DNA from: Antedon mediterranea
Taxonomy: Eukaryota; Echinodermata; Crinoidea; Comatulida; Antedonidae
NCBI RefSeq assembly: GCF_964355755.1
Contig: NC_092671.1
Coordinates: forward strand, 25,790,070 to 25,854,069
Direction of reading: 5' to 3'
Length of the DNA: 64,000 nucleotides
Within the stretch, counting starts at the first letter, position 1, and every line of letters starts with the position of its first letter. This document shows positions 1 to 64,000 of the stretch, in pieces. A model generated the notes under the pieces. That model did not search any database and was not told the origin of the DNA. It saw nothing but the letters and a program-made list of their open reading frames with translations. The position numbers and the translations under genes were made by a program.

Positions 1-877
1 TTAACGACTTCAATCATGGATAGAGTGACTGAGATTGTTTACACAAAACGCGAACAAGGATTTAATTAAAACGACAGTTAAGATGCATTTATTAATTAAG
101 GAAAATATCAGATGATCTTTGATCTGTAATTCAGATATTACCCTATAATGCTAAAATATATTTTTTAGGATCGTGCCGCCGCGGTCTAACAATCACCAAA
201 GCAGCGGCGGTCGAGAAAGTGCCGCGAACCATAAAAGCCGCTGTTGCGCTTTTGACACGAACGCACACAAAGTGTGAACTATTTCATAACACAAGCCTAA
301 TCTTGATTTGTAGGGGTTGCGGACAGTATAGCACTTTAGTGCTGACACAGCCCAATGTGTCAAATAAATGAATGACTAATATCATAACACATAGGCCTAC
401 AATAAATAAATAAAATGACCTATTCACAGATTTTTAATTAATTTTTATTTTTCATGTTTTTGGGGTCTGGCAGTCAATGGGTTTTGGTTGAATTTAACCG
501 TTTTATTTCGGTATTTTATAAATGACAATAATTATTATTTTTTTATGGTTATTTTTTTTTTTACGGAAGTGATTAATTTTGTTAAAACTAAAAGTGGCCT
601 ATTCAATGTATGATTTTATTAATCTTCATCTTTAAACTAAATTATGTACAAAATATAAAAGTGACATAGGTAATACAGGATTTATAAAAAAAAATGAACT
701 AAACATTTCCATTGTTGCTTTCCCTTATGATATAGTGTTGCTTCTTCTGACTATAACCGTCATCCCATAAGTTGGACACACACTATCTATTGTCATTGTT
801 TGTAAAAGACAAACCATGTAACAGAATAGAAATGTCGAACCTTGTACATAACTGTATATGGCATCTCCTCACACTAA
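1..877. other. Upstream non-coding region
   Basis: No exon-like open frame with splice signals was found. A small GC-rich patch lies near 170-260. The stretch at about 620-770 closely resembles one at about 10085-10200 (shared ATTATGTACAA, TAATACAGGAT), so it is probably a dispersed repeat. The end near 350-380 (AAATAAATGAATGAC) looks like the 3' tail of a non-LTR element, but no coding part accompanies it. Confidence 0.4.
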
Positions 878-1026
878 CACTAGAGACGCAAGACAAGGAC
901 GTAACGCAACGTAAGTTAGTTGACCAATGACAAGCGATGGATTATTCAAACTGACACTTGTTATTGGTCAACACGCTTGCGTTGCGTTTACTTCCTTGCG
1001 TTACGTCCTAGTGGGAACTAAGCTTT
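878..1026. repeat. MITE of the GTTCCCACT/GACGTAACGCAACG family, copy A
   Basis: A palindromic element. One arm reads CACTAGAGACGCAAGAC, then GGACGTAACGCAACG and TTGACCAATGACAAGCGATG. The other arm reads back as its complement and ends CCTAGTGGGAACTAAGCTT. The centre is GGATTATTCAAACTG. The same architecture recurs at 4842-4974, 16176-16287, 22159-22243 and 56004-56123, so this is a non-autonomous dispersed family. Confidence 0.8.
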
Positions 1027-1645
1027 AGGCATGATGCCGTACGGACCACGCTTTGATCATTTACAGTAAATTTGGTTATAAATTTGACGAGTTTCTATAG
1101 TACATTTTTGTATAGTTAGGCCTACCCTAGATAGACCTACACAAGATCCAATATTTCTCCATTCCCATGGAAATGAATCACCAAAATAACATTCGTTATA
1201 TCCGATGCGAGGCAGGAAATGAGTAATTCACGAAGTTATAAAAAAACCCCATGATAGCCCCTTATACAACCCCAGGCCCGATGTTATTGACAGGCACAGT
1301 GTCATAACACAGTTGGTATTTTTGACTCATAAACTAATGACTGTTCTGTTTTTAATAGATTGACTCATCTAATAATGAAGTGTGAACTAAGTATAATCTG
1401 AATCTACCCGATGATTGCTGCTTGATGACTGCTGCTTGATGACTGCTGGTTGCATAGCTTTTGGATATACATGCTTTATTTCATTGCACTCATCAGCCAA
1501 GCAAAAAACCATAATTAAAAGCTGCTGATAGAACTCCAATACACGCAAGACAACATTATCTACAAATGTTATATTGTTACTCTTATTCTCGGCGATAAAG
1601 GCGTTGTGAGTTATACAAAAACAATTGACGTTATAGACAGATAAC
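1027..1645 (+). other. 5' flank of the first gene
   Basis: A non-coding stretch before the start codon at 1646. It should contain the 5' untranslated region and promoter. No convincing TATA box with a spaced initiator was seen. A TAGGCCTA octamer lies near 1117. Confidence 0.3.
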
Positions 1646-4600
1646 ATGGGCGCGGCAAATGGTAAGCCACGCCCCACAATAAGATCGGCTGTCGAAGTAG
1701 TTGATCAATCAGATGAGGAAATTGATATTATTGATTTGGAATATTCTGATTATTTTGACGATGTGTTTGAGGACAATGAACCGGTCAAACACGGAACACT
1801 CAGGAAAATACGATTGTGGGATTTTCCGTATTCGTCTCCAACTAAAAATGGAAAAAGAGCCGCAAGTGAAAGCGGTGGAATTGCATTCACAAGACGAGGT
1901 AATATACTAAAATTACATTCCAATAAGTATATAGGCCTATAAAAATGTATGATATCGGTTAATGACATACTAATGTTGTTGATCTAGTTTAGAGATGGAA
2001 TGGTATTATAAAAGATAATGAACAACCCCTCATTTGCGACACTCCTATTAAAGGAACACTTAGGATCCCTAAGATTTGTTGTTAATAGGTAATACTGTTT
2101 AATAATCAATATAGTGAACATATGAGACATCCACGAAGGGGACAATTTCCCTTGAAATGCCCGGGTTGAAATGGCAGTTTTGAATACAGGCGTTAATACA
2201 ACCCATTTTGGGACACCTCTATATTCAGGGTACATCCTTATCAAGGAGAAACAACGAGGGATATTGTGTTGTGTCCCGAAGGTGCCCTCCCCACACACAC
2301 GCACATCCCTGTTGTGGCTGTATTGTAAACTATGGTTAAATAGGCCTACTTCTTAAGCTTTTTATGAAATACGGCGGAGCAATACTGTGTGTAATGAAAT
2401 TATATGGTTTAAAGGTTATATACATAAACCCGGTTAAATCAGACCTTGTGATCTTGATACTTTTTATTATCACATATACAAGCCTTTTCATAAAATGATA
2501 AATGATAAATCCGGGTTAATTTTTGAAACATTTATGTATTTACTTCTTCGGAAATACCTACTGGTAACTGAGTATTTAAGATCACATGACCTGTACGCCA
2601 TTCCCTCCTGATTAAATCCATTACTTTTATGGACAACTTAAAACTTATGCTCACTGTTGTGTACCCACTTTTTAATTAATTGTGTTCACACGCACTGTAG
2701 AGTTAAAGCGTGATAGAACGGATTTAAGCTGAATCATGGCATGCAAGTGCATGTGGATATAATAAGCATAACTCCGGTATACCTCTGATAGGTTTCAGAG
2801 GTAATTATAACATTATACCACAAACGCAGAACAACAAGGGAAGAGTGTAAATTCATTCTTGCCATGGTTACCGATTGACGCACCGTTAACTACGATGTAA
2901 ACACCACTTGTACATAATATTTACAAAATTATAAACGCATTGTAACAACATTAATAAAATGTCAATCAGAAAATGAAGTATCTAGTATCAATAAGTCATC
3001 TCACAAAACAAACGCGTTGTGTGAATTATTGATGTTGAAATTATGATAAAAGAAATGTCGGTAAATTAGCTCGGGCAAAGTTTAAGTGTTGGTAAATACG
3101 AGGCTGGTCTGACACGTCTGCCATTGTACCCACATTTGACAAACCTATCCGGAACAACTAACTTCTCTGAACACAAATAACGCAGTAGTTTTTCAGTGGA
3201 GGGGAAAAATAGGCTTGACTTAAAGATAATCCTTAATGGTAAGAACTTAAGGAGGTAAGGTAAAATGAAGAACTATTATATTAATTGTCTTGACTTAGTT
3301 GGCCGAATTACTCAGCAGGTGATTGTCACTTAAATGTTCGTCTATGAGTAGGCCAACGGTAACTTACGTCGTCTGAAGATTGTACATGCGGTAATATACA
3401 GTTTGTAATGTCGTCTGAATAGTATTCGTCTGAAAAAATAGGGGTTGTGACTTTCGAAATGTGTTATCAGGCCTTATGTTTTCCAACATGTGACTTACGG
3501 CAAACATGCAATCAAGGTCGAATGAAATGTATCTATTTGGTATGTTTGACGTATCGAAGTCCAATAAAGAAAACTTAGAATTTAGCAAATTAAAGAAAAA
3601 TTTCTTTCTTGATTTCCTAGGTCTTTACTCAGAGTCAGACGTCATCACTCCACCTAAGCCAGACTATGGTACAATTCTGAACCACGGTCGCAAGAGAATT
3701 CAATCTGCCAAAGAAGCTCGAAGCAATTCTTCTAAACGATCTAATCTTCTAAGGAAACTTTTCACCAAACCCGAGAAAAAATCTGACCCAGATTCAGATG
3801 TCTACCAAGCAAACGCCTTTCGAAGACATCATATACCTTCTTCTAGCGCAATGGGAACGTGTTGTAGTACTTCAAAAAGCATTTCCAGTTTGTCCACACG
3901 TCAAAGTGAAACTTTCGCGAAAACATTTCCACATAAAAGAGAGTGTTCAGGAGAGCTTTCACAAAAACTTGAAGAAAATTCCAATAAAAGTGAATTTGAA
4001 ACTAAATTAAATTGTAATGATGAAAAAGCTTCTTATAAAAGAGAGTTCGAAGGAGGAGTATCTTATGAAAGAGAAATTGAAAGAGCTTCTCATAAAAGAG
4101 AGTTCGAAGGCGTTACACGCAAACCATCGAGACCTCAAGATAAAAACTCAGAAAATGACAAAAATCAATCCAACATTGTACGTCTTTCAAATGGCGGAAA
4201 TACTGGTTACTCAAATGGACAAAACAGTACTGATATTTGGGTAGGACGTGAATCTCCTAAGCAAAACAAAATTGAACAAACTCATGATTTAATGATAAAT
4301 GATGACCGTTTAAAACATGTGGATGGTAGACATAAACCTAGGCCTCTACCAAGAACTTTTATTAATAACGGAGCAACAGAAGCAAGGAATTCGTCAAGTG
4401 CCAGTGTTAGGAAAATATATATGCAACAGAACAACTCCCACCGACAACGGAAATTAACACCTGCTGTTCCTTTAACAGTACCAGGATTTAAAGGTAAGAA
4501 CAAGAATTACCCTCATGACAAAGATGCTGTGTCTCTATTAAAATCGTCCACACGTTGAACGTGTGGTATATGTTTTTTAAATGTATAATACACTGTGTTT

Positions 4601-7600
4601 TGTTATATTCTAAACTTTTGTACAAACATACTCGTACTGTATTTAATCCAACAAATATAAAAGTCATTCTATATACATCGGTCCAAAAATCAAAGTAATT
4701 GACAGGACTCGGAGTAGCATAGACAAACTATCGTCTTAAAACTAGTTACAATTACTCTAACAATTAATCCTATGCCATGGTTTCCACTACAGAGTTAGGG
4801 TTACGCAAGGACGTACAGTAAGCGCAACTTAAGTTAATGTTGGGTTCCCACTCTAGAGACGAAACACGAGGACGTAACGCAACGTATCTGATTTGACCAA
4901 TCACAAGTGGAGGATTATTCGAACTGTCATTTGTCATTGGTCAACTCGCGTGCGTTTCGTCTACGTCCTTGCAGAAGCATCATACAGTGTATAAAAAATG
5001 ATTTTCAAGATCCACTGAGTATAAAACCGGACGGAAAGTAGTACACAGAATGAATACGCGTGTAACTTTCATGATACAATAATTCAACCCATCGACAGCA
5101 TTTGACATAATGCTTTTTCCAACCGTAGATCACAGTATAATACATTGATTTGATAGGATACGAATTGATAGCGACGATGTTTGCACATTACAAAATTAAT
5201 AAAGTTGTCGCTGTCAAACCACATTCATTATTGATCCCGTATACACGTTGCATATTCCAATAATATAAGCAATATAACAACAATAAATGACTGTAAACAT
5301 TTAACATTTTATATTGAATGTTGTGTTATAATGAATATGAGAACTGATAATACGTCATAAAACTTCGTCTAAGTAAATAGTTTTACGAACAAAATATTCC
5401 CTGTAATAAGACTTTTATTAATGCATCATGTATTATCCTCGCAAAATATTGATGCCATTTTGTTGTCAATATGAAATAATTTAATAATTGTCGAGGAGCC
5501 CTTCTGAATCAAGCTTCCTGGCTTAAAGAGTTATCTTCTGCTATACCATAATAGTATAATTATTTAGTTTCTGTATGATTTTGTTAATTTAATAGTATAA
5601 TGTATTGTATTGTGTATATTATGGATAGCAATAAATAAACAAACAATAACACGTAAACAAATTTGTATAGAACCATTCGTATTATACTGATACATATATG
5701 CTTAGCAACAAGCATTTCTAAAATACAAGAATGATATCCATAATATATCCTAAAAACTGTTACAGGAAAAATGGTCGTAAAATGAATGAATTTGTTTTCA
5801 ATTCAATTTGATTTCGGAACAAGTCCATATCAACAATATACAATAACAACAATACAAATAAATAGTTCCAAAAAAGATTCGACTACAAACAAGATATGAA
5901 AAGTACTGTCAAAAGAGATTATTATGAACGTAGCAGTTGGAGGTCCATTTCCTATACAGAAGTTGTAAGCATTCGAGAATTAACACAAGAGTGATAAGTG
6001 AATAGCAACTATTGTCAATCTTAGGTTTAAACATTAGGCCAATCGTAACGTTCGAAAGAAACGTAATTTAAACATTCAGATGTAAGCACAAACTTTCCGG
6101 ACATTGTGATTTCACTACTGGGAGATGAACTGTCTCCACTCTGCCTTCTTTAGACGGAAACACTATGCATCCCCCGCCCCCCCCCCCCCCGCCTACCCTA
6201 AACTATAAAACTATAACAATATGCATGATGGTGATGTTTACATAATTGTTCCAGCCATCTATGTAGACCTGTTATTTATGATATTTTTGTTCAGACATAT
6301 TACCAGAATTCTGGTGCATGCGAGGAGAACAGTGTTTTTAACATTTGTATTTTAACATAATTATCTTTAAACACAGCCCCTTTGCGGCAGAGTAGTCTTC
6401 CTCCAGTTGGTGACGTAGAAGAGTTGTTATTTGAACGTGACAACAGCAGCCAGAGCAGATCAAGCAAAAGTACACCAACAAAAGGTGAGACAGTTTATGG
6501 TTTTGATATAACCAAAATAAACAAGAAATATTTCTTACAAAAAACGCCGCGTAACTTTTTGACTGGACAGTTGTAAGAACAGTCTTCATTAATCTAATAT
6601 AATAGGTCGGCCAATCAAAACGCAAGTGAACAATTGAGACTTTACTTGTGATTTATGTCATTGGCCTGTCAGCACAGTCGTTTCTTTCTAGAATTAAACG
6701 CACAAACTTGTATTGGGAATAATGTATGTTTATGTGGTTATTACTATCGCATTTAGGTATTGATAATAATAATAATATGGCTTTTGAATATATAATTACT
6801 GTCTGTAGAATAACATTTATACATTTTCGGTTCGCGATGAAAAGTTATATGAATGGATTTGTAATATAGGTATTTATAATAATAGTATATGGGTTGTATT
6901 ATTGCTAAGCTATCACCAAATCGCGTTATAACATTATTTCTCAGGGTTTTTTGCACCATTGATCAATACCAAACGCGTATCTGTATTATAGTTTTTAATG
7001 AATCATTACATTACTAAAAATACCCAATTAAATCAATCGCGTCAGTCCAATTCCGACTTATGTTTCGATCAGATAGTTCTGTGTCTACACTGTCCCAACT
7101 AGTTTAACAAAAAAAGTGTGATGTGCCCAAATAGGGTAGTGATATGCCCGAATATCGTAGTGATATGACATCGTCATGTCTATATAATATGGACACATCA
7201 TATTTAGTTTGATAGTATAGACAGAGCTTAAGGATTATATTAAAAAAATGTTTTCTTACATTTTGAAAAAAAAGTATTTATTTGTTTATAAGCCCAATTT
7301 TCCAGTCTTAATTTTACATTTTGAAAAAAAAGTATTTTATTTGTTGATAAGCCCAATTGTGCAGTCTTATTTTACATTTTGAACGAAAGTATTTATTTGT
7401 TGATAAGCCCAATTTTTCAGTCTTATTTTACATTTTAAACGAAAGTATTTATTTGTTGATAAGCCGAATTTTCCAGTTTAATAATAATGACCCCTTCCAC
7501 AGTGCTTATACCATATACATTTTACATGATATTGACCGTGGGTTCTTTACGCCTCTGATGCATTTGTTTTTATTGTACCTTTTTAATAAATTATTATATG

Positions 7601-10600
7601 TTTAGGCCAAATCACACCCAATTTAATGAAACGGTCAGATTCTGATTTCAATTGAACGAAAGTAGTACTGTATTATTCATTGATAAGCCAAGGGTCCCAT
7701 GGCGTTAGCCGATATCTTGAGCATTTGACTCATGTCAACCTGTGACACAAATCATTCTTCAAAATCTAAAAACCTCACACGTCTTTTTTGTGAGTGATAC
7801 ACTATGGATATGCACACGGAAATAATATGTGGACATTGCAAACAATCATAGGCCTACAGTAACAAACATAACATGGCTAATAAGCATAGCATTCAGACTG
7901 GTTTGTTTTCTAGTGGATTTTTATTTACTTTAGCATGTAGAATAAAACTAGTAACAGTGGCTATATTAATAATTATACTGATTATCCTTGATGTTATCGC
8001 GTCTAATAATAAAATATTTTGTTGTTGATAAGCCCAATTTTGCAGTCTTAATAATGACCCTTCCACAGTGCATTTTACATGATATTGACCGAGGGTTTTT
8101 ACGCCTCTATAGCCACTGATCAATACCATAATTAATGTACTTTTTTTTAATGAAAATTGAAATGTGTTTCAACATACCCAATTCAAAAAACGGTCCGTTT
8201 TCGAGTTCAATCTTTTGATTAGAGAGGTTGGAGTTTCATTTTGAACGAAAGTATTTATTTGATTGATAAGCCAAATTTCTAGTCCTAATGATTTGAGATT
8301 CAACGGGTTTTGCTTTCAATTGTATAATAATATAATTATATATTATATATAAATATAATATTAAGTATAATTATGAATTCACCAACACTTTCAGGCCCAA
8401 TAACAATGATCCCGGGCCCGAGTTTTTGTAGACTGGACTTCCATGCACAGCCACATGTTAAGAAATATGAATCTCTTTATGAATTTAATATGGTTCGAAA
8501 TGATATTACACAACAACGATTAGACAGCAACTGTGCAAGAGTCCAACTAATAAAATCGGAATGATCAGTTAATTAAACATTTACAGCATAAGGCCCATAC
8601 ACTAGGACGATAACGATCGACGATAAATAGACAAATATGCATTTTTAATACATAAACCAAAAGAAATATAAACAATTCCTTTGATGAAAATTATATTTTC
8701 ACACGTCCAATAAAATGACGTCATGATTAGTAAGACCATTAATATCGTGACAATACAGCGATTTTATTGTTTTTATTTATCATGACGTCATTTGATTGGA
8801 ATTTGAAAAACATTATTTTTATCAAAGACAGCATAAATGATTATCCTATAGGTCTAGAACGAAAACCTTTCTAATTTCTTTTGGTTTATGTAAAAAAAAT
8901 GCATGCTATATATTTATCGTCCGTCGTTATCGTCATAGTGTAATTGGGCCTTTATACAAAAAAAATAAATTGATTACGAAGTTACATGTCATTTTCACCT
9001 ATCACCAAAAAACTAACACTAATTAATTGTTACGAAGCCAATTTATATTATATATTTCATTAAATCTGAACTTTACGGTAAATGAAGAGTAAGTATCAGT
9101 TAATATGAATAATATAACTAGTAAGTCTATGAACTTGCGTCCAGACACAGAACTGTGACATTACTATCATAAATGTTGAAACCACTTATAAAACCTTTTT
9201 TTAAAGAAAATATAATTGTGTTAGGAGAAGGCTAATAAACAAATAGATAATGTACAAACCTTTTTCTGGATTAATTAATGGAGCAGGCGTTATAATAATC
9301 TGCTGCTGCTACCTAGACTGATTGTTCACCTTCTGACGATAATTGATTAGACCCCCCCACGGCATCTGATAACCAAAAAAAAATTTACCAGGACTGTTTC
9401 AATGATTTAATATCTGACGGCGTATTATTATAACATTGGCCTAGATTGACAGTCAAAAGAAAGTCATTGTAAATACCTCCCTTTATGTTGACAGAGCCAA
9501 AATAAAGTTTTGACCATTATCGAATGATTATTTGACAGTGACTTATTATAACACCGGCCTGGTTGACAGCAAAAACGAAGTTATTATTTATTGAACAAGA
9601 TTTTACAGATTTCCGTCTACATCTCAATAATACTGTATTATCAGCAAAGGCTTTCATATAGACTCTCTTCTCCCAGACGTTTTTTGGGTCCAGCAGCTAC
9701 CTATAAATTATAGTCGAGTTTCCAAATTCACAAAACTGTCAGCCTTAGATACTAAAGCTACCGCTATGAAACAGCTTATTAATGAATGTGTCCTCCTGGG
9801 ACATAGCTGGCTAGAGCCGCGGCGCGAAAATAATAATATTAATAATAAGCTAGAGCCTAATGTAAAATAGGCTTAAAGGCCGCCGTTGCACAATGAACAA
9901 CTCCCACGGGAAACGACACACGTCAAACGTCAAAACGAACCGTCATTTTTACGTGACGAACTCAATAATAATTTATTTTGAAGCTACACTTTTAAAACAG
10001 TGGCACACTTCTTGAATGAAGGTGCGTCCAGAGAAAGAAAAAAAAAATTATTGAACAATAGTCCTATTTACAAGGAAACTTTAACTAAATTATGTACAAG
10101 ATATAAAAAATAACATTAACAAAAGTAATACAGGATCTAAAAAGCAAAGAACTAATCAATTTGTATTGTTGATTTCCCTTCTTTTTTTCCATGCCCGTTT
10201 GGTAAAACAAAATCTATCGAATGCAACTTCAATATTTATAGGAAGATCAAGTACGGGTGAACCAAGAACATACATTAATGTTTGGTCTATTGTTCCATTA
10301 TTAAATTGGTTTAAACATCAATTGTATTCGATAGATTTTGCTCGAGTATTGCCAGTGTGACGTGTAGGAGGCGTCATTTCCAACTCTCCGACTCGCTTCG
10401 ATTTGTTTGACGCTTGCCGCGTGCCGCTTCGCGTGTAAAATGTCGAAGAACACATTTTAGTGGTTGCGAGACGTGGTTTGTTTCATTTTTAGAATTGTTA
10501 TAGAACCTTTATTTTGTTTAAATAATTTTTCTTCTTCTCTTATCCTTCTAATTGTAAACAACGAATCTCAATCACAAATCGAGTATCCGATGTTTTTACT

Positions 10601-13600
10601 GTATATTTGTAATAATTTTATTTACAGTTAAAACCAGGCCACCGCCTATTCAATATCATTTAAATTCATCACCATGTTCATCTAGCTGGCCTAGCCTATC
10701 AAATGGTGACGGATATCAGCATCATATACCGCCGCCTTCCACTCCACCACATAAAAACCTGCTATCACCTTCGCCGAAGCATCTGCTAGTTTCTGCTCGA
10801 CACAATCACATGCTTCCTAAAAGAAAACTAGTTCGAAAACTTACTCCTATTATTCTAGAGGTTCCAAAGAATTTGGAAGGCAAGTATTTTTTAATAATGA
10901 TCCTCAAATTCGCCATGATATTTAGCCATATATTTTTTTTTTCAAAATCACCATTTATCTTTATTTATCATCCTCATTATCATACATTTATATAAATAAT
11001 ACACCCGATATGCACTTTCCGTATAAAGTCAGTGACTATCACAAGTCATCGAGTATTACAAGTATTTAAAACTTGACTTGCGATAGTCAGTTAGACTTTA
11101 TCTACTGACAGAATCGGGTAAATAATATGACGGATATCAAAACTTAAAACAATCGACACCTTAACATTGACCTGTTGTGTTTGTGTTCTTTTTAGAAACG
11201 TTGTGTGTGCACCACAATCTTGCCTTGCTTTACTAGTTGTTTCGCCATTGCAGACACTATTTCAATTCAATTTGTATTCATATCTAAAATTACTATCTCT
11301 GAACATTGCAGGTCGTAACAATAGTTTATCTTCCGATGAAGAGGATGAGACACACCAGTTCCTCCATAACGGTGTCTACGGGTACGAGAGCATGGTAGAA
11401 GGAACACCAAAGTCCAACGGCTACGGACCAAGCGACGAATATAGAGAGGAGTTGAAAAACACGGTCGACGAACTGATAGACCAGTTGTCACCGACGATCA
11501 TGGGGGACGAGTTCATCGACAGACCTTACGGGCGACGAAGCCCATCGTACTGGCGAAAGCAACCTAGCCAGGCGCGAAACTTTGTATTTCCGGAGGTACG
11601 GCGTGTTGAAGAAGATAACGGCAAATTAGAGACAACCTTTCCACCAACAAATGGATATAGTGGAGATGCGTCTCCATCGGTATGTAAATAAATGTTCAAT
11701 AAATGATGCTAAGATGATGACGAAAATATCACATACTATAACAACGCCTACAATATGTTTGATAATGTACCATGTACAATAATGGTTAGGCCTACTATAA
11801 AGGATCACCGACACGTGATTATGCATAGTTGGCTTGGTGGTTATGATGCTTGACCACCACTCCAAAGATCCTGGGTTCAAGTCCCGTCACATGTCACATT
11901 TTCTAAGGACAAAATTACAACTCCACTCCCAAAGACTGGTAATAAGACATGTTTGTCTTGTGAACCTCTGAGGGTCCCTAATGATCAGAAATTGCTGGAT
12001 GGATCACCCTCATTAAATATGGTAAAAAAAAAGAAAACAGAAAGAATACGTTTTAGAATAGAAAATCTAACTATAAAAATATATACTGTATATTCACTCT
12101 AGTACCATAGACAAAGTATGTAATATTATAGTATCACATGTACATCATGCGATATTCTATAAGCCTACATTGCTGTTGATATTCGGCAAAGAGTATGCCG
12201 ACTGGGAATCGGCTATTGAACGCCATTCTAGTGATCTGAAGGTCCCATTGAAGATTTCTCAAAATGTAGGCCTACGGTACTGACGATGCTGATGATGTAA
12301 TGTTTAAAATGTTAACAATATCACTGATCAAAGGCACCACGTCAATAATAATTTAATGAAACATTCAGTCAACTTGGTTGAACTGGCATTTTGCATATTA
12401 ATTACTATCTGGAATTAACAGACAATGTAATGATTTTTCAATGAGCAATGTTAATATACTCGTTTTCTTTTTCTCTTAAGTTGGCACCGTTAAATCCTAA
12501 AGTTCATCGACGGAAAATAACACCGGCGCTTTCCGTTCATCCACCTCTTTATAGATTAGGTACGGTATAAAGTTGTTTAATTACGCATTTGTTTGGTTTT
12601 GTGTTGTTTTCTGTTCTTTTTTTTTTGGCGTTTTTGTATGTAGCCAAAGAAAATCGTTATATTAATTATATAAACTAGATGGTACGCTCGCTTCGCTCGC
12701 GTACCATCTAGGTCGTGCCCACAGATGGTTCTCGAATAAACAGTAATTTCAGCGTAGCAAAACTGGCGATTTCAAATGTACGTACCGCAGGACTATAATA
12801 CATTGTCGTTTACAGAAACGAATAAATAGACACGATGATTTATGTAGTCAACTAAAATTAGCACCCTGTGAATTACTTCCGAGGAGAAACTTATCAAAAT
12901 GAGTCCAAATTTTTGATTTGGCCTCATTTAAAGAAATCCAATTTGTGTTTTGTATGTAACATTAGGGTTGAGGGATGGGAAAGCGGATAGGTACAAAGAG
13001 GAACAATTTTTAAATATATTCTTTATCAACTCAGTAACGAAATATTTTGTTCTTTTTTTATAGGCCTATAAATACTATACCTCTAAATACAGTAAAACAT
13101 TTGAGATTTAATAAATAATACTTTGTTAAAACTGTCACTGTCATAATCGATTGAAATATTAAAGTACATGTCACGATACACCACTACGACGTTTATATTT
13201 TTGGTAATTATTAATTAATACAAACGTTGAGAAGGAACTGTCAGTATAATATAAAGTTTATTTGTATATAATAATGTGTTTATATATCTAACAGTACAGC
13301 CTATCCACAATCTCAGTAATAAAGTTTATTTGTATATATTTTTATATTACATCTAACAGTACGAACATTCACAGTAAGAAATTTTCGATTCAAATGAGGT
13401 ATTTACAGTATTGTCAAAGTATTGCAAGTTTATTCTCAAAGGGCCCATATATTTACCTACCGTATGTGTTAAACCAGGGGCTCATAAATTTACCTACTTG
13501 TGTTAAACCAAACTCTGGCAGACTGAGAGATTGGGATGTTCCATTCATCGCAAATCAATACATTTGTATAAACGTATATTAAATCTATCAAAATAGTATT

Positions 13601-14468
13601 TTTTTAAGAAAATCGGCCTGTCTTCAACATTATGATGGTGTACTCTAGCTGTTCAACCGGTTTTCAGCTATTAAAAACAATTATCGTAGGAGGAGATAGG
13701 AAAATGCGAAGCCTCCTCGCATTTTTGTGGCGGGTATTTTTCAAGATGGACATCCATTAGACAGTGTATACCACGATCGGAAAACACCTCTATTTGGGGC
13801 AAATCGTTGAACCTAAATTCGTTTTAATCGTCAATAACTAATTATCTAACTTAATTTAATTAGTAAACAGGGTTACATCAGGTGGTTAAAATCAGTACCG
13901 AAAGTACGAACCAACTTTATATACCATCGAGTACAAATTCTAGAAGTAAGGCGCAATTTACCGAATTTTGCCCTTACGTAAATTTATATATAGATAATAA
14001 TTATTAACTAGGCCTAATGGTATTAGGCCAGTTTTACCGGCGTTCATTGTGTAGTGGGCCGAATACTAATGGTTGATTAAATTAGGATTAGATGGATACT
14101 AAAACGTTATGAGAGCCGGTAGCATAATCTATTTTTGTTGCCTATATGTATACGTGTTTGGTTTTTTTTATTTGTGTTATTTTTTGAATGACAACAATAA
14201 ACTATACCCAACTACTACCTATCTGTCTGTATGGCTGTTCGTCTGTCTGTCTATCTGTCAATAATATGTATGTATGTCCGTCTATCTGTCTACACACACA
14301 CGCACACAAACTACTTTTCATTCATGTTATTCACCTACTGTATTAGTTTATAGAACATACTTGACGTGCATTACAAAACATCAAACTTTATTCTTTTTTC
14401 CTTTTATATATACAGATCAGTCTAAGATGGCATTCAACTCGTTTGTCGAAGACGAAGATCAATTCTAG
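1646..14468 (+). CDS. Seven-exon gene for a 661-residue protein of unknown function, possibly N-myristoylated
   Basis: Exons: 1646-1898, 3621-4493, 6377-6484, 10628-10879, 11312-11679, 12481-12559, 14416-14468; stop TAG. The sum is 1986 nt and every join keeps frame: phase 1 at all introns except the exon 5/6 join, which is phase 0. Five introns are GT-AG; intron 4 has an AG|GCAAGT donor. The protein begins MGAANGKPRP: Gly2 with a small residue at position 6 and basic residues after it fits an N-myristoylation signal (inference). An acidic stretch follows (about residues 20-48). Exon 2 encodes a low-complexity Ser/Lys/Glu-rich region with KREFEG repeats. RKLTPAV, RKLTPII and RKITPAL occur at the ends of exons 2, 4 and 6. 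Exon 5 has an acidic and aromatic segment (DELIDQLSP, SPSYWRKQ). The C-terminus is VEDEDQF. No enzymatic domain was seen and I do not recognise the family; it is probably a largely disordered membrane-associated scaffold. An AATAAA-like signal lies just after the stop (about 14481). Confidence 0.85.
1899..3620 (+). other. Intron 1 of the 661-residue protein gene
   Basis: GT at 1899-1900 and a polypyrimidine-CCTAG acceptor ending at 3620. No recognisable RNA gene was seen. The segment 2010-2310 has the look of an old dispersed repeat, but I could not match it to another copy in this window. Confidence 0.6.
4494..6376 (+). other. Intron 2 of the 661-residue protein gene
   Basis: Donor AAAG|GTAAGA, acceptor ACACAG. 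The exon frame stays open to a TGA-type stop at 4556-4558, so a retained intron would add 21 residues and end the protein there. Contents: MITE copy B with an adjacent broken copy (about 4783-4974), a poly-C run at about 6172-6190, and an A/T-rich tail-like stretch around 5580-5650. Nothing else was recognised. Confidence 0.6.
4842..4974. repeat. MITE of the GTTCCCACT family, copy B
   Basis: GGTTCCCACTCTAGAGACG opens the left arm, followed by GGACGTAACGCAACG, TTGACCAATCACAAG and GGATTATTCGAACTG. The right arm CATTGGTCAACTCGC with TCTACGTCCTTGC is its partial complement. A second, shorter relic of the same family lies immediately to the left (about 4783-4841). Confidence 0.75.
7254..7481. repeat. 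Four tandem copies of a 57-58 bp unit
   Basis: Four consecutive units begin TTACATTTTGAA, run through AAGTATTTATTTGTTGATAA and end GCCCAATTTTCCAGTCTTA, with point changes and small A-run differences. Related single units are scattered at about 7650-7690, 8018-8050 and 8238-8290. Confidence 0.85.
8018..8290. repeat. Diverged duplicate of the 7454-7640 block
   Basis: Both blocks contain, in the same order, TTGATAAGCC, then a stretch with AATGACCC and CTTCCACAGTGC, then TTTACATGATATTGACCG and TTTACGCCTCT. The order of shared words continues into ACGGTC and GAACGAAAGTA, so a segment of roughly 200 bp or more was duplicated and then diverged. Confidence 0.7.
8590..8952. mobile_element. Palindromic MITE with AAGGCCCA ends
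   Basis: The left end is AAGGCCCATACACTAGGACG with GATAACGATCGACGATAAATA; the right end is its near complement, ending TGTAATTGGGCCTT. The arms continue inward through GCATTTTT and ACATAAACCAAAAGAAAT with mismatches, then through paired ATGACGTCAT blocks near the centre. No coding capacity. This fits a non-autonomous DNA transposon. Confidence 0.8.
10880..10881 (+). other. Non-canonical GC splice donor of intron 4
   Basis: The exon 4 boundary reads GAAG|GCAAGT. Ending at 10879 keeps the exon a multiple of three and joins in phase 1 to the acceptor at 11311. The nearest GT, four bases downstream, would break frame. AG|GCAAGT matches the known consensus of GC-AG introns, which needs strong pairing with U1 elsewhere in the site. 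Confidence 0.8.
11003..11120. repeat. Small palindromic repeat in intron 4
   Basis: ACCCGATATGCA at the left end is answered by AATCGGGTA at the right. Inner arms ATAAAGTCAGTGACTATC with ACAAGTCA pair with TGACTTGCGATAGTC and AGACTTTAT. It is about 118 bp with no coding potential, so probably a short MITE. Confidence 0.65.
11822..12030 (+). mobile_element. tRNA-derived SINE (intron 5)
   Basis: A box A-like TGGCTTGGTGG is followed about 43 bases later by box B GGTTCAAGTCC, the two internal RNA polymerase III promoter elements. The body continues ACAACTCCACTCCCAAAGAC and TAATAAGAC and ends in a LINE-like tail with an A run near 12023-12040. A second copy lies inverted at 37025-37170. It is not a functional tRNA: no acceptor stem closes around the boxes. 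Confidence 0.75.
12675..12711. repeat. Short perfect hairpin with CGCTCGCTTCGCTCGC core
   Basis: Two 12-bp perfect arms, CTAGATGGTACG and CGTACCATCTAG, flank CTCGCTTCGCTCG. It is conspicuously GC-rich in A/T-rich surroundings. It could be the end of a mobile element or a cruciform-forming site; nothing here assigns a function. Confidence 0.75.
13246..13372. repeat. Tandem duplication of about 76 bp
   Basis: AATAAAGTTTATTTGTATAT and ATCTAACAGTAC each occur twice in the same order, separated by A/T-rich spacer and followed by CACAATC or CACAGTA. Confidence 0.65.
14221..14295. repeat. TCTG/TCTA microsatellite
   Basis: Imperfect tetranucleotide runs (ATCTGTCTG, GTCTGTCTGTCTATCTGTC, GTCTATCTGTC) just upstream of the last exon's acceptor. 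Confidence 0.7.
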
Positions 14469-16746
14469 GCAGGATATTCCAATAAAAAAACATCAAAACA
14501 AGTGAAGTGAATTTATGGCAAATAGAATGTTATGAGTTTTGTTGACGTAGGTTGGGTATTGGAACGTGAGCCTATTCATTTCTGTATTCGAACCAGGGCA
14601 AAGTGTTATAATGATTAATGATTAATTGTTACAAAAGGCATATAGAACGGTATACAAACATATTAAAGCGGAAGATACGTATTTAACTAATTGTTTATCA
14701 TACAGAGCTAGCTGTGTTGTCTACGTTTACACTGAGGCTACCGGAGAAAAAGTCATCATCGTTACGTTTTTTCACCACTAATGTACGTTTAGACTCAGTG
14801 TGAAACACTACACCCATGTTCACGCCACCGGGCCATAATCAGAAGCTCAGTGTGAACGAATGAAATTCTGTTCAATAAACACAATTTTACTCTTAGTTTG
14901 TTAAACAGAGCCAATTCATAATTGTTAGGTCAGCTTTAATTTTTTAAACGGGTCAGTGGCCGAAGTTTTATTTTTTAAGGATAACGATAAAGAAAAGTAT
15001 TTGTGTTGTAAACATTAGGCCATGTGTATTGTATCTTATATAGGCCTAAGTGTTTTATAAAAGCACTCCCGGCCAACTTTGAATAGGTATTAGACCTAGG
15101 CCTTAAATGGTATACAATGTGAAGATATGTATCTTCAGAGTCCTTAAAGTGTCTATAGATACCATATTATAATAGGGCTTATTTCAGTTGTCTCATTTGT
15201 TTTGTGTCACATCTGGCTGAATTGAAAATATTTTTACAGTAGTAAACTTTATGTGAATTTTTCATTATGAATGCAATAAAAAAAATTGAATTTGCCATGC
15301 CAATTTATGTTTAGCATTCTAGAAATATGTTTGTGAAATCATAAACCAGTTACTATTATTATACAAAATACAATACAGTGAATTTCTATGTTATCTTACT
15401 TTTTTCTCTCATTTTCTATAAGAGAACAATTTAAGAAATGGGTTTAATTTAAGATTATGTTTCGATGGGTAAAATACTTATTTTATACAAGGAATAGGTG
15501 AAACTTTCAAATAAAATATAGTATTAAAATATCTATAATTTCAAACAAAACTTGTTGTTTTCGACCCTGTGTTCTCTTCGCTGTTCTAGTTTAAAGAGAT
15601 ACACATTTATTTAATTTGTTCAAGAAAACCTGTATATTAGTAAAAGAAGAGAAACGAAAAATGTAAACATCCAAATAAAAACAATACCGTACATGACAAG
15701 ATTGAATACAACGTCGAAAACATTCTTAGACAGTTCTATTGTTTATATGCTGTAGATAATAAGTAATATATGTTCGTTTGTTCAGTGGGTGGTATTTTTC
15801 CAATAATAGTTAATAGACGCCGTTGTAATTGCATTCAACGAATTAATGACAATGACTGCTTAAATGCATGTTTCGTCTTCTACTTTTGAGGTTGTTTAAA
15901 GAGTGGAATGAATGGTGTGAGATGAAGTAACACCCTTTTGTTAATCGGAACTTATCTCAGGTGAGCTAATTTCCCAACATAAACAATACTATTATTGTTA
16001 AGTATTTCATCATTGTCAGGTATGGCCTACAGTTTAATAATGGCCATAATGAACAAATTATCACTGACGTCATTCACGGCTTATGGTTGCAGTTGGGCCA
16101 TGGTTGGTCTAAGCAAAATTAAATATCATCTTATGTAAGGACCGCGTTCTTGTTGCGGTGGTCGATATTCCTAATGCTTGGTTCGGCAGAACGTAATGCA
16201 ACGTAAGTATCACAAGCGATGGATTATTCGAACTGTCGGCTTGTCATTGGTCAATACGCTTGCGTCCTAGTGGGAACCAAGCTTTAGGTAGAAGCTGGGG
16301 TGCGCTGCGGTGGCGTTTACTGATTTTGACCAATAAGGAGAGAACCCTATTCTTACGCATTTACGTATCTATATTCACAATAACATTGAAAAAAATATAT
16401 GAGCGCATTCATGTTTCTTTGAATAATAAAAATAGTTTGTTTGTCTTGAATGTTATCATTAAATGAAGTATATTTATTTTTTGTAGAATCCAAATGAAAT
16501 GACGTGTCTATTTTTAAATAGGGAAATATTTTAAATTGCATGGATTCGCACCTCCCTGCTATGACTGCTCGGTATTTATCGGTTCTGATGTTTTATTAAG
16601 AAGTTACTGCAATCTAGGTTAGAGAAAACTGCATTTCGACCTAATACTATATTTGGTAAAATTATAAATATTTTGGTACGCAAGACGTTTCATATGTATA
16701 ATTCTTTGGAGCAAGTCTGTGCGATTTCGCTAGGAGGGCGCTAAAC
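14469..16746. other. 3' flank of the first gene and intergenic DNA
   Basis: The 3' untranslated region of the 661-residue gene presumably occupies the first part. The stretch 14720-14870 has a weak inverted arrangement (TACACTGAGGCT and CTCAGTGTGAA) suggestive of a MITE. MITE copy C lies at 16176-16287. No coding exon was found on either strand. Confidence 0.4.
16176..16287. repeat. MITE of the GTTCCCACT family, copy C
   Basis: GCTTGGTTCGGCAGAACGTA opens the copy, which then reads ATGCAACGTAAG, CACAAGCGATGGATTATTCG and GTCATTGGTCAATACGC, and closes GTCCTAGTGGGAACCAAGC. The left arm has lost the TTGACCAATG block seen in copy A. Confidence 0.75.
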
Positions 16747-16802
16747 ATGAATTAGTGATAATATAAGTAGTTCTTTGATAGTAAACCAATAAAACTTACG
16801 TT

Positions 16803-16840
16803 GGCAAGACAGTTTCGTCTAGCTGTCAGCTTGACTTCTT
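16803..16840 (-). ncRNA. Hammerhead-like core in the Penelope 3' tail (candidate)
   Basis: Read on the - strand, CAAGCTGA is followed by CAGCTAGACGAAACTGTC and TTGCC. CTGA, CGAAAC and GTC occur in the order of a hammerhead ribozyme with a very short helix III, and CAAG pairs with CTTG as helix I. The bases after CTGA do not match the usual CTGANGA core, so it may be degenerate. Penelope-like elements are known to carry such ribozymes in their terminal repeats. The same sequence lies at 19577-19614 on the + strand. Confidence 0.35.
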
Positions 16841-16856
16841 CAGTTGCTATGATGCG

Positions 16857-18971
16857 TTATGGCGCCGATTGGTCTCCTTTCCAGCCACTAGATGATTTTG
16901 TTGTGTAGCCTAGGGGACCAGTCGTCGTCAGAAGCTGATCGTAAATGTGAGATAGTTGGTGCGCGCCTTCGTCTCTATTCATCTTTGTATTTTTATTTTG
17001 CTTTCTTATGCTGATGCTTTCTTTAATTTTACGTTTAAGCCAAACTTGTTCTTTGTGTAGTACCTCTATCTTATCCCAGTTAGGTATGTGGTTGTGTGTG
17101 GTCATATGGTCCGTGATTGCTGATTTATGTAAAATGGAGGACGAAACTTTCCGTGATGCACGCGTCTGCATGTTCTGTGTGTTTTCCTCAACATCTTTCT
17201 TGTGCTCTTTAATTCTGGTTTTGAGTGCCCTACCCGTTTCCCCAATATACACCATCTCACAGTTGGTGCACCCCACTTTGTAGACGACACCACAGGAATC
17301 CTCTTTGCATGCTTTATCTTTCGGTCGGACGATTAAGTTTTTAATTTTGTTAGATGGTTTAAAGTATGTTCGTATGTTATATTTTTTAAATGTTCTCTTG
17401 ATTTTCTCTGACAGGCCTTGAATATATGGGATGGATATCGACCCTCTTATATCTTCTGTTTCGGGTTGTTTGTCCGTTTTTTGTTTATCTAGGTTACGTT
17501 GTACCTTTCTAATCGTCCATGTAGGGTAGTTGCATTGTTTAAGTAAAGTATGTATCATCTCAGTTTCGTTCTGTTTGTCTGGATTATTTTTGATTATCGT
17601 GTTACATCTGTGTAGAAGTGTGCGGATAACGGATAACTTGTGTTGTAGAGGATGATGTGAGTTAAAGTCCAAGTATTGATTTGTGTGGGTGGCTTTCCTA
17701 AAAACTTTAGTGTTGATGTTGCCTTCCCCATCAACTAGAATTAGCGTATCCAAGAATGGGATAGAGTTGTCTGTTAAGGACATTTCTTCGCAAGTGAAAT
17801 TAATGTCATCATCGATTTTGTTTAAGTGTTGTAATAATGGTTGTGTCGCATCCTTGGGAATTATTGTTATAATGTCATCTACATACCTTTTCCACATCCT
17901 CGGTTTTATGTCGGTGTGAGCTGTAGTTATTGCCTCATTTTCCAGCCATTCCATAAATAAATTCGCAACAATCGGAGAACATGGACTACCCATGGCCATA
18001 CCTGAATTTTGCTGGTAGATATCCCCTCTGAAGCTGAAATATGTGGTGGTGAGGACCAATTGAAGCAATTCCATAATGTCGTTGATATGTAACCACGTTC
18101 TCTCTGATAGTTGTTTATCACAGTGTAAGCGTTCTTCAATTATTTTGAGGGACTTGTTGACTGGTGTTTTGGTAAATAATGACACTACATCATAAGAGAC
18201 CAATGTTTCATTTGGCTGTAACTTAATGTCCTTTATGTCATTGACAAATTCAAGCGAATTGGTAACATGATGGATGCTGTTTCCAACTAGTGGTACGAGA
18301 ATGTCGGCTAAGCTTCGTGACAAATTGTACATAATGGATCCCGTATAATCGACTATGGGACGTAACGGATTATTCATTTTATGGATTTTTGGTGTGCAGT
18401 AAATTCTTGGTGTGATGTCCGACGTGGGGTACAAGTAGTGTTTTTGTTTGACAGTGATTTTCTTTTCTTTGAGGAGTCTCGTGATTACAGTGATAAGTTT
18501 TTTCTTGTAGGATGAGGTAGGATTTTTCTTTAATAGCGTGTATGTATCAGTATCTGAAAGCATGTTTCTCACTTTCTCATCATATTCTTTAGTGTTCAGA
18601 ATTACTGTGGCCCTACCTTTATCGGCCGGTAATACCATAATGGTTTTATCTTTCGCGATGTTGTTCAAAGCCTGCATCTCTTCTTTGGTTACATTCGGAG
18701 TCGGAGGTTTAGTAGATTTAATTAGGCTTACCATCTTCCCTCGAAGTTGATCTTTTTCTATTTCCGGTAAAAGATTGCATGCTGATTCCGTGGCAACGAT
18801 CAGTTCTTCAGTAGGGTGGTTAGGTTTCGTAATCGCGTAGTTTAAGCCTTTGGTAAGTACATAGTTCTCAGTATGTGTTAGCCGTCTGTTGGATAAGTTA
18901 ATAACCCACTTTTTTCGTTGTGATCCTGTAGATTGCAAACCATCTGTATTCTTTTTGTCCCTTATGTTCAA
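16857..18971 (-). CDS. Penelope-like reverse transcriptase with GIY-YIG endonuclease
   Basis: A 704-codon open frame that copies element RNA by target-primed reverse transcription. Visible parts: an N-terminal segment typical of the family (VINLSNRRLT near residue 24), finger region LPADKGRATVI (about 114-124), RT motif A SYDVVSLF (about 259-266), GMAMGSPCSPIVAN (about 324-337), the catalytic YVDD (363-366), then a zinc-knuckle-like CKEDSC with VGCTNC, and the GIY-YIG nuclease (VVYKVGC ... YIGETGRALKTRIKEH, about 562-592). The first codon shown is TTG. The frame stays open back to the inverted-copy junction at 18986, so the true start is either lost or lies before the junction. No internal stop or frameshift was seen, so it may still be functional. 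Confidence 0.95.
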   Translation of the reverse strand: MNIRDKKNTDGLQSTGSQRKKWVINLSNRRLTHTENYVLTKGLNYAITKPNHPTEELIVATESACNLLPEIEKDQLRGKMVSLIKSTKPPTPNVTKEEMQALNNIAKDKTIMVLPADKGRATVILNTKEYDEKVRNMLSDTDTYTLLKKNPTSSYKKKLITVITRLLKEKKITVKQKHYLYPTSDITPRIYCTPKIHKMNNPLRPIVDYTGSIMYNLSRSLADILVPLVGNSIHHVTNSLEFVNDIKDIKLQPNETLVSYDVVSLFTKTPVNKSLKIIEERLHCDKQLSERTWLHINDIMELLQLVLTTTYFSFRGDIYQQNSGMAMGSPCSPIVANLFMEWLENEAITTAHTDIKPRMWKRYVDDIITIIPKDATQPLLQHLNKIDDDINFTCEEMSLTDNSIPFLDTLILVDGEGNINTKVFRKATHTNQYLDFNSHHPLQHKLSVIRTLLHRCNTIIKNNPDKQNETEMIHTLLKQCNYPTWTIRKVQRNLDKQKTDKQPETEDIRGSISIPYIQGLSEKIKRTFKKYNIRTYFKPSNKIKNLIVRPKDKACKEDSCGVVYKVGCTNCEMVYIGETGRALKTRIKEHKKDVEENTQNMQTRASRKVSSSILHKSAITDHMTTHNHIPNWDKIEVLHKEQVWLKRKIKESISIRKQNKNTKMNRDEGAHQLSHIYDQLLTTTGPLGYTTKSSSGWKGDQSAP

Positions 18972-18986
18972 TTGTATATCTAACTT

Positions 18987-19659
18987 CCCATATATTCAAG
19001 GCCTGTCAGAGAAAATCAAGAGAACATTTAAAAAATATAACATACGAACATACTTTAAACCATCTAACAAAATTAAAAACTTAATCGTCCGACCGAAAGA
19101 TAAAGCATGCAAAGAGGATTCCTGTGGTGTCGTCTACAAAGTGGGGTGCACCAACTGTGAGATGGTGTATATTGGGGAAACGGGTAGGGCACTCAAAACC
19201 AGAATTAAAGAGCACAAGAAAGATGTTGAGGAAAACACACAGAACATGCAGACGCGTGCATCACGGAAAGTTTCGTCCTCCATTTTACATAAATCAGCAA
19301 TCACGGACCATATGACCACACACAACCACATACCTAACTGGGATAAGATAGAGGTACTACACAAAGAACAAGTTTGGCTTAAACGTAAAATTAAAGAAAG
19401 CATCAGCATAAGAAAGCAAAATAAAAATACAAAGATGAATAGAGACGAAGGCGCGCACCAACTATCTCACATTTACGATCAGCTTCTGACGACGACTGGT
19501 CCCCTAGGCTACACAACAAAATCATCTAGTGGCTGGAAAGGAGACCAATCGGCGCCATAACGCATCATAGCAACTGAAGAAGTCAAGCTGACAGCTAGAC
19601 GAAACTGTCTTGCCAACGTAAGTTTTATTGGTTTACTATCAAAGAACTACTTATATTAT
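18987..19659 (+). pseudogene. Inverted 3' copy of the Penelope-like element
   Basis: A mirror image of 16758-17430, in which paired positions sum to 36417. It carries the last 189 codons of the element protein, including the GIY-YIG domain (stop at 19558-19560), and the same 3' tail. The open frame extends upstream to 18889 only because it runs through unrelated antisense sequence. There is no RT domain, so it cannot act as an independent element. Confidence 0.93.
19577..19614 (+). ncRNA. Second copy of the hammerhead-like core (candidate)
   Basis: The inverted duplicate of the motif at 16803-16840, with the same bases and the same deviation from the CTGANGA core. Confidence 0.3.
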
Positions 19660-19705
19660 TATACGAATCGAAACCAGAAGAAATGTTTTCATTATGAATT
19701 AGTGA

Positions 19706-20930
19706 ATCTTTGCAGTAAATTGTGTCTTGCTATGTGATTGGTTGAAGTTTCCTGAATACCTAATGACGCTACGTTAAAATTAACCAATCAATGACATGGA
19801 CACATTTAGGCCGCTATAATAATAGTAATATTGTATAATGTAATATGGCCCCTTGATTGTCAGCATATGCAGTTTATGGTCACCCTCTATAAATAAGATT
19901 AAATAAAAAATAAAATATCGGAGAATTTAAATTTCACTGGTAAGGACGGGAACCAGGACGGGTTTCCATTTATACGACCTAAAAATTAAACATTGGACAA
20001 GTATTCAGTTTCGTATCACATTTCCATTTAATATATATGTACAATATTTATATACACAGAGATAAATAAACTTTCTATTATTATACAAATTGTATCTTTC
20101 ATTAATCTCTTTTTGTATTAAAAATGTAATTTACTAAAAAACAAGATTTAAAAAAAAAATGTTATCATTTGAGAATTACATGATATTTAAATGAAATACA
20201 ACTACTGTAATTTATGGTAGATCTATTCATGTGGTATAGATGTTATTTTCATTATAATGTAACTGGTAATATTCAGTTTCTTTAGATTGCCAAAGTGATC
20301 CTAAAGAGCACTCTTCATCATTATTTCATTGGAAACATATATAAGCCAACATGTTTCAGTAGATATCCGAACTTTGCGGATATCTCTCTTTTTTTTAAAT
20401 TACTTATCCGCATTTAGTAATTGTTGTGTGGATAACTAACTTGTCAAAGTGATGAGTTCATGTCTAGTTTAAATTGAATTCTTAATGAGAGTACAAGCAA
20501 CTACACATATAACTTAATAGCTGCTAATCAGTAACCTGGTAGAAAACAGTGTTCAATATACGTTTACTGCATCATTCTTGTGTCAGCGGTTCCCACTTGT
20601 GATGCATAAGCTTAGGTTTTCTGCTTCGACACAATGTGTTTATGTCCTTGTGTTGCGTATAGTGCGAACCAAGCTTCAGTGCATGTTTTGTAGGAATGAA
20701 ATAAAAATGTTTTTGAAAATCCTCCAAAAACCCTAGAAAGCTAAGTTTATACCTTCAATTAAACCACTTGAGTGAATTCTAGTAACTGGTCTCTGATTAG
20801 AATCAAGTTAAATAATAATAAGAATATTTTTTGTCCATCCATTCAATGATTTTTAAATAAATCATTATTCATTTATGTATAAAATGTACTATTGATTTTC
20901 TAGAGAAATTTGTCCCTTTTCCCAAACTTG
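19706..20930. other. Region between the Penelope element and the KRIT1 stop codon
   Basis: A/T-rich, with no coding exon. Because KRIT1 runs on the - strand, its 3' untranslated region should occupy the part nearest 20930. A weak relic of the GTTCCCACT MITE family is visible at about 20588-20686 (GGTTCCCACTTGTGATG ... GCGAACCAAGCTT). Confidence 0.4.
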
Positions 20931-23900
20931 TTATTTTCTAAAAGATGTGTGACCTCTGTGAGGGAGATTAGTCGACTGTTCATCCGTTTTAAACCTTCCA
21001 GAGAGTTTGTTAGCAAGATTGCAGATTATGGCAGCCTGAAAAAAATAATAAGTACATGAAAAATAGCGTTGCTATTATTATTATTATAATAATAAATTGT
21101 ATTATTCAGGATAGAAAAGTCTAGAAAACAAAAATATTTATTTTACAAAGTTGATAAAAAGGATAGAGAAATTCAAAATAAGAAAAGACTCATTACAAAA
21201 CAATAAAGTAATAAGAAGTTGATGGAAAAATATGCACAGATTGGGATTTAAACAAGGATTTGAACTAGGCCCTGAGATTTGGTGAACAAATATAAAGCAC
21301 CAAGCTATAGTGCCATTATTCCAAGAATTATAATATTTTAAATTGGCTTATTCTGGAAGTCAGAGCTTCTTACCTGTTTAGTCTTCACAATGAGTGAATG
21401 GCTACCAGAGCTATCACGATACTTAAGATGGAATGACTTCATATCAGATGAACAGTTCCATGAGCTGGCTTGCTCATATGGACAACTTGATAGTAAAACC
21501 TAAAATGAGAAGGTAAAAATTTAATTACAACTCTCAAGTAGGTATATTTTAACAAAATATTGTTTAGTTTGTACATGTACTGTACAAGGTGTTTTGCCGA
21601 GTCTTTACTGGAATGGCCACCATGAACAAAAAACAATTCACTTTTTAGTCCAGATCCAGATGTTCCTTAATTTCAAATACAACAACTTTATTTAACCACG
21701 GAGGCCCAGATCAACACATGGTTGTTCTTACCTGGAGCCGTGCAGAATCAAAGACACATAAAGATACAATGCTCGAAATAGAGATAGGCGTAAACAACAG
21801 GGGGCTTCAGGCCTATATAATTGACCACCCTTGAAACCCAGAAAATAGATGATTTAATAAGTGAGTGAGGAAAACAGGAGAAAAACTTGATATTTTATAC
21901 AAACCTTGCTGATTGCATTGATGACATGAATGCCTCTACAATTGGTACCTACAAACACTGCAACTGGGGGTCGCTGTGTCCCCCCAGTACGAGATGCACC
22001 CATTTGAGCAAATCCAAAGAAGAATGCTGATCCATAGATTACAAATGATCTACATTTTTCAAGGTACATTAATTGAAGTTTCTGCAAAAAAAAAACCAAT
22101 ACATTATTAATAAGAATGCCTTGAAATCTTTCATTTTCAGTATTAAAGTTTGTTTTGAATTGGACGCAATGCAATTGAGTTGACCAATCACAAGCGACAG
22201 TTCAGATGATCCATCGCATCATGATTGGTCAAACAACTTGCAGTGAGTACATTCTCACAGTGTTTAAATTGAAATTTCAACTTTACTTCATGCAAATGAG
22301 ATGAATTACAGAAAGTTCAGACCAATCAATAACCATATTCAGTTATTTTAAATAAATCATTTTTAATTTCAATTATTAAGTGTTTTCCACATTTTCATTT
22401 CTTTGTTTTATTTTGCATTTTAATTACACTTATTTTGCATTTTAATTCCACTTATTTTCTAGGGTAAAGATGAGATAAACTATTTCAACTAACTTTCAAA
22501 CTAATTCATTGTGCGCTTACAGGGATATTGAGACATGTTTCATCACTCCCTATCTCAACACATATTTTGATGCTTTCTATGTCCAGGCATTGACTAATGA
22601 CATGATTGCCATGACCTAGTAAGATGGTCAGTCATAGTAAATCAAAAGCTTCTCAATAAATGTTATTGAACTTGCATGCATTAGACACTCACCATGATAT
22701 CTCTCACTCCTTTACTTGTAATGTTCTTGTGTTCTGTTGAAATTCTTTGAGCCCAGTTGGAAGTTTTAGTTGCTGGGGCCTTAGCTTCTAACTTAACCCC
22801 TGGTATAAAATGCCTTAAGTTTATATTGCTGAGGAAAAAGAAATATAAAGGTTTCTTAAATGATAATCATATTGAACTACTGCTTTTGCCTCGCAATGCA
22901 TTTCCAGTATTCATGCAAGTAATAATAGACAGGTTCCATTTCTCAAAAAACGGCCTAGAAAACGAATCAAGAAGCATTTTTGGGTAGAAGCTGGGATCCA
23001 CTTGATTTAGGATATTTCGACCTCGCTGATTACGAATATGGCGGATCCCAAGCGAAATTCGGCCATCTAAGCCCTTAATTTGCATAATTAAAAATGGCGG
23101 CCATTTTTTATAATTACCCTATATCTCGAGAACCACTAGTCACAGATAATTAATTTTGGTGTCAAAATGTTTTAAATATATGTTTTTATATTCACTTTAA
23201 TGACACTTTTTCTCAAAAAATTGATGCAAGTTGTATTTCTGACATTTTGACCTTTGACCTTGATTTATCGTATCTCAGTAACCAATAATCGGAGAGACAC
23301 GAAATAGGGCTCAAATTGTTCAGAAACTATACATTCATATTTATTATAATGAAATGTTTTTACAAAAAATGGCCGATTCTACAACTATTGACCTTTGAAC
23401 TATTAGTCAAATATAATAATAATATAACTTTGAAAATTGTGGTCTTATGAATTTTTTTTTCTTTTTAAATTGTTTAAAACATGTGACGTGTTTCTATCCA
23501 TTCTAATGGAATATTTTGTACAAGAATGGCCGATAGTATGGTTATTGACCTTTTAACTACAGCATAGGCCTACTGTATACTAAATATAATATAATTGCAT
23601 AACTATGAAATTATTTATACACAATAACAATTAGTAAAATTATAAAATTCACTGCCATCAAATATGATGTGTTATTATTTATATAGATTTAAAAAGGAAT
23701 TTGAATACGCAAGTTACATTTTTTGAAATTTGAAATTTGAAATTACCTGCCATCAATATGATGGAGTGTGCTTATAGATTTTCTAAAATGTGAACATGTC
23801 AGCTACATTTGGAAATTACCTGCCATCAATATGATGGATTATGATTATAGATTTAAATAAGAATTTGAACACGTAAGCTACATTAGAAAATTACCTGCCA

Positions 23901-26900
23901 TCAATATTATGGATTATGATTATAGAATTAAAAAAGAATTTGAACACGTCAGCTACATTTGGAAATTGGGAAATTACCTGCCATCAATATGATGGATTAT
24001 GATTATAGATTTTAAAAAGAATTTGAACACGTAAGCTACATTTGAAAATTACCTGCCATCAATATGATGGATTATGATTATAGATTTAAAAAAGAATTTG
24101 AACACGTCAGCTGCATTTGGAAATTTGGAAATTACCTGCCATCAATATGATGGATTATGATTGTATAGTACCTGCCATCAATATGATGGATTATGATTAT
24201 AGATTTAAAAAAGAATTTGAACACGTAAGCTACATTTGAAAATTACTTGCCATCAATATGATGGATTATGATTGTATAGATTTAAAAGAAAATGTGAACA
24301 CGTACGTAAGCTACATTTGGAATGAACATGTTAAGGGCATCAGTTAAGATCATTCATGCAAAGGTTTCCGTCATCTTTAGCGTTGTTACAGCGGCATAAA
24401 GCTGTACATGGTAGTTTTGACTTCTTGCACCTACATTTATTGGTTATGTATCGTGTCTTGCATCCACAATAAATCATCTCTAACGAAGCAGTAGGAATAG
24501 CTTCATTTTTCAGAAGCACTGGTTGAAGTTTACCATTAGATAGCTCCCAACCAGAATATGTTGGTGATGGCAAATGCTGGATTGGCGATACAGCTTTTTT
24601 CCATACGAGTGCTTGGAAGTGTGCTCTTTTTATATGTTGGTGCACTGCATCGCTTGTTGGAGGTAATGCCTTTTTTTTTTTAAAGCCTAACTTTATTGGT
24701 ACTTTTAACTTGACCAACACCGTAAACGTAGCAAATGAATCTTTCCGATTTCATAATAACTTGGTCACTGATAGGTTTTCTCCCAGGTCTTTAATTAGTT
24801 CATACCTTTTTTTAATACTTCCCATGCCGATGCCTTTGAGTGACCACTTAGATATGAGCAGTGAAGAGTTAAATTACTGTATGTATGTATTAATATAATT
24901 TAACTCTTCCCTGGATATGAGGTAGTATCGCATCCACTAATAGTGTGGAATGGAATCAGTGCTTTTGCAGAACCCTCGGGCAAGGCTTGAAAAATGTCTT
25001 TTATAGATACTTTCTTTTTTTGGATGTCCCTATCATCATCCATTTGGATACCATGCTTTGGTAGTGAGACACTAGAATCACTAGTACGTACGTCTGTATC
25101 CCTAGAAGCAACTACAACTGTGTCGTATCGGACATTGGCAGCATGACAAGTCTCGTGTCCTATTCTTCATGGTCTGACCAGAGACAACGTATTCGTGTAC
25201 AATTTTGATGATTTAACAACTGATTCTTTCATAAATCCACCAGCTGTGACAATTTCTTTGTCTACAGGAGCTTGACGAATCAACTCCTCTGATAGAAATC
25301 GTGTCAGATCTGCATTATTATCTTGTAATGCCAACAAGTTTGACCAGCAATTTGGCAGCGGTATTTCACCACTTTCTATAATTCGACGAATTGGTCTCTG
25401 TGTTTTGGTTCATCTTTGTCTGGTGGTGTCCTTTATCGACAGTTTTAAGTTAGGCATGCCATGTTAAAAAAAACAAAAAACCAGAGGCATTATCTCCAAC
25501 AAGCGATGCAGTGCACCAGCATATAAAAAGAGCACACTTCCAAAAGCTGTATCGCCAATCCAGCATTTGCCATCACCAACATATTTTGGTTGGGAGCTAT
25601 CTAATGGTAAACTTCAACCAGTGCTTCTGAAAAATGGAGCTATTCCTACTGCTTCGTTAGAGATGATTTATTGTTGATGCAATACACGATGCATAACCAT
25701 ATAGATGTAGGTGCAAAAAGTCAAAACTACCATGTACAGCTTTAATATGCTACTGTAACAACGCTAAAGATGACGGAAACATTTGCATGAATGATCAAAA
25801 CTGATGCCCTTAACATGTTCATTCCAAATGTAGCTTACGTGTTCACTTTTCTTTCAAACCTATACAATCATAATCCATCATATTGATGGCAGGTACTATA
25901 CAATCATAATCCATCATATTGATGGCAGGTAATTTCCAAATGTAGCTGACGTGTTCAAATCCTTTTTTAAATCTATAATCATAATCCATCATATTGATGG
26001 CAGGTAATTTTCAAATGTAGCTTATGTGTTCAAATTCTTTTTTAAATCTATAATCATAATCCATCATATTGATGGCAGGTAATTTCCAAATGTAGCTGAC
26101 ATGTTCACATTTTTAAAAATCTATAATCATACTCCATCATATTGATGGCAGGTAATTTCAAATTTCAACAAATGTAACTTGCGTGTTCAATTTTTTTTTA
26201 ATCTATATAAATCATAACACATCATATTTGATGGCAGTGAATTTTATAATTTTACTAATTATTATTGAGTATAAATAATTTCATAGTTATGCAATTATAT
26301 TATATTCAGTATACAGTAGGCCTATGCTGTAGTTTAAAGGTCAATAACCATACTATCGGCCATTCTTGTACAAAATGTGCCATTAGACTGTATAGAAACA
26401 CACATGTTTTAAACAATTTAAAAAGAAAAAAAAAATTCATAAGACCACAATTTTCAAAGTTATATTATTATTATATTATTATATTTGACTAATAGTTCAA
26501 AGGTCAATAGTTGTAGAATCGGCCATTTTTTGTAAAAACATTTCATTATAATAAATAAGAATGTATAGTTTCTGAACAATTTGAGCCCTATTTCGTGTCT
26601 CTCCGATTATTGGTTACTGAGATACGATAAATCAAGGTCAAAGGTCAAAATGTCAGAAATAAGACTTGCATCCATTTTTTGAGAAAATGTGTCATTAAAG
26701 TGAATATAAAAACATATATTTAAAACATTTTGACACCAAAATTAATTATCTGTGACTAGTGGTTCTCGAGATATAGGGTAATTATAAAAAATGGCCGCCA
26801 TTTTTAATTATGCAAATTAAGGGCTTAGATGGCCGAATTTCGCTTGGGATCCGCCATATTCGTAATCAGCGAGGTCGAAATATCCTAAATCAAGTGGATC

Positions 26901-29070
26901 CCAGCTTCTACCCAAAAATGCTTCTTACATCATATTTCAGAGGAAATAGAACTTGTCTATAATATTAGAGGGAAAAGGTGAACACACTTATATATATAAT
27001 TATAAGAATAAACTTGTTAAACATGTACAGTATATAGAATTACTGTATAATAAATCAGGGGTGCTAATTTTCCTATATTTATGTTGTCGATAAAGCTAAT
27101 AAATTACAGGTGTATTTACAATTTAAACGCAAATTTACAATTTAAACAATCAAGACAATATTGAGAACTTACTTTAAAAATCCTACTTTGTGTTTCTTTG
27201 GATCATGATCACCATAAACAATCTGAAATGATAAAAACAAACAGTTAACAGTTTTTTTTCAACTCCAGTTTTAAGTACTATGGTTGAGGAGTACTTTGAA
27301 CCTACACAATATTACAGTTGTGGTGTGAAGTACTCTTGTCTTAGCTCATCAGTCAATCGACTCCTATTAAAGACCACTTTTGGGACCAGGGTTTTGTTTT
27401 AGTGGTCTTTGGGTAGTGTTGGTCTCTAATTAGAATCCCTCTAATCAATGACCGGCACTAGAAGTTGTCTTTATTTCCTATTTAGAGATAAATTGGAAGA
27501 AGCAGCTAAATGGTAGGTGATAGATCATCTGGGCCATGGTACAGTGGATGGATTCTTTAACTGGAGGGAAACCTTTATTTAATTTTAGATATCATTAATC
27601 TTACAAGAAAACTATACCTGCATGTATATGCCAGCTAATAGTACAGCATCATTGTCAGAACATGGATACATTGCTTTGAGAATATTTAATAAGCATTCAT
27701 CAAATAACATCTTTATTGCTTGTGGGTCTTTTATCTGTCATGAAAAAAGTCAAAAACTATGTAATTCATAATGTTCTACTGTAATTGTATCTTCCTGAAC
27801 ACGGACAAAAACATATTGTGAAAGAGTTTTAAATTTCTGAAGTGAGTACTTTATCTGATGAGCACTTTTCAAGATCAAGTCACGTGACTTTTTAAGTTTC
27901 ATTCCATAAGTTCCAAATGTCTTCATCTTACCAATCTTTCATCATTGAGTGTAAGAAGAGCATCTCTTCTTAAGTAGAGGACGGGTCGCTCAGTATCCGG
28001 GTTATAATTTGTAAGTTGTCTAACTATTGCATCCCACTGTCGAATGTGAAGAATCGGTTTATGCTCTGGTCTCATTTGAAGATCTATATCATAAAGATAA
28101 ATTTGAATGTACATATTATTAATCTTTTACTATTGGTTCAGTACCATTCAATTTATCATGGTTACAAAACTGAGCCACTGTACAATACCTTTAGCTTAGT
28201 TTACAATCCTATACTGTAACTGGGTAATAATTAAGAAGAATACAAACTGTTTTTTAATTTTTATTATTTGTTTATTGATAGTTTACCTGACTGACTAACT
28301 GGTTTACCTGACTAACTAATAGGGTTTACCTGATTAACTAGTTGAACTGACTAACCAGTTTACCTGACTGACTAACTGGTTTACATAACTGACTAACTAG
28401 ATTACCTGACTTTATACTAAGCCTACATTTTCTTTCACAAATAAACACATTGTAATTTAAAAAGGTCAAACTTACGTAGACTTTGTGAAGCTATCCATAT
28501 TGCAAATACATGGTGACAACCCTTAGGAAGTTCCAATTGCTGAAAAGTTAAGAAAATATAGTTGAAATAAATGTTGCATACACTACACACCAACCAACCA
28601 ATTTACATGTTGTTTACAGAATTTTCCTAAAAGTTTTTAGTCTAAGCTTATAAAATAGCTAGCTTTCGTTTTGGACTAGTAGACAAATTTAATCTGCACA
28701 TTTGTATACACTGTTTAAGTAATTATCAGGCCTATATTTGGTCAATTTCAAAGTTTTCATTCGGCCAAAACAAAACTCACTACATACTGTACTGGACCGA
28801 ACTGCCATTTTGTGTACCCTAACTATTCAGAAAAGATGGTGTAAAATAAGTAACATGTTCATTCAGAACACAGGGTAGAGATTTGTTAATACATCTGGTA
28901 TATGAACAATTACCACATTCCTTCCACTGATTTTAGAAGAAACTAAATAGTAAAATATGTAGATAACTCACTTTAAGTAATTGAGCAACAGAAGTATTGC
29001 TACCAGCAACAACATCCAAAACAACATGTGATCCATCTAAGTCCATTAGATGTACATCCACTTTAATTGG
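20931..29070 (-). CDS. KRIT1: KRIT1 FERM-domain exons
   Basis: Nine exons code for F1 (PIKVDVHLMDLDGSHVVLDV), F2 (KDPQAIKMLFDECLLNILKA, QIVYGDHDPKKHK) and F3 (LMYLEKCRSFVIYGSAFF, VAVFVGTNCRGIHVIN, SHSLIVKTKQ). The C-terminal tail after KLSGRF is longer than in human and Ser/Thr/His-rich, ending TSFRK. In vertebrates F1/F2 contact Rap1 and the F1/F3 interface binds the HEG1 tail. Confidence 0.92.
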
Positions 29071-32000
29071 CTGTGAAGTAATAAAAACAGAATAACTAAT
29101 ACCCATACATTTAACATACACCATTTGTACATTTGACATACACCATTTGTACATTTGACATGTACACCATTTGTCCTACTCTTTCTGTAAATTTGACCTA
29201 CTCCTTCTGTACATTTGACTTACTGCCTCTGTACATTTGACCTACTCCCTTTGGACATTTGACTTACTGCCTCTTTACATTTGACCAACTCCCTCTGTAC
29301 ATTTGACTTACTGCCTCTGTAAATTTGACCTACTCCCTCTGTACATTTGACTTACTGCCTCTGTACATTTGACCTACTCCCTTTGTACATTTGACCTACT
29401 GCCTCTGTACATTTGACCTACTCCCTTTGTACATTTGACCTACTGCCTCTGTACATTTGACCTACTCCCTTTGGACATTTGACTTACTGCCTCTGTACAT
29501 TTGACCTACTCCCTTTGGACATTTGACTTACTGCCTCTTTACATTTGACCAACTCCCTCTGTACATTTGACTTACTGCCTCTGTACATTTGACCTACTCC
29601 CTCTGTAAATTTGACCTACTCCCTCTGTACATTTGACCTACTGCCTCTGTACATTTGACCTACTGCCTCTGTACATTTGACCTACTGCCTCTGTACATTT
29701 GACCTACTCCCTTTGTACATTTGACCTACTGCCTCTGTACATTTGACCTACTCCCTCTGTACATTTGACTTACTGCCTCTGTACATTTGACCTACTCCCT
29801 TTGTACATTTGACTTACTACTTCTGCACATTTGACCTACTCCCTCTGTACATTTGACCTACTCCTTCTGTACATTTGACCTACTCCCTTTGTACATTTGA
29901 CCCACTCCCTCTGTACATTTGACCTACTCCCTCTGTACATTTGACCTACTCCCTCTGTACATTTGACCTACTCCCTCTGTACATTTGACCTACTCCCTCT
30001 GTACATTTGACCTACTCCCTCTGTACATTTGACCTACTCCCTCTGTACATTTGACCTACCCCCTCTGTACATTTGACCTACTCCCTCAGCCTCTGTACAA
30101 TAATAACAATAATAATAACAACACCTTTATTAAAAGGATTTCTTCATTTTCCAGGTGTCATTCTAACATATTTCTAATTTCAGATTTGCAATAACCTAGG
30201 ACCAACACATATTGTGTCATTGTCCATCTCCTGGACCTAGAATCAACCAACACATATTGTGTCATTGGCCAGCTCCTGGACCTAGAATCAACCAACACAT
30301 ATTGTGTCATTGGCCAGCTCCTGGACCTAGAATCAACCAACACATATTGTGTCATTGGCCAGCTCCTGGACCTAGAATCAACCAACACATATTGTGTCAT
30401 TGGCCAGCTCCTGGACCTAGAATCAACCAACACATATTGTGTCATTGGCCATCTCCTGGACCTAGAATCAACCAACACATATTGTGTCATTGGCCAGCTC
30501 CTGGACCTAGAATCAACCAACACATATTGTGTCATTGGCCATCTCCTGGACCTAGAATCAACCAACACATATTGTGTCATTGGCCAGCTCCTGGACCTAG
30601 AATCAACCAACACATATTGTGTCATTGTCCATCTCCTGGACCTAGAATCAACCAACACATATTGTGTCATTGGCCAGCTCCTGGACCTAGAATCAACCAA
30701 CACATATTGTGTCATTGGCCATCTCCTGAACCTAGAATCAACCAACACATATTGTGTCATTAGCCAGCTCCTGAACCTAGAATCAACCAACACATATTGT
30801 GTCATTGGCCAGCTCCTGAACCTAGAATCAACCAACACATATTGTGTCATTGGCCAGCTCCTGGACCTAGAATCAACCAACACATATTGTGTCATTGGCC
30901 ATCTCCTGGACCTAGAATCAACCAACACATATTGTGTCATTGGCCAGCTCCTGGACCTAGAATCAACCAACACATATTGTGTCATTGGCCATCTCCTGGA
31001 CCTAGAATCAACCAACACATATTGTGTCATTGGCCAGCTCCTGGACCTAGAATCAACCAACACATATTGTGTCATTGGCCAGCTCCTGGACCTAGAATCA
31101 ACCAACACATATTGTGTCATTGGCCAGCTCCTGGACCTAGAATCAACCAACACATATTGTGTCATTGTCCATCTCCTGGACCTAGAATCAACCAACACAT
31201 ATTGTGTCATTAGCCAGCTCCTGGACCTAGAATCAACCAACACATATTGTGTCATTGTCCATCTCCTGGACCTAGAATCAACCAACACATATTGTGTCAT
31301 TGTCCATCTCCTGGACCTAGAATCAACCAACACATATTGTGTCATTGTCCATCTCCTGGACCTAGAATCAACCAACACATATTGTGTCATTGGCCAGCTC
31401 CTGGACCTAGAATCAACCAACACATATTGTGTCATTGGCCATCTCCTGGACCTAGAATCAACCAACACATATTGTGTCATTGGCCAGCTCCTGGACCTAG
31501 AATCAACCAACACATATTGTGTCATTGTCCATCTCCTGGACCTAGAATCAACCAACACATATTGTGTCATTGGCCAGCTCCTGGACCTAGAATCAACCAA
31601 CACATATTGTGTCACTGGCCATCTCCTGAACCTAGAATCAACCAACACATATTGTGTCATTAGCCAGCTCCTGAACCTAGAATCAACCAACACATATTGT
31701 GTCATTGGCCAGCTCCTGAACCTAGAATCAACCAACACATATTGTGTCATTGGCCAGCTCCTGGACCTAGAATCAACCAACACATATTGTGTCATTGGCC
31801 ATCTCCTGGACCTAGAATCAACCAACACATATTGTGTCATTGGCCAGCTCCTGGACCTAGAATCAACCAACACATATTGTGTCATTGGCCATCTCCTGGA
31901 CCTAGAATCAACCAACACATATTGTGTCATTGGCCAGCTCCTGGACCTAGAATCAACCAACACATATTGTGTCATTGGCCAGCTCCTGGACCTAGAATCA

Positions 32001-35000
32001 ACCAACACATATTGTGTCATTGGCCAGCTCCTGGACCTAGAATCAACCAACACATATTGTGTCATTGTCCATCTCCTGGACCTAGAATCAACCAACACAT
32101 ATTGTGTCATTAGCCAGCTCCTGGACCTAGAATCGACCAACACATATTGTGTCATTGTCCATCTCCTGGACCTAGAATCAACCAACACATATTGTGTCAT
32201 TGTCCATCTCCTGGACCTAGAATCAACCAACACATATTGTGTCATTGTCCATCTCCTGGACCTAGAATCAACCAACACATATTGTGTCATTGTCCATCTC
32301 TTGGACCTAGAATCAACCAACACATATTGTGTCATTAGCCAGCTCCTGGACCTAGAATCAACCAACACATATTGTGTCATTGTCCATCTCCTGGACCTAG
32401 AATCAACCAACACATATTGTGTCATTGTCCATCTCCTGGACCTAGAATCAACCAACACATATTGTGTCATTGTCCATCTCCTGGACCTAGAATCAACCAA
32501 CACATATTGTGTCATTGTCCATCTCCTGGACCTAGAATCAACCAACACATATTGTGTCATTGGCCAGCTCCTGGACCTAGAATCAACCAACACATATTGT
32601 GTCATTGGCCAGCTCCTGGACCTAGAATCAACCAACACATATTGTGTCATTGGCCATCTCCTGGACCTAGAATCAACCAACACATATTGTGTCATTGGCC
32701 AGCTCCTGGACCTAGAATCAACCAACACATATTGTGTCATTGGCCAGCTCCTGGACCTAGAATCAACCAACACATATTGTGTCATTGTCCATCTCCTGGA
32801 CCTAGAATCAACCAACACATATTGTGTCATTAGCCAGCTCCTGGACCTAGAATCAACCAACACATATTGTGTCATTGTCCATCTCCTGGACCTAGAATCA
32901 ACCAACACATATTGTGTCATTGTCCATCTCCTGGACCTAGAATCAACCAACACATATTGTGTCATTGTCCATCTCCTGGACCTAGAATCAACCAACACAT
33001 ATTGTGTCATTGTCCATCTCCTGGACCTAGAATCAACCAACACATATTGTGTCATTGGCCAGCTCCTGGACCTAGAATCAACCAACACATATTGTGTCAT
33101 TGTCCATCTCCTGGACCTAGAATCAACCAACACATATTGTGTCATTGTCCATCTCCTGGACCTAGAATCAACCAACACATATTGTGTCATTGTCCATCTC
33201 CTGGACCTAGAATCAACCAACACATATTGTGTCATTGTCCATCTCCTGGACCTAGAATCAACCAACACATATTGTGTCATTGTCCATCTCCTGGACCTAG
33301 AATCAACCAACACATATTGTGTCATTGGCCAGCTCCTGGACCTAGAATCAACCAACACATATTGTGTCATTGGCCAGCTCCTGGACCTAGAATCAACCAA
33401 CACATATTGTGTCATTGGCCATCTCCTGGACCTAGAATCAACCAACACATATTGTGTCATTGGCCAGCTCCTGGACCTAGAATCAACCAACACATATTGT
33501 GTCATTGGCCAGCTCCTGGACCTAGAATCAACCAACACATATTGTGTCATTGGCCAGCTCCTGGACCTAGAATCAACCAACACATATTGTGTCACTGGCC
33601 ATCTCCTGAACCTAGAATCAACCAACACATATTGTGTCATTAGCCAGCTCCTGAACCTAGAATCAACCAACACATATTGTGTCATTGGCCAGCTCCTGAA
33701 CCTAGAATCAACCAACACATATTGTGTCATTGGCCAGCTCCTGGACCTAGAATCAACCAACACATATTGTGTCATTGGCCATCTCCTGGACCTAGAATCA
33801 ACCAACACATATTGTGTCATTGGCCAGCTCCTGGACCTAGAATCAACCAACACATATTGTGTCATTGGCCATCTCCTGGACCTAGAATCAACCAACACAT
33901 ATTGTGTCATTGGCCAGCTCCTGGACCTAGAATCAACCAACACATATTGTGTCATTGGCCAGCTCCTGGACCTAGAATCAACCAACACATATTGTGTCAT
34001 TGGCCAGCTCCTGGACCTAGAATCAACCAACACATATTGTGTCATTGTCCATCTCCTGGACCTAGAATCAACCAACACATATTGTGTCATTAGCCAGCTC
34101 CTGGACCTAGAATCGACCAACACATATTGTGTCATTGTCCATCTCCTGGACCTAGAATCAACCAACACATATTGTGTCATTGTCCATCTCCTGGACCTAG
34201 AATCAACCAACACATATTGTGTCATTGTCCATCTCCTGGACCTAGAATCAACCAACACATATTGTGTCATTGTCCATCTCTTGGACCTAGAATCAACCAA
34301 CACATATTGTGTCATTAGCCAGCTCCTGGACCTAGAATCAACCAACACATATTGTGTCATTGTCCATCTCCTGGACCTAGAATCAACCAACACATATTGT
34401 GTCATTGTCCATCTCCTGGACCTAGAATCAACCAACACATATTGTGTCATTGTCCATCTCCTGGACCTAGAATCAACCAACACATATTGTGTCATTGTCC
34501 ATCTCCTGGACCTAGAATCAACCAACACATATTGTGTCATTGGCCAGCTCCTGGACCTAGAATCAACCAACACATATTGTGTCATTGGCCAGCTCCTGGA
34601 CCTAGAATCAACCAACACATATTGTGTCATTGGCCATCTCCTGGACCTAGAATCAACCAACACATATTGTGTCATTGGCCAGCTCCTGGACCTAGAATCA
34701 ACCAACACATATTGTGTCATTGGCCAGCTCCTGGACCTAGAATCAACCAACACATATTGTGTCATTGTCCATCTCCTGGACCTAGAATCAACCAACACAT
34801 ATTGTGTCATTAGCCAGCTCCTGGACCTAGAATCAACCAACACATATTGTGTCATTGTCCATCTCCTGGACCTAGAATCAACCAACACATATTGTGTCAT
34901 TGTCCATCTCCTGGACCTAGAATCAACCAACACATATTGTGTCATTGTCCATCTCCTGGACCTAGAATCAACCAACACATATTGTGTCATTGTCCATCTC

Positions 35001-38000
35001 CTGGACCTAGAATCAACCAACACATATTGTGTCATTGGCCAGCTCCTGGACCTAGAATCAACCAACACATATTGTGTCATTGTCCATCTCCTGGACCTAG
35101 AATCAACCAACACATATTGTGTCATTGTCCATCTCCTGGACCTAGAATCAACCAACACATATTGTGTCATTGTCCATCTCCTGGACCTAGAATCAACCAA
35201 CACATATTGTGTCATTGTCCATCTCCTGGACCTAGAATCAACCAACACATATTGTGTCATTGTCCATCTCCTGGACCTAGAATCAACCAACACATATTGT
35301 GTCATTGTCCATCTCCTGGACCTAGAATCAACCAACACATATTGTGTCATTGGCCAGCTCCTGGACCTAGAATCAACCAACACATATTGTGTCATTGGCC
35401 ATCTCCTGGACCTAGAATCAACCAACACATATTGTGTCATTGGCCAGCTCCTGGACCTAGAATCAACCAACACATATTGTGTCATTGTCCATCTCCTGGA
35501 CCTAGAATCAACCAACACATATTGTGTCATTGTCCATCTCCTGGACCTAGAATCAACCAACACATATTGTGTCATTAGCCAGCTCCTGGACCTAGAATCA
35601 ACCAACACATATTGTGTCATTGTCCATCTCCTGGACCTAGAATCAACCAACACATATTGTGTCATTGTCCATCTCCTGGACCTAGAATCAACCAACACAT
35701 ATTGTGTCATTGTCCATCTCCTGGACCTAGAATCAACCAACACATATTGTGTCATTGTCCATCTCCTGGACCTAGAATCAACCAACACATATTGTGTCAT
35801 TGGCCAGCTCCTGGACCTAGAATCAACCAACACATATTGTGTCATTGTCCATCTCCTGGACCTAGAATCAACCAAACCTGTGTTGAGGAATTGAATGAGG
35901 ATGCAGGACCCAATGTCAAACATTTTATTTATTTTATTTTATTTCATCAAAACCAACAGCAACAAAAGTGGCCACTTAAAGGTATGAAACAGAAAAAATA
36001 CTCTATTTAAGAAGCAAACTTAAATAAGAATATGTTAAATAGTAAAAATTAGCCTATTGAGCACAATTATTTAAAAAAAGAATACAATGAGTCTTGAATA
36101 AAGAATAACTATTGAAAAAAATATCAACATTTACATTTGACTCACTCAAATAATTATACAAAAAAGGCAAGTGTGTCTGAAACCCCCTTTTCGAGACATT
36201 TGCTCTATTAAAAGGAACATAACAAGTGGACTTGACTCTAGTCTCCTCATGTCTGAGGACTTGCACACAATGAACTGTAACCTTTGGTCATAGCAAATCA
36301 AAAGCTCCTATAAACTTTTATGTAACTTACCGGCTTTCTCATTGCTTCTTTAAGCACTTTGATCGTTCCTTCCCAATCGTTCATCTTTGAATCCTCGCAC
36401 TGACGTAATGCTGTTCTATTTTCATTATTTACTGCAGTCTGTAAACAAACAGAACAAAAATGTTTTTCTACAGTAGTTTTTCAAAATATATCATAATGTT
36501 TCCAGTGAGTGAAATACACATTACAATTTGTAAAAAGTGTGTTGGTAATAAATCTACATACAAGGCTGCCATTATATTTTTGTTAGTCCACATACCAAAT
36601 CAATGTCTTTATGTGCAACAAGCACTTTGACAATATCGGTGAAACCTTTGTCAGCTGCAAAATGTAGAGGAGTTGATCCATCTTCATTCCTTTAAAAAGA
36701 GAAAATGTCATCAAATTTTGTGGAATATACAATCTTGATGCCTGCAGACAGAAGGCTTGAAAGAACACAGTTTTTGCAGAGTTAGAGACTACCTTTTTTA
36801 CTTTGTATAGTGGTGGCATTTTATGATAGAAAAAAAAATTTCTATTTCAGTAATCTTGTTTCAAAATGGGAATACACCATCAAAAGGAAAATTATTATCA
36901 CAAAGAATACAAAATAAAGGCAGAATTTTGCAATTCTAAAGTCTTTTGTTTTGTTTTATATATTTAGGCAAATTGCCAAGGATAATCATAAGCAAATTCA
37001 TTCTGTTTCATTCAAGACAAACATACACAAAAGATGCTGCACAATACAAAGTCTTATTACAAGTCTTTAGGACTGGAGTTGTAAATTGACAAGACAATTG
37101 ACAAGAGAACCCATGAACCTTGAATTGGTAGCCAAGTATCATAACCACCAAGCCACAACTCCACTCTACTTTTGATGAACTAAGCTTTTGAGAATAATGA
37201 AATATACAAGCTATATAACAAATAAAACCACCAAAATTGTAAATTTCTGACAATAGTATTAGTAGTGATAATAGATAATATTAATAGCAGTAACTTACTC
37301 TACATTCGGGGATGCTTTGCCAAAATGCAAAAGTGCTTTAACTGCCTCAGTATTGCCATAGAACACGGCGTAATGGATAGGTGCCCATGAGTGTTGGTTC
37401 GGTTGATCAGCATAGTATCCCATTGAAATAATCTGTTTTATAGCTTCTACATTCCCTTCAAAGGCGGCGCTGTGAAGTGGAAACTCATCCACCCAACTGG
37501 AAATAAAATTGACATATTTCATGTTTACAGATTGAGTTCTGGAACCAGACTATGAATACCAAAGATATCAAATTATTTCCTTTTTTAAAATGTAAAATAA
37601 AACGTACTATCCAAAATTGAGCGAGTTGACTGTAGAATGGTATACATTACTAATACTGTAGAGAAAAGACAAACACATACAGTATGAGACCAATACTGTA
37701 CAGCCATGTATGTTGCCGTATGTATCCTACTACACTGAAAGCCTAACAAAATTTACTCTCACAGTCTCATGTCTTGAGTGTGATGATATGGGTGGCTGCC
37801 ATGGACCATGGAGTAAAGAATTCCATGCATGGACAGAGTATCTGTCTTTTGTAAGATTCACTCACCTTTATTTTAATTTCAGTATATTACAAAAGTATTA
37901 TTGTTACAAATCATTTTAATAAAAAAACTCTTTCTTTACAACCAGAAATTGCTGTTGATATTTCTTTTCTTACAGTATTTCATATACTGTAGCAGTAACT

Positions 38001-38993
38001 GTAAATGTAGATACATGAATAAATAACCTACTTCCTAGACGGCAAGTCTGGAATGTCCAGCCTGGGAGGAGTAATTGCATTGTAGTCTGGAATTCCCATT
38101 CCAAAGAACGGATTCAATACAACTCCATCAACACTTATAAAATCATTCACTCTCTGTAAAAAATTGTAAAATTTATATAAAATATACTAGGGCCTATATA
38201 AATATCTACTATAATAATCGCCCTATCTTTTTCTATCCAGCTTTATTCAGAAACTAGTCACGGTCTTCAAACTTGGTGGGTACAGCTCAGTAAAAAGAAA
38301 GAACAAGTTATTAGGTCAAATGTAAAATCTAAACAATTACTCAGATCGATCAAGCTAAAACTTGGGGAAAGTATTAATAATGATAAGTATGAATCCGATA
38401 TCAAGGAGGGTGCCATCCAAAGTCATGCGATATAAACTTTACAAATTGCACCGATTGAGCTGAAACTTGGGTAAAATCTTTAAAATGTGGTGGGTAGGTG
38501 CAGTTCAGTATAAGAAAGAACAAGTTTCTTTTGTTAGGTCGTCAAGGTAAAATCTAAAAAATTGTGACCTACTAAGTTATAAAACAAATAATGAATGTTT
38601 TATATTTGTGAAATGGTACAAATAACTTCATTCGGTGAAAGATGAAAATTTTTTATATTTTCACCTCATGAAATTATTTTTACTGTTTCACATTATAAAC
38701 ATTTAATATTTGTATACATTACAACATTGGACTATACAATAAAGTACTATTCACTACTGATTTATAAACTAAAAAACTTACAGTGTCTTCAACAGGCAAG
38801 TCTGTTTCAAGTTGAAAGAACTCGTTTATTACTAAGTTGTCAACAAGATCCAATAGTTCCATTTTCTTGAGGGCATCTGCCGGAGTGTATGTGCTTCCTT
38901 GCGGAACCCTTGACACAAACGCTGGATTTGTCACATTGTTCTGCAGCCGTTCGTGAACTGAACGTGGTCTGTGCATTTTTAACAATTTCTTCT
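20931..38993 (-). CDS. KRIT1: KRIT1 / CCM1 orthologue (Krev interaction trapped 1), 14 exons, N-terminus not found
   Basis: Exons in - strand order: 38993-38782, 38153-38032, 37496-37299, 36689-36596, 36438-36331, 29070-28972, 28539-28476, 28083-27932, 27734-27618, 27222-27173, 22828-22693, 22081-21905, 21499-21374, 21035-20931. All have AG acceptors and GT donors and join in frame; together they give about 586 residues ending in TAA. Order: NPxY/F-like motifs, ankyrin repeats (WVDEFPLH, WAPIHYAVFYGN, STPLHFAADKG), then a FERM domain (RQWDAIVRQLT, QIVYGDHDPKKHKVGFL, YGSAFFFG). In vertebrates KRIT1 is a Rap1 effector and scaffold at cell junctions that binds ICAP1, CCM2 and HEG1. The human protein has 736 residues; about 170 N-terminal residues (Nudix-like domain) are missing here. 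The first exon seen enters with an incomplete codon, so upstream exons must exist; I could not find them to 64 kb. Confidence 0.95.
22159..22243. repeat. MITE of the GTTCCCACT family, copy E (inner part)
   Basis: GGACGCAATGCAATTGAG and TTGACCAATCACAAGCGA pair with TGATTGGTCAAACAACTTGC across a short centre. The outer ends are missing. It lies in the KRIT1 intron upstream of exon 22081-21905. Confidence 0.6.
23740..24320. repeat. Tandem array of about 85-bp units, left foldback arm
   Basis: About eight units contain TACCTGCCATCAATATGATG, GATTATGATTATAGATTTAA and GAATTTGAACACGTAAGC with TACATTTGG. Unit length varies through small indels, and one unit (near 24150-24200) is shortened. Confidence 0.85.
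24343..25440 (-). pseudogene. Broken gene with CXC-type cysteine domain inside the foldback element
   Basis: Read on the - strand from 25440. A first block has PLPNCWSNLLALQDNN, LTRFLSEELIRQAP and VVVASRDTDV, and ends GCDTTSYPGKS with a stop; an in-frame TGA lies near 25165. A second block (24720-24343) has PPTSDAVHQHIKRAHFQALV and a C-terminal cysteine cluster CGCKTRYITNKCRCKK...CTALCRC resembling tesmin/TSO1 CXC domains. From memory, this block order recurs in repetitive uncharacterised proteins of marine invertebrates, probably encoded by mobile elements (not verified). The acidic SRDTD motif suggests a PIN/FEN-like nuclease fold (inference). The stops and the missing start make it a pseudogene. 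Confidence 0.75.
25484..25803 (+). pseudogene. Inverted, more decayed copy of the CXC-domain C-terminus
   Basis: This + strand segment mirrors 24343-24671: the reading for CAGTGCACCAGCATATAAAA, TGGTTGGGAGCTATCTAATG and CTTCGTTAGAGATGATTTAT can be followed. A TGA replaces the first cysteine codons (about 25676) and further substitutions break the cysteine cluster. It forms the inner end of the right foldback arm. Confidence 0.75.
25862..26240. repeat. Tandem array of about 85-bp units, right foldback arm
   Basis: About five units, the inverted counterparts of 23740-24320, contain CATCATATTGATGGCAGGTA and AATGTAGCTGACGTGTTCAA. The difference in copy number from the left arm shows that the arrays changed after the arms were formed. 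Confidence 0.85.
28268..28410. repeat. Degenerate GACTAACTGGTTTACCT tandem repeat
   Basis: Imperfect units of roughly 18-25 bp (TTACCTGACTGACTAACTGG, TTTACCTGACTAACTAATAG and variants) in the KRIT1 intron between exons 28539-28476 and 28083-27932. Confidence 0.7.
29100..30096. repeat. 22-bp minisatellite, about 45 units (KRIT1 intron)
   Basis: Unit CTGTACATTTGACCTACTCC plus CT, with variants GCCTCTGT, TTTGTACA and TTTGGACA. The right end (about 29880-30090) is nearly homogeneous; the left end alternates between ACTCCCT and ACTGCCT variants, which suggests an early dimeric unit. Confidence 0.95.
30196..35876. repeat. 45-bp minisatellite, about 126 units, with higher-order duplications
   Basis: Each 45-bp unit contains CCTAGAATCAACCAACACAT, ATTGTGTCATTG and a variable core (GGCCAGCTCCTGGA, GTCCATCTCCTGGA, GGCCATCTCCTGGA or AGCCAGCTCCTGGA). 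Because 45 is a multiple of three and few units carry stops, frames stay open for thousands of bases on both strands; this is not evidence of a protein. Rare variants (CACTGG, ATCGACC, CTCTTGGACC) recur exactly 1980 bp apart, and an earlier segment recurs at 900 bp. The array fills most of the KRIT1 intron between the ankyrin and FERM exons. Confidence 0.97.
36331..37496 (-). CDS. KRIT1: KRIT1 ankyrin-repeat exons
   Basis: Three exons (37496-37299, 36689-36596, 36438-36331) spell successive ankyrin repeats: WVDEFPLHSAAFEGNVEAI, then HSWAPIHYAVFYGNTEAVKA, then NEDGSTPLHFAADKGFTDIV, then a degenerate last unit NENRTALRQCEDSKMNDWEG. The order and spacing match the human ankyrin region that packs against the FERM domain. 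Confidence 0.93.
37025..37170 (-). mobile_element. tRNA-derived SINE, second copy (KRIT1 intron)
   Basis: On the - strand it reads GTGGCTTGGTGGTTATGATA, then AGGTTCATGGGTTC in the box B position, then ACAACTCCAGTCCTAAAGAC and TAATAAGAC. It matches the + strand copy at 11822-12030 in order and spacing but is shorter and more diverged in box B. Confidence 0.65.
38032..38993 (-). CDS. KRIT1: KRIT1 exons with NPxY/F-like motifs
   Basis: The two exons (38993-38782 and 38153-38032) carry three motifs in the positions of the human ones: TNPAF (human NPAY, the ICAP1 site), INEFF (human NPLF) and LNPFF (human NPYF; the second and third bind the CCM2 PTB domain). Here the first has Phe for Tyr and the second has lost its Pro. 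The 5' acceptor is ATTTTAG|AG (38994-38995 complement) and the join between the exons is phase 0. Confidence 0.9.
38225..38565. repeat. Two diverged direct repeats of about 120 bp
   Basis: AACTTGGTGGGTACAGCTCA with AAAGAAAGAACAAGTT and AGGTCAAATGTAAAATCTAA in the first block is answered by TGGTGGGTAGGTGCAGTTCA, AGAAAGAACAAGTTTC and AAGGTAAAATCTAAAA in the second. They lie in the KRIT1 intron between the two NPxY/F-motif exons. Confidence 0.6.
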
Positions 38994-41417
38994 CTAAAAT
39001 ATTGCTTTAACAACTTTTGTGGTATTTACTGGATACATACAAGGTGTTCCAAGTTTACATTAAGAAGTTACCGTCTTTAATTTATTTTTTGTTTATAACT
39101 GCTTCATCCAATTTAAAAAAAATGTAATGTTGTCTCTCTTTCCTCAAGTGCTCTAAAAATATCTTTGCTTTGAACTGTCTTAGTTCAGGAGTTTATTCCT
39201 GTATAATCCTAATGGTTTAATACAGTATCAAATCTGCCTTTTTATGCCTAGTGTTGGTGTTTGGCCTCGAGTCAATGATCCTTTACAATTAACACACAAT
39301 GATGGGCGAAATTATTACATTTACAAAGTTGGCCTCTGTTTACATTGTGTTCCAGTTTTTTCCACATGAACGAGCAATGGGTGTGTCCAATCTTCTAGCA
39401 GGAAATTTCAATCGAAGTTGAGAAGGGTAATTGGCTATTGACCGCGGCGAGTTATCTGCAAGAGAACGTAGCAAATTAGGGTACACTAATGATTATTATT
39501 TTTAACTAAAAAGTGCATTGTGTGTGTTTGTAGGAGAATAACCTGTGACTCACACCCTATTGGGCTGAATTGCACACAGCTTTGGATAACACAGACTTTT
39601 ATCTCCCTTTGCGTGTAGTACAGTACAGCTGCCATCAAATGGAGGTAATTCATCTGTCCACAGCTGCGAGAGACAAAACACCTCCGGCAACCCTCTACTC
39701 TTCCAAAGATGGCCTGGGTTGGTACACACGAGCCAATCATAACAAAATATTGTCCCTATTTCTGATAGTTTTAATACTAAATATTTAGGTCCTGGGTTTT
39801 AAAAGTTTATTAATTGGAAAAAAAATGTCTAGCATATTCTATTCCAACTACTGCCACGTGTAAAAATGTTAAATAAGCAAATACCTAGTAATTTTAATTC
39901 ATAATTTTACAAAAGAAATGAAAGTAATGTTTGTATTGAAGTGTGTCTCCTTTAGTTAGATTCCAAATAAAGCCACAAAACAACACAAACCTATACAATG
40001 AAACGCACCATGCATTCAGGGAGTTTCAGCAACGCCTATATTTGTATAACCAATTTGAAAAGAATAATTTGAATAGGTTTCACTGAATAGGTATTATTAC
40101 TAAGTATTAAATTTAACCTTCAGACTGCATACTGAGCTTATAGGAGTTTAACTGATGTTGACACTGACAGGTGAGCTAGGGGATAAAGCCAATAGACCTA
40201 CGTTTTTTGACCCACTACAATTTATGTACTGTAAAAATAAATACTTTATGGACCTATTGCGATCATTTTTCCTCTTTAAACCGTTAAAAATGGGACAAAT
40301 TAATCAATTCTAATAAATTAAGAGGCCCACTATGTAAATTCCAGAATGCATCGCGTGCGGATTGATATTTTCATATTGTGATTTGGAGCACCCACTTTAG
40401 ATAGATCGTGAAAGAGTAAACAAATAAATAAACCAAAAGAAAATTTAGGCAAAAAAACCAGATCTTTCTTAATTTGTATTAACAGATTCTGCCATAAATG
40501 TAATCTACAGTAATCTAGGAACTGCTTAGGCGAATGCCGAAGTGAATATATAATTTGCGCTGATCCAACGGCTAAATCAAGAAAAATTCAGCGCAACCTT
40601 GGCTTTCTCCGATTATAACGCACACAACAAAGAAATGTGATATACAGTACACTAGAGCAAATTGTGTCCATTATGCATGTAAAGTATAGGAGGAACTAGT
40701 AGTATTATAAAGTTTGATTGATTTTGGAAAGAAACATCCCATTGTTACGTCTTTAATTAAGAATTGCAATTGTAATATTTTTTAACTCATAATAAATGCT
40801 TTGCTGACTAAACAAAATAATTTACAATATTAAAGATGTATTGTCCCTTTGACTAATTCCATAAAATAAAATATTTCGAAAAAAGTGGGTCATTTTGAAG
40901 TATCATAATAGTTATTATTAACATTTTAACAAAAAATTAGTCGAAAAAAGATTTTTTTTGTTCAAAAAATAACTTTGACTTCCAGTTTTTGATCAAAACA
41001 TATCTCATAATGCAACATGCTTGTTTGGCTACTCTGTATGCATAATCATAAAACTTCCTCGCGATCTGTGTGGAAACACCTTCTCAACCGTGACGAGTTG
41101 TAAATAATCCTAATTAGCATCATGCATACTCATGGTTTGAAATCTTTGTTTACTTTCGCTCGCGATGATTTTCCAGACGAAATGTTATCAAATTAATTTA
41201 ATTTATGATTTTCAAGGGACAATACATCTTTAAATAATAAATGAAAACTATCACAAAAAAAAACTAGATTTAAACTCGTCACTGTGCCGGGTTAGGCTAT
41301 GGTAACGCATCGTAACACGCACATGTTACTTATTATGCTTAGTCTAAAATAGGCTGCACTACAACGATTGTAACGAACAGATGGAATATATCAAAATCAG
41401 TTTAGTTGACGGTTATT
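38994..41417. other. Region upstream of the first KRIT1 exon seen
   Basis: This is an intron of KRIT1 if its N-terminal exons lie further out. No Nudix-like coding exon was found. The stretch about 40655-40820 shares GCATGTAAAGTATAGGAG, TATAAAGTTTGATTGATT and GAAACATCCCAT with about 44030-44300, so the two are copies of one dispersed repeat. Confidence 0.45.
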
Positions 41418-43247
41418 GCATGCTAGAGCGGGATATACATTTTTCGTTTATATAGATTTAATTGATATTTTTTAGGAACTAGATTATTTATGTGGATATT
41501 TTTTACTTGGTAATATTTATTATCAATCATTCAATTAATTTTTTTTTGTATTTCACAGGTCTCGGAGAAGGACTGTGTCTTTTCAAAATTGCCATTTCTA
41601 AATTCTAAACACGTTTAAATATTATATTAGGCATAATGTTATATTAGGCATATAATAATTTACCTCTATTTATATGTACTGTAATTAATATATTATATAG
41701 AGAATATACGTCTGTCGTGTCTTTTATTATGCAAACAATTACGTATGGTTTTAGGATATTAATAAAATATATAGATAATATGCCGTTATAAATCAATCTA
41801 CCGGCCTACAGTAGGACTATGATGTACAATGATAGATAAAGGTGAACACGATTCTCAAAGAGGTAATCTGCACTGATATTTAAACATTTAGGCCTAGATT
41901 TACTAAACGGCGTATGAATGCGAGACACTGAGTTGCACTTACTTAATTATTATTAAATGATTATTATAAATGAAGAAATAAAAGATATTCAAATTAAAAT
42001 CTATAGTATCGCCGACGTATTTACGTAAATTATATATAAATCATACTGTCAAATTATAGAAACAGTACTTTTTTCGGAATTATTATGGATATATAGCAAG
42101 CCTGTTAGCTACAGCGACTTTAATTGATTTTGCTTATTCTTGCCTCCTTAGATTTCCACGTGTCTTGATTTTGTTACCTATGTTTTAAATGTATTTCGAT
42201 TTTAAAGGCTAATAATGAATGAATGAACATAATCTCATAATCGCGTCGAGCATCTATAGCTCATTGAATCGTTTCACAAAAACACGTGCAGGAGGCCTAT
42301 AGACGTTTCAAACGTATGGTTATTAGTAATAGACGTCATCTTTATCTCGCCATGGACAACGATCGTACGTGTTTTGTCCATGAGTTGACACACTAACAAG
42401 TGCGTGTTTTTTAAAAAGGGGAAACCCCGTCAGCAAAATAACGTATTGTTAGAGGAAACAGCTTCACTATCATAGAAGGCGCATCTCCGTCGATATGGCT
42501 TATTCGGGGGTTTATTTCAGTAACTCGCCTTTTAACCATCCGCATATAATGATCATTTTACTAAAAACTATTTTAAACATTAGAAATAAAAATATACACG
42601 TGATTTGCCTCAACAATAATTATTATATACTTAATATTATCCTACATAACGGATAGAAATAAAAATAAGGTGATCGAATAGTATGTTGTTAACGACATGG
42701 ATATGATATAATCTGCCACATATATGCATAAGTATAAAAATGGATACGCTGGCTTTACGGGCTATATTGTAACAATTATTGTTTTAAAATAAATTGTTCT
42801 CTTTTACGTAATTGTTTGCATAATAAAAGACATGACAGACGTATATTCTCTATATAATATATATTAATTACAGTACATATAAATAGAGGTATTTTATTTT
42901 TATTTTTATTTCTTTATTCTGATATAAAATCAATAGGATAAAAACACAAAAAAGTACCGAGACGGCAAACTTATTTCCATTGTGGTCCTAAATTTCCATT
43001 GTGGTCCTAGGTAAATTATTATATGCCTAATATAACATTATGCCTAATATAATATTTAAACGTGTTTAGAAATGGCCATTTTGAAAAGACACAGTCCTTC
43101 TCCAAGACCTGTGAAATACAAAAAAAAAATTAATTTAATGATTGATAATAAATATTTATAAGTAAAAAATATCCACATAAATAATCTAGTTCCTAAAAAA
43201 TATCAATTAACTATATAAACGAAAAATGTATATCCCGCTCAGCATGC
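41418..43247. mobile_element. Foldback element with about 325-bp inverted arms
   Basis: Arms 41418-41745 and 42806-43247 are inverted copies, opening GCATGCTAGAGCGGGATATA on the left and closing TATATCCCGCTCAGCATGC on the right. Both continue through AGGTCTCGGAGAAGGACTG (or its complement), TAATATTAGGCATA-type A/T-rich words and GCAAACAATTACGTA. The right arm is longer because of a nested insertion (42889-43012). The 1.06-kb centre has no recognised gene. Confidence 0.85.
42889..43012 (-). mobile_element. Nested insertion in the right foldback arm
   Basis: It is absent from the left arm, where the sequence runs straight through. The insert starts with a T-rich run (TTTTATTTTTATTTTTATTT) and ends with two copies of TTTCCATTGTGGTCCTA. 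The bases GGTA occur at both junctions and may be a short target duplication. The T-rich end suggests the tail of a non-LTR element inserted in - orientation. Confidence 0.65.
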
Positions 43248-43269
43248 ATCCCGCTCGATCCATACAAAA

Positions 43270-43400
43270 TAGCGCGACCGATTTCAAACGCGACAGGTAC
43301 AGCTCTAGCGGCGCGCCATACAAAATACCGGAAGTTGATTTTATCGCGACCGATTTCAAACGCGACCGATTTCAAGCGCGACCGATTTCATCTGACACCG
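43270..43400. repeat. GCGCGACCGATTTCAAAC short repeats
   Basis: CGCGACCGATTTCAAACGCG occurs repeatedly over 130 bp with two spacers; the final two or three units are adjacent. It is GC-rich against A/T-rich surroundings. Confidence 0.7.
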
Positions 43401-44009
43401 TCAAAACGGCTACTACTTTACAATAATACTAATAATAGTAATATTTAGTATTACTAATCAATCGGCTGTTACTCTTTATATAGCACTGAATTATTATATA
43501 TTGTATAGATCCACCTACTATATCGGTTTGGAAATCTGACCACTAAAACATAAATGTTTAGTTAGGCATAGAAAAACGTTGCATTTCCAAACAATTCCCC
43601 AATTTCCAGGCATTCACAAGCTCAGGTTTGCCGTCAATAGATCGCAATTAACGTTAGCCTAGCGTTTAAAATGGGTGGAGTACCTAAGTTTTGCTTTTTA
43701 TTAATTGATTTAACAAATAAATTTTACACAGAATTGAAAATTTAATAATTAGTAGGGCATACAATATAATATTGAATAAAAATATTAAGATTCTTACACT
43801 TTAATCAAGCTCCATCTTCTTGAATAACTAGGGCCTAGGAGTCTCATGAGTAGTCGATCTCAAAGATAGTGTGCTCAGCTAGCTACTGCTGCTCTCAAAA
43901 ACAAAACATTACTATTTTTTATAGAGGGCAGTATGCAGTAAACTGAACCAGAGCCATATATATAGAGGAGAGTTACGACATTGGATTATAGTCACGTGAT
44001 ATGCAGATC

Positions 44010-44310
44010 AATTTGTGTCCAACTTGTCTCCGTTAATGCATGTAAAGTATAGGAGCAAGAAAATACTTTAAACTTTTTCTTATATTTAAAAAATGTAATT
44101 GCACATTTTATGGTGAAATATCGATGTGCACAGTGTACAGAAGTACTTGCGGCAAAGAATATTGCGCGCGCGTGCGCTAGTACATTATAAAGTTCGATTG
44201 ATTGATTTAATTCTGGAACGAAACATCCCATAATAACTACGTCCTATTAATAACAATTATGTAATATTTTCAATTCATAATGCATGCTTTGATGACTAAA
44301 TAAAATAATA
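44010..44310. repeat. Dispersed repeat, second copy of 40655-40820
   Basis: It shares ordered blocks with the earlier copy: GCATGTAAAGTATAGGAG, ACATTATAAAGTTCGATTG, GAAACATCCCATAA and TAATGCATGCTTTGATGAC. It differs by an extra stretch of about 100 bp at 44060-44160. Confidence 0.6.
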
Positions 44311-44782
44311 AAGTGTCGTGGATATATTTGTTAATATATTGAACAGGGTATGAACAATATTAAAATAATAAAGGCAAATTATTACAAATGAAATGATGAA
44401 CGTCGAGTCTCTGAAAGTTTGTGTCAAAAAATACACAGAGAGTCATATACTGTATAAAAAGAGGGGTGAATTTGTGTGTGATGTATCCTGACTTGCATGT
44501 AGGCCCTAGCATTTATTCTTCTGTTATTATAGACACAATATGTATATGTTACCAAATTAATACCATTATTAATTACTAAAATAAAAATGGAATATAAGCG
44601 TTATTTCATAGACAAAAAAATCTAAAAATAATGCATGAATTACAGGAAAACGCTATACAAAATAGATGCGCGCGCCTTCAGCGTGCGAATTCTTTGACAC
44701 AAAAATGGCTTCTAATTTTCAATGTCGTAACTCTTTATATGGCTCTGAACTGAACTGTCAGAGAGCCATATTGTTAAAGCCA

Positions 44783-45220
44783 TTGTGTCCAACTATTCCT
44801 ATGTAGTATGGAGTTGAATCTTTTGTTTTTAAAATGTATAACGTTCTAAGGGCTTTAACTATCCAATTTAATATAAAAACAATCAATTTGTTTAAAGCTT
44901 TTTTTTTAAATAATAATAAAATTATAAAGTTACTGCGAACATGATTTGAAACAACAAAAATAGCAATTGCGTGCGCGTTTAGTTTGTAGGCCTACAGCGA
45001 TTCTCTATAGTTAATGCATTGTTTTTACTGTTGTTTAAAATCATGTTCGCAGTAACTTTATGATTTCGTTATTATCTTAACAAAAACCTTTAAACAAATC
45101 GATTGTTTTGATATTATATATATATATATTCGATATTTAAAGCCTTGTGAAGGTTATACATTTTTAAAGCAAATTACTCGACTCCATAGGCCTACTCTAC
45201 ATAAGCATAGTTGGACACAA
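44783..45220. mobile_element. Palindromic MITE with TTGTGTCCAACTAT ends
   Basis: The left end is TTGTGTCCAACTATTCCTAT and the right end is its near complement, ATAAGCATAGTTGGACACAA. The arms run in through AAAATGTATAAC, CAATCAATTTGTTTAAAG and TAAAGTTACTGCGAACATGA (and complements) to a centre at about 45000. No open frame. Confidence 0.85.
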
Positions 45221-46802
45221 AGATAGCCGATGTGCACCCCACGCGATTTTCTAGGATCCGCAATATATGGCTCTGAACAGTTGCAGAGCCATAGGCCTAA
45301 AATTATATGGATCTGAACACGAATTAATCGTGTAGTATTATCTTTGAATTAATTACCTCATGAAAACTTACCCCAGTCTAGATTAGCGAGTAACAAACCA
45401 CTCAATCAAATCTAAATCTGGGAGTAGTTGTCTTTGACCTTGATATAGTAATAATTGCCCTGAGCTAGTTGTCTGGGAAGGCTATAAATGGCAAATTTTA
45501 AATGACAACTGAAAATAGTGTCTTTATATTCTGCATTATAATTTGCAACATTTAGGCAGGGCCCGGGCCGACTTGACTGGGTAGGGAGTGGATGGACGGG
45601 TTCGAAGGTGCGAATAACCCGGCCCCTTTTTATTGAGTGCCCTTCAAACTATATTGCCAAGGGTATTTCCAATTCAGAACCCGACATTGCCGCACAAACG
45701 CCATTAGAAAGAGTTTCAACATGGACGCAATCAACTCGGTTCCATCACTCATTCAACCACTTGTTGTTAAAAGGTCAGTTTGCCAACTCCGTAGTAAAGA
45801 ATGTTGGTTCTTCAGTCCATACAGGAGCTGTCATGAAAACACATTGTGCGATTGAAACCCACCAGATGGCCAACGTGTATATCAATACAAATTGGCTTCG
45901 AAGAAAACCTGAACGTGTCATCAGTACCGAACCATTCCACTATGGTTGCTTCAGTTTAGATACCAGGTCATACCTGCATGGCATTATGATATTAACATTA
46001 TAAAACATGTAGGGGCCTACTGTATTTGATACTGATACATACTAATGTTTATTTCTTTAAAAAAATAACAGCCTCGTTTTATTTGAATCTCTTTATTACA
46101 GCACATGAATACGACACCGTAGGAAATAAATTCCCTAGAAGCTAGATTGTCGCCATCGATACTGATACCACCAAGACCAAAGCATGAACAAGTAAACTTT
46201 AAGGTAATGTTCAAAACCATGTCTAATGAAACTGCTCTTTCAAACAATTAATTAATGAACTTAATTATCTTGCTATAAACATTTGTGTTCTTCCTTTTTA
46301 TAGGCACTTTATGTATTAGATCAACCATCACTTGACTTTGGAAGCTAATACTATGAACCTCCAAGCTATGAATTATGTTATCGATCGTTGTTCCTGCCAT
46401 CCAGACCCGATACCACTCGTCTATCATACTCATCGGCCATCTACAACAACAAGCTGGTTATAAGCATCTTGTTCAATCACTTGCAGTCTTCAGTGCATAT
46501 CATCTTCGAAAGCCCGATTAATCTTTGTAATGCTTGCCAGAATGTGGATGCTATTTTCTGAAAGCAATGGTGTTGGGAACCAAAGTGTGACAACATTAAA
46601 TGAAACACCAGCATCTGGTGCATACTGGTTGCTATACCATATTTACCAAGCTCTGTGTGGTTTGATGCATCTTGTTGTTCACAGCATGAGCCGGCAAACT
46701 ATACTGTAATGCCTCCTAGGTGAAGATAGTGACACCTCACGAGCTTTGTGCCAATCATTATCCGTCAGACGCCACCATTACGTCATTAGTTTCAAAATGA
46801 TG
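45221..46802. other. Unassigned region with an open frame at 45608-46003 (+)
   Basis: A 131-codon + frame (with a competing 72-codon frame at 45637-45855) has no recognised domain, no signal peptide and no clear splice context. Shorter frames continue through 46440 with stops. This looks like a decayed gene of a mobile element, but I cannot name it. Short words TATGGCTCTGAAC recur at 44733, 45266 and in inverse at 43950. Confidence 0.3.
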
Positions 46803-47090
46803 TATTTATTTATTTATTTATTCATAGGAATCACCTTTATATCGGTGGCACACATTATCAGTTAATGGTGCATCCAATTTACAGACAAAATACAAATAAC
46901 ATAAGCTACAAAGTTCTAAATACTAACACATAACATCAGAACAAAATGTAAACTAATTAATTAATTAGATCTGTATGAAAATACATAATACGTAAACTGT
47001 ACAATATATATAACTACAAAAATAAAAACAGAACAACAAAAATACAGGATAATGAATAAAAATAAATAAATAAAACTTACAGATACATCA
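46803..47090 (-). repeat. Possible 3' tail of a LINE (- strand)
   Basis: On the - strand the sequence runs through ACCGATATAAAGGTGATTCC and ends in a TATGAATAAATAAATAAATA microsatellite, a common ending of CR1/L2-like elements. No reverse transcriptase is present beside it. Confidence 0.35.
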
Positions 47091-48265
47091 TGCATATGCC
47101 CCAGTTGGATCACATTCTGAATTCATCACCTTACAAACTGCCGCAATCGAACACGCAGAATTGGCTGTTGTTGATACGGATGATTATGACGGTTACACCA
47201 CTTCGTCGAATGCTTCATTCAGCGGAGAATGACAAAGCAATGTGTATTTATTACCACAACAGAGAAACATCCGAATCTTCGTTATTCGGAGAGTGGCGAA
47301 ATATATCGGTATCGTACTAAGGCCTTGGCATACATCAGCATATAACTTCATCCTCCCTGACCATCTATTGATGTTGGATTGAATCCTACCAACGGATCTT
47401 CCAATGTTATCAGTAAAAGATTTATATCCGTTACCGGTAAACATTTTACGTTTTCTATCAATTATACTTACTTATAAATCTAAATCTAAACCAAAAGTAA
47501 CAACCTCATACTTTTTATTTCTCAGAGTACGCTTGAAAAAAGTTTGTATGACGAAGTTTCTTTATATCGACTCAATTCATTAGATGGACCTCTTGTTGCT
47601 GTGAATTCCTGCATGGCCCCAATGGACAAATCGACGCAACCGATGTATGAGTTTTTAGTCACAGTCGAAGCCCGTGTACTACTGATGATATCAAGAGAAA
47701 GCAGATTATTCCCATTTATTTATGACCTTTGCAAGAAAAGTTTATTTGAATCAAGAAAGAAGATCGTCATCGAGTATGAGAAAATCCAGAACGTCTCTAG
47801 TTTGTGACTCTATCTAAAGCCATCAAATCCCAATACCCACAACTGAGTCTCGTAGAAGGTCTCCACATAGCGGTAGATATAGCAGTTTTAAGACATTTGA
47901 CTGTTAAATGTGCCCTGTCATGCCCCCCCCCCCCCGACTTATTGACTAAATTAATAGAATGAATAATCAAATTGGTTTATGAGAGAAGTGTATTAAATTT
48001 GGAAAGCTAAAAAGAAAATACAAACAAAAAACATGAAATTTCTGAAAGCACTGTGAAAATAAGAAAAAGCTAGGATTACTTTGTTTTTTTAAATATAAAA
48101 ATCGTTTGTGTGTCAAGTCATATTAATTTTAAAATGAAGTTCATCATTAATGGAATTTGTGACAGTGTTATTATTTGGGAGCTATTTTAGAGATATGTAA
48201 ATTATTATTTTGCTTTTGTTCTTCATAGAGTTATGCTGTAAATAATGTTTCCGTTACGTTTTTAG
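47091..48265. other. Unassigned region with small open frames
   Basis: A + frame at 47544-47807 (87 codons) and a - frame at 47193-47444 (83 codons) have no recognised domain. A poly-C run lies at 47924-47936. They may be remnants of a larger element also represented at 45.6-46.4 kb, but no homology was seen. Confidence 0.25.
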
Positions 48266-48372
48266 TCGCGTGGACGCGACTCTATAGTTCACTATGTCGG
48301 TCGGTCTGTCAGTCTGTCGGTCTGTCTGTCGGTCCGGTATCACTATGCGTTTTAGCACGCGACTTATGGCTG
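48266..48372. repeat. AGTCGCGTGGACGCGACT repeat with GTCGGTCTGTCT tract
   Basis: A short hairpin AGTCGCGTGGACGCGACT is followed by TATAGTTCACTATG, a run of TCGG/TCTG tetramers, then TATCACTATGCGTTTTAGCA and CGCGACTTATGG. The CGCGACT words and the TATCACTATG/TTCACTATG pair suggest a small structured repeat. Confidence 0.6.
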
Positions 48373-48924
48373 TTGGCCTTGTTTATGTTAATTTACATTT
48401 AATGTAAAACTAAAAAAACAATTATAAAATAAATCTTCAAAGCTTTAAAGAAAAACTATAATGATAATGTAAAAATAAACATAGTTATTTTGAAATTAAA
48501 TTTAACGCGCGTTAATAAAATGCCAACTAATTATTTATCATTCCTCCCGGTCGTTAGATTATCAACCAAGAAAATTCATGTTCACAGTAATGCGGATCCA
48601 AGGTAAGGGGGATTCATTCTCCTTTATCAAAATCCAGTGGCCGTTTTTACCAATAATAACACTTAAGTGTATGTATCAATGTATGCTTATTATGAAATTA
48701 AGATAAAACAAAATTGGTTACGTCATTATTAATTGCATGTTAATTTTTTTTTTCGACAATCAAACAAACTATGACATTTTCTTGGGCCGAATTAACAAAC
48801 TTAACATTAACATTCTTCTTTAAAATGAAAGTATATACTTTGACAGTGCATCATTTAAAAAATGTTTAAAGATGTCATCATAGTAACAAATTATGATTCA
48901 TTGCGGTAATGTAATATCTGCACC

Positions 48925-49092
48925 TAAAGCTTATTTTCCTGTCGACGTTATTCGACGCTATCATCGTTAACAGTTAACGACGATCCTTTGAAAACGATCA
49001 AGTTGAAGATAACGATAGCAAGTACCTTTTCCTGTAAATCGTTAACATTTCAATGTTTACGTAGAAGATCGTTGACAGGAAAACAGGCTTTA
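48925..49092. mobile_element. 168-bp MITE with TTTTCCTGTCRACG ends
   Basis: The left end TAAAGCTTATTTTCCTGTCG is the near complement of the right end CGTTGACAGGAAAACAGGCT plus TTA. Inner words CGTTAACAGTTAACGACG and TCGTTAACATTTC are further palindromic. Its right end abuts the 5S-like segment. Confidence 0.75.
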
Positions 49093-49172
49093 AGCAACGT
49101 CGGGTTCGGTTAGTCGGCCTACTATGATGGGAGACCGCCTTGGAATAGTACTGGGTGCTGTAGACTGTAGGC
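49089..49172 (+). pseudogene. 5S rRNA-derived segment (3' two-thirds)
   Basis: TTTAAGCAACGTCGGGTTCG with GTTAGT, then TGATGGGAGACCGCCTTGG, AATA, CTGGGTGCTGTAGAC follows animal 5S rRNA from about position 50 to the 3' end. It includes the internal control region (AAGCAACGTCGGG and GATGGGAGACCGCC). The 5' part is missing, and the stretch between has extra bases (CGGCCTAC). A functional 5S gene is unlikely. Confidence 0.8.
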
Positions 49173-49686
49173 TGTTACAAAATAAATTAATATCCCGTAA
49201 AATAAAATTATATTTATTGAATGTATAGATTAAATTTAATCACATAGTTTATATATTTTTAACGAATGTATTTTAATTTTGTCTGATAACTTTTCGGATC
49301 GCTTGTCAAAATCAAAATTGCCCAGGCCTATACATTGGTAATAAAATCAACAAACTATAGATTAAAAAAAAATGTTAAAAATGACTAGGCCTATTTACGT
49401 CTTTATAGTAACCACATAATTTATTGAGTTATTAAATCATTGTGAAACATTAAATAATTAAGAGACACCCGGGACTGGGTCTTCTTTAAGATTGGTCAGA
49501 TTTTTGGTAAAGAAAAAAATCTAACCGGTGCCGTTCTAATTTAAGGTTATTCTTTCAAGGCCAATATAGGGTCTACATTTTTGTTGAAATGGATTACTTG
49601 TTAACACCACCATGAAACTAAACTCCACGAGATAATTATTTGTCAAATGAAAACAAAAGTCTACAGCACCCGGTATTCCAAGGCGT
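49089..49686. mobile_element. Element bounded by inverted 5S rRNA 3' ends
   Basis: The left end is the 5S-derived segment. At 49659-49685 the complement of its last 27 bases (GTCTACAGCACCCGGTATTC, CAAGGCG) closes the unit. The A/T-rich 480-bp interior has no frame. It could be a 5S-derived SINE pair in inverted order or a foldback that captured a 5S end. Confidence 0.55.
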
Positions 49687-50378
49687 AATATGGCCGTAGA
49701 CAATTTTATACATTGGAAACTTTTATCTTATCATTCACCTGCATTTAGTATACTGCTCTCTTTTTAAAGAGGGCAGTATACCATAATATTAAAATATTTT
49801 AAAATATTTAGCGTTCAGTGTGTGACGCTGCAGCCAAAATCTGAGGAATTTGCTCATTTACATATTCCTTCAATGAGACAGGTGCTTTGCCATATTGGCA
49901 GACGATGGGTTGTTCTTTTCTCATTTCGTAGTACATGTTTGGGTTATGCGGACATCCTATGTACAGTCGCTGTTAAATGCTGTTGTTTTGGTTGTTGAAA
50001 ATGTTGGTAAGTTTTACATTAATCATCATAACAGCTATAATTATTAGTGTAACGAATTAACTTTTTTCGACATCAAAAGTGACGCCTAACTGTAGATTAC
50101 GGTGCGGCGTGATGTGCCATTACACACAATGTCTACCACCATTTGTTTAAATTCGTTTAAATTAAAAGATATTCTGAGCTACTTGTTTGTGTATTGTAAA
50201 TGTTATTTAAAATGATGCACAGCTCTTTAAAATTCTTGAATAACAATATGGTAATTGAAACTAAAGAAGATACAAGATGATACATGTTTTTCTTCGTGGG
50301 TCTTGCCTGAATTAGCCTGGTTAAATATGCATCTAATTTAACAATGAGTTTTCTTTAGGTGAGACATGTGCAATTCAG

Positions 50379-50412
50379 TATAAAAGCGAGTTAACAATTT
50401 TTCGATTCAGTT
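50379..50412 (+). promoter_or_regulatory. TATA box and initiator with ideal spacing
   Basis: TATAAAAG at 50379-50386 is followed by a TCAGTT initiator at 50407-50412, so its A lies 30 bases from the first T of the TATA box. The first downstream ATG (50430) opens only 24 codons, and a GGG|GTAAGT donor-like site follows at about 50526. This fits the promoter of a short or spliced transcript; the gene it would drive is not recognised. Confidence 0.45.
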
Positions 50413-51140
50413 GTACTTCTGCTCTCAATATGAATATGAACGTAGAGGACGGTAGCCAGATGTATTTCATGCCGGACTGCAACCACATAATGGCATCTAT
50501 ATGATGTCATAGAATAAATTGTATGGGGTAAGTATGCCATTATATTTACTACTGTTAATTTACTAGCCCTCTTTTATTTGTACTATGTTTCTTTTAAGGT
50601 GTAATCATTAAGAAGTTAATTATGGTTTTTAAGGATATGTCCGGACACTTCTCATTTTATTTCTATCTGGTTTTATGACCACCGTTATCACATTTATTCA
50701 GCAACATATATTTACATTGCTATATACAATATTGCAGCGATCTTACTTTTTGTAGTTGTAAGACCCTCTGAAGAAGAAATAACCTTAAATTTGCAGTAAA
50801 AATAACTCAAATTTAAAATGGTAAAACGAAAACATACGTAAAGATTATATAGGCCTAATCATCAAATACTATTTTTTAAATAGATATAATTGCCACTCAA
50901 ATCTTTTTTCAAAACTCTCTTGCCCTATAGAATTGCATGTTTCCATTCTACATTAAAATGCTCATTTATCGACCCCATACGTGATGGTTAATGTAAAGTT
51001 AACCAGTCCTAAGTTTGAAAATTCATAGTGACGCATCTTGATGGTACCACAATATTCGTTTGCGTATATCTTCAATTAGTCTTAGTCGATTATTGACGAA
51101 TTTACTGTAAATCCAAATAAAATACACTGTTGATTTACAG

Positions 51141-51374
51141 GAATCTGATTTGTACATGCCTATAATGAAATGCTTTCGGTCTGTATTGTATTCCAATAGT
51201 TTTATGGTGAATAGATTTAGTTTCAGCTGTGTTTCCTACAAACACCAATTGTATACAAAAGTAAAACTAGTATGCGTGTCTAGTACGTTAGATGACGATG
51301 ACATTATTTTGTACACAAATATGTACAGTTTTGATGATCGAAAACTTGTCGAAAACTTGTCTCATGTCGATTAA
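51141..51374 (+). other. Open frame after an acceptor-like site
   Basis: TTGATTTACAG ends at 51140 and a frame of 77 codons stays open to a TAA at 51372-51374. Its product (VNRFSFSCVSYKHQ, STLDDDDIILYTN) matches nothing I know. It could be the second exon of the transcript suggested at 50379, but the upstream ATG frame is closed before the donor. It may be non-coding. Confidence 0.15.
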
Positions 51375-51574
51375 TGATCGTTTCCATCGTCGTCCTATGC
51401 CTAACCCATTTCACTTTCTTCAGCATTAATTACCACCAGGTGCTGGTCCCATCACCAGTATGTTAGGCTTGGTGATTCTTGTTTCATTGTCAAATTTCGT
51501 AAGATCACAATATGATTTCTTAATATCTTTTTGTAGGCCTAATGTCAATATCAATGGAATTATTATTTCTTCAG

Positions 51575-52085
51575 TTAAATTTGTGCAGTAATTTTATTCT
51601 CCAGCTGATTCCTACCAAATGAATCTCGTAGTTCATCCTTTGTATTCACGCTCCTTCCCAACCTACGTTTTCGTTATAGAACTTCCAATAACCCACCATA
51701 CTTTTGTGTGGAAATTTGAATCGGAGATCCTTTCATGCAACACGCCCTTTGCGTTAACACCGTTCTTTTAACATTTAATAAATTTCTTCAATGTAAAAAG
51801 TAATTCTATTCTCCAGCCAATGGTAATTTAATTATCCCAAAAAAATCCTAGCAAGTGAATGTCATAGTTCACCCAGGGAGTGGTTGTACCGTTTGTATTT
51901 ACGCTCCTTCCCAACCTACATTTTCGTCATAGAACTTTCAATAACAGTCTAATCTCTAATAACTTCTGACCAACCACGCCTGATACGTTTTGTGTGGTGT
52001 AAATAAGAGATTCTTTTACGCCTTTTGCTTTAACACAGTTTTTTAAACATTTTAATATAGTTCTTCAATGTAAAATTAACAATAC
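51575..52085. repeat. Two diverged direct repeats of about 250 bp
   Basis: TTCTATTCTCCAGC or TTTATTCTCCAGC, TACGCTCCTTCCCAACCTAC (CACGCTCC in the first), TTTCGTTATAGAACTT or TTTCGTCATAGAACTT, and TTTTAACATTTAATA with TTCTTCAATGTAAAA occur in the same order in both halves. Confidence 0.75.
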
Positions 52086-53299
52086 ACCCTCCAAAAAATA
52101 CCATGCCACCTGTATCTATTTATCCAATGTCTTTATGTCTGTCATACTTGTACTATATATTTAGGCATATGCAATGGATAGTTTCAAACCTTATGATACC
52201 ATTGATATCTAGAACATAATCTGAATTGAAAATGAAAAAAAAAGTAATTCTGAAATGAAAGTATTGGTAACATGTTCAAAAATCATAATTAGTGTTTATC
52301 CAATGCATATTGAATGAGAGTATAGAAGGTTGGACAAACCTTGAAGAAATGAACAAAATGGACTGCATATGGGACATCTTGAACGTCACAAGTTAATAAC
52401 AATACAGAATATTTAACAAAATCAATTGCTAAAGGATGGAGATCTTGCGCATCACCAACTACAAGCTACATACAAAACTGAACAAGATAGCTTTCTGTAC
52501 TGTATATTTCTTGAAATGAAAAAAAAGATTTTCTAAAATTAGTAGGACCGTATTACATTACAATTAACCATATCTGGTGACTGTTTTGACAATCCGGAAT
52601 GCAAGTCCATTTCCAACGATGTTAATACGAAATTACACATTTGATAAAATGAAGAACAATATTGATTGCTTGGATAAAGGCTACCTGTATTCGAATTCTA
52701 AATACAAAGAGAGTGTACGTACAGACATCTGAAGATTGAACACTGTAATATATCTATGTTTGCAATGTAACTGGATTGGAGACTAGATGGCTGAACACAT
52801 GGAGAAACACCCGTCATCTTGTATATACTGCGAACGTTGAGATTTGACTATTTACAAAAACTATACATAAAAACTTTATGCATTGCCCTTTCACTTTCAC
52901 ACTATTAAAAGCATTGTTATTAATATTACATTTCGGAAATTTCAATGTATTTTTAGTCATTATAAATAAGAATATAATAAAATAAGTAAGGTTTGATACT
53001 GAAATTAATAATGTCAATGTAAGAATACAGTACAGTATTTTCTTCACTCAACATTTCTGCGTCTTCTGTGTAATGCAGTGGCTGGATTCTACCTTTAGTT
53101 GCTTGCACTCAACTTGTTCTTCTTTATTAAAATGTTGTATATATTATGTTCCAATCCAATTCCAATTCCCAGCTTAACGCACGCCTGATAAATGTCTTTT
53201 CCATCTTTTCTGTCCTTATCAGTCTTGGAAATCTTATTCTTTTTACCTAGATTAGAATCTAGCAAGCTAGTTTACTTTTGGGGACCAGCCCCACGCACC

Positions 53300-53950
53300 A
53301 GTTTACAAACGCTGTTAAAATTAATCCATTTAGAATTTTGATTTTTATTTTTAGTTTTAGCCTTGCTGTAGCAGTTGTTAATGCCACAATAACTACATTT
53401 ACTTTCTTGTTGATCTTTATACATTGTTGCTCATCTTCAAACTTACCATATAGAAATAAACATCAGTTTGGCCAAGAATCGTAGACCAGTATTCTAGGCA
53501 ATAGAGTCCTTACTTTATAACTACCAAAAACACGTCTCCTTGAATTTGGCTTCAACAAGTTTCAGGAAAACAGGCGGAGGCCATGGTCATTGAATTGTAA
53601 GAAAACTGATTTACTCCTTCCTATACCATTATCAAGAACAGGTCTTTTTGACAGATGGCTTTAGCCAGGAGTCAATGAAACGAATAGTGGTACCTATAAC
53701 TTTAGTGGACATTTTCTTACGACCATTAGTTAAAACATCTAGAATACAAATAACGCATGACAAAGTAACTATCATAACCTTGATAAATGTGGCCAAATAC
53801 ATGTAATATTTTGAATGTAAGGATATTTTGTGAAGTGTAGATTGTCTTTGCTAATCCGGCAATAACTATAAGTTCCTCAATACCGCAAACACCACGATTG
53901 ACACTGGCTCTCAACATTAGATTCGTGAAACACCGACAACCAAAGCCATT
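53300..53950 (-). pseudogene. Polinton/Maverick DNA polymerase B fragment
   Basis: Two pieces are visible. At 53726-53917 (-) the frame carries YDSYFVMRYLYS, the exonuclease-domain signature of the protein-primed DNA polymerase B of Polintons, followed by a piece with TTIRFIDSW (about 53650-53700). At 53340-53520 the sequence is a diverged duplicate of 54809-55090 from the palm region. The order exonuclease after palm on this strand shows that these are rearranged pieces of separate copies. Stops and frameshifts abound. Confidence 0.75.
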
Positions 53951-54564
53951 TGCACAGAATGTTTTTATTATCCTTTTTGGTTCTAATTAAGGATCTGATG
54001 TCTAGGTGAACTAAATCAATGCCAGGTTTAAATTACCCACCATGCATAGGCATATGTATAATATTAAACACTAATTCACCTACTAAAATGTTCATATGAG
54101 ATTGTAAAAGTAGAAATAGCTGAAAAATAACTTCAGTGTTAATTTTTCCATTGAAAAACCCACACACCATTTCACCAACGCAGTTACAATTTTAATTCAC
54201 CTCCCCCCTTAAGAAAGTTTCCATTGTTTATTTATTTCCGCTAGATTATCATTTATATAACATCGTGTACAATAACTCTAGTGTATGAAACCTTGTATAT
54301 ATAATTATTATATACTTTATTATTATAGGCCTATATAAATATTTATTTCTATTTTTACTTTTTAAAAACTGTTATCAATTGTTATACATCAAAATAAGTG
54401 ACTATTCAGCAGAATGATAAATTTAGTAAAAAACAAATAAGAGAAAAAAAAAACAAACACAAATATGATTACACATTTTTTTTATGTTCAAAAATGTGTA
54501 CATAAAAAATGTGTGCTGAAAAAACAACTTAAAAAATTTGTTAAGAAATGTACAGATACTTACA

Positions 54565-55600
54565 TTACATAACATAACCATATGGAACTGTTCTAAAATC
54601 ATCGATTATTATTCGTTTGTTATACACAATACGATAATCTTTACTATCGTACTTTCTTTTTTGATCCCCCAGTGGAGAAATAATTTCCATCGTTAGGGCT
54701 AATTTCATTGGTGGTCGCCATTCTCCAGGTTTAGATGTAAATACACAAGAATCGGTGTCGTAGTACAGCACATGGTCTTGCAACTTTTCCAATAAGTCGT
54801 AGAGCTTTTAGCCTTGCTGTAGCAGTAGTAAATGCCGCCATAACAACATTCACTTTCTTGTTTACCTTTACAAATTGTTGTTCGTCTTCATATTTCATTT
54901 CTGCTAAATCGTCATTGTCATCATGTACAATAACTTTGGGTCCGAAAACTTGTCATAAATGTCATTTGGTTCAGAGGTAAATAAAGTTCTTGTAAAATTT
55001 TCACTCTGTCCAAATTTTTCCCAGAAGGAATTTAGCATAAGTTTTGCCAATGATCGTAGACTAGCATTGTAGGTAATAGAGTCCTTATCGAGTTTAATAT
55101 TTCGGAGTTATACTCCCTCTTCTGCTTAAAATTCCATGAAACAGTAACATTCCTAATTACATAGCCAACTTCAACAGCTATCTCTATCTCCGTTGATACC
55201 CATATCCCCGTCAGGCATCTTTCATTTTTATCATGGTTGCCTGATTCCTGATCAACGCATGTTCGACATAAAGGAAACATACGTTTTCCATTACTCCTAC
55301 AATATAAGGAAGAACAGGGTGAAGCAGCTTTTTTGGAGGACTAACTGTGCATTGAACCAGGCCACGAATATCTGTAGACATATCTTTGAAAGCTAACTTT
55401 TCAGGATGTCCTATCGGATATTTATTAGTTGACCATATACACCGTTGTATTAGTGGCACTCGCAATATGCGGTGCGGTCCAGCAAACAAAGCAGAACACT
55501 TACATGTTTTACAATCAAGTTGTAAACTTTATGCTAGCACCATAAACATTGATTCTGATAAGGCCTGTTCAGTATTCTTAACTGAAAAAGGTGTGAAAGA
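54565..55600 (-). pseudogene. Polinton/Maverick DNA polymerase B, palm and C-terminal fragment
   Basis: Reading down the - strand: GLVQCTVSPPKKLLHPVLPY (about 55300-55370), a frameshift, FPLCRTC and LTGIWVSTEIEIAVEVGYVI (55280-55140), the motif B block LAKLMLNSFWEKFGQ (about 55010-55055), then several stops, and finally the catalytic motif C YYDTDS with KPGEWRPP (54792-54700). Polintons are large self-synthesising DNA transposons related to double-stranded DNA viruses. No integrase or capsid gene was recognised nearby. The copy is clearly dead. Confidence 0.85.
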
Positions 55601-56003
55601 CATAACATGAAATATAATATAATAATAATAATAATAATATAATATATTGTGAACTCGTATGATAATAATTATATTTCATGTTATCAGACGACTGCTAAAC
55701 ACACCATGCATAATGTATCGCTAGTTGTTAGTACACAATTATTTGCTTTAACTTTACATATCCCGAGATATCTTCTGCCATCTTTTCCAAAGAGTTCCAT
55801 AGAGATATGGACGTATGCAACTCTGACAATACTTTGTCTTTATAGTAAATGCAGTTTAGCCAATTGGATTTACATTTTCATTTAATTTTCAATTCTTCTG
55901 AAGTTAAACATTTGTTCTTCTTGACGATATCTTTAATTAAGATGATATCACTAATGCTCCCAAATTTCAATATACTGGTACTAGGAAACGTCAGATAAAA
56001 AGA

Positions 56004-56123
56004 TGTTGTTCCCACTAGGACGAATCGAAAGTTGTATGCGCAACGCAAGGGAGTTGATTAATGGTTAGCAAAAGTTCGGATAATGAATAGCTTTTGATTG
56101 CGTTGTGTGGGAACCAAGCTTAA
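56004..56123. repeat. MITE of the GTTCCCACT family, copy D
   Basis: GTTGTTCCCACTAGGACGAA opens it and GTTGTGTGGGAACCAAGCTT closes it, with GCGCAACGCAAGGGAGTTGA and TTCGGATAATGAATAG inside. The centre is more diverged than in copies A-C. Confidence 0.7.
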
Positions 56124-56411
56124 CGCGCAGCTATATCAGGTCTTGAAAAAAACGTTACGCTAGGAAGAACAATTATGTCACAGAAGTCTTTGATGATAGA
56201 TCACCTAAACCTTCTTTGCGTGGTCTGATAGTTCGGTCAATAATTGTTGCTCTAAATAATAATGATCGCCTGCTGCTAGGGTGCGTCATTTAATGAATGT
56301 TCAAATAAAGTTTGGATAATGTCGTAAATTTTACGTTAAATCTTGCTATTCCTGTGCCATCCATCTGAGCAATATCTTATAAAAAATATAAATATTTATT
56401 TTGTTGGCTTA

Positions 56412-57346
56412 TTAAACAACCTCGATTACTGCTTGTGTGCTTGATTTTTGTAAGGTTCGTCTTCCATGTATGGGGCAGTCGGGAGAATATTGAAAGCCTT
56501 TCTTAAAATACTCTAGCCCTGGTCTATATCGCCTCAACATAGTTATTCTATCCCGTGTTGCTCGTCCTATTGTGTTTGCTGCCCGCTTTGATTGCTGTAA
56601 AGATGCACTTGTCTGAGCCGTCATCTTCTGTTCACTTGGATTAGACCTAATTAATACAAGATTAATATAAGATAATACAATGCATGAATATATTATATTG
56701 ATTTTACTTTTATATATGATTATATAATTAGACCAGTTTCATTTCAGATGAGTTATTTCAATAATACTGAATTTAAAAAACGACATCATGTGAATAATTC
56801 TTTCAGTTGGTCACCTACAAACAGACGTGAAGCTTGGTTGCCACTATAGAAAAATCCCATCGCAACGTAACGACTCAACGTTAGAAAATATTCTTCTATT
56901 TTTGCATCTTACGAGAAATTGAAATACGCAAACGGTATAATTTACGTCTGCCTCACTGCTCATACGTGGTCTTCACCCACTTACGACACGCAAGGTTATG
57001 TTCTTACGGCAATTTTGCGTCGATACGTTGCGTATACGTCCTTGCGTAAATGGTCACCTAGCTTAATTAAATAGAACAGTACCACACATAAGGTTACCGT
57101 GAATTTGCCATAGGTCTATCGCTAGTTGAGGCGCGAAGCGGTGGAGATGCTGACGCCTCTGATAAAACTGACTCGGTTGTGTTACTTGACCTTAGCTTGT
57201 ACTTTTTTAATTTGCAGTAGTAGTGCCAGCGCTTGAAGACTGTAAATAACATTATTCCTAGGACAACAGAGACGATTACTGGCATTACAAAAATGAGCGA
57301 TGACGTACTGTCATACGTAATGTAAAGGTGAATGGGTAAATAGAAT
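56412..57346 (-). CDS. Last two exons of a single-pass membrane protein of unknown family
   Basis: Exons 57346-57098 and 56646-56412 join in frame (CG|G, phase 2) with AG acceptors after pyrimidine-rich tracts and a GT donor (CACG|GTAACC); stop TAA at 56412-56414. The first codon shown is incomplete, so more exons lie upstream. Visible order: a short extracellular end (YLPIHLYITYDSTSS), one hydrophobic segment LIFVMPVIVSVVLGIMLFTV, a basic stop-transfer KRWHYYCKLKKYK, then about 110 cytoplasmic residues rich in Ser/Thr/Ala, then YRPGLEYFKKGFQYSPDCPI and HGRRT. The topology would be type I. I do not recognise the family. Its N-terminal exons were not found before 64 kb. Confidence 0.75.
56829..57064. 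repeat. Relic of the GTTCCCACT family, copy F
   Basis: GAAGCTTGGTTGCCACTATA at the left and ATACGTCCTTGCGTAAATGG with TCACCTAGCTT at the right are the outer ends. TCGCAACGTAACGACTCAACG and GTCGATACGTTGCGTATACG lie inside. It is longer than the other copies and lies in the intron between the two membrane-protein exons. Confidence 0.5.
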
Positions 57347-59640
57347 CTGAAAAAAAAAACTACAATAAATATTTCTTACAAATGTTCATAAATTGTCCTA
57401 TACTTCATGCAGGTTTTTAAAGATCTTTAGTAGAATAGTGAGTTTGATGCCAGTAATTTATTCGCAGTGGCGCAATCAAGAACCACAGGTAAATGAACAA
57501 GGCCCGTGCTCAAATTTGACTAAAAATGAATAAAGGCGTTGTTAAGTTAAGAGTAAGGCAGACATTCTTCACACAAAATATAGGCCTTCCTATGCAATTT
57601 CTGCCATCTACATTGAATCCTATTCAGGAAACCATTTAAAGTTTAGGCTTTAAAAGCATTTGACTGATTTTATCTGTTTGCCCCATATTGCAAACAGGTA
57701 TAGAGTGAGTGAGGGACACACAAGCTACGGCAAAGTTTATATCTCATATCTCGTATCAAAATCCAAATCAATCCACCATGCATTTTGAAGCCTATTTTTT
57801 TTTAAATATTTAAACAAACGGACATTATAATACTCAGGATTAAAATCTCCGAGTAAGGTGATACCCGCATCGCTTCGCAATAAACAAAATGCTGGTATAC
57901 GCGTGACGCACGTATATTGTACGCGAGACAACATGTTTGATCAGGATTTCACGGTAATGAACAAATGGTATACAGAATCATTTAAATTCGAGCTATCACC
58001 GTGTATGTTACCATAGTTACCGGTCAGTAAATAAATGGTATGAATTAATTGAAATGATATAAATATCCCATAAATTCAAATATGAAGTTCGGTTCAAACG
58101 AAGCCCCATCAACTTTATATCTACCAAAGCATTTCTCATTATCATTACGGGCATGATGAATATGGATTTCATGTTGTTTTGATTCATAACTTAACCACTC
58201 CTTACTGGCAAGTTAAGTAATCTGCTGGCGGAAAAAGAGCAACCAATTATATTCGGCTTTAAAAAGTTCCTAGAAAAATACAAAATTACAGGCCGAGGCT
58301 ATGGTTTTTAAACCGGGTTTAGAAAACGAGAAATGCAAAGAAGCTTATGAATATTAATGACCTCCATAGAAATTTGATAATGCTTTTACAGTTTATCTCA
58401 ATGTACGATCACTTAAAACTCTGGTATACCAGATCTTAAGTGGGAAATGGATTTTCGATTTTTTTCATTTTAGAATGATGTTTTGGGGGCTATTAGGTGT
58501 TGTTAGAATGTATATTGTTACAAAATATAAATTGGCCCTTTTGGGGAAAGCCCCCATTTGAAAATCAAAAAAAATTCGCGGGTGACGTCACTTTGCGAAT
58601 ATATTCCTATCCCTCCAATGGACAATTTGCAGTTTTTTGGCTATAACTCTTGAAATCTATGGAGTATTTTCTAAAAAATGCTTGTGCATTTGCAGAAACG
58701 TATTTTTTTAGATAAAATTATTACCGTATAAACGGTTATTCATCGAGTAAATGACGATACCGAAGTTGACCTGGCAACGTTGTCCGGGATACAGCTCCGT
58801 GCGCAATGATGCGTATCCATATTTTCCGTTCGTGTATTTTGTATATCGTTCGTAATTTATACTGCTAAAATGTGTTAGTTTCTTTAGTTTTTAGTTTAGC
58901 AGAATTAAATTAGTAATATGAGATGATAATTTATTTGTCACGAATCAGGCAGTTCGAAAACGAATTTTATTCATATTTTACTTTGGCTTGACAATGAGCG
59001 CAGCAAGTTGTTGATATCGCTTTGGTCCTTGGATGAACATGAAACGGAGCCTCGCCGCATGATGTGGGTGGTGGATCGACTCCGCGCGCTGGATTGGGGG
59101 CCTAGGCCTAGTAAAGGTTTGGGAGGTAGGCCTTCTAAATTCGGGTTTTATAACAAACGAAGTACATTTTAGGGACCTATATTTCAACAACATTAGATAT
59201 TGAATAAATTAGTATTAGTGTCAACGCTTCGCGTATCTTTCCAGGCCGTCGATCATTCACTGACTATCGGGCGGCATACACGCTCTCGATATCATCGTGT
59301 GTATATGTGACGTCGTGAATATAGAGGCTTCCGACGGCCGTTGAAATAGAATATTGCAATGGCGTGAGTAATTTTCGCTAATTTACCATGGTATCTTAAA
59401 ATTTCGTTTTTACTGAAAATACTATACATTTTGTTTTTATTTGTATGGGTTTGTGTTAATTTGATACATTTAAATAACATGTGTGAATTTATTGAAAATC
59501 GAAATTCCATTTCAGGTCCATTTTAATCGCCAATATGATAAACTTCATTTATATGAAACAATCTTAATTTAAATTAACTGTTGCGAGATGGACAGAGTAT
59601 ATATACATAAATCAGTTAATTTCTATAATTCCAAATTCGG
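57347..59640. other. Non-coding region upstream of the membrane-protein exons
   Basis: No exon was found on either strand. A GC-richer part at 58540-58830 contains TGACGTCACTTTGCGAATAT and GCCCCCATTTGAAAATC, probably part of a dispersed repeat. GGGGGCCTAGGCCTAG lies near 59097. Confidence 0.4.
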
Positions 59641-60720
59641 AGTTTATTGTTGAATTGAAAAAAAAAATGTATCATCCTTGGTGATTTTAATATTAACCTA
59701 TTTAAAACGGATAATAATAAAATAAATTCTCTAGAATTCTATTTCATAGAATGATGTATACTCGTGTAGAAACTAAATGGTCTCCCCAATGAACTCATTC
59801 ATATGGTTGTAAAGATGTCCCCGGTAATTACCGCCCGATTTTAGTTCTTCCAGTAATTAGTGAATCGAAAGGATTTTTTGCAAGTTAACCGCCTTTAAAA
59901 AAAATTGTAATTGTTTTATGAAAACCAGTACGGATTTCGAGAGCGTTATAGCACAAAATTATCGCTTATTAGTTTAATTCGTACATTGATTTCTGACATT
60001 GATCAGGGCAATTCCTCGTTAGGTACTTTTATTGATTTCAGCAAAGCATTCGAAACGATTAACCATGATATTCTTATTTCTAAACTCAAACACTATGGTA
60101 TACGCGGCAACCCGTTACTTTGGTTGACTGATTACTTAAACAATAGAATCTAGCCAAGTCCGTTCCTCCTTACGTAACATAACTTAGGTGTTCCACAGGG
60201 TTCTGTTTTGGGCCCTATTCTTTTCTTAATTTATATAAACGATCTACCAAATTTCCGTTTAGTCTCGCGCCGAGGATTCAAATTTATTTATTTAATAAAT
60301 GGTGTTACTATATTATTTTTGAAAACGGAAGAAACATTTTAAACAAAATTGGATCTCTGTATATTGGAGAGAATGTAATCAATGAAATTGTGTTCCTCAA
60401 GAACTCTTAATTATAATCTACAACTAATTTACTACCACTACTCGTTTATGGCATTGAGGTCTTGGGGTAGCACATATTCTTCTTACTTACATCAATTATT
60501 TCTGCACCTTCGTATTTTGGATGTCTTTAAGTTATATGACCTTCATGTTTTAAAATTTGAATCTGATATATTTTATTGTAGATTGCCTCACCCAAGTTTG
60601 TACTTTTATGTAGCACATATGAAAATACAAGGCTTGAAAATAATTTTGATTTAATTATACCACGATTTCGTACTTCATTTGGTCAATTTGATTTAACATT
60701 ACAATCAAAGTGTGTTAATA
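59641..60720 (+). mobile_element. Broken non-LTR retrotransposon (LINE) with RT domain
   Basis: Endonuclease end IILGDFNINLF (about 59665-59700) is followed by RT fragments ENQYGFRERYSTK, GTFIDFSKAFETINHDI (motif A), KLKHYGIRG and, after a stop and frame change at about 60153-60190, [20 protein letters not shown] (motif B region). The catalytic box is lost. A third piece at 60382-60654 resembles the C-terminal region (WGSTYSSYLHQL, LDVFKLYDLHVLKF). The type is that of CR1/L2-like elements. Multiple stops make it inactive. Confidence 0.85.
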
Positions 60721-60849
60721 ATTAATGCATTTTACTTTAAAGGCCAAAACTCAAGTAGCAAAAGCCGATTTATTGTGGCCTTTTTTGTTACATTTATTAA
60801 TGAAGTTTTACTGTTTCTGTTATTTTATGATAGTGACAAATAAATAATT

Positions 60850-61690
60850 TTACACAAATAAAGAATTTACACAAATTAGCCGACTCGTTAAATCAAACAT
60901 TTCACCTCGCCACTGCTCGTACCAAATAAGAAAATCATTCCAGGCCGATTCAGACATCTTGTCGGGGTGATACATCGAAGCATTGGGATATGGACCTACG
61001 TAGTTTGCATTAGTTTGCGTGTTAAATTTATGAGGAAAGTAACCCTTCTTTAACTCTTTAATGCCAAAAGTGTTAGGCAGTTTGGCTAAACCCATCGGTA
61101 AAAATGAAACGAATAGTAGTACCTTTACTTTTAGTAGAAAGAATCTTGCCACCATTATTTATGACATATGGAACAAAACCACATGAATACAAATAACGCA
61201 TTACAAAGTAACTATCATAAGCTTGATAGTTAATGAGCAAGGCATGTAATATTATAACCGTAAGGATATTTTTTGAATACATACTCACAGAACTGGAAGC
61301 ATGCGTTATCACCGTAAAATATTTTAGTCTTTTCTCCACAAACATCACATTCTTCGGAATCTACATAACCGGTTATACAGTCTACACAGCATTTGGAATG
61401 TGTTCACCGGTCTCTTGTAAAACTTCTCCACCGCATTTTTTCTTTCAATATCATTTTTAAAATAGAACATATCTTACAAAAATGTTTAGTGCAATCATGG
61501 CCCTTTTGAATGAAGCGATCACACACATTTTCTAATGATCACAAACAGATACTTTTGGACTAGTAATTTTATGATTAGCAAAGCATTTGTGATTCTTAAA
61601 AAAACATCTACAGTCTTCACAACAAACCGAAGTAGCAGTATCGACAGTAGGAACCGGGTTCACAAGTAAACTTACATTTGATTTGATCTG
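60850..61690 (-). pseudogene. Polinton/Maverick DNA polymerase B, N-terminal and exonuclease fragment
   Basis: On the - strand: a cysteine-rich segment CCEDCRCFFKNHKCFANHK (about 61570-61640), several stops, then YDSYFVMRYLYS (about 61185-61220) and GGKILSTKSKGTTIRF (about 61105-61150), a frameshift, and LAKLPNTFGIKELKKGYFPH with NYVGPYPNA and WYEQWRGEMFDL (60870-61090). This order matches the zinc-binding and exonuclease portions of Polinton polymerases. A stop follows at about 60850 and a LINE lies beyond. Confidence 0.85.
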
Positions 61691-61820
61691 AGTTTTCTAG
61701 ATCTAGAAAAGTCAGATATCTGGGTTTTCTAGATCTAGAAAAGTCAGATATCTGAGTTTTCTAGATCTAGAAAAGACAGATATCTAAGTTTTCTAGATCT
61801 AGAAAAGACAGATATATCTG
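61691..61820. repeat. Four 32-bp tandem units each with two perfect palindromes
   Basis: Each unit holds the 18-bp palindrome TTTTCTAGATCTAGAAAA and, after a G[TA] spacer, CAGATATCTG or a close variant. The tetramer is regular at 32-bp spacing; the last copy drifts to CAGATATATCTG. It lies immediately 5' of the Polinton polymerase fragment. Confidence 0.9.
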
Positions 61821-62904
61821 TATAGGTCAAATTGCTGGGACGTCAAGAATCTGTGGGAAATAACCTTTCTTTAACTCTCTCTAATATCAAAGACTTTTGT
61901 GTTTAAATAAAGGCATCGGTAGAAATAATACAATAATAACCAAGCCTAGAATTTCAAATTCCCAAATTGTAATACTGTATTTGTAGATTTTTGTTTGTTA
62001 ATTAATCTTTAAGTTGTGAGACGGCCAGTCATAGTAACCCAAGTACTGAAGATGAAAGGGTACCAGTGATACACAGCTGCATACAAGATAAGAAGAAAGT
62101 ATCAGTGACGTACGTGAACCACTGAAGAAGAAGAAAGTACGAGTACAGGTCAGTGTTGAGAACTACGAAACATTTTTTTTTATCCAGAATGTTAACATTC
62201 CCTAATATTGAAATTTATTTGTTGTTGTTCTGCTTAAATCTATCTACTTCAATATATTTTTAGGAAATACTAAACCATACCTACAGAAGTGTTTCTGATG
62301 CATCTATTAGCCTCTTTACATCATCATCATCGTCGGTCACCGTCTCCTAGCTCTGGTTCAACATCGTGGCGGTGATGGTCATCTCCTCTGGCCAACTTCG
62401 TCGTTGTCTCTTCTGGTCAACTTTTACCTTAAGAAAATGGCGAAACCTATAATTTTAAAAAGAAAAGAATTGAAACGCTATGGCTCGGACGAAGACGAAG
62501 TTCCCAATAATCGTCTATGATACAGAATAATACGCAACGTACAAAATATAGAAACAGAAGTGGTCCTCATTATGAAATTTAAATTTATGTACAAAACTAA
62601 AATCGGATTATTGTTTTGTCTGTAGACGAAATGCGAAGTTGTATTATTGGTTTATTGCTAATGAATTAAAGTATAATGAAAAATTTAAATTTTAATAATA
62701 TAGTTTGTTTAAATCATATTTGTTATCTGCAATGGTTAATTAAATTTCAGTGAAAAATATTTGTGTACGTACTACTTTTAAAAGGTTATCGATTTTATTA
62801 TGTATATTTTTTGTTGTACTTAGTTTAATGTGAATGTGTTTACCATGGCTCTGTCTACACTCAAATTTAATGCGACAAAAAAAGTGATATCCCCATATTA
62901 ACAC
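61821..62904. other. Unassigned region with a tiny basic open frame at 62437-62520
   Basis: The + frame beginning ATGGCGAAACC codes 27 residues (MAKPIILKRKELKR then GSDEDE) and ends TGA. It is short and basic-then-acidic; it may be a lead exon or the N-terminus of an element gene, but no continuation was identified. CATCATCATCATCG lies at 62320. Confidence 0.2.
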
Positions 62905-62960
62905 AATGACGTCATTTGTCAACTCGCTTGCGTTGCGTCTACGTGCTTGTGGTTCCACAG
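62905..62960. repeat. Fragment of the GTTCCCACT family, copy G
   Basis: TTTGTCAACTCGCTTGCGTT, GCGTCTACGTGCTTG and TGGTTCCAC correspond to the right arm of copies A and B. The left arm is absent. Confidence 0.5.
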
Positions 62961-63158
62961 AGAAGTCTGGAAGTCAGTTCTTCATGACTAAAACATTGAA
63001 TCGCAGGATTCAGGTATTGAGGCAATTCACCGAGTACGCCAGTGACATTGTTTCAAATTTACTTTTTCGGTTCTACTAAAAATGAATGAAATATATAATT
63101 TAAGCGCTCAGTGTGGGAAATCTAGAGTGACAGGTGGCATGTTATCTGTATATAATGA

Positions 63159-63315
63159 CGTTAAACCATTCTTGAATACGTACGTGTGCGACGTTTCGAA
63201 TTCAAACAAATCTCTATCTGGCAACGACTAGATGTTGGTGGTTGCTAGAAGTACTGTAGATTTGAACAAGTTGAGACGCCGCGCGCACACATACGTATTC
63301 ATGAATGGTTTAACG
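63159..63315. mobile_element. 157-bp MITE with CGTTAAACCATTC ends
   Basis: The left arm CGTTAAACCATTCTTGAATA with CGTACGTGTGCG is complementary to the right arm CGCGCACACATACGTATTCA with TGAATGGTTTAACG. Inner words AATTCAAACAAATCT and AGATTTGAACAAGTT also pair. Confidence 0.8.
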
Positions 63316-63832
63316 TAAAGCATTGTATATATTTTTCGAAGATGGTGTGCTATTTATTGTATAATAATGTTTGAGAAGTAAATTAGTACGTCAACAGCCT
63401 TTCACAATTCACATGTATTTTGAAAGATATTATTATATAAATGATTTTTTAAAAATATATATATTGTATTGGCTGATGCATAGATTAGTTTACCCTTTAG
63501 TATAAATAAAAACTAGCCACTAGTCGTCAATTGACATATGGATTTGTTATCCCATACCATAGTTATAAGTTGACCAATGAAGCCATCTGGAATAGGCCTA
63601 ACCTTTAATGTTAACATCAACACATGAAAATAAAATGTCTGGAGAAAATCTACAATGTCTATTAAATAAAGGTGATTGGGACATACCTTTTAATATCTTC
63701 TGGAACATTGGTCCTAGTGAATGTGAATTACATCCGTAACGTTTAATGTGGCTCCTAAACACTGCTTTCATGGTGAGAACTATTTTTCACGGAACCCTCA
63801 GTAGTCAGGTGGCTTAGCAATTTTAACGTTAC

Positions 63833-64000
63833 CGGCCGGACAAAAGTACCAAAATTGGCATGGAGTTTCCTTTCAACCTATCTATTGATTTTATCCGTGG
63901 AACCCACTTGATCGGTTCCGATTTTCCAAGATGGCTGCCAAAATCCAAGATGGCCGCCAGAAAAAAGGAAATGCCATATATCTGGCTGTAAAACTCGTAA
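63833..64000. repeat. Probable end of a DNA transposon cut by the window
   Basis: TTCCAAGATGGCTGCCAAAA and CCAAGATGGCCGCCAG repeat an ATGGCNGCC word also found in the foldback ends at 23035-23105, and ATATATCTGGCTGTAAAACTCG recalls the ATATCTCGAGAACC word there. The other end lies outside the window, so the identity is uncertain. Confidence 0.35.

Follow-up and report, generated by a model that had tools for sequence, protein, structure and literature searches.

A peptide repeated at three exon ends in a candidate gene for a probably disordered, possibly lipid-anchored protein of Antedon mediterranea

AKAP5, AKAP7 and AKAP12 are lipid-anchored disordered scaffolds, and cystin is another myristoylated protein. 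Among short docking peptides, the D-motifs of MAP kinase partners follow a loose consensus, given in an excerpt of PMC4670726 as basic residue(s), x(0-5), hydrophobic, x(1,2), hydrophobic, x, hydrophobic. The same paper uses the MEF2A peptide SRKPDLRVVIPPS as a ligand of the p38 groove, and reports that seven D-motif regular expressions give 87,857 matches in 20,248 human proteins; a D-motif match is therefore weak evidence. For calcineurin, an excerpt of PMC5156906 provides a P-x-x-x-[IV]-[TDH] form of the PxIxIT element, and in it the polar-hydrophobic-LxVP form is judged by the authors themselves to be too conservative.

The candidate gene described here lies in a stretch of 64,000 nucleotides of A. 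mediterranea DNA (the window), and its predicted product can be compared with each of these systems. It resembles AKAP5, AKAP7 and AKAP12 in having an acylation-like start, a disorder-prone body, one predicted amphipathic helix (residues 537-554) and short peptide motifs, whereas no sequence relation to them emerged from Pfam or PDB searches of the protein. Inside its repeated tails, LTVP, LEVP and PALSVH resemble calcineurin-binding elements, although these elements are not paired in one copy in the accepted form. With D-motifs of the greater MEF2A class it shares a basic pair followed by alternating hydrophobics in a disorder-prone region. Unlike those motifs, however, the peptide occurs three times, each time at a set position ahead of an exon end, has Pro in the place of the first hydrophobic, and belongs to a protein in which the loose consensus is not enriched.

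Gene model and predicted protein

Joining seven exons by computation yields a single open frame of 661 residues. The exon chain had been proposed in a preliminary description of this DNA, and splicing the exons at those coordinates gives a protein of that length with consistent frames. The features of the model are as follows.

1646..1898, + strand: exon 1, residues 1-85 (codon 85: first base only), with the myristoylation-type start MGAANGKP
3621..4493, + strand: exon 2, residues 85-376, phase 1-1
3851..3877, + strand: internal ATG in exon 2 (MGTCCSTSK, residue 162), a possible alternative lipid-anchored start
4027..4110, + strand: 27-bp tandem unit in 2.9 copies, a KREFEG-type repeat in the protein
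4448..4493, + strand: motif copy 1, RKLTPAVPLTVPGFK, running to the end of exon 2
6377..6484, + strand: exon 3, phase 1-1, without the motif and with weak codon support
10628..10879, + strand: exon 4, phase 1-1, with a GC donor and weak codon support
10834..10879, + strand: motif copy 2, RKLTPIILEVPKNLE, running to the end of exon 4
11312..11679, + strand: exon 5, supported by the joined frame and codon usage
11434..11487, + strand: predicted helix in exon 5, residues 537-554, from a single-sequence model
12481..12559, + strand: exon 6, to which codon usage gives no support
12511..12559, + strand: motif copy 3, RKITPALSVHPPLYRL, including PPLY and running to the end of exon 6
14416..14468, + strand: exon 7, carrying the stop codon

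The coding frame is free of stops up to the final TAG in all seven exons, and both alternative forward frames of exons 1-6 contain stops (a minimum of one in exon 3, and of two in exons 1 and 6). Exon 7 (53 bases) draws no support from this test, because its other forward frames hold zero and one stops. All six acceptors are AG and the donors are GT throughout with one exception: intron 4, after exon 4, starts with GC (AAG|gcaagt). Exons are richer in G+C than introns (0.418 versus 0.329). An in-frame TAG that starts 12 bases 5' of the ATG supports the modelled start. Between this TAG and the ATG lies an AG that could serve as an acceptor, in which case there could be a further coding exon upstream.

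Codon usage was scored with a table of 1,279 codons from eight of the genome's ten chaperonin-family loci, the other two having been dropped for stops in the matched stretch, and 3,000 length-matched segments of the six introns of this gene formed the background. Exons 1, 2 and 5 score beyond all 3,000 segments, whereas 7.4%, 3.2% and 1.7% of segments attain the scores of exons 3, 4 and 7, and 39% attain that of exon 6. In exons 2, 3, 4 and 6 the coding frame is outscored by one or more of the other five frames. The table is small and these exons are short or compositionally odd, and as far as this test goes, it counts against exon 6. Speaking for exon 6 is its motif, which lies in the coding frame with about the same spacing to the donor as the other two copies. 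Two features weaken the gene model: the GC splice donor after exon 4, and the codon usage of exon 6, which looks no more coding than that of intron.

Two of the three Met-Gly places in the protein, residues 1 and 162, fit a myristoylation pattern of the G-x-x-x-[STAGCN] type. Adjacent cysteines, as in MGTCCSTSK, are a feature of doubly acylated proteins. A lipid anchor at the first ATG is plausible on these grounds, and one at the internal ATG is more so given its cysteines. The possible anchor raised in the preliminary description accordingly gains a matching pattern at residue 1 and a second at the internal start, while the anchor itself stays at the level of the plausible.

The protein is probably mostly disordered, as judged from its composition, which falls on the disordered side of a charge-hydropathy plot in 31 of 32 protein windows; the exception, residues 601-660, is home to copy 3. 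The exon 5 piece alone, folded as a single sequence, gave a model with a mean pLDDT of 56, a low value that is usual without an alignment and is no proof of disorder. Its lone helix (residues 537-554, pLDDT about 80-87) is amphipathic in make-up, and a strict pattern for the RII-binding amphipathic helix of AKAPs has no match. SP/TP sites number 15, compared with a shuffle mean of 9.4 (3% of shuffles). By eye, the sequence PKRKLVRK ahead of copy 2 resembles a nuclear-import signal.

The gene looks real but unplaced, as no family was recognised for it in Pfam, PDB, IMG/VR or GTDB. Every Pfam match, with the whole protein and two pieces as queries, fell under its curated cut-off, the best scores being 15.4 bits (cut-off 24.9) for the exons 5-7 piece and 14.8 bits (cut-off 27) for the whole protein. 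In PDB, the whole protein had no matches and the exon 5 helix region had two weak ones (E 0.65 and 3.2). Searches of the viral IMG/VR with exons 5-7 (eight pattern stretches) and of the prokaryotic GTDB with the whole protein (26 stretches) found no relative, an absence that says little about animals. A. mediterranea's own genome (354,431,138 bases in 18 contigs) held no paralogue; the seven matches there are the gene's own exons. The assembly gave no match to the COX1 family, but it did give one to Bindin (E 2.3e-28, a single piece of 198 bases whose reported span includes a TAA), in keeping with an echinoderm source, since bindin is an echinoderm protein. Five peptide strings, and the string RKLTP, were not found among the PMC papers searched, where RKITP occurred only in papers whose titles concern unrelated subjects.

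The repeated exon-end peptide

RKLTP, RKLTP and RKITP begin at residues 361, 481 and 629 and lie 15, 15 and 16 residues from the ends of exons 2, 4 and 6, and all three of the following introns are in phase 1. The preliminary description had reported just such a motif, occurring three times at exon ends before phase-1 introns, with basic residues ahead of it and a Val/Pro-rich stretch behind, and each of these elements is present in the joined protein. Exons 1-6 end in phases 1,1,1,1,0,1, so that five of the gene's six introns are in phase 1 and the common phase of the three motif introns therefore adds little.

The repeat is real and more than chance. Shuffling the protein produced at least one RK[LI]TP in 352 of 200,000 trials and at least two in none, and randomly placed triplets of sites share their exon-end distance to within one residue with P = 0.0003, both tests being post hoc. 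The similarity of the 16-17-residue tails to one another, which exceeds that of shuffled tails, was reached in 0.1% (copies 1 and 2), 0.05% (1 and 3) and 1.1% (2 and 3) of 2,000 shuffles of one tail; when the three are aligned, R, K, T, P and one later P are invariant. The earlier proposal that these are three copies of one peptide is supported. A reduced alphabet is less discriminating, as a pentamer occurs at least three times in 296 of 5,000 shuffles (5.9%), and the strength of the case therefore lies in the strict motif and its placement. The looser [RK][RK][LIVM][TS]P has no fourth copy in the protein, nor in six frames of the window plus 7,070 upstream bases. At least three such sites arose in 11 of 60 Markov simulations (mean 1.6; tandem array left out), and this count by itself is therefore not unusual.

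Given the ordinary six-frame count of the loose motif and the frequency of thrice-occurring reduced-alphabet pentamers, the motif might have arisen by chance in a protein of biased composition, or the transcript might lack exon 6 together with copy 3, as the missing codon-usage support for exon 6 and the GC donor required by exon 4 could suggest. We consider this very improbable, since two strict copies never arose in the shuffles, tail similarity was so rarely reached, and the copies are in frame, ordered and at near-equal distance from donor sites. A different question is whether exons 2, 4 and 5+6 descend from one ancestral phase 1-1 exon, with intron 5 splitting the last of them later, an origin that would be compatible with any binding partner. 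The symmetric 1-1 phases of exons 2, 3, 4 and the pair 5+6, the equal motif-to-end distance, and the 17 of 21 bases (81%) that the first and third copies share where the motif begins favour such an origin. However, copies 1 and 2 are identical at only 46% of 46 bases (copies 2 and 3 reach 57% over the first 21), the downstream introns are 27-32% identical over their first 60 bases, and with the tails removed no likeness among the three motif exons was detectable, the scores of the three pairs being reached by 0.11, 0.30 and 0.93 of 500 shuffles. When whole exons were compared, one of 15 pairs fell below 0.05 (exon 2 versus 5+6, 0.04 of 300 shuffles). The exon duplication suggested in the preliminary description thus finds no backing in the exon bodies, and we regard it as possible but rather doubtful.

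Candidate partners of the tails

A docking or binding role for the tails is a guess. In the mechanism that we tentatively favour, this gene, found as a single copy in the genome, would encode a mostly disordered, probably lipid-anchored adaptor whose RK[LI]TP tails derive by divergence from a single docking peptide. The likeliest named partner would be a MAP kinase docking groove (p38/ERK, MEF2A-type: two basic residues, then alternating hydrophobics). Such a kinase might be gathered at the membrane by the adaptor and might phosphorylate some of the 15 SP/TP sites, perhaps including the TP within each motif. A membrane-tethered adaptor is favoured because of the myristoylation patterns at residues 1 and 162, together with the predicted disorder. 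As a whole, the proposal of a lipid-anchored disordered adaptor with three peptides docking a MAPK-like kinase is unlikely enough that we offer it as a tentative reading.

A narrow MEF2A-type pattern has seven overlapping matches in the protein, all within the three copies; shuffles average 1.98, and 0.7% of 3,000 have as many as seven. When two basic residues are demanded, it finds exactly three sites, which are the three copies (mean 0.34; 0.4%). This pattern was picked after the motif had been seen, and about ten patterns were tried in one round and five in another. Copies 1 and 3 align by eye without gaps to the MEF2A peptide, and copy 2 fits the narrow pattern in a shifted register only. 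The loose consensus excerpted from PMC4670726, with L/I/V/M/F as hydrophobics, matches at three sites, namely copies 1 and 2 and a site at residue 48, where shuffles average 4.4 and 85% of them attain three. To include copy 3, the first hydrophobic must be permitted to be Pro, which gives four sites where shuffles average 6.0 (90%). Across the whole protein this consensus is thus not enriched relative to shuffles. A JIP1-type pattern has no matches in the protein. A cyclin-docking RxL pattern, [RK]xLx(0,1)[FYLIVMP], has eight, where shuffles average 3.5 and 2% of them have as many; it fits copies 1 and 2, whereas copy 3 has I, and we did not retain cyclin docking as a candidate.

The evidence for the repeat applies equally if the tails dock some other partner than a MAP kinase, whether another domain or a membrane through basic-hydrophobic contacts. 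The behaviour of the loose D-motif consensus is in keeping with this alternative, as are the basic residues ahead of each copy, among them the import-signal-like PKRKLVRK. It indicates no specific partner, however, and a profile of the three tails finds no PDB chains; we judge it a serious possibility that falls somewhat short of an even chance. A more specific alternative is that the tails recruit the phosphatase calcineurin through LxVP and PxIxIT elements. LTVP and LEVP, confined to copies 1 and 2, are the only strict L.VP matches in the protein (1.3% of shuffles), and PALSVH in copy 3, the sole PxIxIT-like match, fits by eye the P-x-x-x-[IV]-[TDH] form excerpted from PMC5156906. Nevertheless, a single PxIxIT-like match is ordinary (42% of shuffles), as are two matches of the looser L.[LIVAPM]P (27%), and the two elements never occur in accepted form within the same copy, LxVP being absent from copy 3. 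The polar-hydrophobic-LxVP form has no matches, as V-P (copy 1) and I-I (copy 2) precede the LxVP, and by eye both copies also miss the version of this form in the PMC5156906 excerpt. Calcineurin docking fits less well than MAP kinase docking, and we consider it very improbable.

Implications

On a more far-reaching reading, the gene could represent a new family of lipid-anchored scaffolds in which triplication of a docking exon-end produced a membrane protein with tandem kinase-docking peptides, and two alternative myristoylated starts could yield differently anchored forms. We consider this broader proposal quite unlikely. The evidence at present comes from one genome and one gene model. Should the three tails prove to be retained in orthologues whose remaining sequence drifts, the gene would provide a natural series of three versions of a docking peptide, and such a series would help to test the evolution of repeated motifs and of exon-end placement in disordered proteins.

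Tandem repeats and neighbouring domain matches

7256-7477, about four copies of a tandem 56-bp unit, inside intron 3 of the seven-exon gene
30201-35875, tandem array of a 45-bp unit (126 copies, 97% matches)
37298-37549 (-), ankyrin-repeat open stretch (Ank match, E 3.6e-11)

The 45-bp array can be read for approximately 1,900 codons without a stop in one frame on each strand. Given that the unit length is a multiple of three, these long open frames do not necessarily denote a gene. The ankyrin stretch probably belongs to a gene nearby, as one of its exons. Separately, the sole match to the Bindin family in the genome lies on contig G000:C1 (G000:C1:15552879-15553076, minus strand), and its reported span includes one TAA.

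A Penelope-like element

16860-18995 (-), reverse-transcriptase open frame of 712 codons
18865-19560 (+), adjoining second frame in which the first frame's C-terminal part recurs, oppositely oriented

The longer frame matches the reverse transcriptase domain (E 6e-9), and its GIY-YIG match is below threshold. Together, the two frames constitute a Penelope-like element.

Paired arrays and cysteine-rich frames

23739-24162, first array of a ~75-bp unit
24343-24750 (-), frame between the arrays
24903-25166 (-), frame between the arrays
25860-26252, second array of a ~75-bp unit
L011:3064-3234 (-), frame with a cysteine-rich stretch, upstream of the seven-exon gene
L011:4824-5003 (+), frame with a cysteine-rich stretch, upstream of the seven-exon gene

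The units of the two arrays are similar to each other and oppositely oriented, and a Pfam search with the two frames between them returned no match for either at E 1. The arrays and the frames they enclose may be a mobile element whose ends are repeated. The two oppositely oriented frames in L011, the locus that adds 7,070 bases upstream of the window, have their cysteine-rich stretch in common, which by eye resembles the end of frame 24343-24750. These three frames likely represent one mobile family.
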